A stretch of 64,000 nt of DNA from Desmodesmus armatus. Its lineage: Eukaryota > Chlorophyta > Chlorophyceae > Sphaeropleales > Scenedesmaceae. Of this stretch, positions 1 to 64,000 are shown piece after piece; the first letter of the stretch is position 1, and each line of letters opens with the position of its first letter. Location: positions 278,501 through 342,500 of the forward strand of contig VIIQ02000559.1 in assembly GCA_007449985.2 (NCBI GenBank), written 5' to 3'. Under the pieces are notes generated by a model. It was given only the letters and a program-made list of their open reading frames with translations. It had not been told where the DNA came from and did not search any database. Made by a program: the position numbers and the translations under genes.

Positions 1-440
1 GCATAAGCTCTTCATAGCTACAGGTTTAACTTTGATTTAATTTGATTTGATTTGATCTTGACAGAGGCAGGTGCTGCTTTGTTGGGCAGTAGTGAGATGG
101 GGCGATGTTGCTTGTGAGGCTGTTGGGTAGCACCCTTTTGCACAATCCTTGATAACACAAAAAAGTTTCTTGGAAAAAAATCCTTGATCAACAAAAGGCA
201 CAGCCAGCAAACAACCCTCCTATCTGCCTGACACACACCCCTCCCACCTCTTCTTACCCCTCTCTTGTGCATGTGTAGTTCTCCTCCTGACGTTACGCCT
301 TGTCCTGTGCTATTCACACTCATACTTTACGTTACTATACGCTGGCCCAGGCCTACAGCAGAGCTTCAATCTATACTATATCTATTCAGACATTTAATTA
401 TTTCCCTGCGCATGTGTTTCATGCCTCTCTCCTGCCGCAG
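1..440. other. Non-coding lead-in, probably intron of the first gene
   Basis: I see no supported coding sequence here. A pyrimidine-rich stretch ends in a good 3' splice site (CTGCCGCAG, AG at 439-440), so this is most likely the end of an intron of the gene that continues from 441. A short A/T-rich direct repeat of TTTGA lies at 30-56. Confidence 0.5.
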
Positions 441-1891
441 CCAGCCGCCTCCCCCCGACACCCCCGAGCACGCCTCAGCACTGCTGCTGTTCCTGGCAGC
501 AGCACTCAAACAGGTGGAGCAGGAGTGCCAGGAGGCCCAGTATCTCCCAGGGGGCAGCAGCTGGCGGCTAAACCCCAGCATCCCTGGCTGCAAAACCCTC
601 CTGGATCTCCTTAGCTGCCCAGATCTTAAGACTGCCTCCTCGGCTCCCAGGTTTCTTGTCCGGGAGTTGACAGGAGACGGGATCAGCAGCTGCAGCAGTA
701 GCAGCAGCAGCGATGATGGCGGCAGCAGCAGTGACGACAGCAGCAGCAGCAGCGACGGCAGCAGCAGCAGCAGCAGCAGCAGTGGTGTGCTGCGGGTGCT
801 GCAGCCGAGTGAGGTTGGTGGGAATGTGCTGGTTGCTGCTTGGCATCTAGCAGAAGAAGCAGAGGCAGCATCCCAAGAGCAGCAGCGGCTGCAGCAGCAG
901 CAGCAGCAGCAGCCGCCGCAGCAGCAGCAGCAGCAAGAACTGCGGGATGCAGTGATTCAGGGGTTTACGCCGTTAGTGCAAGAGTTGGCCGGCATGGTGG
1001 AAAACTTTCTCCACGGACAGATACACCAGCTACACACCCCTGCCGCTGCTGCTGCTGCTAGCAAAACCACAGCCCCCTCCAACAGCAGCAGCAGCAGCGG
1101 CGGCTGCGGCGGCGGCTGCGAGGGTCAGTGCCCTGCTGCTGCCGAGGTTGCTTGGCACGCTGCTGCTGTGGGGGGCGGTGCAGCCCTCAGCCTCGTGTTT
1201 GGTGGCGAAGCTGCGGTTGAGGATTACGTAAACGCACAGCAGAGAGACCTCATTCCCTACCAGCAGCTTGTGCAAGCGTGGCCACGGATGGTTGCGGTGC
1301 AGCTTTCGCTGCTGGCTACTGCTGTGAATGCACTCCGGGAAGCAGTAGAGCAGATCTTGCAGGGGGCTGTGGACAGCTGGCAGCAGCAGCAGGGTGCGGC
1401 AGCAGCAGGCAAGCGGCAGCAGCGGCGGCATGTGTTGCTGTCAAGCAGTGGGCAGCAGCAGGAGCAGCAGCCAGATGCTGCTGGTTGGATGGACAGGGTC
1501 AAGCAGCAGATAGTGGTGAAGGTAGGTGGGGTGTGCTGTACAGTTGGTGCAGGTGTTTGCTTGCTGTGTGGGGGGTAGTGCAGATAACAGGGAGCAGGGT
1601 TCTCCTTCTCTCTTGGTCTCGATATCTGTGTCCTTTTTCCACATTGCGCTTGCTGTGCTCAGCAGGGGTCTGCTTTTGCTAAGGAGGGGTACACAGCAAG
1701 TGAAAGGGCGGGTTCAAATGGGGTTTACAAAGAGGGTCGACAAGAGAGTCACTTGGAGGGCATGTCACCACCAAAGTGCAGCAGACCCCTCATGTTGCTG
1801 CACTGTTCCGCTGCTACACACCCTTCATTTTGCTGCTGCATCTTTGACTGCTGCTAGCGGGCCATATGACTATGCTGCTGCACACCCACTG

Positions 1892-1931
<40 letters not shown>

Positions 1932-4900
1932 CTGCAGGTGTTAGAGGTGATAGAGATGGGGCGGACTTTCCAAAACGCACTCAGTCAGCTGACAGTACCC
2001 AGCAGCAGCAGCAGTAAACCCCAGCAGCAACAGCAGCAGCAGCGCTACGAAGCAGCGCTGATGGTGGTTGGCATCATCAAAGCTGCAGTGGCGGCTGCAG
2101 AATCACGAGCAGCAGATGACAGCGACGGTGTGCAGGAGGGCGAGACCGGCAGCAGCACAGCACAGCACAGCGCAGCGGCGATCCATGCACTGCGGCTGCT
2201 GGAGCTGCATGCCCTCCAGGGGATGCGTGGCTGCCCTACTCAGTTCTTCCAGCACGCCTTTGAGTTCCTTGGGCAGGGGCAGGTCAGCCCGTTGCATCTC
2301 CTGGACCCGCAATGCTTGCTCCAGCAGCAGCAGCAGCAGCAAGAGCAGCAGCAGGGGCTCGAGCAGCAGCAGCAGCAGCAGCAGCAGGCAGCAGATGTGG
2401 TTGCTGCTGTCGAGCTCGCCCTACAAGCTGCACCAGCCCGCATCCGTGTCGCTGCTGTCACTGCTGCTCGCCAGGCCGCAGAGCGCTTCTCTCACCATCT
2501 CGTTGACATCTCAACCCCAGGCCTCGAATGGATGCAGGGGGTTAATAGTTCCTTCAATCATTGGAGCGAGCAGCAGGTGTCGGCGGTTATTGCTGCTGCC
2601 GCAGAGGGATCTGGCAACAGCAGCAGCAGCAGCAGAGATGGGGACAAGGTGTTGCTGCAGCTCTGTAGCGAGCCCGAGAGGTGGGAGCTGTTTACTCAGA
2701 TGGTCGATCCGCTGCTGGCTTGGCAGTTTGGGTGGGCAACGGCAGCGGCTGCTGCTGTGGCAGCAGCGGAAGCGCGGGAGGACGTTGCCTTGGAGCTAAT
2801 CTGCCTAAAGCACCGGCGCTGCTACAAAGAACAGGATAAGGCGAAAGAGGCTGCAAAGCACACCAGCAGCAGCCAGGAGCAGCAGCAGGGGAAGGGCAAG
2901 GGGGCTCAGAAGAAGCAGGGAAGGGTGAGGACCAGCAGCAGCAGCAGCAGGAGGAGGAGGAGGAAGCTGCGAGGGAAGAAGCAAAGCTGCAGGCAGCGTT
3001 GGAACGTATGCAGCTTTGTGAGCTGTGCTTGGCGGAGCAGGCAGCAGCACCAGCCCTCAATGCCCTCAGCAGCAGCAGCAGTAGCAGCAGCAGTAATAGC
3101 AGCAGCCATTCCTTAGCTGCTGCAGCAGCGGCAGGAGCAGGGGGCCTGTACGGCAACCTCCCTGTGTCCTGGTCTGACCCCTGCCTCATGCGGCGGCTGC
3201 TGTGGGAGCTGCTGGGCAGGCTGAAGCCCGCAGCACAGCAGTGGTTCAAGTACCACGGCCACATGTGCCCACATCGCAGGAACGTTTCGCACTGGCACAT
3301 GATCGTCATGAGCCTTGCACGCCATATTTGGTCCCCGCCTGGCATGTGGGATGCAGGTTACGAGCAGCGGTACAGTGAGGAGCTCGCGCTACTGCTGCCG
3401 TTTACGGTCCGGGACCCGAAAACGCCCCCGAAAGGCCGTTTGGACGAGGAAACAGCAGCATGCAGCAGTTACGCAAAGGCCCTCAACGTCGGCTTCGCAC
3501 GGCAAGGGTCCGATGCGCAGACCGCGGCGGTGTTATCGCTGCAGGTGCTGCTGTCGCTGGACCCTCACGGGGCCAGGGTTCAGCCAAAGCCTGAGCTGCT
3601 GTTCTACACGCCAGCAGGGTTCCACGCAGCAGTGTGCAAAACCCTGTTGCAGGCAGCGCACCTCAACCCCTCTGGGGCTCCTGCTGTTGCAGCGCAAGGT
3701 CAGCTAGGGTGTGTAGCAAACAGCAGCAGCAGCGGCTTCATTGGACCATTGGAAGCGGCAGCATCTGGGCAGGGTATGGGCCACACAAATGGTAACCAGC
3801 TCCCACAGCAGCAGCAGCAGCAGCGGGAGGTGGTGTCGGAGCGGCAGCAGCAGCCGCACCCCCTGCAGGCCTGGTCGTGTGCTGCCTTTCCTGTCTGGTA
3901 TGTCTGGTGGCACATCGGGCTGCTGGCATACCACCGACAGCAGCAGCAGCAGGGTGGCAGTGGGGCTGGGACCAGCAGCAGCAGCAGCAGCAGCACAGGG
4001 GGCAGTGGCACTGCTGCTGCTGTTGCCGGCTGCAGCTGCGGCGGCAGCAGTGCTGTTTGTTTGCAGGACCTCTACAGCAGCGCAGATGCAAGGTGAGCTG
4101 GGTGCTGTGCGGGCTAAACGCTCAATCTGGATTTCATCTTGCTTTCATTGCGAATTCCACTTGGTTTCTTTGTGGATTCTTTCTTATCTGTGTCTTGAAC
4201 TGTCTTGTGAACCGGGTCGCTTGCGGTCGACCTTGCTGTAGGTTACGCAGCCCACGCAATCAGCATGTTCACCCAAACCTTGGTGTGTCTTTCTGCTTGA
4301 TTTCCAAGGGTGGGCCGAGGGCGGGCTGTCTCAAGTGATATTTTCAGCTGGGTGGCCATGTTTGCATCAGTGTCTGGCTGCAGCAGGCGCCACGATGGCG
4401 CTGCTCGCACCCTTCAAAGTGCAATTGCTGTGGGTTATGTGTCCCTGTGGTTCAGCTGCTGTGTTTAAGCCGTGTCTGTTGGCCTCTGACAACTATTCAT
4501 TTGCCTGCCTGCCCTGTGCTGCCCTGTGTTTCCCCCCCCCCCCCCCCTATTCTTCCCCCCCCCCCCACACACACACACACCTGCAGGTTGTTTGCTGTTG
4601 GCTATGCGTGCCGCCAGGTGACCAGCAGGTCTCAGCTTGATCTGCTGCTCAGCAACCCACCAGCAGCACCAGGAGCAGCAGTGGCACCAGCAGACTGGCT
4701 GGCGGTGGCGCCACCTAAGGTCACCTGCCAACACTGCGAGCGCGAGGGGTCGGTGTACAGGGTAAGAGGGAGGAGGGAGGGTGGAGAGGGGGGCGGGGGG
4801 GGGGGGGGGGGGGCAGAGAGGGAGGGAGGGAGCGAGGGAGGGAGGGAGGGAGCGAGGGAGGGAGGGAGGGAGCGAGGCAAAGGGGAAGGAGGGAGTGTAG

Positions 4901-6656
4901 CCCTTTGTAGTGGGGTTGTGGGTAGCAGTGGTTCAGGGGTTGCTGCAGAACTGGCCATGGCACCAGCAGACTGGCCGGCAGTGGCGCCACCTAAGGCACC
5001 TGCCAACACTGCGAGCGTGAGGGGTCCGTGTACAGGGTAAGAGGGAGGAGTGAGGGCGGATTCAGGGAGCGAGGGTTGGTGGTGGTATGGGGATAGCAGT
5101 TGTTGAGGAACTGCAGATGAGGAACTGCAGGGCGCTTGGGCCATAGCATCCCCAGACTGGCTGGCAGTGGCGCCGCCCAAGGTCACCTGCCAGCACTGCG
5201 AGCGCGAGGGGTCCGTGTACAGGGTGAGAAGGAGGAGTGAGGGAGGAGCGACGGAGGAGTGAGGGGGAGTGAGGGAGCGAGGGGTCAGTGGTTGAGGGGT
5301 GGTAGGGGGCTGGCAGTGGTTGAGGAATGTAGGGGGCTGGGCCATAGCATGTGCACGTTGGCTGGCGGTGGCACCTCCCAAGGTCACCTGCCAGCACTGC
5401 GATCGTGAGGGGTCCGTGTACAGGGTGAGAGCTTGGGCTGCTGCTGCTGTTTGTGTTTCATGGTCCTTTTCGTCTCCAGACTTTGGGGTGGGGGTGTTGT
5501 TGCAAGTGGGTGTGCTCACTGTTGTGTGGCTACTTTGGTTTTTTTCCAATGGCGTTGGTTGACCTTGGATGAAATGTGAACATGCCTGCTGCAGATACAG
5601 ATGCAGATGAATGCGTGTCTGCTTGAGGGCAGGCATTTTAAGTGGGGCACCCAGCATTTATGTTGACTGTCGTGCTGTTGTGCTGCTGCAATGTTGCATT
5701 GTGTGCAGGGCACCTTCCTTTGCTGCTGTCACTGCTACAGCTGGTACTGCAGCCAGGCCTGCTACAAGGGCAGGTGCTACGGAGGGTGCGAGGTGGAACC
5801 ACTTGTCAAGGTGAGACAAAGGGGGTCAGTGGTTCCACTGGGAGAGCCCTCTTTGGATTCAAGGTTTTTGCAGTCAGTCAGTTGAGGGTGGAGCTGAAAC
5901 ACATCCAGGTTCATAGGCCTTCAACAAAAAGGCGTGAAACACTGGATGGATATTCACGCTGGCAGGCAAGTCCAGTTTGTAAGCAACTGGATTGTCCTTC
6001 TACAAGACCTTCAAAGGTCCAACCCAACAGGGTAACAGCTTGGGGGTGCCCTTCATCTCAGTCTTCCCTGCTCTCCTCCACTGCAGTGGTACACCTTGAT
6101 TGTGTGTGTGGCTCGGAAGATGGGGGCTAGTCACATGTCACAGCCAGCTGGAGCAAGCTGCGGGTGCCTGAGGTGATGCCAGACCCTAGGGCGGGTGAAC
6201 CTGTACTTGTACTTGAACTTGTGCTGCAGAGGGGGTGAGCCTTGCTTGCACTCGCACTTGTACTGCAAAGCACTTGCACTTGTACTGCAAAGAAAAAAAA
6301 GGAGGAGGTTGAATTGCCAGGCAGCCTCACGTGGGGAGGGGACAGCGGCTTGTCAAGCACGAGTGCTTATGCTGACTTGGAGGTGCCTGGCCTCCTGTCT
6401 GGTTTCCAAGCAAATTCTGGCTCCCTCGTGGGGGTAGTGCCCATGTGAACGTTGGGGGGCTTTACAAGTAGGTTGTTTTGTTTACTAAGATAGAAATAGA
6501 TGTTCATAGTCCTGAGCGGTACGGAAGCCCTTCAACCCTGAACCTGGATACCAGCTTGTCTTGCAGCTCACGCTTGCTGCGTTCTGCCGTGTCTCCACCC
6601 TGCAGGCCAAAGCTGACCGCAAATGGCGTCTGCTGGACCTGCTGAAACCACACCAC

Positions 6657-6687
<31 letters not shown>

Positions 6688-9263
6688 CTGCTGCAGGTGC
6701 CCTGCCGCTGCTTGCCCCCCTTCATGCCATCCCCAGCGCCACCAGCAACACCCTCGCCAGCTCAATGCAGACCCTGCTGCAACAACACGCGCATCCCAGC
6801 AGCAGCCGCAGCAGCAGCAGCAGCGGCAGCAGTGGCGGCAGCAGCAGCGGCAGCAGTGGCGGCAGCAGGTGTCACCCGGGTGTGAGTATGTCTCTCTGTG
6901 GCCGCTGTATGAGTCGCTGCCTTGGGAGAATCTGGAAGGCTGCAACAGGAAGTGGTACGGCCCTGCTGACAAAGTGGTGCAGCACACGGAGAGTCTTGCG
7001 GAGCGTTTTGCACTCCCCAGCAGGTGAGCAAGGGGGTTAGGGTTATGGGGCGGCCACAGTAGCAGCGCCAAGGTTTCAGTGGCGTCAATCATGTGTGCAA
7101 GTGTTATGGCCCTGCCGTCGAGGTGGTTGAGCACACGGAGAGCCTTGCAGAGCGTTTTGCACTCCCTAGTAGGGACAGGTGAGCAAGGGGGTTAGGGTTA
7201 TGGGGCCGCCGCAGTAGCAGCACCAGGGTTTCAATGGCTTCAATCATGCGTGCAAGTATTATGGCCCTGCCGCCGAGGTGGTTGAGCACACGGAGAGCCT
7301 TGCGGAGCGTTTTGCACTCCCTAGTAGGGACAGGTGAGCAAGGGGGTTGGGGTTATGGTTAGGGTTATGGGGCCGCCGCAGTAGCAGCACCAGGGTTTCA
7401 ATGGCTTCAATCATGTGTGCAAGTGCTGCGGCGTTGGTGTCAGGGCGGTGCAGCACATGGAGAGGGTTGCGGAGCGTTTTGCACTCCCTAGTAGAGACAG
7501 GTGAGCAGGGTGTAGGTTTTCAACCCTGGGGCCAGCAGCTATGTTAGCATTGCCAGCAGCAGGGGCTGAGTGGCTTTGATCATGTGTGCAACCACAGCAA
7601 GTTTACGGCCCTGGTGTCAGGGTGATGAAGCACACGGAGAGTCTTGCGGAGCGTTTGCACTCCTTAGTAGGGACAGGTGAGCAGGGTCTAGGTCTCGACT
7701 CCTGGGGCAGCAGCACTAGAGCAGCAGGGGTTGAGTGGCTTTGGTCATGTGTGCGAAACTATAGCATGTGTCAATGCTTTGATGGCTTGGTGGTTAGACG
7801 CATATTGCGCCCAGTAGCTAACTATGCCTTTTGGTCGGGCGCTGGGCGCCTCCTGGGACAAGGGGTGTTTAGGCGTCTCCCATCGGTGTGAGGCTTTGCC
7901 TTGGGCTCCCGGCAGTCGGGTTTATTCGGCTGTTGCGTGTGTGGCCAGTCGGTGGGGTGCGCCCCCCTACACCTAACAAAACAAACTATGCCTTTGGAGA
8001 ACCACTCGTGCAAGTTGAGGTTGAGGGTGTACATGTCTGGCATGCTAGATTACCACGCACCCCACCTGATTGCGCTCAACAGCTGGTCAGCAGGGTGTAA
8101 AGTTGCGTCGTTGAGATGCCCACTTCCCGTCCAACTAGTTTGCTGCGCTGCTCCTATGCTGCATACACCCTCATGAGCCTTTGGCTCGCTGGCTAGTGCT
8201 GAGGTTGGGATCCCCTCCCACAATTACTGTACTGTACTGTACTGAACTGTATTTGCATTGCAGGACCCAAGGCGCACTTCGTGGCAGTTGCAGGACGTCA
8301 TCCGAGACTCATGGACCAATAGGCAGAGGCGCTTGCAGCGCCTGCGTCGCGATCGTGAGCAGCAGCAGCAGCGGGACGCCGCCGCAGACGCTGAAAGCCG
8401 CCGCCGCCGTCTGCCGCTCAGCAGCAGCAGCAGCAGCAGTGTTCAGCCGCCGCCAGGATTCGAACGCGCGACCAGTCCCGTGGCCACACGGAGCTACTAC
8501 AGCTTGAGCCACAACCAGCAGCAGCAGCAGCGGGGGGTTGGCAGCAGCAGCAGCGGGGGGTACAGGTATGGTCCTTATCCTACTGCTGCTCCAGAGGTTT
8601 CCTCGGACGAGGAGTTCAAGGATTATGACTGGGACTACTTAATGTCTTCAGACGAGCAGGACGATTTCCTGTATGGCTCGGGGAGTGGTGGTTCTGCTGC
8701 TGCTGCTGCTGGTGCTGGCCGCCAGTCTTTGAGGCTCAGACGCAGCGGCAACAGGATCATCGGCAGCAGTGACGGCAGCAGTGACGGCAGCAGCAGCGGC
8801 AGCGATGTGGCGGAGACCTACAGCAGCAGGCTGCAAGGGCACGCGTCACCCTCAGCAGCAGCAGCAGCCGCAGCGTCGGCTGCTGCTGCTGCTGCCGATG
8901 AAGATGATGAGCTTGAGGACTCTACGGAGCTTTTGCAGCTGCTTGGCAAGAAGGGATACACACCGGCTGATGTGGACAAATACTTGCAGCAGCTGGAAAT
9001 GAGGCTGCAGCAACGAGAGGTTGCTGCTGCTGCTGCTGCTGCTGCTGCACACGAGCCACAGGGGGAGGCTTCTCCGCCTCCAGCACCAGCAGCAGCTGAT
9101 GATACTGCTGCTGCTGATGCTGTTGATGCTGCTGATGCTGATGCTGACTCCCCTGGCGGGATGGGCCCTCAGCAGCAGCAGCAGCCGATGGTGGCGACCT
9201 CTTGCAGCGCTTTCTCAACGAACAGGGGTTCACTGAGGAGCGGCTGGCCAGTCTAGGGTTTCC

Positions 9264-9301
<38 letters not shown>

Positions 9302-10248
9302 GGGATGCAGAGCTGTCATTGCAGCAGCAGGGGCAGGCAGCACCACCAGCCGGTGCTGCTGATGGTGGCGGGGAGTGGCAGCGATTCCTTGATGAAGTGG
9401 GGTACACAGAAGAGGAGGCTGCAAGGGAATTGCAAACGCAGTGGGACTTGGACCTGCAGGGGCTGAAGGACTTTGTACAGCAGCAGCAGCAGCAGCAGCA
9501 AGAGCAGCAGCAGGAGCAGTACCAGCAGCACCAGCAGAACCAGCAGTTGCTCCCGCCACTGCCTCCCTGTTATGCAGAAGCCGATGTGGGAGATGATCAC
9601 CCACAGCAGCAGCAGCAGCTGGGTTCAGGGTTCTTGAGCCTGTCCCCACAGCACGGCATGCAGCAGCAGCTGCAAGGGGGCCCAGACGATGGGGCCGGCA
9701 GTTCGGCTGCTTCTTCACACAGTGACAACGTGAATGCCGCCAACTGGGCGAGTTGGCAGGACGGCAGGGGGGTTGCTGAGGTACCAACAGCGGGATTTGA
9801 ACCGGTGACCTCCCCACAAGCCAGCGATGAAGAAGAGTGGGTTTACGATGAAGGGCTGTACCCTGCAGCAGCAGCAGCAGCAGCAGCAGCGGGGATGAAC
9901 GCAGTGGGTTTGGAGGAGGGGTTGGATGTAGTAGTGGGGCCAGAGGAGGGCGCAGGGGTGGGGCGGGTGCGGTCGGGAGGCAAGAGGCGGTATGTCGCTG
10001 GCAGGTATGTCGCTGGTAGGTATGTCGCTGGCAGGGTTGCGTCTCCAGTTGCAGCAGCTGAGACAGCAGCAGCAGCAGCAGCAGGTGCTGGTGCCGTAGG
10101 CAGCGGCTTTTCAGAGGGGGCTGCAATGGGGCGTGTTGCAGCAGTGAGTGTGGAGGGGAAGGTGGGCAGTAGGAGGGGCAGCGGAGAGGGACAGCATGAC
10201 AGCTGGGGGGTGTGGGGCAGTGGTGATAGTGAGGAGGGTAGCCCAGGC

Positions 10249-10312
<64 letters not shown>

Positions 10313-10341
10313 GTGGTGGTGGTGGTGGGGCGCTGGGCTGA
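441..10341 (+). CDS. Large low-complexity protein with a split MYND-type zinc finger (5' partial)
   Basis: Exons read as 441-1521, 1938-2924, 2951-4092, 4587-4761, 5709-5810, 6567-7023 and 8264-10341 (TGA at 10339). Phases agree at every junction up to 6567; the last junction does not fit cleanly. Poly-Gln, poly-Ser and poly-Ala tracts fill the protein and separate conserved-looking stretches. The exons at 4587 and 5709 join into Cys-rich motifs: CQHCEREGSVYR, then LCCCHCYSWYCSQACY and a later Cys, the C-x2-C..C-x2-C..YC-x3-C pattern of MYND fingers, which usually bind protein partners. The last exon has acidic stretches and a twice-repeated motif, QRFLNEQGFTEE and QRFLDEVGYTEE. The frame moves from 3 to 2 inside the triplet run near 6790-6870 and from 2 to 1 between 9124 and 9187, so each point hides a small unrecognised intron or an indel. 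The true start lies outside the window. Function unknown; two adjacent genes cannot be excluded. Confidence 0.7.
4528..4580. repeat. Poly-C and CA tracts before a splice acceptor
   Basis: Two C homopolymers separated by TATTCTT are followed by (CA)n and then the acceptor CTGCAG of the 4587 exon, so they form the pyrimidine tract of that intron. Confidence 0.8.
4681..5424 (+). repeat. Four tandem copies of the MYND first-half exon end
   Basis: The last ~75-80 bases of exon 4587-4761 recur ending at 5036, 5223 and 5424, each followed by an intact 5' splice site (GTAAG or GTGAG). Every copy carries the CQHC(E/D)REGSVYR coding segment. Copy 2 has lost one base (AAGGCACC instead of AAGGTCACC), so its upstream frame is shifted. 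Spacers are GA-rich. They are either alternative donors or relics of tandem duplication. Confidence 0.85.
4770..4880. repeat. G-rich and GGGA microsatellite
   Basis: A run of about 18 G is followed by (GGGA)n with GCGA interruptions. It lies in the intron between exon-end copies 1 and 2 and is potentially quadruplex-forming on the plus strand. Confidence 0.85.
6955..7760 (+). repeat. Five tandem copies of an exon end plus intron
   Basis: The end of exon 6567-7023 (coding HTESLAERFALPS) recurs ending at 7178, 7333, 7500 and 7676, each followed by a GTGAGC donor. The period is about 153-176 bases. The intronic part contains GGGGTTAGGGTTATGGGG in the first three copies. The later copies replace the C-rich end with CTAGTAGGGACAG, and divergence increases with distance from the real exon. 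Confidence 0.85.
7783..7985 (+). repeat. Dispersed repeat, tRNA-derived SINE-like copy 1
   Basis: GATGGCTTGGTGGTTAGACG resembles a pol III A box and tRNA D-arm. The following ~150 bases match 28996-29140 closely (GGGCGCCTCCTGGGAC, GGTGTGAGGCT, TTGGGCTCCCGGCAG, GTGTGGCCAGTCGGTGGGG). It lies in the last intron of the first gene. The SINE assignment is inference. Confidence 0.5.
10249..10326 (+). repeat. Long CTG then GGT triplet run at a C-terminus
   Basis: About 20 CTG/GCT triplets are followed by GGT repeats, read as poly-Ala then poly-Gly directly before the stop codon of the first gene. Confidence 0.9.
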
Positions 10342-10900
10342 GGGTGATTGTAGCGTTCTTATTGGTGCATGCGTGCTTTTGTGTACACCTGTCAGAGCAG
10401 CTTGCATTACAGGTGTGACATGTGTGATGCAGTTACTCTGCCAGTTGCCAGCCCAGCCATTTAGGCCGTGCACCCGCCACATTCATTGGTGGTGCATGGA
10501 TCTAGCTTACAGACATGTAGCCGTCGTAACCCCGGGCTCGCCAGCTTTTGGCCCGTTAGAGCAGCCAGAGCCAGTTGTCAGCCAGTTGTCTGTGTTCAGT
10601 CTCGGTCGATAGACGTGGTCTCCCGAGCTCTCAGTTGTCGTTTCAGGTTTCAAACTCAGTTAATTGAGTGTCTCTCCTGGGTTCCAGTTATCTTCTGTGT
10701 CTCTTGAGATTTTACATCTGAAGATCGCTAGTGGTGCTCACCTCTCGCGTCGCGATTGTGGGCAGCATCCCTCTCCCTTTCTAGTCGCAGCATTTCAGTC
10801 TTTATGGTGGAGTCGGAGGGCATGCTGTCCTAGAGGCAGCACCCTAGCGGTCTCTCACTCCTAGCCCCTTCAGCTAGTCACTCCCAGACCCTCCTGCAGC
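10342..10900. other. Intergenic region, no gene seen
   Basis: This separates the TGA at 10341 from the ATG at 10901. No ORF with convincing composition is present. It probably holds the 3' UTR of the first gene and the promoter and leader of the next ORF. Confidence 0.5.
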
Positions 10901-12277
10901 ATGGTCCGAATTCTGCCTTACGGATTCGGTCGTTTCGTGGAGGTGGATGAGCAGTTTCTCACGCAAGGCAGCCAGTCACGGCAGTTGCAGCATGCTGAGG
11001 CAGAGCGTGCTGCAGCACAGGAACAGGCCAGTCAGCTGCAGCGGCAGCTGGAGCTTTCTGAGCAGCGGGCCCGGCAGCTGGAGCAGCTACTGCAGCAGGC
11101 AGAGTCACAGCAGGATCAGCTGTCCGCAGCGGCCCACCAGTGGTATGAGCTGTCCAAGCTGTTGCAGGACCGGCTTCAGCAGCAGTCACTTGGACAGGAG
11201 CAGCAACTCCAGCAGGAGGTCACCAAGCTGCAGCAGCAGCTTGAGCACTCCAACAGTCGGTCTGAACAGCTGGAGCAGCAGCTACAGTGTTCCCAGCAGC
11301 AGCTTCAATGCGCGGAGCAGCAGGCCCAACAGCAGCAGTTACAGTACAACCAGCGGGAGCGCTTGCAGCTTCAAGAGCAGCAGGACCAGTGTATCCAGCT
11401 CCAGTTCCAGGTCATTCAGCTGCAAACCCAGGTCATCCAGGTACAGTCGCAGCTGGAGCAGACCCAACAGCAGTCTCAACAGCAGCAGTGTCGCTTACAG
11501 GACCAGCTAGAGGCTACCCAGCAGTCTGTCCAGCCCTTGCAGCAACAGGTCCGTCAGCTACAGCAGGACCTGCAGTTGTCTCAACACCAGTTGCATGAGG
11601 CAGCTTCCATGCACGACCAGTTGACTGCAGAGGTGCAGCACTGGTACGGCAAAGCTTGCAGCAGCCAAGCCGAGCTGCGGCAGGTGCAGCAGCAGCATGA
11701 CAGCATGGCTGCTGAGCTGCAGCTGTGGCGGCAGTGGGCTGCCCAGCAACAGCAGCTAGATGCCCCGCAGCAGTTTGACAGTCAGGAGGCTGGCACACCC
11801 CCTGGGTACCCGCCTCTTGCTGCCCCTAGTGCCAGCAGCGGCTGCAGCAGCCCCGTCTCTGCTGCTGCCTTCTCCAGCAGCAGTGGCAACAGCAGCCCTG
11901 TCACAGCTTTCCCTTCTGGCAGCAACAGCCCGGTCAGCCTTGCCCCCAGCGGCAACGGTGGCTGGCAGGATGATGCCTTTGACGACACACGCAGCAGTGG
12001 GTTGCCGTTGGTGGTTGCTCCTGTGGGTGGTTCTGGGGACTTCGCACTTGTCCCCTCCCCGTCTGTTTCTTGTTTGGCCCTTGCATCAGGTGGTTTTTCT
12101 GGCGCATTTGTGTTTGGTGGCTACGCATCTGCAGCTCCGCAGGTTCGCAGCCGAGTCGGTCTTCCCTTCTCAGCAGCAGCAGCAGCAGCTCAGCCAGTGC
12201 AGCTCCCTGAGCGCACTGCTGGTGGCTTAGACCAGGTGCCCTGGTCTAGGTCAGTTGGAGGCCCCGGTCCCCCGTAG
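10901..12277 (+). CDS. Intronless Gln-rich coiled-coil protein (458 residues)
   Basis: A single open frame from ATG 10901 to TAG. Residues 1-25 (MVRILPYGFGRF...) are of normal composition. Residues ~25-290 are a nearly continuous Gln/Leu/Glu heptad pattern, predicted to be a long coiled coil. Residues ~300-400 are Ser/Gly/Pro-rich and probably disordered. An internal repeat is visible: QDQLSAAAHQWY near residue 75 and HDQLTAEVQHWY near 245. I do not recognise the family. Lack of introns among intron-rich neighbours, a long featureless 3' flank and the coiled-coil layout would suit the Gag-like ORF of a retroelement, but no RT, integrase or LTR was found, so this is only a possibility. A structural or filament-associated protein is equally likely. 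Confidence 0.6.
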   Translation: MVRILPYGFGRFVEVDEQFLTQGSQSRQLQHAEAERAAAQEQASQLQRQLELSEQRARQLEQLLQQAESQQDQLSAAAHQWYELSKLLQDRLQQQSLGQEQQLQQEVTKLQQQLEHSNSRSEQLEQQLQCSQQQLQCAEQQAQQQQLQYNQRERLQLQEQQDQCIQLQFQVIQLQTQVIQVQSQLEQTQQQSQQQQCRLQDQLEATQQSVQPLQQQVRQLQQDLQLSQHQLHEAASMHDQLTAEVQHWYGKACSSQAELRQVQQQHDSMAAELQLWRQWAAQQQQLDAPQQFDSQEAGTPPGYPPLAAPSASSGCSSPVSAAAFSSSSGNSSPVTAFPSGSNSPVSLAPSGNGGWQDDAFDDTRSSGLPLVVAPVGGSGDFALVPSPSVSCLALASGGFSGAFVFGGYASAAPQVRSRVGLPFSAAAAAAQPVQLPERTAGGLDQVPWSRSVGGPGPP

Positions 12278-14900
12278 TGCGTTTTTTTTTCTGGCAGCAG
12301 CGCGCAGCTGGTGTGTGCTCTAGCGGCACACTTGTCTGGTTTGGTTGGTAAGTGCTTTGAGTGCCAGCACTGCCCTGCCCTGGTGACTGTCATTGGTGAC
12401 TGTCATTGGTGACTGTCATTGGTGGTGTAGGTCTAGCTTGTTGGTGTGCTTTCAGGTTTCTGTTGTGGTGCGTGTGTGCGCTTTTCTGGTTGGTCTTGGG
12501 TGCCGTCACAATCGCCCACACCTACATTCTCCTTGGCAAGTTGGCGTGCTTTGTCTGTTGCTTGATAACTTACTGCTTTGGCATTGCTTGTGGTTTGATC
12601 TTCTGGTGGACACGCGGTGCGCCTTCTTGGCCCCATTGCGTGCCCTCTTTCCGCCTGCAACAGGCTGATGGTGATGGCTTGTGCCGTAGGAGGTGCTGGC
12701 TGGACGTGGGTGCCCTACTTATGTTAGCGGCAGGTTCAGTAGAACCTCTTCGTGCGTATTATGTTCACTTTTCGTCTTTGTTTGTGTGCTGTGCGTACGT
12801 TCAGGCCAGGGTCCCTTGTCGGCTGTGCCGATCCCTTGATACTGTGTGGACCTTGGTGCCCTGGCTACGCCTTGTTTCAGTTTGGCGTGATCTTCTTGTC
12901 CTGCAGTGTTTACTTGCTTGTGTCTGGATCGGGAGTGCACCATGCGCTACATTCCCCTCCTCTTGTCTGCTTGTTCCAGGGTTGAACGTGGTTCCCCTGA
13001 TGTCTCTGGAACGGGAGTGGACCATGCGCTGCATCCCCCTCCTCTTGTCTACTTGTTCCAGGGTTGAGTGGCTCCCCTGATGCCTGTCTGTCTGCCTTGT
13101 TCACATGGATGTATCATTCCCATGTTCTCCACTTGACTGAGGGTTGAGCTGGCTCCCCTTTCAGTTGTAGAGGTCTGTTCTGCTCTGTTTTGCCTCTTGG
13201 GCACACGGGTGCTCTCTTCTGTGGTGATCCTTCTTTTGTTTCCCTTCCGTGGTTGGTGCTTTCCGCAGAGTTGGCTGGTCTTTTGTCTGCATTGTTCACT
13301 TTGTGTGGTGTACTGTGTTACAGGCGCCCCTGTGGCCTTGCAGATGCTTGTGCGGGTGTGTTGGCAGGGTGGGTGCAAGGTGTGTGTGGCTGGTGGGGTT
13401 GTGTGTGTTGGGATATTGCTTCCTTCAATTTTTTCTGCAGTGGTGCAGTCAGGAGGATTTGAGGCGGGTACTGTCCTTCCGCTCTTCCTGCTCTGGGGGG
13501 GTAGGAGGCGTAGCCACGCAGTTGTCGAGCAGGCTGAGCGTTAGTCCAGCAGTTGGAGACTGACGTGTGTAGAGATGTGTGAGTCTGCAGTGAGAATGCA
13601 GTGATCAGCCTGTTGTGGTGAAGTGGACACTACACAGTATCAGGGTGTCGTGATGAGAGTGAGAAAGAAAGTGTGTCAATTGGACAGCCTGCATGAAGCA
13701 TGTGTCAGTGTGTCGGTCTACAGTGGATGTCGATGAGGTCGATACAGCAAGGATACTCGGTTCCTGTGACTGCAGTACTCACTGTAACATGTGATGTGTG
13801 GTGTTGTGCAGTGTGGTGTGTTGAATGCAGATGAACGATTGTAACGCTTACATCAAAAAGATCACTACATGATTGTTTGGTAGCTAGCTGGCTAGTTGGT
13901 TGGCGGGTTTGCTAGCCGGATGCGGCTAGCTAGCTAGTGGGCTGCTTGGGAAGCTAGTGAGTGTGGTTGAGCGGCGAGAGAGCTGTCAATTTGAGGGAGT
14001 GGTTGGTTTTTGTTACATTGGTGCGTCCTTGGGGTCTGTGCCGAAGCGCCACCGATCTTGTATCTTTCTTCGCGGGCGCGCGTGCCGGGGGAGGGGGGGG
14101 GAGCAAGTGAAGTCATCAATGGGCGATTCTCTAAGTTATTTGGCAGGGGCAAAGAGGGCGCTGACTATGCGTCGCCCGGTTGGGATCAAGGTTGGTGATG
14201 TGTCGGGCTGGGCTGCGTGTGCTGCAGCACTGTGTGTGTGTGTGTGTGTGTGAGTGGCAGTGTGAGTGGTTTGCCCGCTCCTGCTGATCTTGTTGGGTTT
14301 TCTCCAGGGTGTGGGGTTCAGGGTCGCGGGTCACCGGTCACTTCTGCCTTCCTTGGCATGTATTGTGTTTGCAATTGATGTGTGGTTCCAAGCGGCTGAT
14401 CCTACCCACAATCAGCAGGCCCAACCGTCGTGACGAGACATGCTATGTGAGTATCAGAGGGCCGTTGGTGGCAGATGTTTGAATGAGTTTATTCGTGCAG
14501 TGATGCCACAAAGAGGGCTTGAGGAGCCCAGACAACCCAACACAAACATCAGCCTGGCAGGACTCAACCAGCCTGGCCAGGCAACAGCTTCTCCAGCCCA
14601 ACATGAACAGCGTGGTGATAGCCACCCCGCCACGGTGCTAGGCGTCAAATCTGGCTTCTGTTCGGGTCTGTCACACAAACCGTCAGCAGCTTGCATTGCG
14701 TGAAACTATCTTCTCCAGTCAAACATGTGTTACTTCGTCAACCCGATCGCGAATCCAATGATACCAAAAGCATCACCGGCACAATGGAAAAGCATTCAGC
14801 AGCAGACCTACAGAGTGGCGTCGTAGTGAAAAGTGTGTGGTGATCAAGTGTCAGTCTCTCCTCTCCAGCCGTTCCTGCGCACCTCGACAGATCACAAATC
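12278..14900. other. T/G-rich region without a supported gene
   Basis: Open frames here are short and of random composition. It contains three direct copies of GGTGACTGTCATT (12381-12421), a ~80-base tandem duplication (about 12920-13080), a GCTAGC-rich palindromic patch (13880-13940) and a (TG)n run (14228-14252). It may include the 3' UTR of the 10901 ORF and the promoter of the RRM gene. Confidence 0.5.
12920..13080 (+). repeat. Tandem duplication of about 80 bases
   Basis: Two adjacent copies share GGGAGTGCACCATGCGCT / GGGAGTGGACCATGCGCT, CCCCTCCTCTTGTCT and CTTGTTCCAGGGTTGA. A weak third copy follows near 13120-13165. Confidence 0.8.
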
Positions 14901-14969
14901 ATGCAGACACTCGGCAGAGTCTTGCTATCGCAGCTTCGGCCCCAGGCGCTGCAAGGCAGTCCCGCTGTG

Positions 14970-15000
<31 letters not shown>

Positions 15001-15955
15001 TGGGGCACCAATCTTATTTCGCAAGCATACGGTGGTTCAGCAGCGAGGGCGGCAGTAGCGAAGGGCTGCAGCGGCTGTATATCGGTAACATCAGCTTTGA
15101 CACCAGCCAGGCAGATATTGAGCAGGCGTTCCAGAAGTTTGGTACAGTCCATGTGAGTTGTGTGGGGCTCAGCAAAACATCATGACAGCTTTCGGCGCAT
15201 TTGAACAATCAAAAACCAGGACGTGCTGTGCTTCATGCTCCTCTAGGTGCAGTAGCTTTAATGCATCCTTGCCATGCTGACCATGTCCATGGCAGTTGTG
15301 GCCTTGCTGCTGTGGTGTGCGGTGTGCGGTGTGCGTTACTCCTGGTCGTCAATCTTCGTCTCCAAACAGCATGTTGTATAGCATAATCTTTTTGTACACA
15401 CCATTTCTGTAAAGTTCACAGGCGCCAAGCATCCACATCAGCACCTCCTGCCCTAGCAGAGACTTGCAGATGCTCACGCCAGCCATCATGGCATGCACAG
15501 CATGGTTCCAAGCATCTTTACTTCGCACTCCACCTGATCAGTTGGAGTGAAAAGATGCTTAGCACCGTGCTGTGCATGCCATAATCGCTTGCGTGAGCTC
15601 AGTGCATCCAGCTGATCAGCTCACACGCTTGTTGACCAACAGACCCGCCTCCCACACTTCCATAGCTCACACTCTTTGAACTGTGTGCTGTTACAGGACT
15701 GCAACCTGCCCCGCCGGCATGATGGCAAGCACAAAGGCTTTGGTTTTGTTGAGGTGAGAGCAGCGGCAGTGAAACTGGCGCAAGAAACAAACAGCAGTGT
15801 GTCTGCAATTGTGGCGAGAGAGCAGCAGCAGCTTGGCGTCCTATGCAACATCCCCCCCCCCCCCCAAAAAAAAACAAATTCACATCAGCAGTCGATTGCG
15901 ACCATCTTCAAGAATGTAGGACTTCCAAGGGTTTGGCTTTGAATTTGAAACATCA

Positions 15956-16028
<73 letters not shown>

Positions 16029-17636
16029 ACCCGATGTGTGCCTGCAGCTGGAGGCTGCAGCAGCAGAGACTGCTATCAGGGAGATGAATGATCAGGAGTT
16101 CATGGGCCGCGCCCTATGGGTAGGTCCATTGTCAGGGTGTAGGGTTGAGGGGATTTGTTCAATGAACTGCAGTTGCACCTGTAGCTCGGAGTGACAGCTG
16201 TATTACGAAGCTCGAGAGCTAATGTCAGCTGGAGGCAGTGTCACTTTGGGACCTCATTCTGAAACCACATTCTGCCCATAATCACATGCTGCTGCTGCTG
16301 CCGCAGGTCAAGCCAGCAGAGCCCAGGGAAGCTCGCGAGCCCCGTGAACCACGTCAACCACGGGAGCCTCGTGGTGACTTCTCATCCCCCCGTGCCCCAG
16401 GCCCCGTAGGGAGGTCACTGTGCGGCCGGGTTTCACTCGGCTGTATGTGGGAAACCTCAACTTCAGGACGACAGCGGCAGACCTGGGCAAGCACTTCCAG
16501 CAGTTTGGCGCTGTGCAGGTGGGGACTGAGCAGAGAGGCTGAGGGTTTATGGGTTGGGGCCTTTATATAGGAAGCAGAATGCAGGGATGCGCAAAAGTTG
16601 ACAGTGGGAACCTCAACTTCAGGACGACAGCGGCAGCACTTCCAGCAGCTCGGAGCAGTGCAGGTGGGGACTGAGCAGAGGGTTGTAGGATGCAGGGATG
16701 GCGGAAGGGAAGCAAAATGGTATGGGGTTTGTGAAGGAGAAGCAAATTGCAGGGATGCCGATAGTGAGAACCACGCCCTCAGGACGACTGCCGCAAACTC
16801 TGGCAGGGCAATTTTAGCAGTTTGGAACTGTGCAGGTGTGCTGGGCAGCGAATGCTCGGGAGTGGGTGGTTGCGGTTTTGGCGGTAGGGGTCAGGTAGAC
16901 TTGGGATCCAGATGTCACTGTTGGCCGTGTGCCATGTGTTCTTGAATGCGGCCCTTGTACACAAAATGTTGGAAGGTTCACACTGCTGCTGCATCATGCT
17001 GCCTCTGTGCTGTCAATCCCCATGTTCTGGGTACTTTTCACTGTACTGTGTGCACATGTGCTGTCACATTGCGCTTGCATTCGCATTGCTGAAAACATCA
17101 ACATCAAACTGTATCAGCAGATCACATAAATTACACTGTCCTGCCTGCTGCTGCTGCTGCTGCTGCTTCTGCTGCAGGACTGTGTTATTCCTCTAGACCA
17201 AGCAGGACGCTCGAAGGGCTTCGGCTTTGTCGAGGTGTGTTGACATGGCGTGTGACACGCCAGGCAGCCCAATGCGGGGCAATATTTTGCAGCTAGCTGC
17301 TGCTGCTGCCATCACCAAACCAACCTATGAACACCTGTTACTGTTACTGTCGCCTCCTACAACCAAATGCTGCCGTATAGCTCAATGTAAACATTGACAA
17401 CTTAAAGCTGAAATTTTGTGGCTAGCGCAGTACATTGTTTACATACCAGCAGCATAACCACAACCGCACAAACTCCAACGTATCTCTCCTGACAACGCTG
17501 TGCTGTGCCGTGCTGTGTTGTGCTGTGCTGTGTTGTGCAGCTGGATGATGCAGGGGCAGCCAAGGCTATGCAGGCGCTGGATGGCGCAACATTCGACGGG
17601 CGCCAGCTGCGCGTGCGTGGACAGGAAGCGCAGTGA
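14901..17636 (+). CDS. Two-RRM RNA-binding protein, probably organelle-targeted
   Basis: Exons 14901-15152, 15697-15753, 16048-16119, 16307-16518, 17178-17234 and 17541-17636 (TGA). The first ~60 residues are Ala/Gln/Arg-rich with few acidic residues, as in transit peptides, followed by WFSSEGG. RRM1 has RNP2 LYIGNIS and RNP1 KHKGFGFVE. RRM2 has RNP2 LYVGNLN and RNP1 RSKGFGFVE. A basic linker rich in PRE repeats joins them. Each RRM is split by introns at the same places, so RRM2 probably arose from RRM1 by duplication; this resembles the two-RRM chloroplast RNA-binding proteins that bind and stabilise organellar transcripts. One oddity: exon 16307-16518 is 212 nt, and the frame must shift by one base at about 16399-16412 (CCCCAGGCCCCGTAGG) to enter RRM2. 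A lost C in the homopolymer, or a read error, would explain this. Confidence 0.88.
15466..15606. repeat. Foldback element with arms of about 60 bases
   Basis: The left arm (GCTCACGCCAGCCATCATGG..., from 15472) and the right arm (ending ...GCTTGCGTGAGC near 15598) are imperfect inverted repeats meeting at the palindrome CTGATCAG (15534-15541). They share CATGGCATGCACAGCA and AAGCATCTTT. It lies in the first intron of the RRM gene and could be a small foldback transposon or a hairpin RNA precursor. Confidence 0.8.
15905..15945 (+). repeat. Degenerate echo of an RNP1-coding exon
   Basis: ACTTCCAAGGGTTTGGCTTT resembles the AAGCACAAAGGCTTTGGTTTTG part of exon 15697-15753 and lies downstream of it in the intron. 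It is too diverged to be coding. Confidence 0.4.
15957..16028 (+). repeat. (CTG)n run of about 23 units before a splice acceptor
   Basis: A near-perfect CTG array ends about 20 bases before the acceptor CCTGCAG of exon 16048 and seems to act as its pyrimidine tract. Similar shorter CTG runs precede the acceptors at 16306 and 17177. Confidence 0.95.
16603..16835 (+). repeat. Two echoes of the RRM2 exon end
   Basis: 16603-16663 and about 16762-16835 repeat the final part of exon 16307-16518 (CCTCAACTTCAGGACGACAG ... CAGTGCAG) with a following donor GTGGGG or GTGTGC. The second is more degenerate. Both lie in the downstream intron. Confidence 0.8.
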
Positions 17637-20104
17637 TACAACCCGCCAGTGACTGAGACCCTACGTATCTGGAGGGTTCCCCGGCAGCACTGCTGCTGCT
17701 GAGGATTGTCCAGGGTGTGCATGTCGCAAGGCGTACATTCGTGATGCCGGAGTGTCTGCGTGTGTGGTGCAGCAGGGTGTTTTTATCAGTGTGTACGTGT
17801 GGTGCAGACATGCAGTTGCCGTCCCACATTTTGCAGGGTGCTGTGTTTCATGGGGTTTAAGGGCTAGGGTTTGGGGGCATCAACCTCAAGACCCTGGCAT
17901 CCCTAGCTTGACCCATCTGTTGATAAGGCATGGTTTGCAAGCTCGATCTCCAAATACTGTGTTGGGGTGGTGTTTCTAGGCCCATCGCACGCAGGGTTTG
18001 TGGGACGGGCACTCAACCCCAACCCTTCACACAGTTGATGTGGTGGCATGGTTAGGTCCACTTTGGGAGTGTGTAAGTCACACATGCGCGTGGTTGCACC
18101 TGCATCTGAGCGCTGCTTATGTCAAGCTGCATGTACGGTGTCAGCAAGCTGGTAGTAGAGAGTCTCCTGGTGTGCTTGCGCCATGTTGGTTGAGGCTCAC
18201 TTGCTGTCTGGGAGTTGGTGGTTGTTGTGGGGCGTGCTGGCATGCAGGGTTGCTGTAGGAAGTGTTGGGCTTGTATTTGTGGCTTGTGCATGCATGTTTC
18301 TGTGTATATTTGTGTGTGCTGATGTGTGTTTGCACAGTGCTGAAACGGCTTTTGCTGACACAAGTGAAGATCCGCAATGTTGCAGTGTCCTGCAATTGCA
18401 GCCGGTGTTGTGGTGATTGCTGTACTCCAGGCACTCTCTGCAGCCCCACAAAACCCAAGTTGCGCCGTTACGTGGCATGTAAAGTCGCAACACTGAATAA
18501 CACACCACTGAATGAACACTGAATGATGACACACCAATGCACCACTAAGTTGCATGTATGTGTTTGGATAACAAACAGGTTGCATAAGTCCAACATGACG
18601 GCCATAACCCGTACAGTCTCATGCACTTCGAAGTTTGATGATCAATCAGCTGTCATGAGGGCAGGATGTGAGTGCTGCAAAGCAGCTGTGCAGCCAGTAC
18701 CTGATCATCATGTAGCCATCCATGTAATCTGCATGAGATCGAACATTCATAGCAAATGCATGTGTACGACAGTCAATTCTGCCACTTCTCTGGGCTGTGG
18801 TGTGACTGTTGCTGCTGCTGCAAGCAGAACACCAACAACGAACGCGCGACTTGTGGCCGCCCAAACCGTTTGGGTACTGGCAGTAGCCTGCACCAGCACC
18901 AACTGAGCTAGGAGCTTCCCGCCAAGCTGAAGCCCCAGAAATCCACTACACCATAGTTTACATATTTTGCATGGCTTTGCATGGATAAATACACGGCAAA
19001 ACTGAGTCAGCAAAAGCAAGGCAGGCTGAAGGCCTGGGCCACCTGGAAACCCCGCTTTCCCGCCAAAACACTGTCAGCCACGAACCATACTGCAAACAAC
19101 AGCTCACCGCTGCTTGGCAGTGTCCTAGAGTCAAGGGAGACATCACAACAACAACCAACTGTACGGTTACGCGTACAGCGTGTGCAAGCAGCTTGCTGTG
19201 AAAGAGGCGTGATGGAAGGCCCAACAGTAGTTGTTGGGCAGCGTGTGCCTGACACGCACACGCCAAACAGCTATGTGAAGGAGTGGTTGGTGCCACATGA
19301 TGAGAAATGACGTGTAGACTGCTGCCTCGACACGCGGCCACCCTGACAACAGTAAGCAGCATACATCTGGTGCTGGCCCGGTTACGTGATTATCCTTTTA
19401 GTGAGTCCTTGTACCCACTCCACCCAAAGGGCCAGCAAGGGAGTCAATGAGAGCCTTGAAAACGGGAGCCTGCTCAGGTGTTGTGCAACCAGAGGCTAAG
19501 TTGATAGCCAGCTGCTGTGCTGGCCAGCGCTGTGAGCACCAGCTGCAGCAGCCAACTCCTGGTGCTGCCAGGCTGAAACCCCCTTTCAATAGGGCAAGTC
19601 TCAGCGTCAGACGTAACCATTCGTAGCAACCAGTGCCACAAGCGCTGTAGCTCACAGGCAAAGCAAGGCCGGAGTAAAACACGTTCGTGCAGTTGCACTT
19701 AGTCATGCAGTCGCTGCTGAGGTCAACGCACCCCTGCGCCCCAGCAATTCAGCACACGAACAATCAAACATACACACCCTGGAACAATCCTGCTGACAGA
19801 TACACACCACTGTCCCTAAGTCAGGATTGTGAGTGCTCACAACACACCACATACAGACTCGCACACAGGAAGTCCAGCACATCGACTGCCACACAAGTAC
19901 TCAAAACACACATGTCCCGCATCACAGTCACAAAATCAGCAGAGAGCCATGAAATGTACGTAGCAGTAACCGCTTGAAAAAACAGATGATTCGGTCAGAG
20001 CATCAACAGCGGTTGGTCAAACAAACAAGAGGCATGAAGGGAATGTGCGGCCCTGTGCGTTTCAGCGAGCGCTCCAACCGATGAATCGGCAGGAAGTAAG
20101 TTCG
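17637..20104. other. Region without a supported gene
   Basis: It lies between two convergent 3' ends, the RRM gene on plus and the ephrin-receptor-like gene on minus. Several ORFs of 60-130 residues occur on both strands but none has a recognisable domain or a consistent exon chain. A (TGCTG/TTGTG) patch lies at 17505-17540. Confidence 0.5.
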
Positions 20105-22399
20105 CTACTGAGCGCCGACGATCGCAAACATATCCATGTGCTCGACGTCAGCCCGCATCCGCGTCATAGCGCGTTTGAAGACACCCGCAGTCTTGTCGCC
20201 TTTGATGATCTTGCACACGGCCGGCTGGACGTTCACAGCTTCAAGCGACATGTACACTCCCGCACACCTGCATCAGCAGAAGCACACACCAAACTGATTC
20301 AGGGAGAGGCGGACAGCTGCCCCGTGGCAGCAGTACTGTACAGTATGTCCCTCCGACCGGCTACACCGCCAGCACAGAATCGCAAAGTTTTGGACGTCAA
20401 GCAAAAAAGTGCAAAATGTGCCGTTTGTGCCACAACAAGTGTCGCAACCAAAGAGTCTGTCACGAGCGCCGCCCCTGTGCTCTGTAGCAGCGACTCACTC
20501 CGAATCCTCATCGCACGCCATGAAACAGCTGTCGTACGTCAACGCTATGCCCTGCGGAGGGTCCGACTGCTCTCCGATGCGCGAAGCCGTCGGGTCACGC
20601 CAGATGGTGTACTTGCCGGACGACACAACCGCCTTGGCGCCTACGCTGCTGTTGCTGCTGAATAGCTGCTGCACAGCTTGCTCGGTGGTGATGCTGCCAG
20701 GACTGGCAGTGGACTGGATGCTGGATGCGCCCACATCCGTTGATGGGATGGCCTTGAAACACAACAGGTCGCTGCAGCAACATAACACATGGCGTGTTGA
20801 TGCATATCATGCATAAAGTATGGCTACTTTACATGCATAGTACACTGTAGCTGTGAAGCTCAGAGTGCCCATGCCAGACAACCACTGTTGTTAGCAAGTC
20901 CAGGCACAAGGCGAGGACGACAGGGCATGGAATTCAAGCCAGCTGCCTTGTCGTCAGTCAAGAACACACACCTCTTATTGCCGCTTGTCATCAAACTACT
21001 GTGCTACATAGCAGCCGATATAGTTTACGGACTGGCCCAGTACACTGGGAGTAGTGTGATGGTGCTTGAGCCCGGCTGACGTTGACATGGTGGCAAACAT
21101 CATCAGCCATGTTCTGGTAGCGTCAAAGTCAAACGGTCAAACAAAGTCAAACACCTACTTGGTGGTGGCCATAGTGGGAGCGACCTTGAGCCTGCAGTTG
21201 CCATCCTCTGTTGCATAGTCGTACTGCAGAAACTGGCAGGCCTCGTCAAACGTGCAGAGCTCCACGCAGGCTGCAAACGCCTCCACTGTTATGGGCCTGC
21301 TGCCCCATTCATTAGGGTTCTGCGCAGGAATGACAGTCAAACCATTGGTTCAGAAGTTGTCATGTATGATCGAACAAAGATTGAGTTTTGAGTTCAAGCC
21401 GGGGTCCCCAGCAGAAGTCCACTAGCACGCTGTGTTGTGTGGACACTCACTCGCGTATCTCGTGATATGCGATCACCCTGAGGGAGAAACTTGGGGAAAA
21501 TGATTCCAAAAAGATAGAATAACACATACCTGTGGCGCCAGGTTCCACGCATTGTCCGACACCTGCGTAAACTCCGCGATGCACTCCGTCGGCTGCGTGG
21601 CAGCAATCGCGGCGATGACACGAGGTGAGAACCAGTTTTGACCACCCTTGGGATCAAGAAACTGGAAGCCGCCAACGCCTCCTCCCCCGTCCTCACCGCC
21701 AAGCGCAGGGCAGGCGACACATTCAGTCCCTTTGGGCCGCACCCCGGGGCCGAAGTTGGGCTGATTTCCTCCGCACATGTCACAGGCTTGGCCGCCATAA
21801 CCAGCTTTGCATACTGTTGGCAGCATAAGGAAGAACGGTCAAGAGCAGGGACACATACGTCCCAATCAGTGAGCAACTGAGTGGCAAGCCTGGCACACAA
21901 GCCTTGTGTGTGATGTTGTGTGCTGAGAGGGCGAGGTTGGGCGCATGCGCCCGCCCACATTGCCACCCTCAGTGACACTCAGCACATGCAGACAGCATGG
22001 TTTGGGGGGGGGGGGAGGGGGGTGGAGACAGTTGCATAGACGCGCTCGCCAGACAACACTGCACAGCAATGACAGCATCTTCCACATGACGAACGTCCCT
22101 CGCCACCCGCCCCCAGAACAGGGTAGTGACGACCACATGCCCGGCTCAGCCGGCGGCTGCGCCACCCACCCCCAGAAACAAAGTATCGATGACCGCATGC
22201 TGGGCTTCGGCTGCGCCACCCGCCCAAAGAAGTTGTGCTGATGACCACATGCGCGGCTTCTGCTGTGGCTGATCACACTTACGGTTGCAGCTGTCGGTGC
22301 TGGTCGCTCCTTCCACGGTGCCGGTAGAGCCACCAGGGCAAGGTAGGCACTGAGTGCGGTTGTTCTCACGGATCTGGTCGTTGTAGGTGCCTGGGCAGC

Positions 22400-22447
<48 letters not shown>

Positions 22448-25400
22448 GCAGCAGCAGCAGCAGCAGCAGCAGCATTCAAGGTGGTGCAGCACACACATCA
22501 AGCCGATCGGTCTCTGACCACTCTCAATCACAAATAAGCAATAAGAATGTAGTCGGCCTGTGACTGCAACTTGCATGATCACAAATTGAATTTGAGAGTG
22601 ACCCACAGACTGCATGGTGGCTTCAGTGGTCAGCCTCGACAAAGCAAAGACAACATAACGCAGTACAACCTGCTTTGTGATCACCCACAACATCACACTC
22701 CCTTGTGCAACAACTCACCCACAGGACATTTTGAGAGTGACCCACAGATTATATGGTGGTTTCATTGGCTAACCTCGTCAAAGCACAAACGGCCTAAGGT
22801 GGTTGATATTTCGTGATCATCACCACAATTGCTCATCTGTACAACAACTCACCCACAGGACATGGAGCAATCGAACTGCGCAGCCACCCGAAGCCAGGGG
22901 CAATCATGCAATCACTCTGGCTGCTGCGTGTGCTGTCAGGCCCAGTGGTCATGCCAAAGGGACACGTCCTGGGGCACAGGTGGGTCGAGGGTTGACGGGG
23001 TAGTGACATGAGCAGCACGGCAGGGGTGACATGGCACAGCAGGACAAGGCAGCAGGGGCAGCAGCGGCAGAGCAGAAAAAATAGTATCAATAGGTGCCAC
23101 CGGGCATGGACCAACAATAATTGAGCACGTGCCAGTTTTGAAGCCCACAAGTCTGGCACGCTCGGAGCCTCGCAAGACTGTCACCAATGCAACCGTAGTA
23201 ACATACATTCATAGGCATAGACAGGCACTGCCACAAGTTTGCTTTCTACCAGGGGCGCTTACATAAAAAAATTGCTAACCAATAAGCATGAAAGCGGTCT
23301 GCAGCAATGTGGCAAGGCCCTGATCAAGCTCGCTCTCAAGGGTTTGGGTTCTGAACCATGTAACAGTAACAGTAACAGTAACACTAACAGTAACAGTGAC
23401 ACTTCACAACTGGCAACACACCTGCAAGGCTCCCTGTTGTCTCCTGCACTCCAGGTCCCAGTGTCACAGGGCTCGGCCACACCCTGTATGCAGACAGCAG
23501 TCAAGTGAGTAAAGGCCCGGGCTCCCTTGTGGGTTGCTCAGCTTTTTGTGGGGTCAATTATTGTAATTGTTACTGTTACTGTTAGGTAGGGCACCACTGG
23601 CGTAGCTCAGAAGGGTGTGCATGCTGAGCATGCCGGAATCCCACAATTTGAGGTAATGGCAGCACAACACAAGGTGACGGATGGGGAAGCTCAGGCTCAG
23701 GGGCAAGCAACAAGAGGGGCAGGATGGGGTGGCACTGTGATTGCAAGGAGGGGAGGCCCTCCCCAGGGGATAACTGGTTTCCTCTGTGAAATGTCCCGCA
23801 CCTCGTCCAGGAAAGGAGGGGTGTTATCTGCACCATGCTAAGGTGGCAGTAACATGAACAGTAACAGTGATCGCACAAGTTGTCGGACAACTGGGGCGCA
23901 CCTTGTCCAGGCCCCAACCCGCTGCTGTGACGCACGCCCCTTCGTTGTTGAAGCCGCCACGTGGAGGGGTGGAGTTGTCAGCTTTGTAGTACCCGGCACT
24001 GATGGGGTTAGTGATGGGATTCTTGTTGGTTACGAGGTTGTTGGGACTGCACAGCACAAAGGCGTTTGCGGGCACGCAGCACACATGCATAAGAACCCGA
24101 TGAGAGCAGCAGCAGTCAACCAAGGTGCGGGCTGTCATGTCGTGGTATGCCGTGACAACTTGCTCGTTGGCTGCCACTGAGATTGTGTTGGCTCGGATGT
24201 TTGTATTGACCCATTTTGAAAGGCTTCAGCAGCCAGCACAGAAGCAAGGCATGTGAGCAGAGCAAGACAATGGTCAGCACAGCAGGTAGCTGGCAGTTGC
24301 AGCGCTCTTACCAGCTTCTGCAGGCCGGAGCGCTGAACCCAAAGGTGTTGTCGGACACCCCTGCAACATACCAACAGCAGAAACACAAACAACATTTCTT
24401 AATTTGCAGCATTCGGCTGTAACACCTGCAATGTCCGGCTGTAAAACCACAACAAAAAAGAAAGGTACACGCTCGTGGTGGACGGCACTTGCAGAGTCTT
24501 ATGCCGGCAGGTGGTGCCTCGCACGCCGCCCAACTGCACAATGCAGTGCTGCTCATCTGCACTGAATGCCGAGTGCAGACAGTACCTTGTGGCATGCACC
24601 CCACCAAATGCTGAGTACAGACAGTACATGGTGACACGCACCCCAGTTGTTGTTGTCGCAGTTGACCGCCCTGAAAGTGTTGTCAGGTCCAGCAACAAGC
24701 CCCTGGCCCCAAACAATGTCTGCAAGCAGAACAGTCAAGTTTGGAGTTAGGGTTCAGTTTCAGGGTTGAGGTAAGGCCAAGTGTTGTCAGGTCCGGCAAC
24801 AGCCCTGGCCTCAAACAATATCTGCAAGCAGTCGAAGAAGCCACAGGCAGTCGGGTCTCTTGAGGACTGTCTGGCTGTCTTTGCACAACATGATCAACAT
24901 CAACCCTTGCTAGAGTCCACACCATCACATCCATTCTTGCAGCGTTGGCGATACTCAGACCAAAGCCAACAGATAAGATGTGTGCCAATATAGCAAAAAA
25001 GACCCTCTTCAAGGTCTGACACGACCCTGGCGTGCGCAAAAACCTGCCAACCCTGACCACATACACAACAAACCAGCAACTTGCACTTGAAAGCGAGAAG
25101 AACTTGCCCTCACTCCCTCCCGCCCTCACGCGTCAGCCCCGTTGAATGCACTGGTGCTGCTACCCATTACTGCAATCACGCCCCAACCTCGAACCACACA
25201 CGCCGCACATGTACGCTGCTAGGGCGAATGAGTCACTTACAGCAAGACTTTGGGAGGCTCCTGACGTACATAAAGACCTCCCTGCCATCCATGCTGTAGA
25301 AGTTGAGGATTTCTGTACCCATGGATTGCATCGACAAGTCCGGACTGCATTTCACGCACGATGCCGCCTCGGCGGGCGCGGCCCAGCCGGTCCGATACTC

Positions 25401-28400
25401 CCCGTTCGGACATTCCTTTGTTTCCGTTGCTGTCGTGAAGTGGCCTGGCGGCGTCACTGCATAAGCAAACGCACAAGCACACGCTGAGCGACTTCAATCC
25501 AAGTTCAATCCTAACATGCCACGCATGATTCGACCAGCGCACACAGCTCCGTGTGGTATTGGTGGCAGGACAGCGCGCGCGTAATGACTTGCAAGGTAGG
25601 ACTCCTCTGTCGGACAGATCAACCATACCAGCTTAAGCCCCCCCCCCCCGCCCCGCCCCGCAAGCATGCAAAACAATAATAAACAAGAGGCAATTAAGTA
25701 TCCCAACGTGCGGCAAGCACAGCTTACCGCATAAGGCCTCCACGTTGGAGCCTAGCCCTTGCGTCCAGAGCCCGCGCGGGCACCTCACGATTGTGGGGTC
25801 GTTGGCGGGTATGTTGCTGACACTGATCGACTGCTTTGCAGTGCCCCCAGGACTGCAGAGCAAACAGTAAGGAAAGCACACAGGCCCCTGAAGTCACACA
25901 CACATGTTACATCCTTGGATGGTCCATACATTGGCTGGATGCACTCCCTGTGTCTACACACATAGATGATATGTACTGAATGTGCAAAACTCAGGTGAAA
26001 GAGATGCATGACGGCTGATGGAGCCGCATGACCTTGCGAATCAGGCGTGTGTTGTACCTAAACCTCAAAAACACAAGAGACCCTGTGGCCGCAGACCAGG
26101 CTTTGTGATGGTGGGTTTCTTAGAGGCTGCAGGTGGCAGCTAATTTGTGGGACGGCGGCGCACACCGATTCTGCACTGCACCACTCAGAGGTGTGCGCAG
26201 CGGCTGCAGCCTGAACTTTGACCCTGCTGTGCCTGCTTCAAAGCTTAAACCCTGTTGCCAAGTACGCACCAGTAGTACTTCTGGGGGCATTTGTCGGTAG
26301 CCCTCACGACGCCGTCCACCACGGAAGTGGCGTACGAGCCAGAAACCACATCTGCATTGTCACCAAGAAAGCAGTGCCAGCGTGAGACTCTCATGTCTCA
26401 AACAAGTTTCAGAGACGTGTTCAACTTGGCAGACACCATAAGCCTGGACAACCAAGCACCAGATCAGGCCACACGACCCTCCAGCAGAGGGTGCCGCGGC
26501 CGGTCATATCCGAACTGAGCTCTCCCTCCTATACCTTTGTCGCCCTTCTAGCTGGTGCAAAGATGCCATGCTAAGTTGCACGCGATCCACGAACACTGTA
26601 CGCATCGCTGATTCTCATGACTGCATCCAAAACATCAAACACATGTTTTGAACACCGTGCAGTCCATCGTACCTGAACAATTGAGGGCAGATGTAGCCGC
26701 CTCCCCAGGTGTCGTGACTCCCCCGCCAACGCAAGCTGTGCAGTTTGCCGCGTCAGCTGAGCGCCAGGTGCCTCTAGGACAAGGCGCCACTCGGCCGGGG
26801 GTGATCTGAAAGTACCCGGCTGCCACCGCTGCACCGTATTTGACAGCACGACAGCAGCGCAAGAGGGTGAGACAGGAAAAAGAGGAAGAGAGAGACAGAG
26901 GGGGGGGGGCTGCCATGGGAGAGCCAGAAAATATGTGCTCATCTAGGAGGAGTTTGTGTTGTTGAGCGCCAGGTGCCTCTAGGGCAAGGCGCCACTCGGC
27001 CGGGGGTGATCTGGAAGTACCCGGCTGCCACCGCTGCACCACAACACGAAAGCTGGAGATGATTGATTGGCTGACATGATGTTTGGAAGGAACCAGCTGC
27101 TGCCAGCTGTTCATCACTTACAGCAGCCCTGGGCGGTTGTTAGCTTTGTCCTGCCAAGTGACGTGAACCCGGTCGGACAGGGCACACAAGCTCGCTGCTT
27201 CTTCAGACCAGGGCCATACCTACACATACACACCACACCACAGCAGCAGCAAACAGACAAGGACAGCTGTTTGTATCACACGCCAATCAATGAAACCACG
27301 GTGTCACTAAACTGGGCTTCTCAGCAGCCTACAGTGCTCAAGTGCTCTGCTTCAAGCCTCACTAAGCCTGGTTGCACACAGGCTCTGCTTTGAACTCCAA
27401 CTAGTAGCTGCCCACGTCATGAGGTACAACGGCTACAGAATCTGGCACGGCAAGGCCCTGCAACCCGCAAGGGGGCCAGGGGCTCAGAAGGTTTTCAGAG
27501 GCTCATGCGTGCAAAACAAGCACCAATGTACTACGGATAATATTCAGCCCTGCAGTCACTGCAGGGTGCTGTCAGTTCATGCCATGGCAACTGGCTGGCT
27601 GGCGGGACATGCAGGAAACTGTACTCACGTGTCTACCGGGCAGGGTGTGGCGACGGGGTCACTTGTCGCTGCATCAAGGTTGTAGCTGTAACCTGGGAGG
27701 TTCACTGCACATGCCACAAACAGCCCGAACACACAAACAATTTGAACATCATTCAAGAAGGCATAGGTCGTGATGGCGGCACACCATGTTCAGTGGACAC
27801 CCAAGAAAGGATCCTTCCCATTTTATCAAGGGCTGAATTGACACGCCACCAGCTGCAGTGGCTTTGTGCCAAGCTTGTCCCGCCCTCCTTGGTCAGCTTG
27901 CCTGGCATATCATCATGTGTGCTTGATGGACAACTGCCAACTGTGCACTCCCAACTCGCCTGCCAGCTCTACAATTCCAACCGTCAATTGCCAGCTGTGC
28001 ATCTGCCAAGTGTCAACTGCTAACCTACAGACATGTCCCCTGCCCAGCTTGGAACGCACTCAGCCTTTAAACACACACTCACCGCACAACCGCTTTGCTA
28101 TCGACCTGGCTGGCACCAACAGTGAACAGGCCGTCGTGGCAAATCAACAGCTGGAGAGCTGGCCACACTCACATTGACAGCACATTCTACAAACACGCTC
28201 GTAACGCCCACAGACATTCCACACCCAGCTTGCAAAGCACCCAGCTAAGGCAAGTCTTCACGCTCACCGCACAGCCGCTTTGCTATCGACCTGGCCCCAA
28301 GGGTGGTAAGGCCGTCGCCAAAGGTGCTGCAAGACGTCCTGCCGGGAAAACCTGCAATCAGAAGCAGCAGCAGCAACCAACACCACCATCAACAGTCACT

Positions 28401-30380
28401 GGTGGTGCACTGCAACAGTGTGCTTTTGGTCAGCCTTTCCCTCAGTCTGGTGGCTAAACAAGTTGTGAGCAGGGTTATTCGTAATGCGTGTTCCTTGAGG
28501 AGTGCTTCATGCCCTATGACCCTTGTTTAGCCTGACAGGGCGATCAGGTGGAACCCTGATCCAGTAATTTAGTAGTAGTGGTGATGCATGTGTTGGAAAA
28601 TGTAGCAGGGGCCAAGACATGTTGCTGGCTTGCTGCTTTGCCCCAACATGTCTGCAGCCCAGGACCCTATCAGCACAAAGACACACCTGGACCGGTGTAC
28701 TTGCCTCCCATGCAGAAGAAGCCTGCAATATTTGCGGGGACAACATATGCAAACAAGGTTTGCAATCGTCAGCTGTGCAGCATCTTTCGGGATGAGTGAG
28801 GCTGTTTGGAGAGGCGCCGGCTTCCCGCATGTCTGCTCAACCCCCCAAGCAGAGGGTTCTGAGGGATGTAAGGCCGCCAACTTCTCAACAGCAACAACAA
28901 AGGCCCTCGGAGGAAGGCTGTCCTCAGTCGCGTGTGCATGGCCTAAATACTGTAGTACACGTAGGGGGTGTATGGGTTGGACTCCCATGCAAGTTTGGTC
29001 CGGGCACTGGGCACCTCCTGAGTAAGAAGGGTGTTAGGCGGTCTCATCCGTGTGAGGCTACCGTATACTTTGGGCTCCCGGCAGCCTCGGCTGTTGTGTG
29101 CGTGGCCAGCCGGTGGGGGTCCCGCCCGCAAACCTCCTGCCAATAACAACCCTGTAAGTGGGAAAATGTGCCATACCTTTCTCACAGTCCTTGCACACAT
29201 CCTGCTGGTTTTCTGGCTGATACTTGCCTCCAGGACAACCTGTGGGAGGGACAAGGGACAAGGAGCCAGGTAGTCACGCACACAAACAGTGCATGTGCAC
29301 AGCTCTCAATGTAGGGGTCTGTTTGAATTGGCGCGGTCACATTGAGCATAAACCCTGTGATGGTCAAGGTTTGACTGGTTTGGCCTGCAATTGTGACAGC
29401 CTGCCCGTGGTCAAATAGACAGAATTTCAGTGGCTTTCTGTCTTTTCGTTACGTTGTCGTGGCTGCTCTGGGAGTCTCTTCAGCTTCTGCTGTTGCCCTG
29501 CATCTGTGCTGGGAGCTTGCTGTTCACATCAGAGCTGCAGTTGCTGACAACTTCCTTCCACATCATACCACACATCCATAGTCACATGTTCAGGCCCATC
29601 TACTGCTCTGTAGCTATCATGCAGTACGATCCTGATCAGCTCAAGGACAATCTGCTGCTGCTGCTGCTGCCAACATCATGATGACTAATCAGCTCGAGGT
29701 CGAGGGGAGCTGCAGCTGCTGTTTTATGTTCCCGGCAAGCAGCACTCACCGCAGGTTCCGTCTGCTCTCGAAACAAACAGCGACCCAAGACACGAGGAGC
29801 ACCGAAACCCTCCGTCTGAGCTGGTGCATGCACCAGGGTTGCATCCAGGGCAGTTGCCATCACTCATGGCCGTGACAGTGTGACCAGCACCAACCCATGC
29901 TGGGAGCTGCTGCAGCTGGGAAAGGGATTGAACCCACTCCGTCTCTTCGTCTGCTGCTTCTGAGTCCTCATCGGAGCTGCTGCTGCTGTTGCTGCTGTTG
30001 CTGGTGCCAGGCTGTGCTTCCTGCAAAAGTCTTCTGGACCATGGCAAGTGTATATGCCCAGCTTCATGAGGACTGCTTCCGCCATGCCAGGACACTGAAC
30101 AGCAAAGAGTGATGATCCATGGTCAAGACGTGGCTTATATAGCCCGTGGGAGGGCACAGACCAGGGGATGGGACCCCCACCCACACATCAATACAGCAAC
30201 AGCAGCAGTTACTGTACACTCACGTCTCCGCCCAGACCATGGCCCCCTTTCGACTGGTTGTAGCTGTTCTGATTGCCTAGTATGTGCGCTGCCTACGTTC
30301 TGCACGCGTTCCTTTGTTGCCAGAAGTGCTGCTAACAGCACACAGAAGAGCAGAGCGCGCGCGGGCCCTTGAAGGGGCAT
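20105..30380 (-). CDS. Secreted Cys-rich protein with ephrin-receptor-like repeats and PAN-like modules
   Basis: Exons, 5' to 3' on minus: 30380-30224, 30016-29750, 29239-29177, 28722-28687, 28351-28268, 27692-27629, 27219-27122, 26819-26673, 26351-26270, 25852-25728, 25456-25241, 24719-24642, 24360-24312, 24223-23902, 23483-23422, 22968-22853, 22390-22283, 21813-21530, 21319-21159, 20771-20499 and 20267-20105 (TAG). Phases agree throughout, giving 985 codons; the 30016 acceptor is the weakest. It begins with a signal peptide (MPLQGPARALLFCVLLAALL). Repeats such as CPGGKYQPENQQDVC, CPRGTWRSADAANCTAC and CLPCPGGSTGTVEGATS match the ephrin-receptor-like GCC2/GCC3 pattern, a common extracellular Cys-rich module. 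Near the C-terminus two segments with CVELCTFDEACQF and CFMACDEDSECAGVY resemble PAN/apple modules. No transmembrane segment is seen, so it is probably secreted or bound to the cell wall. Ligand unknown. Several introns contain partial copies of neighbouring exons. Confidence 0.87.
22397..22476. repeat. CAG/CTG run before a splice acceptor (minus-strand gene)
   Basis: About 25 CAG triplets on plus, so CTG in the sense of the gene, end just before the acceptor of exon 22390-22283. Confidence 0.9.
22592..22800. repeat. Intronic tandem duplication, about 140-base period
   Basis: TTTGAGAGTGACCCACAGA and GGTGGCTTCAGTGGTCAGCC (22592-22640) recur at 22729-22780 as TTTGAGAGTGACCCACAGA and GGTGGTTTCATTGGCTAACC. 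CAACTCACCCACAGGACAT is shared with the donor edge of exon 22968-22853, so part of the exon edge was copied too. Confidence 0.75.
23360..23585. repeat. Inverted GTAACA hexamer arrays flanking an exon
   Basis: (GTAACA)n at 23360-23400 and its complement TGTTACTGTTACTGTTA at 23567-23584 lie on either side of the 62-base exon 23483-23422. Paired in the pre-mRNA they would loop that exon out. Confidence 0.8.
24778..24821 (-). repeat. Echo of an exon start (exon 24719-24642)
   Basis: On minus, the acceptor TTGCAG is followed by ATATTGTTTGAGGCCAGGGC and a copy of the CCTGACAACACTT segment, closely matching the real exon start. The upstream copy has a stop in frame. Confidence 0.75.
25907..25965 (+). 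repeat. Dispersed ~57-base repeat, copy 1
   Basis: ACATCCTTGGATGGT ... ATTGGCTGGATGCACTCCCT ... GTGTCTACACACA recurs as its reverse complement at 33357-33412 with one short indel. Both copies are intronic. Confidence 0.85.
26955..27045 (-). repeat. Echo of an exon start (exon 26819-26673)
   Basis: Nearly identical to the acceptor half of the next exon: GCAGCGGTGGCAG, then the codons for GYFQITPGRVAPCPRGTW, then divergence. It lies upstream in the sense direction. Confidence 0.85.
28082..28143 (-). repeat. Echo of an exon end (exon 28351-28268)
   Basis: On minus it repeats GCCAGGTCGATAGCAAAGCGG and TGTGCG followed by the donor GTGAGTG. It lies downstream of the real exon, inside the next intron. 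Confidence 0.8.
28960..29150 (+). repeat. Dispersed repeat, tRNA-derived SINE-like copy 2
   Basis: ATGGGTTGGACTCCCAT (28973-28989) forms a perfect T-arm-like stem with a 7-base loop and fits a pol III B box. The rest matches 7832-7985. It lies in an intron of the ephrin-receptor-like gene, on the opposite strand. Confidence 0.5.
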
Positions 30381-30856
30381 TGAAGACACATTAGCTGTTC
30401 AGATGATTGCGGTCCATCAAGCCTGCAGATGCTGATGTCTGTCGACACAGTCTTGTGCAAGCAACAAGGATTGCTTTGATGAGCTCTCACGTTGTAAGGT
30501 CAACTTTGATGGTAAGATGCATATAATCAAGCTGGATCGTGTGTGTGGTTGCCATCCGACTAGGCCGAAGTCATCGCGAAGTTCACTAATCAGCAAGTCC
30601 CAGAAGCATACACGTACGCAGTGTTGTGTCCAAAGCGCAGATATCCTTCTGGTTTTGCCAGCTGCTGTGACACTGACGCAATCAAAGCAGTCGCTGCACG
30701 GGTGGATTACTCAGGTGCACCCACTCACCCAAGGTGCTCAAAACAAACAACCATGCTGCCCCAACGAGCCACACACTGTGGCAGACAGCAACTGGGTAAC
30801 ACATACATAGCATGACTGAGCTGACAGCCGGCGGCATCAGCACAACAGACTGCAAA
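30381..30856. other. Short intergenic gap between two minus-strand genes
   Basis: It holds the promoter and leader of the ephrin-receptor-like gene and the 3' UTR of PrmA. No ORF or obvious element is visible. Confidence 0.5.
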
Positions 30857-33800
30857 TCAACTGCTGCTGCTACTGCCTGACTTGCGCAAGGCGGTCACGC
30901 ACGCCCAGGAGCCTTCGGTGCTGACCTCAAACCCTTCAAAGTGAGGCCCATAGGCAGCCATCACATCCGGCACCTGGACAGCAATGCAGCAGCCAAGCAC
31001 ACCCATCGCACGTCAAGAAAAGAACCTTGGATGGGCGACTTATGGCGTCAGGAACAACACACCACGTCCCAGGCACACGGTGTGTCTTGTTAACCTGAAC
31101 AGCAAGGTGTGCAAGTCTATGGGGTGTGTCTCGCAGAGATAGAGAGGGTCTCACCAAAAAGATGCCCCACGACCCAAACCAGAGCGCTCAACAGGATGCG
31201 TCCACCCTACCTGCTCCTGCAGTATTCCAGACAGCACCAGCCTCCCACCAGGTTTGCAGTAGCCCGTCAGCCTTGGCTGCAGCTCAAGTAGTGGCCCACG
31301 CAGGATGTTGGCCATGACTAGGTCAAACAGCCTGGGATCAGCACCCTGCTGCAGCTGACTCGCAGCAAAGTGACATGTTGCACAGAATGGCGGCAGCAAC
31401 GACAGCAGCAGCAGCAGCAGCAGCAGTCATCACTAAGTCAAACAGCTTCGCTTCAGCACCCTGCTGCAACTGGCTCACAGCAAAATGACATGTTGATGGC
31501 AGCAGCAGCAGCAGCAGCAGCAGCGCAAGGACACATCCAGAGTGTGTTCAGGTTCCTGAGGCATTGGTTAACAGCAGTGCTACACACACCTCCCAGGAAG
31601 GGACAGCAGGGAGTGGCAGCAACACTGGCAAAGCAAGGATACAGGCAGTGTGTTTGAGGCTTGCCAAACGGGCAGTGCTGGCAACCAGAGCACACAACAG
31701 GCCAAGGAAGCCACCAAAAATGCAGATGGCAGCTTGTCGCTCAACAGTGGGGATGTGCCCCCACCAGTCCTCATCTGGTGAAATGCTGCTTGCTGCTGCA
31801 TCAGTAGCACCTCAACACAACACAACACAGCCAGTCTACATCATGTACCTTTTCATAGCGTGCTTGCCAGCATCATGCTGGATGATGCAGGTCGTGGCCG
31901 TGATTGGAAGCTTGACATCTTGGCTGGCAGCTATTTCTGAGTGTATATAGTAAACCCTAAACCCTACAACCTAGTAGACTCTTCACCCACCTGCAGCATT
32001 GGGTCAGGGTCTGACAGGTTGGCTCCACACTGCAGCAGCTGGAAGCGCTGCTCCAGGCCGTTCAGCACCGCATTGGCAGGGTTCACTGTTTGTGATAGGC
32101 TCTAGGAATACCACCTGTGCACACCACCTTCAAATCATTGACTGCCCCCCCCCCTCACACACACACCTCCCCTCCATCCTACCCCTGCATACACATGCAT
32201 GCCTCGCAAGTACCTTACCTGCAGCATTGGGTCTGGGTCTGACAGGTTTGCTCCACACTGCAGCAGCTGGCAGCGCTGCTTCAGGCTGTTCAGCGCAGCA
32301 TTGGCTGCCGCTGCCCGCACAGCGAGGGGGTCAGTATCGGTGCCCACAGCTGACTCAGCACCTAGCAACAGCGCAGCTGCTTGCAGGGAGGGCGGGGGGG
32401 GGGGGGGGGGGGAAGCAGCAGTCAGGGGAACAGCTTGACTTGGTCTACATTCCCCTTGACACTCAGACCCTAAGCACAAGCTTGAAGCCCTACTTAGTGC
32501 CCAGATAGTGGGCGAGCAAGCAGGCAGGGAGGCAGGCAAAAGTCAGGAGCACTGCGAGGGGGTCCGTGTCGGTACCCACAGCTGACTCAGCACCTAGCAA
32601 CAGCGCAGCTGCAGGCAGGGAGGGGCAGGCAGGCAACAGCCTTGAGCATTACGCCTCCCCCTATACCCTACCTAGTGCCCAACTTGGCAACGGTAAACAC
32701 TCTGTCCAACAGTACCCCAAAACATAAGCATGAGCGCAGGGGCAAGCATGTGCACCACACTGCAGCTACTGGAGGGTCCTTGGGGGCTGAATGGCGATGA
32801 GACTGCCCACCCGATCAGGGTATGCACCCTCACCTCTCAAAAAAAAACTCGTTGAGCCCATCCTGAAGTGATGCTTGCTGCAGTTCTTTGTAGCACTAAT
32901 CAGGAACAGGGTTGATGTGCAGTCCTGTCCCGGCAGCAGTTCTTGAGTGAGTGCAGTAGTCTCGAGTCAGCGCAGTAGTAGACACAGTGAGACACTTAGT
33001 GGATCTTACCTATGGCCAACACGCCTGAACCAGCCCCGTAGTCCATCACATCAGCACCCCTCAAGCCATCCAGCTGAGTCAACAACTGCAAACACAGCTT
33101 GGTGGTGGGGTGCTCTCCTGCAGGCAACAAACAACCAGACAAACCCAGTTAGCGCCAACACCAGAGATTAGCCAACCCCCTTTGCATTCCATACTGACCA
33201 AACAAACCTAGACAACCTAGTCTGCGATCCACATTGCTGGCAGCAGCAGCAGCAGCTCAGGCTGAATCATGTATGGGGGTGGGGTGGGGTGGGGGGACAG
33301 GGGCGGGGGTGGGGGCGGGGGTAGCAGCTGCAAGGGCAAGATGAGGTGGTGGTTGTGTTGTGTATAGACACAGGGAGTGCATCCAGCCAATGCAACCATC
33401 CAAGGATGTGACATTCCGAAGTTGGGTATAAGCGCGTGGGGGCGCACAGTAACAAGTGTGTGTGTGTGGGGGGGGGGGGGGCGGGGGTACAAGCCCAGTA
33501 GGTTGTCCTCCTGCCTCACTCACCAGTTCCAAAGGCCACCCCGGTGAGGATGATGTTTGTTGCTGCTGGGTCTGTTGGTTCACTCCAGTCAGGTATGATG
33601 TACAAGCCATCTGCAACCTGCGGGGCAGCAAACACCGTTGTTGGTCCCCTCCTTTGGTGTCATTTTCTGGTGGTGGTTTTACACCACTGCTCAGTCAGCT
33701 GCAGCTGCAAGCTGCACCCCCCGCCCTGCAATTTTGAGGTGTGTTCACGTTGGTGGCCTGGTGTCATGCTTGCAAGTGTGACTTGATCAGATTGACTTGA

Positions 33801-34231
33801 AGAGCCTTGATCTTGCTGCAGTACGGGGGTGCCAAGCCTGCCCTAGCTGCCCAGCCAGCATCGTGCCTGTAGACGCACCTGCACGGGAACGTAGCTGGCC
33901 TTGATTTGTGCAACCCACTCTTGATCAACCACCTCCTGCACACTGAAGGAAGACAACACAAGACAGTGCGCAACTCCCGTCCTTTCCTAATGCAGTGGTT
34001 CCAATGCTGCTCTTGCTGCTGGTATACATCAGTCTCACTCGCTGTTGCCAGGGTCCTGGCGGCCAAACCACATGCATGTACAGCCATGACCATGCTGTCA
34101 AATGTGTTCAGGTGGTTGTGCGACAGTGCCAAAGTGTGATTGGGCAAGACCAGCAGGAGGTGGTTGAGGTGAAAGTGACCTTCTGCAAAGGTGTTGACTG
34201 TCATGCCTGCACAGCTTGCTGCTGCTGCTGC

Positions 34232-34262
<31 letters not shown>

Positions 34263-35937
34263 TCTGCTGGTGCAACTCAGCGCCGTTGCTGCTGCTGCTG
34301 TTGGTGCATCTCAGCGATGTTGCCGTGCCAGCCCCGCACACACCTGTAAGGCAAATCAGGTAGGTCACATGCATCTTGGACAGTTTGCATTGCAGCTGCC
34401 ACATCCTCCTGCCCAGCACACAAACAAGTGACAAACACATATGAGCAGCAATGGCACAGTTACGGTAACTTCAGACTGAGGGAGGTGAATTGTCTAGCAT
34501 GCACCCCCCACCCCCACCCCCACCCCCACCCCCACCCCCACCCCCACCCCCACCCCCACCCCCACCCCCACCCCCACCCCCACATCCTCCTGCACAGCAA
34601 CCAGAAAGACAAACTCGCTTTGTTTGCCACCACCGCACTCAATGTTGCAAAGGTCAGCCAGCCTCAGCAACTTGGCAGCAGCTGCCACATATTATGTGTG
34701 TGTGAGGGGGGGGAGACTTGCAGGAATACGTAGGACCGTTCCCTGCGCAGCCTTCGGGGCATCTCAGTCCGGCACTGACTCAGCAGCTGTTGTCGCTGCA
34801 GTCACAACGCCACTTCAGCAGGCGCACCAAGCAGCTGACAGTCTGTCCACAAGACCCAGTCGGTAGCTTCAGCTGCATGTTCTACGACTGCAAGGATATT
34901 TATGTGTAATTCACCCATTCCGCACGCTCGCTATGGCCTGGACAACACATGTCCTGCTGCGACAGGACACCTGATGTGCAAAGCACACATGTACATCTTG
35001 CCCGCATGCCCTCATGTGCGCACCTCAATCGCATAGTGTGCAATCAACCTGCAGCTGTCCCAGAGATCTGCCTCTGCCCCAAATCGCTCCTGCTCCTGCT
35101 GCCCTTCACCCCTGTACTCCTCAACCACCACTGACTGAGCCCCAAACCCTAGCAGGGCATCTGACAGCAGCTCTGCTTGCAAGCCTGGTATGGGGCCTAA
35201 TGAGACCCGTTGACTGGTGGTTAGGCTGGTGGGGTCGCCACCACCACTGCTGCTGCTGCTGGTGTTTGGGCTGCTGGGGATGTTGGCAGGGGACAGGAAG
35301 ACAGCACGGCACAGCACGGCACGGCACAGCAAGGGACGATGCAGGAAAGCACAGCAGAGCAGGGAGTGTGGAGAAGCGGGAGTATTGCTGAATGGTGCTG
35401 CTCGACTATGTGGCTGTTGCTGCCAAGGCAGCAAACCATAGGTGGGTCGCACGTGTTGCAATGCGCGATGGACGCAGTGGGTGGGTGTAGGTGTGAAGGG
35501 ACATGAGGGCGAGACTCTAGCTAAGGTCCTGGAATATGAAAGCCAAAAACATGCAAATAGTTGAGTTCAACAGACCTGAATGCGGCTGCACAGAAAGCTT
35601 GTAGTCCTGCAGGGGCGATGCCTGCGCCTAGAAGCTCTGACGAGCAGCCAAACACAGTGCGGGTCGCCTGCTCTGACACGAAAGTGCTGCCGCTGCTGAT
35701 GCGCCGGTTGACTGCTGCTGTGGTGACGTATTCCTGGCTACTGCTGCTGCTGCTACTGCTGCTGTCCTGAGTGTAGCCACTGTTTCCTGCTGCTGCCGAT
35801 GCCGCAGGAAAGTGCTGACTTTGTCGGCGAATAGCCCTGGTCAGGACGCCCCTTGGCTGGATCATGGTCTGCATGGGCTTTTGAAGCACTGATGTACGGT
35901 GCAGCATGTTGTGGATGCATGCATTCAGCACTTGCAT
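30857..35937 (-). CDS. prmA: PrmA-type ribosomal protein L11 lysine methyltransferase, organellar
   Basis: Exons on minus: 35937-35576, 35273-35024, 34408-34344, 33942-33879, 33617-33524, 33117-33010, 32379-32219, 31354-31211 and 30973-30857 (TGA), all in phase: 1365 nt, 454 residues. The family methylates ribosomal protein L11 with S-adenosylmethionine. Family signatures occur in order: [16 protein letters not shown] (N-terminal substrate domain), [40 protein letters not shown], the SAM-binding [33 protein letters not shown], then [17 protein letters not shown] and [13 protein letters not shown], ending with [11 protein letters not shown]. The ~90 residues before the first conserved motif are Arg/Ser/Gln-rich with almost no acid at the start, fitting a chloroplast or mitochondrial transit peptide. 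Only the donor at 35575 (GTCTGT) is weak. Introns carry three partial exon copies. Confidence 0.92.
31427..31495 (-). repeat. Echo of the PrmA exon 8 start
   Basis: On minus it repeats the acceptor region and the codons for LQQGA..LFDLVM of exon 31354-31211, with changes, then runs into a CTG array. It lies upstream in the sense direction. Confidence 0.8.
31990..32083 (-). repeat. Echo of the PrmA exon 7 end
   Basis: On minus it codes [20 protein letters not shown] and SDPDPMLQ and ends at a donor GTGGGTG. It is a near copy of the second half of exon 32379-32219, lies downstream of it, and keeps the same frame. Confidence 0.88.
32549..32618 (-). repeat. Echo of the PrmA exon 7 start
   Basis: On minus, CCTGCAG is followed by the codons for [20 protein letters not shown], the first half of exon 32379-32219, then diverges. 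It lies upstream of the real exon. Confidence 0.85.
33280..33330. repeat. G-run cluster in a PrmA intron
   Basis: Repeated GGGGTGGGG and GGGGGC runs; a further G run lies at 33469-33488. Several G-quadruplex arrangements are possible. Confidence 0.8.
33357..33412 (-). repeat. Dispersed ~57-base repeat, copy 2 (inverted)
   Basis: Reverse complement of 25907-25965, in an intron of the PrmA gene. Confidence 0.85.
34503..34582. repeat. (CCCCCA)n hexanucleotide array
   Basis: About 13 units in the intron upstream of PrmA exon 34408-34344. Just beyond it CATCCTCCTGCACAGCA resembles the acceptor edge of that exon (CATCCTCCTGCCCAGCA), so the array may have grown from a local duplication. Confidence 0.9.
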
Positions 35938-36330
35938 TTTGTTGGTGCGTGTGCTGAGCAGGTTGACACAGCAGCAGCAATGCAGCCAGCCCTTCAACGG
36001 CGGAATGTGGTTGAAGTCAGACAGTTATGTGATAGACGATCAAGACGGATTTGGCTGACTGGCTACGAGTCCTGCAGCATCACTTTGTCAGCAGCAGCAT
36101 GCAAGCCATGAAAAGAGTGGGTGTGGGATGCCACCGTTGCCTCAGCTGTATGTTCATGGTGGTGTATGCTCAGCAAAGACGTGATACCGTTGTAACAGTG
36201 TCTTCACGGCTACTGCAGCTCGTTTGCGACAGAAGCAGATCGCCAGGCTGATCGTTGGTGTGAAGGCATCTGTGGGTGCAGTGTTTACTAGTACGGGACT
36301 GGTGGAGGGTTAGACAGAACATATCGCACC
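35938..36330. promoter_or_regulatory. Shared 5' region between PrmA and SmF
   Basis: The start codons of the divergent PrmA (minus, 35937) and SmF (plus, 36331) genes are 393 bases apart, so both promoters must lie here or overlap into the genes. No TATA box or other defined element was recognised. Confidence 0.4.
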
Positions 36331-37185
36331 ATGGCAGCACAGGTGCGCTGGACTGTTTCACCTCTTCTGCTGGCTGCTGCTGCTGATGGTGCTGTCATGT
36401 TCCTTCTTCCCTTGTTTCAGCAGCCGGTAGCCAGATTTTTTGCTTGCTTACCTCCCTGGGACCGCTTTACAGTCCAGTTTGACCCCTAGCACGGGGTGGC
36501 TAGCAGGCAGCTCATGTCCCCATTTTGCTTGCTGCTGTGTGCCTGCTCTGCACTGTTTAGGTACCAGTGAACCCCAAGCCTTTCCTAAATGATCTTACGG
36601 GCAAGACAGTGATAGTGAAGCTCAAGTAAGCAAGCAATAGCCAGTCTCAGGGGCAACAGTGCAGTGACCCCTCCATCACAGTCAGACAGCAGTGGTTGCA
36701 TCCATGCCTTACCTTATCCGCTTGCCAGAACAGGCTTTGATCACTGGGAGGTGACTGCCGCAGCACCGTATATACTGGGAGGCAATTGCAGCAGCAGCAG
36801 CAGCAGCAGGCAGCTGCTACTACTGCACATAAGCAGCGGCCATGCTGATGCAGCGGCCTGTCTGACAGCAGTACTTGCACAGCAGTGTCCCCCTGCACAC
36901 CCGGTAGTCCAGTCAGGTCCATTGGTGTTTCAAACCTATGTTCTATCTCAACCTCACCCCTGACAAACTGCCCTGCGCTTTTGTGTCTCCCCTTGTGACT
37001 GCAGGTGGGGCATGGAGTACAAGGGTTACCTAGTGTCAGTGGACGCCTACATGAACCTGCAGCTGGCAAACACAGAGGAGTTTGTGGATGGGCAGTCGAC
37101 CGGCATGCTGGGCGAGGTGCTGATCCGCTGCAACAACGTCCTCTGGTTGAGAGGGGCACCAGACGAGGAGATGGAGGACGCGTAG
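36331..37185 (+). CDS. SmF: Spliceosomal small nuclear ribonucleoprotein SmF
   Basis: Three exons: 36331-36342 (only MAAQ), 36561-36625 and 37005-37185 (TAG), giving 85 residues, the usual SmF length. The sequence [15 protein letters not shown], then [19 protein letters not shown] (Sm1 motif) and [16 protein letters not shown] (Sm2 motif) is close to SmF of animals and plants. SmF is one of seven proteins forming the ring around the U-rich Sm site of U1, U2, U4 and U5 snRNAs in the nucleus. The first coding exon of 12 nt is very short, but both junctions keep phase. Its only close neighbour is the divergent PrmA gene. Confidence 0.96.
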
Positions 37186-39123
37186 CAGGGCAGGCCAGGG
37201 CATGTCTGACGACCCTGGGTCTGCTGCTGCTGGTCCTGCTGGCGGTTTCTGAATTGCCTTGGAGCCAGCAGCAGCAGCATGCTGCGCGGGGCAGGGAAAG
37301 GCAGCCTTACGACCTGACGTTGCAGAGTGGTCTCTTCTGCTGTTGGGATCATGGTTCTCCTGAGAGCCATTAGCAGCAGCATGCAGTGCAGTGCAGCATG
37401 CTGCCGCTGTTGGGGTTGTGTGGACGGGTTGAGGGGGCTTCTAGCTAGTTTGTTTGAGGCTGCGGTGTGAATATGTGTTGTCACAAACCCCCTGCAGGGT
37501 GGGTGGCAGGCGCGCATATGTGTATCAGCTGTGTCAGCCAGGTTGCTGGCTTTTGTTTGGGACGTCGGTTTGCACCCCACGAACAGTGGGGCTCCCGGCT
37601 AGTTCTTACTCTCTCGCCCGCAACAGCCAGGGTTGGGCTTTGTCACACCTCATTTGTGCCTTGCGGCTCTTTGCGTGCTGCTGAAAAATGGCCCTCGACA
37701 ACCTTCCACATGCAGCAGTGTGTGCGCCCAGACGGTAGAGGTTTGCAGATGGGGACTTCACCCCAGGCGCTATGTGTGGTGGCAGCGGCAGATTCATCAG
37801 CTTTGCTAGTCTGTCGGCTAGTTAGACGCATGCCTCTAACACAGCAGCTTTGCAGGTCTGGTTGCGCAGCTCTGCAGTTGTGTAGGCGACTGCTGGTGGT
37901 GCTCGTGACCACCGCAGACATGCTGTCAATCTGCTTGGCGCCTGAAGCGTGCTTTGGCTGGGTGCTTGGCCATCTGTGTGGGTGCGGACACTCCGCAGGG
38001 CAAGGACTGCAGCGGAAGCATCTCCTATGATCTCAGCTGGAAATGCAATTCTAGCTCACAGAATGCCGCGGTTGTGTTTGTGCCAAGGTGGCGGTCAACG
38101 TGGAGTTTAGTACGCACAGTGCAGATGTGCAATGGAGCTGCATAAGTCAGGGACCTGTGAGCCTGTATGCGCTTGTATCACGGCACATAAGCTTGCTTGG
38201 TATTGCAGGTGGTCCCCACAGCTGTGTTTCATACAGCAGGTAGCATGGCCGCATGGAGCTCATCCCGGCCAAGCGACTGGTGTACCACCGTTGTGCCCCT
38301 GGCATCGCTGGCTGCCTTGCTTGCGTGGTTTGTTTCGTGGGTTTGCTGGTATGGTGTGGTTGACGCTGCAGCTGTGTACAAGGCTGACAGAAGATCTCCT
38401 TGCAGTTGCACTGTCCCTAGTCTGTGTAACACCGGGTGCAGAGCAACATTCTGCAGACAGTGCTCCCAGGGGCAAACTTGCTGTCATTGTTACTGCTAGT
38501 GTCGAGAGCTGCTCTGACTGATTGGGGCGTGATGTGTCAGACTGCGCACTGTTCAAAATAGTGCTGGCAGTGTCAACGAGTTTGTTGGATGGGTCAGGCT
38601 GCCACCTCAGGTCCATTGCAAAAAGCCCGCACTGCCTCAAACATGCACACACGACAGCATGAGTGAGCAGGGCTGGGCCCCTGATACCAACTGACGACCA
38701 ACAGGGAGCACACGTGCTGGGCTGATGAATGACATTTGCCAGTACCTTTGAAAAGGCCGCTACAGCGGTGTGTGTGTGTCAAACCGGCCGGCAAATGGAG
38801 ATTGCCAAATTGCAACATGATTCAGTGATGTAAAGGGCCTCACACCGCTGTTTCCTCATGTCTGCATGAGCAGGACGACTGCCTGAAATGTGGCAACCCG
38901 CCATGCCAGGCGTGGCAGTTACAATGGTGTTCGCAAGTGACTTTGTGGGAGGTATGAGCATGCCGTGCACAGCACATACAACAGTCAACCCATACTATTC
39001 CTACCCCCCCCCTCCCGCCCCACGCTGAGGCCCAGACGGGCTGGCCAATCAAATCGTCTCTGTCACGGCAAGTACTCCTCTCGGAGCTTGCATGTGGGAG
39101 TCTGGCTGAGACGGACAAACACA
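37186..39123. other. Region without a supported gene
   Basis: It lies between the 3' ends of SmF (plus) and the lipase (minus). ORFs up to 187 residues occur on plus (37467-38030) but have no recognisable motif and a random, Cys/Leu-rich composition. Probably 3' UTRs and spacer. Confidence 0.5.
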
Positions 39124-42100
39124 TCAGCATGATGATTCGTACGCTGCATATACGGAGTTGTCTGACCGACACTCCCCGTTGTCGACGTCCACGCCCATGT
39201 ACGCGGCGTGGTCCCGCACGGTGCCCTCAAGCCCGCCTCGGATGATTTGCGTGATGAAGCCGTCGAAGGTGCTATCAATCAACTGTTGACATGCTGCGTT
39301 CGCTGGCACAGGTGTGCCGTCAATGGCCTGTTGTGGGGTGGCCTTGACGTTCGAGCAGACGATGGCGCTGTTGCACGACACCAAGCACGTCTGCAGGGCG
39401 TTCGACAACTGCTGCTTTGAAGTCATCACGCAGTACTTCTTGGCGTCGGTGTTGACGTCCGGGTCGCGGTACCTGTTGAGTGAGCGTCAAGAAGGGTGCA
39501 TGTGGGAGCGCACATACTGCAACTACGTCTGTGGCAGGTAAATGATGGACGCTTGCTCAGTGCTCAACGCGCGTGTGAGGCAGGATGTGAAAGTGACCCG
39601 GCGCCACTGTGTCCTTTGAGCCTCAGCACGGATAATGGTCGCACTCACCAAACAGCAGGGCGCCAATGACGGTAGCCCTGCAAAGCCAGAGGGAGTGAGG
39701 TGACGGGGTCGAAACGGTTGATGATCCGGAAGCGCTCAAACATCCTGGCCTCCAGGAAGCTGTGCAAGCAGGGTTCAGCAGACACTTTCAGCCGGTCAGT
39801 CAAGTTGACAGCGCACTGCACACAGAGGTGCATGCTGCTGTTGGCAGTGCAATGCACGGTGCATCAGGGCCCCTGATTCAGGGCTGCTTTTACACCCTAC
39901 AGAGGCACCTTCAGTGGATGCTGCTGCAGAGACTGGTGCGACTCTGCGGCCGACTTTCAAGGTAGGTTACACCTGGTTAGGAAAGGGTTGGTTCAAAACT
40001 GCCTCAGCACCTGAGTACCAACCCTGCCCCAGCACCTACCCAGCAAAAGTTGGGTCTCCTGCACGTGGAGCTCCAAAGGTGTACAGAGATATCTGGCCAC
40101 GTTGTCAGTATGGGCCAGAGTAGGTGCCAAGGTTTCCGGCCTGCTGTTCAGCAAGCAACCTTGCAGCCATTGCAGCAGCCTGCACAGAAAGCAGGGTGCA
40201 CACACTGTTGAGTTGTGGTATACGGTATATGGTAGACACATAGGGCGCTGTGCTCGCAGGACAGGATCCGTTTCTGGCAGGCGAGATCCCACGTCTAGTA
40301 AATGTTTCCACAACTTGGCCATGTTTGGCAACTTCAGCTGGACACTACCAAAAACAAACCGCAGGCCTGCTTGTGTGTGCTGCTGTCAGCTCAAAGGACG
40401 TGATGCAAGCCTTGCATGCAGCATGCTTGCCGTCAAGCTTGACGCCTTCACGGTTGCATACTGGCCGTACCTTCACAGCATACTCAGTATGTAAGAGGCT
40501 CTTACCATAGAGCCACCGCGGGAGTGCCCAATGACGTATATGCGCGTGGAGGTAGTGCCATTGATGCTGAGCGCGCTAATACGGCGGGTGACATCGTATA
40601 ACAGGCTCTTGTACAGGTAGTCGACATTCTGGTACCATCCTGCAAGACACCAGCACCAACCCTGACTGTGAGGAAACGACCAGTGACAGTCACGCGAGTG
40701 CACTGCAACACCGTTGTGTATGACCTGCTCACATTGATTCGCCAAATCTGGCAGCTTACTGCTAGGCACCATTCGCATATCTGCATATGCAGGTCCGTGG
40801 CGTATGGCACACTGGCTCGCAGTAATGCCGACGCCGCGTGCGACGCGTTGGCCCACAAGTGGGCCCATCACGGGCTTTGAAAGTCTCACACTGCCCACAA
40901 ACACAACATGCCAGGTGTCACCGGGCACTACCTTCCTACCTGCGCAGACCTTGCCCGCCTCAGGGTACACCTTTCCTGAGCTGTCTGTCACTGGAGACAT
41001 GTTGTCTGCATCTAGGACACACTGACCAATGTTGCTGTACCACTGGAAGAGGTTCAGAGCCGACACAGTTGCCCTGCAAGCATGCCACAACTAACCGCCA
41101 GAATGTCAGAGTGCTGATCCAGCCTGGGTCTGGGTTTAGGGTTCAGGATTCGGAAGAGAGGCCCTAGTGCCTATGATGGTGAGGACATGCATGCTCAGCC
41201 TTGCCGAGTGAGCAGCCTGTAGCCTGAGGCCACTGTGCACTGCATGACACCGCAGACTGTACGTCACAGAACAGGCAGGCCCACGGGCAGCAGTGTTGCG
41301 CAAATGGTGTGGCGGGCCCTCACCGGAACAGCACCACGATAGCAGGGTCCTCTTGGTCCACCTCTGTGTCTGTCAACACAATGGCGGCATCCTCGAATGA
41401 TTTGAACAGGATGTTGTCGGTTTGCCTGTCGATGATTGTAACAGTGGCAGCAAAGGCAAAGCAGTCTGTCATGGCTATTGCTGGGGTGCCACCAAGACCA
41501 ATCATCTGCTCTCAGCACAGGCTGTGCTGGCAGTCATGCGGGTCAGTATCTACCGCACTGCACCGGGCAGCATTGGCCGGCTGTGGAACAATTGGTGGCA
41601 ACATCTTGCCGTGTAAGCCTTGCTTGCAGTGTCTCTAAGGCATGTGTCAAACTGCCCTGCGCATGTGCCACACGCACTTGCGCAGGACAAACCTACTAGT
41701 AAAGTAAAGTCGAAGTTCAGCACACTTACTTGCCAAATGGAGGCCCACCCAGAGTTGAGTTGAAGTTGACGCCATTCTTGAAGCAGCTGCACAACACAAA
41801 CAGCAGGAACAGCTGAAGCCCGAGCGCGACGCTGTGCTCAAACGCTGGCCCTCTTCTACACGAACCCTCCTTCACGGAGGATAGGGGTCCCAGTGGCACT
41901 TGTTCGTCGAACACGTGGCAGGTGCATGATGCAGGCCCCAGGCAAGTTGCCAGCCATGTCATCAAAACTATGTGAGTTCCAGAAGGCAGTCTCAACATTC
42001 TTACCTTTTGCAGAGCGGCCCAGGTGTGGGTCCACCCCAAGATGCAATGTCTTCCCAAGTGCGGGTTTGGCCAAGGGCATACTCCTGGCCTGCAGTGTCC

Positions 42101-43516
42101 AACATCATGAAACGCGCCAACAGTCAAACGATGGCAGATGATACATGTCAATCAGGCTGTGGTCTACATGTTCACGATGCGCTGTTGAGTAAATAGTCCA
42201 TGCAGTGTCGCCACAAGGCGGCATGACAAGGCTGACGCTGCAGTGTGGTGCCATGTCTGAGCTAGTAGAGACGTCCCGGACGTGACATGCATATGCAAGA
42301 TGCATCCTACGTCTCATAAGTTGTGCCACATGTGGAACGGTCTGTGACAGCCGAGCACACTAGCAGTACTGTGCCAGCAGATCCCCTGGCAGGCAGCGAT
42401 GTAAATATGTACTGCGCACCTGGCAGGCAGCCATGTACTGCTGAAGCATAGCGCGAGAACCGCACGGCCTTGGCGAGGGTGCTGTCATCCCACGGCGCGC
42501 CTGCTGCGATTGTGTCCCCTGTAGGGTTGCTGGGCTCAGCCGGGAAGCACAGCTGCGTGTGAACTTCTGAGCCCAAGTTGCTGTTGAGCTGGGTAGTCTG
42601 TGACACAATGAACACATCAAGTTGTTTGCAGCACATTTGGCATCACAATAGTGGGCCAGGGCTCAGTGCTATGCCCTCACATTCTCCGTAGGCCTTGGCA
42701 ATCTGGCAATGAGACTACATGCGCAGGTGCAGCATGTTGTACAGCAATGCCATTGCGTACATGGCATGTCTCCGTAATGCAGGAACCGCAACGTCACACG
42801 AAGGAGCCAATTGCCAACCTACGTTGAGCACGTTGGATATGTCATTGAAGGATAAGGCATCACAGGTGTAGCCGCCCTCTTGAATGAGCTTTTGTGCAGC
42901 GATGTTGGGATGGGCCTCTCCCACCGGCAACGCCGTGTTGATGCCACCGCTGAACACAACGGTTACCCGCACCCGAATATTGCAGCTGCCTTTGTTGGGG
43001 TGCGTGCCGGGGGCAGACTTACACCTCACCTGGACAGCAGGCAGCACATAAGTATGTATTGGGTGGTAGCCAATATTGGCGAGAGACTTGGAGTACGTGT
43101 ACTTTGTACAGGATATGGCCGTATAAGCGCAGATGTCAAAGCCTATGATGGTAACAGCCAGCACTGTTGTTATGCCATGGGGCTCCATGTGACATGGGCC
43201 CCATGGCATGACAGCTGTCCATGCTTTTCCGAGCCTCCTGCAATGCCATCATGGCATGGTCACGCACCGCCACACGCAGGTTGCCTGGTGTCTTGAATCT
43301 CCTGATGTCGTCAAGGTCATCGCTGAAGGCCTTGCGCGTGCAGTTGACGGCTTCAGCTCCACCAATTCGGGGGTCATCAGACTTGGAGGCCCCAGTCCAC
43401 TCATTGTACTGCAGCACCGGCACCGTAGAACGGGGCACACATGGCAAGGATGGTACAGCTTGATCGGCAGCTCAGGTTCCAGCAGGCAGCAGTGCAAGGT
43501 TGGACCTGCCACGGAA
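39124..43516 (-). CDS. Class 3 (fungal-type) lipase, with an in-frame stop
   Basis: Exons on minus: about 43516 or 43409 to 43170 (edges uncertain), 43029-42823, 42597-42420, 42089-42005, 41967 to about 41910, about 41788-41731, about 41500-41324, 41073-40940, 40639-40506, 40179-40040, 39759-39649 and 39472-39124 (TGA). Family marks: AIVVLFR with FQWYSNI after the next junction (the usual FRGT..DWL region), IYVIGHSRGGSM with the catalytic Ser in GHSRG, SLYTFGAPRAGDPTFAG, INRFDPVTSLP with the catalytic Asp, and GYRHW or VRDHAAYMG, one of which supplies His. The C-terminal part has several Cys, suggesting a secreted or lumenal enzyme. It should hydrolyse acyl esters; substrate unknown. In exon 40179-40040 a TGA (40107-40105) interrupts an otherwise perfect frame between SGPY and QRGQISLY, so this copy may be a pseudogene, carry a read error, or recode. 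The first exon lies upstream, perhaps beyond the LINE array. Confidence 0.82.
43172..43209. repeat. Near-perfect palindromic hairpin
   Basis: ATGCCATGGGGC and GCCCCATGGCAT (12 bp) enclose CCATG-TGA-CATGG, giving about 17 paired bases with one bulge. It lies at the end of the first recognised lipase exon. Confidence 0.85.
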
Positions 43517-43530
43517 CTGCACGCAGCAAG

Positions 43531-46500
43531 GAAGAAGAATGAAGGTGTTACACGGGTTTCTCAAGCAACTACGTTGCAACTGAACCCAGCCACGGATGGA
43601 CACAACCAGCACGGAAGGGGGCCGTACGCAGCAAGGAATGAATGAATGAAGGTGTTACACGGGTTTCTCAAGCAACTACGTTGCAACTGAACCCAGCCAC
43701 GGATGGACACAACCAGCACGGAAGGGGGCCGTTCGGACAAACCCCACCATCAAAAGCAGCAAGGAATGAATGAATGAAGGTGTTACACGGGTTTCTCAAG
43801 CAACTACGTTGCAATTGAACCCAGCCACGGATGGACACAACCAGCACGGAAGGGGGCCGTTCGGACAAACCCCACCATCAAAAGCTTGTCACGCACACTC
43901 AGTGTGCTTCCAGATTGCAGCAAGAATGAATGAAGGTGTTACACGGGTTTCTCAAGCAACTACGTTGCAACTGAACCCAGCCACGGATGGACACAACCAG
44001 CACGGAAGGGGGCCGTTCGGACAAACCCCACCATCAAAAGCTTGTCACGCACACTCAGTGTGCTTCCAGATTGCGAACACAGAGATATAATACACTGGAA
44101 GGACTGAGTGGCGCCAACGGCACTGCTTCTCGCACCTGCAGGGTTGCGACAAGAAAGGGCGGACGGAACAGAAAACAGCGAACACACAGCTGCGAGCCAC
44201 AAAACACTCCCACATGTTGCAGTGGGCGCACGTGGGGGCAACTTCACCGACACCACCAGAAACTGCACTGTTCACAAGCCAGCAGGATAGAAGTCACACA
44301 GCAGCCAGCAACTCACATGTCACCACATGCAGAAGCTCAATGCCTAACTACCCGCAAACCGTTGCCTCCTGACAGCACCACATGCCATGCAATGAAAGGC
44401 TGCTGTGTGAGCGCAAGCCCCTGCGCCCGCTTAGTGATGATTGCAGAAACCGCAAAGTCAGCCAAGACGCGCCAAAACTCCCCAACAGCAGCACGCCCTG
44501 CAATGCGCTCTACCGTCAGCAGAGGCAACGCAGGACCTTCTGCTGCCACAGCCCACGCCACTCTGCGGCCGAAGTCAACAGCACCGATGCCAGCCAGACA
44601 CACCATGTCCCACACAATATGATGCAACCGGGGATGAGGTTTCACCCCCATCCACAAAGCTGCACACTGCAGGCCGCGGTCAGCAGCCAACCAAGGGGGG
44701 CGTCGCCCACCCGGTGAGCTCGCAACTGCCCCTCAATCATTGATTGCAGCAAGAAGAAGAAGAATGAAGGTGTTACACGGGTTTCTCAAGCAACTACGTA
44801 CGTTGATTGCAGCAAGGAATGAATGAATGAATGAAGGTGTTACACGGGATTGCAGCAAGAATGAATGAATGAAGGTGTTACACGGGTTTCTCAAGCAACT
44901 ACGTTGCAACTGAACCCAGCCACGGATGGACACAACCAGCACGGAAGGGGGCCGTTCGGACAAACCCCACCATCAAAAGATTGCAGCAAGAATGAATGAA
45001 TGAAGGTGTTACACGGGTTTCTCAAGCAACTACGTTGCAACTGAACCCAGCCACGGATGGACACAACCAGCACGGAAGGGGGCCGTTCGGACAAACCCCA
45101 CCATCAAAAGCTTGTCACGCACACTCAGTGCGCTTCCAGATTGCGAACACAGAGATATAATACACTGGAAGGACTGAATGGCGCCAACGGCACTGCTTCT
45201 CGCACCTGCAGGGTTGCGACAAGAAAGGGCGGACGGAACAGAAAACAGCGAACACACAGCTGCGAGCCACAAAACACTCCCACATGTTGCAGTGGGCGCA
45301 CGTGGGGGCAACTTCACCGACACCACCAGTCGCTGCACTGTTCACAAGCCAGCAGGATAGAAGTCACACAGCAGCCAGCAACTCACATGTCACCACATGC
45401 AGAAGCTCAATGCCCAACTACCCGCAAACCGTTGCCTCCTGACAGCACCACATGCCATGCAATGAAAGGCTGCTGTGTGAGCGCAAGCCCCTGCGCCCGC
45501 TTAGGGATGATTGCAGAAACCGCAAAGTCAGCCAAGACGCGCCAAAACTCCCCAACAGCAGCACGCCCTGCAATGCGCTCTACCGTCAGCAGAGGCAACG
45601 CAGGACCTTCTGCTGCCACAGCCCACGCCACTCTGCGGCCGAAGTCAACAGCACCGATGCCAGCCAGACACACCATGTCCCACACAATATGATGCAACCG
45701 GGGATGAGGTTTCACCCCCATCCACAAAGCTGCACACTGCAGGCCGCGGTCAGCAGCCAACCAAGGGGGGGCGTCGCCCACCCGGTGAGCTCGCAACTGC
45801 CCCTCAATCATTGATTGCAGCAAGAAGAAGAAGAATGAAGGTGTTACACGGGTTTCTCAAGCAACTACGTACGTTGATTGCAGCAAGGAATGAATGAATG
45901 AATGAAGGTGTTACACGGGATTGCAGCAAGAATGAATGAATGAAGGTGTTACACGGGTTTCTCAAGCAACTACGTTGCAACTGAACCCAGCCACGGATGG
46001 ACACAACCAGCACGGAAGGGGGCCGTTCGGACAAACCCCACCATCAAAAGATTGCAGCAAGAATGAATGAATGAAGGTGTTACACGGGTTTCTCAAGCAA
46101 CTACGTTGCAACTGAACCCAGCCACGGATGGACACAACCAGCACGGAAGGGGGCCGTTCGGACAAACCCCACCATCAAAAGCTTGTCACGCACACTCAGT
46201 GTGCCTCCAGATTGCGAACACAGAGATATAATACACTGGAAGGACTGAATGGCGCCAACGGCACTGCTTCTCGCACCTGCAGCAAGAATGAAGGTGTTAC
46301 ACGGGTTTCTCAAGCAACTACGTTGCAACTGAACCCAACCTGCAGCAAGAAGAAGAATGAATGTGTTCCATGGGTTTCTCAAGCAACTACGTTGCAACTG
46401 AACCCAGCCACGGATGGACACAACCAGCACGGAAGGGGGCCGTTCGGACAAACCCCACCATCAAAAGCTTGTCACGCACACTCAGTGCGCTTCCAGATTG

Positions 46501-48038
46501 CGAACACAGAGATATAATACACTGGAAGGACTGAATGGCGCCAACGGCACTGCTTCTCGCACCTGCAGGGTTGCGACAAGAAAGGGCGGACGGAACAGAA
46601 AACAGCGAACACACAGCTGCGAGCCACAAAACACTCCCACATGTTGCAGTGGGCGCACGTGGGGGCAACTTCACCGACACCACCAGAAACTGCACTGTTC
46701 ACAAGCCAGCAGGATAGAAGTCACACAGCAGCCAGCAACTCACATGTCACCACATGCAGAAGCTCAATGCCCAACTACCCGCAAACCGTTGCCTCCTGAC
46801 AGCACCACATGCCATGCAATGAAAGGCTGCTGTGTGAGCGCAAGCCCCTGCGCCCGCTTAGGGATGATTGCAGAAACCGCAAAGTCAGCCAAGACGCGCC
46901 AAAACTCCCCAACAGCAGCACGCCCTGCAATGCGCTCTACCGTCAGCAGAGGCAAGCAGGACCTTCTGCTGCCACAGCCCACGCCACTCTGCGGCCGAAG
47001 TCAACAGCACCGATGCCAGCCAGACACACCATGTCCCACACAATATGATGCAACCGGGGATGAGGTTTCACCCCCATCCACAAAGCTGCACACTGCAGGC
47101 CGCGGTCAGCAGCCAACCAAGGGGGGGCGTCGCCCACCCGGTGAGCTCGCAACTGCCCCTCAATCATTGATTGCAGCAAGAAGAAGAAGAATGAAGGTGT
47201 TACACGGGTTTCTCAAGCAACTACGTACGTTGATTGCAGCAAGGAATGAATGAATGAATGAAGGTGTTACACGGGATTGCAGCAAGAATGAATGAATGAA
47301 GGTGTTACACGGGTTTCTCAAGCAACTACGTTGCAACTGAACCCAGCCACGGATGGACACAACCAGCACGGAAGGGGGCCGTTCGGACAAACCCCACCAT
47401 CAAAAGATTGCAGCAAGAATGAATGAATGAAGGTGTTACACGGGTTTCTCAAGCAACTACGTTGCAACTGAACCCAGCCACGGATGGACACAACCAGCAC
47501 GGAAGGGGGCCGTTCGGACAAACCCCACCATCAAAAGCTTGTCACGCACACTCAGTGTGCCTCCAGATTGCGAACACAGAGATATAATACACTGGAAGGA
47601 CTGAATGGCGCCAACGGCACTGCTTCTCGCACCTGCAGCAAGAATGAAGGTGTTACACGGGTTTCTCAAGCAACTACGTTGCAACTGAACCCAACCTGCA
47701 GCAAGAAGAAGAATGAATGTGTTCCATGGGTTTCTCAAGCAACTACGTTGCAACTGAACCCAGCCACGGATGGACACAACCAGCACGGAAGGGGGCCGTT
47801 CGGACAAACCCCACCATCAAAAGCTTGTCACGCACACTCAGTGCGCTTCCAGATTGCGAACACAGAGATATAATACACTGGAAGGACTGAATGGCGCCAA
47901 CGGCACTGCTTCTCGCACCTGCAGGGTTGCGACAAGAAAGGGCGGACGGAACAGAAAACAGCGAACACACAGCTGCGAGCCACAAAACACTCCCACATGT
48001 TGCAGTGGGCGCACGTGGGGGCAACTTCACCGACACCA
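43531..48038 (-). mobile_element. LINE sub-array with GCAGCAAG junctions
   Basis: Copies begin after GCAGCAAG at 43530, 43635, 43763, 43924 and so on. The larger ones (about 43926-44744, 44993-45815, 46362-47171) include the C-terminal ORF. A block is repeated with offsets of 1,071 and 1,356 bases (44742, 45813, 47169), so segmental duplication added to the insertions. Confidence 0.85.
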
Positions 48039-49486
48039 CCATCAAAAGAATGAATGAATGAAGGTGTTACACGGGTTTCTTACCATCAAAAGTGAATGAA
48101 TGAATGAAGGTGTTACACGGGTTTCTCAAGCAACTACGTTGCAACTGAACCCAGCCACGGATGGACACAACCAGCACGGAAGGGGGCCGTTCGGACAAAC
48201 CCCACCATCAAAAGAATGAATGAAGGTGTTTCACGGGTTTCTCAAGCAACTACGTTGCAACTGAACCCAGCCACGGATGGACACAACCAGCACGGAAGGG
48301 GGCCGTTCGGACAAACCCCACCATCAAAAGCTTGTCACGCACACTCAGTGTGCTTCCAGATTGCGAACACAGAGATATAATACACTGGAAGGACTGAATG
48401 GCGCCAACGGCACTGCTTCTCGCACCTGCAGGGTTGCGACAAGAAAGGGCGGACGGAACAGAAAACAGCGAACACACAGCTGCGAGCCACAAACACTCCC
48501 ACATGTTGCAGTGGGCGCACGTGGGGGCAACTTCACCGACACCACCATCAAAAGAATGAATGAATGAAGGTGTTACACGGGTTTCTCAAGCAACTACGTT
48601 GCAACTGGACCCAGCCACGGAATGAATGAAGGTGTTACACGGGTTTCTCAAGCAACTACGTTGCAACTGAACCCAGCCACGGATGGACACAACCAGCAAG
48701 GAAGGGGGCCGTTCGGACAAACCCCACCATCAAAAGCTTGTCACACACACTCAGTTTGCTTCCAGATTGCGAACACAGAGATATAATACACTGGAAGGAC
48801 TGAATGGGACCAACGGCACTGCTTCTCGCACCTGCAGGGTTGCGACAAGAAAGGGCGGACGGAACAGAAAACAGCGAACACACAGCTGCGAGCCACAAAA
48901 CACTCCCACCCAGCCACGGATGGACACAACCAGCACGGAAGGGGGCCGTTCGGACAAACCCCACCATCAAAAGCTTGTCACGCACACTCACCATCAAAAG
49001 AATGAATGAATGAAGGTGTTACACGGGTTTCTCAAGCAACTACGTTGCAACTGAACCCACCATCAAAAGAAATGAATGAATGAAGGTGTTACACGGGTTT
49101 CTCAAGCAACTACGTTGCAACTGAACCCAGCCACGGATGGACACAACCAGCACGGAAGGGGGCCGTTCGGACAAACCCCACCATCAAAAGCTTGTCACGC
49201 ACACTCAGTGTGCTTCCAGATTGCGAACACAGAGATATAATACACTGGAAGGACTGAATGGCGCCAACGGCACTGCTTCTCGCACCTGCAGGGTTGCGAC
49301 AAGAAAGGGCGGACGGAACAGAAAACAGCGAACACACAGCTGCGAGCCACAAAACACTCCCACATGTTGCAGTGGGCGCACGTGGGGGCAACTTCACCGA
49401 CACCACCAGTCGCTGCACTGTTCACAAGCCAGCAGGATAGAAGTCACACAGCAGCCAGCAACTCACATGTCACCACATGCAGAAGC

Positions 49487-50908
49487 TCAATGCCTAACTA
49501 CCCGCAAACCGTTGCCTCCTGACAGCACCACATGCCATGCAATGAAAGGCTGCTGTGTGAGCGCAAGCCCCTGCGCCCGCTTAGGGATGATTGCAGAAAC
49601 CGCAAAGTCAGCCAAGACGCGCCAAAACTCCCCAACAGCAGCACGCCCTGCAATGCGCTCTACCGTCAGCAGAGGCAACGCAGGACCTTCTGCTGCCACA
49701 GCCCACGCCACTCTGCGGCCGAAGTCAACAGCACCGATGCCAGCCAGACACACCATGTCCCACACAATATGATGCAACCGGGGATGAGGTTTCACCCCCA
49801 TCCACAAAGCTGCACACTGCAGGCCGCGGTCAGCAGCCAACCAAGGGGGGGCGTCGCCCACCCGGTGAGCTCGCAACTGCCCCTCAATCTCCGCCCGCAC
49901 CGCCCCTGCAACAGGACACTCCCAACAATGGTGCTGTACACCGGGCTCAGCAGCCCCACATGCTACACAAGAGGTGCCTGTGTGCATGCGCTGGGCCGTA
50001 GGGAACGCGTCGAGGGTGAGCCGCCATGCAGCCTCCTTGTGCTCATTAGGCACACGCAGCTTCCACCACCGCCGAAGCACCCGAGTGACCTCGGGCAATT
50101 GGCCCACAATTGGCTGCAGCATATCAACAGACAACACCCTCTGACGGAAGGCAGCATGCCTGTCAGCAATGGCTGACAGCGCATCCAAGGATTGACACTG
50201 GGTAGCTAGCGACACAGTGAGGGCCTCAAGCTTCACCACATCCCCATTGCGAGTATGCCAGCCCAGATCAGCACACACCCTGTCCCTAGCTGCGGTAAGC
50301 TGAGCCTCCGAAACGGCCGGCAGCCGCCCGGATGGCCTACCCCGCAGCACTGCACGTGCTGCATCCTGCCACGCACTAGGGATGGCCGCGACCAACACAG
50401 CCAACTCCTCCCTAGCCACCACCATGTTAGCATACCTAGGGCGATGCTGCAACACAGGGTCCCACACATGCATCCTGTATGCCTCCTCCCTTGCCCCCAG
50501 GTCAGGAATGGAACAGATAGCCTCAACCAGCTGCAACCAATGCAGCGCCTGCCCTGCACATTGCAGCTGGGTGAGGCCCAACAAGTCAGGCACCACAAAC
50601 TCCAACCCCACCATCACTTGCCGCTGCTGTCCATACCAGTCCCACTGCTCCCTCTGCGCCACCACCGGATTGGACCACAATGGGACATAGTAACACCACG
50701 GGCCGGGCTGGACCGGGTTAGCGCCCACATGGCGAATATACGGCAGAGCCCTGATGCCAAGGGCAAAAGCACGCAAGGGGTCTGGCAACAGCTGGCCCCC
50801 AGCGTCCCTGAACAACCGACCCTTGTCACACAAGGCCAAGCCCCAATAACCCCACCAGGCACCACCGGCACATGGTGCTGCAACAGCTCCCTGCTGACTG
50901 CAACCCAA
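49487..50908 (-). CDS. LINE ORF2 fragment: C-terminal domain with zinc-knuckle-like motif
   Basis: 473 codons that continue the RT frame after a one-base shift near 50870. A CVACGAAEPGVQHHCWECP motif (C-x2-C..H-x-C-x2-C type) at about residue 320 matches the finger found after the RT of many plant and algal LINEs, which helps bind the RNA or target. It ends in NGLRVVRH and a stop, then a ~420-base 3' UTR and the tail. The same C-terminus is present in about ten of the shorter copies. Confidence 0.88.
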   Translation of the reverse strand: MGCSQQGAVAAPCAGGAWWGYWGLALCDKGRLFRDAGGQLLPDPLRAFALGIRALPYIRHVGANPVQPGPWCYYVPLWSNPVVAQREQWDWYGQQRQVMVGLEFVVPDLLGLTQLQCAGQALHWLQLVEAICSIPDLGAREEAYRMHVWDPVLQHRPRYANMVVAREELAVLVAAIPSAWQDAARAVLRGRPSGRLPAVSEAQLTAARDRVCADLGWHTRNGDVVKLEALTVSLATQCQSLDALSAIADRHAAFRQRVLSVDMLQPIVGQLPEVTRVLRRWWKLRVPNEHKEAAWRLTLDAFPTAQRMHTGTSCVACGAAEPGVQHHCWECPVAGAVRAEIEGQLRAHRVGDAPPWLAADRGLQCAALWMGVKPHPRLHHIVWDMVCLAGIGAVDFGRRVAWAVAAEGPALPLLTVERIAGRAAVGEFWRVLADFAVSAIIPKRAQGLALTQQPFIAWHVVLSGGNGLRVVRH

Positions 50909-52806
50909 GGCTTGCGAGCATCCCCCACCAACACTTGCACTGCCTCACAAGCCAGGCGAGAGTGAAGGTGGGCCCGCACTGGCAGCAGACCCAAACCTCC
51001 CTCCCTAGGGTGGGCCTCCATACACGCCCTGGGCACCCCTGGTGCCCGTCGCTGATCATCATCAGGGCCCAGGCCAGCATCAACAAGGGCAGAGGCCCAT
51101 TTGATTAGTTGCCTGGCATGCTCAGCTGGCAGGGCCCCAGCAAAGTGTGCATGATACAACAGTGTGGAGATAGCGTACCCATTGAACGCAAAAGCCCGGC
51201 CAAACATGGACAGGTCAGGGATGCGGCTGATCTTCTGCACCCGTTCCCGCACAATGCTCAGCCGATGCTCCCAATCCACTCCAACCACCCCCACACTGCC
51301 AAAGACAACCCCCAGGCTTTTGCAGGTGTCACGCACCGCCATGCCTGCCACAGGGGCAGGATCCACCACCGCTTGGCCCAAAGGCAACAGTTGACACTTG
51401 GGTGGCTGCACCCGCTGGCCTGTGGCATCCCCATACACCGACAAATGCTCCAACAGGCCAGAAACATCAGCCTCCCCAGGCAGGAGGGGCTCCACATCAT
51501 CCGCATACTGTGTGGCGACAAGCCTGCCGGCTGCGACATCAATACCAATGCCACACTGCTTGAGATGGCAGAGCAACGCCTGCCCTGCAAACAGGTACAT
51601 CAGGGGTGCCAGAGGGCAGCCCTGCCTAACCCCAGCACCACACCGAAAGAAAGAGCTCTGAAAGCCATTGACAACTGCACATGTCAGAGTGTCTGTCAAC
51701 AGCAGCTTCATCCACTGCAGAAACCCGGTACCCACCCCAAGGGCCTCCCCAGCTGCAAACAGAAACTCCCTTGACACAGTGTCATAAGCCTTCCTGAAGT
51801 CCAGGAAAGCAGCTATGGCTGTTTGGTGGCGGGCACGCAGCACCTGGGGCAGCAGCTGCAGCAGCCGCACACTATCCCCTATGTGCCGATGCTGCAAAAA
51901 AGCACACTGCGCTGGATCGATCATGACCCCCGCCACTTGCAACAACCTGTTGGCCAGTAACTTGGCCATAAGACGGTAATCATAGTTAAGTAATTGAATG
52001 GGGCGATAAGCATCCACATTGGTGTGCACCCCACCAGGTTTCAGCACTGGCACGACCGCCCCATCAAGAAACCCCGGTGGGCACTGCTGTGTTGCCCCAA
52101 CGGCCGAGTACAGTTTGGCCAGGATGGGGGCAAGCTGCTGTCGGTACCGCCTGAACAGTTCCCCAGGAATACCGTCCACCCCCGGAGCCTTGCCAGGCGC
52201 TGTACGCAGGATGGCCCGCTCTACCTCCTCAACTGACACCGATGCACTCCCCAGCTCAGCAGCTTGCTCGGCCGTCAGCCGCTGGCTGTGCTGTGCCATG
52301 GCCTGCAGCACCGCCTGCTGTGCTGCAGGCTGCACCTGCGGAGTTGTGCTGACCTCTGCATACCGGCGTCCCACAATGCTGGCCAACCCCACCCCACCCA
52401 CCACCAAATGACCCGACCCAGGTGCGTGCAGCCCAGCAATGAACGATGCTCCTTGGCTAGGCCGCAACATCTTGGTCATGACAGGATTAGGCCGCTCCCC
52501 CAGATGCACCCACTGCTGCCGCCTACGCTGCCGCAATACTTCCTCCTCCTGGGTGAGCAGGCTTGCAAGGCAAGAGGAGGCATCCTGCAGTTCGGTCACG
52601 GCTGCCTGCACCTGTGCCCCATCCTGGCACTGTGCCAACCGCTGCCGTGCTGCCTGCACTGCACCCCATGCTTCCTTTCTGCGGGCTGCCGACCCCTGAT
52701 TGGCCCGCCGGGCTTTGGCTTCCCGGTTGAGGGCCTGAACCTGGAGCCGCAACCGCTGCTTGAATGATGACCACCCCACTACCATAGCTAGCGGGTCAGA
52801 GGGCAT
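50614..52806 (-). CDS. LINE ORF2 fragment: reverse transcriptase
   Basis: 730 codons, non-functional on its own. RT motifs occur in order: KAPGVDGIPGELFR (finger), AFLDFRKAYDTVSREF (motif A with the first catalytic Asp), RQGCPLAPLMYLFAG (motif B) and ATQYADDVEPLL (motif C, YADD). Residues 1-170 are an Arg/Gln-rich linker that usually follows the endonuclease. Reading in this frame is meaningful to about 50870, after which the true sequence continues in the frame of the overlapping 49487-50908 segment; the switch lies at the C-rich stretch 50838-50875. The first ATG is only where truncation left it. Confidence 0.93.
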   Translation of the reverse strand: MPSDPLAMVVGWSSFKQRLRLQVQALNREAKARRANQGSAARRKEAWGAVQAARQRLAQCQDGAQVQAAVTELQDASSCLASLLTQEEEVLRQRRRQQWVHLGERPNPVMTKMLRPSQGASFIAGLHAPGSGHLVVGGVGLASIVGRRYAEVSTTPQVQPAAQQAVLQAMAQHSQRLTAEQAAELGSASVSVEEVERAILRTAPGKAPGVDGIPGELFRRYRQQLAPILAKLYSAVGATQQCPPGFLDGAVVPVLKPGGVHTNVDAYRPIQLLNYDYRLMAKLLANRLLQVAGVMIDPAQCAFLQHRHIGDSVRLLQLLPQVLRARHQTAIAAFLDFRKAYDTVSREFLFAAGEALGVGTGFLQWMKLLLTDTLTCAVVNGFQSSFFRCGAGVRQGCPLAPLMYLFAGQALLCHLKQCGIGIDVAAGRLVATQYADDVEPLLPGEADVSGLLEHLSVYGDATGQRVQPPKCQLLPLGQAVVDPAPVAGMAVRDTCKSLGVVFGSVGVVGVDWEHRLSIVRERVQKISRIPDLSMFGRAFAFNGYAISTLLYHAHFAGALPAEHARQLIKWASALVDAGLGPDDDQRRAPGVPRACMEAHPREGGLGLLPVRAHLHSRLACEAVQVLVGDARKPWVAVSRELLQHHVPVVPGGVIGAWPCVTRVGCSGTLGASCCQTPCVLLPLASGLCRIFAMWALTRSSPARGVTMSHCGPIRWWRRGSSGTGMDSSGK

Positions 52807-52823
52807 GGCTGCACCATCAAAAG

Positions 52824-54320
52824 AATGAATGAATGAAGGTGTTACACGGGTTTCTCAAGCAACTACGTTGCAACTGAACCCAGCCAAGGATGGACACAAC
52901 CAGCACGGAAGGGGGCCGTTCGGACAAACCCCACCATCAAAAGCTTGTCACTCACACTCAGTGTGCTTCCAGATTGCGAACACAGAGATATAATACACTG
53001 GAAGGACTGAATGGCGCCAACGGCACTGCTTCTCGCACCTGCAGGGTTCCATCAAAAGAATGAATGAAGGTGTTACACGGGTTTCTCAAGCAACTACGTT
53101 GCAACTGAACCCAGCCACGGATGGACACAACCAGCACGGAAGGGGGCCGTTCGGACAAACCCCACCATCAAAAGCTTGTCACGCACACTCAGTGTGCTTC
53201 CATCAAAAGGAATGAATGAAGGTGTTACACGGGTTTCCTTCCATCAAAAGAAGAAGAAGAAGAAGGGGTTACAGGGCGACACACGCAGCTACGCTTCCAT
53301 CAAAAGGAATGAATGAATGAAGGTGTTACACGGGTTTCTCAAGCAACTACGTTGCAACTTCCATCAAAAGAATGAATGAATGAAGGTGTTACACGGGTTT
53401 CTCAAGCAACTACGTTGCAACTGAACCCAGCCACGGATGGACACAACCAGTACGGAAGGGGGCCGTTCGGACAAACCCCACCATCAAAAGCTTGTCACGC
53501 ACACTCAGTGTGCTTCCAGATTGCGAACACAGAGATATAATACACTGGAAGGACTAAATGGCGCCAACGGCACTGCTTCTCGCACCTGCAGGGTTGCGAT
53601 AAGAAAGGGCGGACGGAACAGAAAACAGCGAACACACAGCTGCGAGCCACAAACCACTCCCACATGTTGCAGTGGGCGTACGTGGGGGCAACTTCACCGA
53701 CACCACCGGTCGCTGCACTGTTCACAAGCCAGCAGAACAGAAGTCACACAGCAGCCAACAACTCACATGTCAACACATGCAGACGCTCAATGCCTAACTA
53801 CTCGCAAACCGTTGCCTCCTGACAGCACAACATGCCATGCAATGAAAGGCTGCTGTGTGAGCGCAAGCCCCTGCGCCCGCTTAGGGATGATTGCAGAAAC
53901 CGCAAAGTCAGCCAAGACGCGCCAAAACGCCTTCCATCAAAAATGAATGAATGAAGGTGTTACACGGGTTTCTCAAGCAACTACGTTGCAACTGAACCCA
54001 GCCACGGATGGACACAACCAGTACGGAAGGGGGCCGTTCGGACAAACCCCACCATCAAAAGCTTGTCACGCACACTCAGTGTGCTTCCAGATTGCGAAAA
54101 CAGAGATATAATACACTGGAAGGACTAAATGGTGCCAACTTCCATCAAAAGATGAATGAATGAAGGTGTTACACGGGTTTCTCAAGCAACTACGTTGCAA
54201 CTGAACCCAGCCACGGATTCCTTCCATCAAAAGAATGAATGAAGGTGTTACACGGGTTTCTCAAGCAACTACGTTGCAACTGAACCCAGCCACGGATGGA
54301 CACAACCAGCCCATCAAAAG
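52824..54320 (-). mobile_element. LINE sub-array of short copies, CCATCAAAAG junctions
   Basis: About ten copies of 30 to 560 bases, most joined through (CTT)CCATCAAAAG. Some tails are (AAG)n instead of (AATG)n (53251-53262). The copy at about 53371-53935 reaches into the ORF. Confidence 0.85.
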
Positions 54321-57300
54321 ATGAATGAAGGTGTTACACGGGTTTCTCAAGCAACTACGTTGCAACTGAACCCAGCCACGGATGGACACAACCAGCACGG
54401 AAGGGGGCCGTTCGGACAAACCCCACCATCAAAAGCTTGTCACGCACACTCAGTGTGCTTCCAGATTGCGAACACAGAGATATAATACACTGGAAGGACT
54501 GAATGGCGCCAACGGCACTGCTTCTCGCACCTGCAGGGTTGCGACAAGAAAGGGCGGACGGAACAGAAAACAGCGAACACACAGCTGCGAGCCACAAAAC
54601 ACTCCCACATGTTGCAGTGGGCGCACGTGGGGGCAACTTCACCGACACCACCAGTCGCTGCACTGTTCACAAGCCAGCAGGATAGAAGTCACACAGCAGC
54701 CAGCAACTCACATGTCACCACATGCAGAAGCTCAATGCCTAACTACCCGCAAACCGTTGCCTCCTGACAGCACCACATGCCATGCAATGAAAGGCTGCTG
54801 TGTGAGCGCAAGCCCCTGCGCCCGCTTAGGGATGATTGCAGAAACCGCAAAGTCAGCCAAGACGCGCCAAAACTCCCCAACAGCAGCACGCCCTGCAATG
54901 CGCTCTACCGTCAGCAGAGGCAACGCAGGACCTTCTGCTGCCACAGCCCACGCCACTCTGCGGCCGAAGTCAACAGCACCGATGCCAGCCAGACACACCA
55001 TGTCCCACACAATATGATGCAACCGGGGATGAGGTTTCACCCCCATCCACAAAGCTGCACACTGCAGGCCGCGGTCAGCAGCCAACCAAGGGGGGGCGTC
55101 GCCCACCCGGTGAGCTCGCAGCTGCCCCTCAATCTCCGCCCGCACCGCCCCTGCAACAGGACACTCCCAACAATGGTGCTGTACACCGGGCTCAGCAGCC
55201 CCACATGCTACACAAGAGGTGCCCATCAAAAGAATGAATGAAGGTGTTACACGGGTTTCTCAAGCAACTACGTTGCAACTGAACCCAGCCACGGATCATC
55301 AAAAGAATGAAGGTGTTACACGGGATCATCAAAAGAATGAATGAATGAAGGTGTTACACGGGTTTCTCAAGCAACTACGTTGCAACTGAACCCAGCCACG
55401 GATGGACACAACCAGCACGGAAGGGGGCCGTTCGGACAAACCCCACCATCAAAAGCTTGTCACGCACACTCAGTGTGCTTCCAGATTGCGAACACAGAGA
55501 TATAATACACTGGAAGGACTGAATGGCGCCAACGGCACTGCTTCTCGCACCTGCAGGGTTGCGACAAGAAAGGGCGGACGGAACAGAAAACAGCGAACAC
55601 ACAGCTGCGAGCCACAAAACACTCCCACATGTTGCAGTGGGCGCACGTGGGGGCAACTTCACCGACACCACCAGTCGCTGCACTGTTCACAAGCCAGCAG
55701 GATAGAAGTCACACAGCAGCCAGCAACTCACATGTCACCACATGCAGAAGCTCAATGCCTAACTACCCGCAAACCGTTGCCTCCTGACAGCACCACATGC
55801 CATGCAATGAAAGGCTGCTGTGTGAGCGCAAGCCCCTGCGCCCGCTTAGTGATGATTGCAGAAACCGCAAAGTCAGCCAAGACGCGCCAAAACTCCCCAA
55901 CAGCAGCACGCCCTGCAATGCGCTCTACCGTCAGCAGAGGCAACGCAGGACCTTCTGCTGCCACAGCCCACGCCACTCTGCGGCCGAAGTCAACAGCACC
56001 GATGCCAGCCAGACACACCATGTCCCACACAATATGATGCAACCGGGGATGAGGTTTCACCCCCATCCACAAAGCTGCACACTGCAGGCCGCGGTCAGCA
56101 GCCAACCAAGGGGGGGCGTCGCCCACCCGGTGAGCTCGCAGCTGCCCCTCAATCTCCGCCCGCACCGCCCCTGCAACAGGACACTCCCAACAATGGTGCT
56201 GTACACCGGGCTCAGCAGCCCCACATGCTACACAAGAGGTGCCCATCAAAAGAATGAATGAAGGTGTTACACGGGTTTCTCAAGCAACTACGTTGCAACT
56301 GAACCCAGCCACGGATCATCAAAAGAATGAAGGTGTTACACGGGATCATCAAAAGAATGAATGAATGAAGGTGTTACACGGGTTTCTCAAGCAACTACGT
56401 TGCAACTGAACCCAGCCACGGATGGACACAACCAGCACGGAAGGGGGCCGTTCGGACAAACCCCACCATCAAAAGCTTGTCACGCACACTCAGTGTGCTT
56501 CCAGATTGCGAACACAGAGATATAATACACTGGAAGGACTGAATGGCGCCAACGGCACTGCTTCTCGCACCTGCAGGGTTGCGACAAGAAAGGGCGGACG
56601 GAACAGAAAACAGCGAACACACAGCTGCGAGCCACAAAACACTCCCACATGTTGCAGTGGGCGCACGTGGGGGCAACTTCACCGACACCACCAGTCGCTG
56701 CACTGTTCACAAGCCAGCAGGATAGAAGTCACACAGCAGCCAGCAACTCACATGTCACCACATGCAGAAGCTCAATGCCTAACTACCCGCAAACCGTTGC
56801 CTCCTGACAGCACCACATGCCATGCAATGAAAGGCTGCTGTCTGAGCGCAAGCCCCTGCGCCCGCTTAGGGATGATTGCAGAAACCGCAAAGTCAGCCAA
56901 GACGCGCCAAAACTCCCCAACAGCAGCACGCCCTGCAATGCGCTCTACCGTCAGCAGAGGCAACGCAGGACCTTCTGCTGCCACAGCCCACGCCACTCTG
57001 CGGCCGAAGTCAACAGCACCGATGCCAGCCAGACACACCATGTCCCACACAATATGATGCAACCGGGGATGAGGTTTCACCCCCATCCACAAAGCTGCAC
57101 ACTGCAGGCCGCGGTCAGCAGCCAACCAAGGGGGGGCGTCGCCCACCCGGTGAGCTCGCAGCTGCCCCTCAATCTCCGCCCGCACCGCCCCTGCAACAGG
57201 ACACTCCCAACAATGGTGCTGTACACCGGGCTCAGCAGCCCCACATGCTACACAAGAGGTGCCCATCAAAAGAATGAATGAAGGTGTTACACGGGTTTCT

Positions 57301-58655
57301 CAAGCAACTACGTTGCAACTGAACCCAGCCACGGATCATCAAAAGAATGAAGGTGTTACACGGGATCATCAAAAGAATGAATGAATGAAGGTGTTACACG
57401 GGTTTCTCAAGCAACTACGTTGCAACTGAACCCAGCCACGGATGGACACAACCAGCACGGAAGGGGGCCGTTCGGACAAACCCCACCATCAAAAGCTTGT
57501 CACGCACACTCAGTGTGCTTCCAGATTGCGAACACAGAGATATAATACACTGGAAGGACTGAATGGCGCCAACGGCACTGCTTCTCGCACCTGCAGGGTT
57601 GCGACAAGAAAGGGCGGACGGAACAGAAAACAGCGAACACACAGCTGCGAGCCACAAAACACTCCCACATGTTGCAGTGGGCGCACGTGGGGGCAACTTC
57701 ACCGACACCACCAGTCGCTGCACTGTTCACAAGCCAGCAGGATAGAAGTCACACAGCAGCCAGCAACTCACATGTCACCACATGCAGAAGCTCAATGCCT
57801 AACTACCCGCAAACCGTTGCCTCCTGACAGCACCACATGCCATGCAATGAAAGGCTGCTGTCTGAGCGCAAGCCCCTGCGCCCGCTTAGGGATGATTGCA
57901 GAAACCGCAAAGTCAGCCAAGACGCGCCAAAACTCCCCAACAGCAGCACGCCCTGCAATGCGCTCTACCGTCAGCAGAGGCAACGCAGGACCTTCTGCTG
58001 CCACAGCCCACGCCACTCTGCGGCCGAAGTCAACAGCACCGATGCCAGCCAGACACACCATGTCCCACACAATATGATGCAACCGGGGATGAGGTTTCAC
58101 CCCCATCCACAAAGCTGCACACTGCAGGCCGCGGTCAGCAGCCAACCAAGGGGGGGCGTCGCCCACCCGGTGAGCTCGCAGCTGCCCCTCAATCTCCGCC
58201 CGCACCGCCCCTGCAACAGGACACTCCCAACAATGGTGCTGTACACCGGGCTCAGCAGCCCCACATGCTACACAAGAGGTGCCCATCAAAAGAATGAATG
58301 AAGGTGTTACACGGGTTTCTCAAGCAACTACGTTGCAACTGAACCCAGCCACGGATCATCAAAAGAATGAAGGTGTTACACGGGATCATCAAAAGAATGA
58401 ATGAATGAAGGTGTTACACGGGTTTCTCAAGCAACTACGTTGCAACTGAACCCAGCCACGGATGGACACAACCAGCACGGAAGGGGGCCGTTCGGACAAA
58501 CCCCACCATCAAAAGCTTGTCACGCACACTCAGTGTGCTTCCAGATTGCGAACACAGAGATATAATACACTGGAAGGACTGAATGGCGCCAACGGCACTG
58601 CTTCTCGCACCTGCAGGGTTGCGACAAGAAAGGGCGGACGGAACAGAAAACAGCG
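54321..58655 (-). repeat. Tandem 1,020-bp units made of three LINE copies
   Basis: The pattern (902-base copy, ~65-base copy, 20-base copy) repeats exactly every 1,020 bases: unit starts at 55224, 56244, 57264 and 58284. Adjacent units share private changes, e.g. TGTGAGCGC to TGTCTGAGC from the third unit on. This shows amplification by unequal exchange or slippage, not independent insertion. Confidence 0.92.
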
Positions 58656-60793
58656 ATCATCAAAAGAATGAATGAAGGTGTTACACGGGTTTCTCAAGCA
58701 ACTACGATCATCAAAAGAAGAAGAAGAAGAAGAAGGGGTTACAGGGCGACACACGCAGCTACGCTGCAACGACACCCAGCATCGGAAGGGAACCAAAGTC
58801 ATCAAAAGAATGAATGAATGAATGAAGGTGTTACACGGGTCAGTCATCAAAAGAAATGAAATGAAGGTGTTACACGGGTTTCTCAAGCAACTACGTTGCA
58901 ACTGAACCCAGCCACGGATGGACACAACCAGCACGGAAGGGGGCCGTTCGGACAAACCCCACCATCAAAAGCTTGTCACAAGTCATCAAAAGAATGAATG
59001 AATGAAGGTGTTACACGGGTTTCTCAAGCAACTACGTTGCAACTGAACCCAGCCACGGATGGACACAACCAGCACGGAAGGGGGCCGTTCGGACAAACCC
59101 CACCATCAAAATGAATGAATGAATGAAGGTGTTACACGGGTTTCTCAAGCAACTACGTTGCAACTGAACCCAGCCACGGATGGACACAACCAGCACGGAA
59201 GGGGGCCGTTCGGACACCATCAAAAGGATGAATGAAGGTGTTACACGGGTTTCTCAAGCAACTACGTTGCAACTGAACCCAGCCACGGATGGACACAACC
59301 AGCACGGAAGGGGGCCGTTCGGACAAACCCCACCATCAAAAGCTTGTCACGCACACTCAGTGTGCTTCCAGATTGCGAACACAGAGATATAATACACTGG
59401 AAGGACTGAATGGCGCCAACGGCACTGCTTCTCGCACCTGCAGGGTTGCGACAAGAAAGGGCGGACGGAACAGAAAACAGCGAACACACAGCTGCGAGCC
59501 ACAAAACACTCCCACATGTTGCAGTGGGCGCACGTGGGGGCAACTTCACCGACACCACCAGTCGCTGCACTGTTCACAAGCCAGCAGGATAGAAGTCACA
59601 CAGCAGCCAGCAACTCACATGTCACCACATGCAGAAGCTCAATGCCTAACTACCCGCAAACCGTTGCCTCCTGACAGCACCACATGCCATGCAATGAAAG
59701 GCTGCTGTCTGAGCGCAAGCCCCTGCGCCCGCTTAGGGATGATTGCAGAAACCGCAAAGTCAGCCAAGACGCGCCAAAACTCCCCAACAGCAGCACGCCC
59801 TGCAATGCGCTCTACCGTCAGCAGAGGCAACGCAGGACCTTCTGCTGCCACAGCCCACGCCACTCTGCGGCCGAAGTCAACAGCACCGATGCCAGCCAGA
59901 CACACCATGTCCCACACAATATGATGCAACCGGGGATGAGGTTTCACCCCCATCCACAAAGCTGCACACTGCAGGCCGCGGTCAGCAGCCAACCAAGGGG
60001 GGCGTCGCCCACCCGGTGAGCTCGCAGCTGCCCCTCAATCTCCGCCCGCACCGCCCCTGCAACAGGACACTCCCAACAATGGTGCTGTACACCGGGCTCA
60101 GCAGCCCCACATGCTACACAAGAGGTGCCTGTGTGCATGCGCTCACACCATCAAAAATGAATGAAGGTGTTACACGGGTTTCTCAAGCAACTACGTTGCA
60201 ACTGAACCCAGCCACGGATGGACACAACCAGCACGGAAGGGGGCCGTTCGGACAAACCCCACCATCAAAAGCTTGTCACGCACACTCAGTGTGCTTCCAG
60301 ATTGCGAACACAGGGATATAATAATCACACCATCAAAAATGAATGAATGAAGGTGTTACACGGGTTTCTCAAGCAACTACGTTGCAACTGAACCCAGCCA
60401 CGGATGGACACAACCAGCACGGAAGGGGGCCGTTCGGACAAACCCCACCATCAAAAGCTTGTCACGCACACTCAGTGTGCTTCCAGATTGCGAACACAGA
60501 GATATAATACACTGGAAGGACTGAATGGCGCCAACGGCACTGCTTCTCGCACCTGCAGGGTTGCGACAAGAAAGGGCGGACGGAACAGAAAACAGCGAAC
60601 ACACAGCTGCGAGCCACAAAACACTTCCACATGTTGCAGTGGGCGCACGTGGGGGCAACTTCACCGACACCATCAAAATGAATGAATGAAGGTGTTACAC
60701 GGGTTTCTCAAGCAACTACGTTGCAACTGAACCCAGCCACGGATGGACACAACCAGCACGGAAGGGGGCCGTTCGGACAAACACCATCAAAAG
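58656..60793 (-). mobile_element. LINE sub-array, right edge
   Basis: Further copies joined by (AG)TCATCAAAAG and ACCATCAAAA(G), including a ~915-base copy at 59228-60142. The last copy is followed by CCATCAAAAG and then unique sequence CTTACCTTTCC, which on minus is a 5' splice site (GAAAG|GTAAG). Confidence 0.85.
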
Positions 60794-61252
60794 CTTACCT
60801 TTCCAAGCACGGGTGTGGAGGAACCGATGTAACCAAGGTAATGAGCAGAGCTTGAGGTGGTCTTTGCATAAAGGGCCGCCGATAGCCCATTACAATATGT
60901 CGGTGGTCTTCAGATCGCAAGGTCTGGGGATCGAATGCTGGCAAAGACACTGGCCAGGCTATGATGTCCGCCCACCCTTGTAGCGGCTTGCAGTGGTGAA
61001 GGGGTTTCGGTGGTTTACCCTTCACGCGTGGTGATACCAAGCTTCGGCTTCGGCAGTTAACTAGGTTTGGAGAGTACCACTATGTGGTGAAAGTATCCAG
61101 TAATGAGGGAATGACAGCACAGTGGCAACATATGCAGCGGCAGTTCCATCTCCCCTTCCCTCCTTAAAAAAAATAAAAAATAAAGGCGCTGCAGCACAAG
61201 CCAAAGGAAGGTGCACCGTTGCAGGCAAGCGCAGCACAAAAGCATTCAGTGC
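60794..61252. other. Unique flank with tRNA-like segment
   Basis: A B-box-like GGATCGAATGC at 60931-60941 inside CAAGGTCTGGGGATCGAATGCTGG suggests a tRNA-derived sequence. On minus, 60869-60799 could be a short first exon (MQRPPQALLITLVTSV..) ending at a GTAAG donor, possibly of the lipase gene. Neither is certain. Confidence 0.35.
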
Positions 61253-62576
61253 TTAGGGCCTGGTAGACACAGGCTCAGCAGGAGTGTCTGCTGATACTAC
61301 CGCACGGCTGCGCACAGCACAGTAATTGACGGTCTTGGACACAACAAGTGGCAAGCGGTTGCAACAACTGCTGTCCTGCAATATCCTGCAGGTCAGCAGC
61401 CGCTGCAGGGCTTCTGCAGTCAGTTCAGAACACAGCAGCAAGCATGCTGCTGGTGTGTGCTCACCACTGTAGGTTTGAACTCAATTGCAGCTGTCTTTGC
61501 ATAGGAAAGGGCCACTCTCTGCTTGGTCTGACAGGTGGGTACTCTCCTGTTGATGTCTGAGAAGGTGCCGGCCATGCTGACCCGCATCTCTCCCTGTTGC
61601 AAAGCGCAATTCACAAGCAGTCATTATGTGGTCACACCTTGAAGCTTCACATTACAAGGAAGGGAAGAGCAGCTGCCTTATCAGCAGGCTGCTGTTTGTT
61701 GTGTACAGTGCAAACGTCGCCAGCACTGGCTGTGGTGCACTGCCCAAACCTGCAGTTGTCCAAACCTGCAGCTGGGTGTGTTGCAGGAGAGCACACAGAG
61801 ACCTAGCACACTAGCTGCTTGCTGTGCAGGATGAGGCCAGCACAGCAGCTGCCCGCAAGGCTTGCCGTGCAGGGCGTACAGAGATTGGCGCCAGCAGATT
61901 GTCCATAGGGGGGTGCTGATGATTTCTTCCAGCCATGGGTATGGAAGTGTGTGCCCTCAGCACGTCACGCAGGGTGGCAGGCACTCAAGCCATATGCAGG
62001 AGTTGCGTACCTCGCCAATGGAGTCAGGCATGGGATCAAGCTCCATCAGGGTGTACCGCAGCTGCGTCTTGTCAAGCAGCATGGACTGCCAGTCAACAGA
62101 GGCAACACCCGTTTCTGACACTGCAATGGTGCCACCACACTCTGTCCGCACTGCTTGGGCTTCGTTGCTGATGCTTGACGCACCAGGCAAACACACCAAC
62201 TGCACAAGGCAGTGCGACAGTGCTGTTGATCAGCCACTATGCTCCTCCAGCAGTTATTCAAATACATGCGTACCAGATGCAGTGAGGAATGAAAACAGTG
62301 CCATGGTCCTACAGCCCGTGCAACACCAGGTCTGCTGTGCTGTTGCTTGAACTGTGATGGCTAGCCTCGAACACCGCGAGCATGACGGATGCTGAATGAT
62401 GAAACTGATTTGAAACGTCCTTAGCAATTTGACGTCCTGATGCTGGGAGCCTAGTGCAGCAAACAGTTTCCCACCTTCTTCTCAACTGGCAGCTTCCCGG
62501 CCTTCTTTTCTGTGGCTGCAGCAGCCACAGAAACTATCAAAATCAACGTGAAAAAGGAATCATGCCACCTCGTCAT
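61253..62576 (-). CDS. Small secretory-pathway protein, family unknown
   Basis: Exons on minus: 62576-62475, 62199-62011, 61593-61465 and 61402-61253 (TAA). All are whole codons in phase 0, 189 residues in total. It opens with a clear signal peptide (MTRWHDSFF, then TLILIVSVAAAATEKK) followed by a Lys-rich stretch. The middle exon (ISNEAQAVRTECGGTIAVSE ... YTLMELDPMPDSIGE) and the next (GEMRVSMAGTFSDINRRVP) look like globular protein. I do not recognise the family. An extra 35-base exon at 62308-62274 is possible with a different acceptor for the next exon. The last acceptor (CCTGCAG, 61403-61404) was chosen because it alone keeps phase. Confidence 0.6.
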
Positions 62577-63084
62577 GTTGCGGATGTGTACTGCTTCGCT
62601 CGATGGTGGCACAGCTCCGACTTCATGAACTGATCAGCTGTAAGCTACTGTGAGTATTGTCGATCGGGGAAGCTGTCGGCTGTTTCTACTCGCCTGTTGT
62701 GGATGTTGTGGAACAAATCAGCTATCATTCCAACGGCATGCTGCACCCTAAACCGCATGGGCATGATCGGTTTACTCGTATCCACAGCTTCAATGATTTA
62801 CCACTGCCCTGCATGTAAGCTGACTTACACAGAGCTGACCCCAAACCAGCACCACACACGCAGTGCTCTGTCCATGTGGACACATGGCATGTGTGACCAC
62901 CCTGGGCCAACTGCCATCCAGCCAACCAGCAAGCAACCCAGCCGGCCACTCTCTCAAACAGCACCCATCAGCAGCAACAGTGACATGACTGTCCACCAAT
63001 CAGCTTCATTGCTAGACCTCACTGCTAGCGGCCAGCTTGCAGCCAGCACAGCATCACTGCACGCACCCCCATGCTGCCTGAGTC
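62577..63084. other. Intergenic gap, no gene seen
   Basis: Between two minus-strand genes, it should hold the promoter of the small secreted protein and the 3' UTR of the MYND gene. A plus-strand ORF that crosses it is antisense to the MYND gene and unconvincing. Confidence 0.45.
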
Positions 63085-64000
63085 TCAGTGTGGCCTGCTG
63101 CTGCTGGGTGAGCGCTGGTAGCCAGGCTGCTGCCAGCGCAGCCCGTTGCGCGCCAGCGCCTGCAGACGCCTGCAGCATCACACAGAATAGATTGCCACAG
63201 CAGCCCAACAGCAGCAGTGCAGCATGTGCTTCACAGAGCCACAATTATGCCGCAGCTAAGACACTTGTCCTGCATGAGACGGCTGTCCTGCATGCTTGCG
63301 CAAGCTTTGCAGACTTCTTCCTGGATGATCGCTAATGAATGCCTGGGCCAGCAAATGTGTATGCTTCTCCCTGCCATGGCAAAGATGTGGGATGTGCACC
63401 GAAGAGTCGTCTGGAGTGAGCAACTTCCCAACACACAACTGGTGGCACCTAACACAGGCTTTTGTGGTAGGTGAGCGGCTCACTTACCAGCAGTTGGCAT
63501 TGTGCACCTTCTTGGCTGAATCAGCACACGCCTTGCTGCAGTACTGAGCAGCACCACAGCTCACACAACCGCACACTGACTGCATGCCGCTGCTGCTGGC
63601 GGGGACAGAAGCCCCGCCCTTGTTGCTGTTGTGCTGGGGCGGCAGTGACTTCAAGTCAGTGCAGCGGCTGCACCAGTCGCATGCCAGGTCTGCCAGCAGA
63701 AGCATGCGGCTGCTGCTGCTGCTGCTGCTGCTGCTGCCGCCATCACCGTGTGGGCCACAAACCGGGGTGCCGCTGCTGCTTGCGCCATCATGTGCTAGGC
63801 CAAGCAGGCTGTCCCTGATGTGCTGCTGCCACTTTCCCGCAGGTACATGTAGTAGCCGCTCAGCATGCAGCCAGATGTAGACTGCAGTGGGAAAGCTGTT
63901 GGCCTGCTCTGCAGCTGACTGCTGCTGCTCTGCTGCTGCAGCATCAAGCTGTGGCTGCTGTTGCTGATGGCCAGCACAGAGCCCTCGACCTCGGGGCTGC
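63085..64000 (-). CDS. MYND zinc-finger protein (5' partial)
   Basis: An exon entering from the right edge (64000-63488) and a terminal exon 63169-63085 (TGA) join in phase (TG|G, a Trp). The open frame gives an Ala/Gln-rich stretch, then ANSFPTAVYIWLHAERLL, a Ser run, LACDWCSRC, and the finger VCGCVSCGAAQYCSKAC with H and C following (KVHNANCWRLQALARNG). This is the end of a MYND domain. MYND domains mediate protein-protein contacts, often in chromatin regulators. The N-terminal part lies outside the window, so the full architecture is unknown. It is unrelated in sequence to the MYND-like protein at the left end beyond the finger itself. Confidence 0.75.

Follow-up and report, generated by a model that had tools for sequence, protein, structure and literature searches.

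In the green alga Desmodesmus armatus, 5′-truncated LINE copies lie head-to-tail in arrays in which many neighbors are linked by a duplicated target word, and what differs from the R1 and Zepp elements is that the same bond is reused without site specificity. With a little more than even confidence, we suggest from the sequence that such an array arises by successive insertions, each 5′ of an earlier copy, the bond then being remembered rather than re-found by sequence. The starting point was a window of 64,000 nucleotides (the whole stretch of DNA analysed), in which 59 5′-truncated copies were called between 43531 and 60796, 57 of them from family 1 and 2 from the related family 2. The features are as follows.

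43523..43530, plus strand: outer left border, the first target word GCAGCAAG adjoining the 3′ tail of the leftmost copy
43531..47693, minus strand: first chain, 5′-truncated family-1 LINE copies joined by GCAGCAAG, GATTGCAGCAAG and ACCTGCAGCAAG, containing duplicated units (1071 and 1356 bp)
47703..48041, minus strand: copy where the word changes; its right end repeats the end of the copy at 48212-48547 (by eye)
48046..60796, minus strand: second chain, copies joined by CATCAAAAG with varying upstream bases
48619..48909, minus strand: copy nested inside another copy, with the word ACCCAGCCAC; the host copy continues at GGATGGACAC
49067..52813, minus strand: longest copy of the window, about 3.7 kb, 5′-truncated, in which a reverse transcriptase (RT) and a weak zf-RVT match occupy two frames that overlap
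53248..53295, minus strand: short (TTC)n-tailed copy from a related family, same word
54318..58392, minus strand: four near-identical 1020-bp units of three chained copies apiece, a segmental duplication
58715..58800, minus strand: second short (TTC)n-tailed copy, same word
60784..60799, plus strand: outer right border, where CCATCAAAAG runs into the downstream flank (CTTACC)

The element runs in sense on the minus strand, its (CATT)n 3′ tail showing as the (GAAT)n on the left of every unit. All family-1 anchors in the window (at most 2 mismatches) lie on one strand, and the opposite strand of the window yielded no called copy from any of the four families. Two linking words are used, GCAGCAAG between 43.5 and 47.7 kb, then CATCAAAAG between 48.0 and 60.8 kb. 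The copy at 47703..48041 is probably a recombinant join of the two chains, since its right end repeats that of a copy of the second chain. Only 43 of the 59 copies are distinct by both borders because of segmental duplications, namely the four 1020-bp units (about 54.3-58.4 kb), which are duplications later than insertion, and the repeats spaced 1071 and 1356 bp (43.9-47.7 kb). An earlier note, made from these letters, had described truncated copies chained by one reused word into an ordered array of one orientation; the chaining and the single strand stand, but there are two words, 9 of the 41 non-identical window junctions have no shared 7-nt word, one copy sits within another, and some units are segmental duplicates. 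Scanning the window against Rfam and for tRNAs gave no match, and eight open reading frames to the left of the array match no Pfam family. Elsewhere in the same assembly, contig C38 carries a form I RuBisCO large chain, at 80-92% to the entries listed, which include Batophora (90%), land plants and Strombomonas.

Judged by its domains, the element is an L1-type non-LTR retrotransposon, with a LINE-kind RT, an APE-type endonuclease and two ORFs all found. The longest window copy carries RVT_1 (E 2.4e-26) and a zf-RVT match (E 8.6e-5) that is under its cut-off, and ends before the endonuclease domain; the best solved relatives of the RT are human LINE-1 ORF2 (E 1.2e-30), ahead of R2 (best 3.5e-17). 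An APE-type endonuclease lies at the start of ORF2 in another stretch (PF03372, E 1e-9, profile positions 3-225 of 225, L029:68-968), and the two ORFs of a long copy were seen in the adjacent stretches L019 and L029, stop-free over 639 and 1337 codons in one frame. By inspection, most copies observed end in (CATT)n and a few have a T run on the given strand, that is, poly(A). An anchor search of the assembly gave 707 matches (at most 2 mismatches) vs. 169 in the reversed control, and part of the 707 were retrieved for analysis; 79 of the first 100 among the matches listed are clustered, and these hundred lie on many contigs, some with copies at several places. Copies with a following copy have a median length of 128 vs. 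282 for last copies (p = 0.012, uncorrected) and are not clearly shorter than isolated ones (128 vs. 225, p = 0.11, uncorrected).

Across the assembly we compiled 141 non-identical copy-to-copy junctions from 29 stretches, with identical contexts counted once and loci L001-L008, short stretches around places also present in longer form, excluded from every junction count. A word of at least 7 nt in the left flank of a copy is repeated as its right linker at 82 of the 141 junctions vs. 30 of 2820 between-locus controls, leaving 59 junctions without a shared 7-nt word. The linked junctions are spread over 18 stretches on 16 contigs, with word lengths of 7-13 nt in 79 of the 82 (9-11 commonest), and 20 of them connect different families. 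Element sequence touching 163 distinct family-1 copies has the same orientation on 224 sides and the opposite orientation on none, while 102 sides have no such neighbor. For linkers of 8 nt or less, the shared word reaches at least 2 nt into the end of the left neighbor in 25 of 29 cases and at least 3 nt in 20 of 29, and this overlap indicates that the word is rewritten along the array. The same is seen in the window, where the bases upstream of the second word shift along the array (TTCC, CTTCC, GCCC, GGATC, CGATC, AGTC, ACACC), and these seven successive prefixes equal, by eye, the end of the preceding copy.

The words themselves are not fixed. Arrays on other contigs reuse CCTGTGACCT, CCGTCACAA, CTAGTTGCC and CCCTCGCCCT, although some words occur at two loci, such as GCCCCGGG on contigs C1 and C45, inside family-3 copies. 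Isolated copies are flanked by unrelated duplications, and the 28 targets classed as genomic reach at most 0.51 bit at any position, with a possible weak C/RR preference at the bond (0.33-0.38 bit; here and below a slash marks the bond). With words differing between arrays as well, no fixed target sequence of the R1 kind was found. This bears directly on the earlier proposal of target specificity for CCATCAAAAG and on its statement that random duplications elsewhere would speak against it: such duplications do occur and contradict the specificity, but not the chaining, which recurs on other contigs. Two further suggestions of that note were borne out, for the element does carry the word (CACCATCAAAAG/CTTGTCACG, about 100 bp from its own 3′ end), and the copies are linked by a reused target word, which each insertion restores, so that the array can feed itself. 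In the window CCATCAAAAG (at most 1 mismatch) occurs 70 times vs. 4.65 expected from shuffles (maximum 9 in 100 shuffles), 67 of the 70 lying between 43.7 and 60.8 kb, all on the plus strand. The CATCAAAAG word probably originated within an older copy, as the outer right border CACCATCAAAAGCTT equals 15 nt of the element (by eye).

The proposed course of events, in its first steps supported by the sequence, would be a series of separate insertions in which a low-specificity L1-type LINE and related families integrate by target-primed reverse transcription, each leaving a 5′-truncated copy and duplicating roughly 9-13 nt of the target. This duplication would place the target word, T, once more 5′ of the new copy, against the downstream flank, F, and a later copy would enter at the same bond within about one base, its orientation kept. 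With a linker shorter than the duplication, the end of the left neighbor would rewrite the upstream part of T. The last insertion step may leave a fill-in 3′ end or a nick exactly at T/F, where the same or the next particle, with RNA of either family, could prime before sealing. The array would thus grow in order at its 5′ edge, in the window from left to right, and unequal exchange would afterwards duplicate parts of it. That the bond is not re-found by sequence we infer from the difference in T between arrays together with the lack of a strong target consensus, and memory of the bond as the cause of its reuse is inferred likewise. In the second chain the tail starts after ATCAAAA in several phases (GAATGA 14, ATGAAT 3, TGAATG 2, GATGAA 2, GAAGAA 2, and others), which places the nick at the end of T within one base and not at random inside an older tail. 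Put most specifically, a LINE particle would insert serially by reusing the restored 3′ end at T/F, one chance nick thereby becoming an ordered array, a version that we hold tentatively, as a possibility falling well short of even.

In two arrays the bond used at the outer edge is T adjoining the unchanged F. For the direction of growth the sequence gives moderate support. The outer border on C45 has 13 nt in common with the context of its left neighbor vs. 10 with the outermost left flank, and that on C42 matches its neighbor over CCACGCCGTCACAAA, earlier linkers over about 10-12 nt and the outermost left flank over 6 nt (both by eye). The border of L017 (C1) goes against this direction, fitting the outermost left context (10 vs. 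0.4), and most of the 18 borders tabulated are uninformative. Among 65 junctions with a left neighbor and a shared word of at least 7 nt, there are 14 in which the junction's own left context beats every earlier one by at least 3 nt, comprising 8 clean extensions into the neighbor and 6 starts of a new word, homology-assisted cases or repeats. Seven of the 65 go the opposite way, of which three with 30-nt matches were assigned to duplicates or element body and four are unexplained or due to chance. In the full set of 141 junctions, 15 are better fitted by an earlier context, by eye 6 duplicates or element body, 2 template jumps, 2 shifted insertions and 5 chance or element-body matches. These tests replaced a comparison with all contexts per locus, which duplicates and element-body matches swamped, many junctions being better fitted elsewhere.

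The best surviving alternative is tethered self-targeting of the Zepp type, where the particle is drawn to existing copies, the endonuclease picks the locally best bond and the duplication restores it, so that insertions would be independent and spread over time. We regard this as unlikely, yet deserving to be kept in view: nested LINE clusters are known from green algae (as far as the published descriptions used here go), the anchors among the matches listed are strongly clustered, insertions into copy bodies do occur, and the weak preference at the bond may be real. A local preference should, however, strike the same position in identical bodies, whereas the nine insertions into copy bodies lie at nine different positions (by eye), and the targets have no strong consensus. 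A remembered nick does not explain these nine insertions. As to timing, the evidence for insertion bursts is mixed, the 70T variant clustering by locus at p = 0.055 with the window and 0.0026 without it, after 21 copies had been removed by hand as duplicates.

New copies might instead enter at the boundary between the target and the (GAAT)n tail of an older copy, for example by pairing of the RNA tail with the DNA tail. Such targeting would yield a precisely used boundary, whatever the target, and a single orientation, and the L010 copies do sit between a truncated end and a tail. It also predicts the same sequences for internal linkers, which fit attraction by the 5′ side of one copy or by the 3′ tail of the next alike, so that there the two cannot be told apart. 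The outer borders of C45 and C42, however, carry bases of the left neighbor where no tail follows, and we judge this route improbable. Formation by recombination or assembly alone would account for the 1020-bp units and the 1071- and 1356-bp repeats and is very improbable, given 43 copies distinct by both borders, each running from the tail to varied truncation points, and word-linked junctions on 15 further contigs. Specificity of the endonuclease for the CCATCAAAAG of the element's own 3′ UTR would fit the second chain and the word inside the element but is scarcely credible and, as a general rule, contradicted by the other arrays' words, the unrelated duplications of isolated copies and the lack of a strong consensus.

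Three variants were also disfavored. A nick at random inside the old tail conflicts with a tail phase that varies while the target bond is fixed to about one base; one continuous reaction recopying the same overhang, with upstream bases of the word that derive from the preceding copy (partly by eye); and an RNA flank acting as guide, as discussed for R1, with the linked junctions between different families.

The close precedents that we noticed in the literature are R1 tandem arrays and nested Zepp clusters, and the pattern itself may already be published. HeT-A and TART likewise form head-to-tail telomere arrays of truncated non-LTR elements in one orientation, but they attach to chromosome ends and are not known to make target duplications, whereas duplications link the copies here. 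A centromeric LINE has reportedly been described in poplar. In an account of Drosophila 28S R1 arrays, copies are spaced by a 14-bp target duplication, and its authors infer that an R1 already present in a 28S gene receives further insertions within the duplication at its 5′ end (Stage and Eickbush, 2009; PMC2718515). The target duplication between copies is shared with our arrays; R1, by that account, has one rDNA target and inserted units averaging two to three elements in the richest species (PMC2718515), whereas our arrays vary in target, consist mostly of short 5′-truncated copies and can combine several families. Zepp of Coccomyxa/Chlorella and the Zepp-like elements of Chlamydomonas are green-alga LINEs in nested clusters of mostly 3′ ends, resembling the clustered, mostly 5′-truncated copies found here, and the parts of these descriptions that we draw on contain no reused target words (PMC3446292, PMC8226300). 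Zepp and Zepp-like elements are characterized by one centromeric cluster per chromosome, a trait to be set beside the many contigs with anchors, some at several places, among the first 100 of our matches listed. Zepp and L1-1_CR are tabulated with (A)n ends (PMC3747384), unlike the (CATT)n of most of our copies, and no protein named Zepp or Coccomyxa was among the 120 matches listed in our protein search.

Of the two halves of LINE insertion, the closing one (second strand, fill-in and sealing of the 5′ border) is less well understood, and arrays that reuse one bond, with the order of events partly readable from their linkers, offer natural data on it. They further suggest how nested LINE clusters could arise, including those at green-alga centromeres, for which the accounts drawn on here describe only a targeting of existing copies. 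If true, serial insertion would need no target specificity, and arrays of abortive and longer copies of several RNAs would be a natural recorder of retrotransposition.

In the window (source G000:C530:278501-342500, from an assembly of 115.8 Mb in 831 contigs), we called 59 non-LTR retrotransposon copies at 43531-60796, 57 belonging to the main LINE family (family 1) and two to a related one (family 2), and 43 of the 59 are distinct by both borders. The sense strand of the element is the minus strand; read on the plus strand, a family-1 copy opens with its (CATT)n 3′ tail in complement, continues with GAAGGTGTTACACGGG or a near match, and runs to a truncation point 16 to about 3700 nt further along. 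The longest window copy encodes a reverse transcriptase that, among proteins of solved structure, is nearest to LINE-1 ORF2 proteins. On contig C304 a copy of greater length carries stop-free stretches of 639 and 1337 codons together with an Exo_endo_phos endonuclease domain. Where the listed relatives of the LINE protein name a eukaryote, it is a green alga, e.g., Chlorella, Gonium, or Chlamydomonas, and the RuBisCO large chain encoded in this assembly reaches 92% identity to green-lineage proteins; the host is therefore most likely a green alga. At 96 of 25457 sites (0.377%) a copy departs from the majority, and the arrays therefore look young. Many family-1 copies end within about 20 nt of one another (R96-R117), and CCATCAAAAG in the 3′ UTR is among these clustered end points, reflecting either a pause of reverse transcription or annealing to an identical target word. 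Other repeats in the window are listed below.

6950-7507: 155-bp tandem repeat, 3.6 copies
34505-34583: perfect (CCCCCA) run, 13.2 copies
60864-61171: dispersed repeat, about 300 bp long, to the right of the array; identity 97, 96, and 89% in the fetched stretches L011, L018, and L026 (L026 over 150 bp)

The earlier note held that copies are chained through one reused target word. The linkage stands, since most consecutive window copies are joined by a word that also precedes the left-hand copy of the pair, but the single word does not: two words are used, GCAGCAAG as far as 47.7 kb and CATCAAAAG from 48.0 kb onward, and a shared word (left flank of a copy repeated as its right linker) of 7 nt is missing at 9 of the 41 non-identical window junctions. 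The word changes in a copy whose right end repeats the right end of a neighbor, which we read as a recombination join, and parts of the array were later duplicated, the periods being 1020 bp (four units), 1071 bp, and 1356 bp. Words succeed one another as CACCATC, TTCCATC, CTTCCATC, GCCCATC, GGATCATC, CGATCATC, AGTCATC, and ACACCATC, where each of the seven new prefixes is identical, by eye, to the terminal bases of the preceding copy. The tails of the second chain start in several phases after ATCAAAA, which places the reused bond at the word's end, to within about one base.

A genome search with a 16-base anchor from the element 3′ end, allowing up to two mismatches, gave 707 matches vs. 169 for the reversed control. 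Among the first 100 exact matches listed, 79 were clustered (neighbors within 4 kb), with the same orientation in 60 of 62 neighboring pairs. Junctions were sampled from the window and 28 stretches chosen from places listed in genome searches, counting four families with tails (CATT)n and (TTC)n, plus (CAGT)n and (CACT)n on the strand read. This sample held 141 non-identical copy-to-copy junctions, and at 82 of them, spread over 18 stretches and 16 contigs, the left flank was repeated as the right linker over 7 nt or more, compared with 30 of 2820 between-locus controls. Element sequence adjoining 163 distinct family-1 copies had the same orientation on 224 sides and the opposite on none, while 102 sides were without. 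The (CAGT)n- and (CACT)n-tailed families, both LINE-like, were seen in stretches L013, L016-L018, L020, L024, L031, and others (e.g., L024:3233-3905), and in L024 the reused word GAGGC links copies, as judged by eye.

Reused target words by contig
C45: CCTGTGACCT
C42: CCGTCACAA
C7: CCCTCGCCCT
C35: CACGGTGCCC
C830: CTAGTTGCC
C224: TTTACGCCGT
C97: TAGTAG-like
C1 and C45, inside family-3 copies: GCCCCGGG

Outer borders with a word numbered 35, and a 12-base test gave 28 genomic targets, including a few still touching element sequence, as in L013, L019, and L025. In these 28 no position exceeds 0.51 bit, and the surroundings of the bond (C|RR) hold 0.33-0.38 bit, some of which may stem from the assignment of tail-like bases. 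Because the words differ between contigs and no strong target consensus is seen, the enzyme specific for CCATCAAAAG that had been proposed is neither needed nor supported. The shared word measures 7-13 nt in 79 of the 82 linked junctions, and as tail-like bases were trimmed, the true duplication may be slightly longer.

Junctions without a shared word may be explained by template jumps. At some of them runs of T represent a poly(A) tail, and family-1 copies with such a run (poly(A) in sense) adjoining the 3′ end are as follows.

L019:5212-5240
L018 near 6345, plus strand
L014 near 4825 and 6355, minus-strand coordinates

In several family-1 cases the T run lies directly behind another truncated copy, as expected of template jumps onto polyadenylated RNA.

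Of the 29 junctions with linkers no longer than 8 nt, 25 have a word that reaches at least 2 nt into the left neighbor's end, and in 20 it reaches at least 3 nt. A stricter count over 65 junctions is less clear: a copy's own left context beats every earlier context by at least 3 nt in 14 (8 clean), and 7 point in the opposite direction, three of these through 30-nt matches attributed to duplicates or element body. When all 141 junctions are taken, 15 agree better with an earlier context; judging by eye, we put these down to duplicates, template jumps, shifted insertions, and chance. In C45 and C42 the word at the outer right border carries the neighbor's bases, whereas at the array border in L017 the outermost left context fits instead; most of the 18 outer borders tabulated carry no information either way. 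As the most likely history we favor copies inserting one after another, each 5′ of the newest; insertion at internal linkers, beside an older tail, is also possible.

The same arrangement, a target duplication between copies, is described for Drosophila R1 in PMC2718515, where copies are separated by a 14-bp duplication and the arrays are attributed to new elements entering the duplication at the 5′ end of those already resident. However, the R1 enzyme knows its sequence, while for the LINE here sequence recognition seems excluded, and we therefore favor a remembered bond as the cause of site reuse: the last fill-in would leave a primer end or nick at T|F, the bond between the target word and its unchanged downstream flank, and the next insertion would use it again. 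Different families are joined at 20 of the 82 linked junctions, so the memory is not in one RNA. Weak support for the remembered bond comes from the low divergence, from the shorter copies followed by another (median 128 vs. 282 for last copies, p = 0.012; vs. 225 for isolated copies, p = 0.11; both uncorrected), and from the clustering of the 70T variant by array (p = 0.0026 without the window, 0.055 with it). Nine insertions into the bodies of older copies, at nine positions by eye, suggest that some additional tethering or strand choice is also involved.
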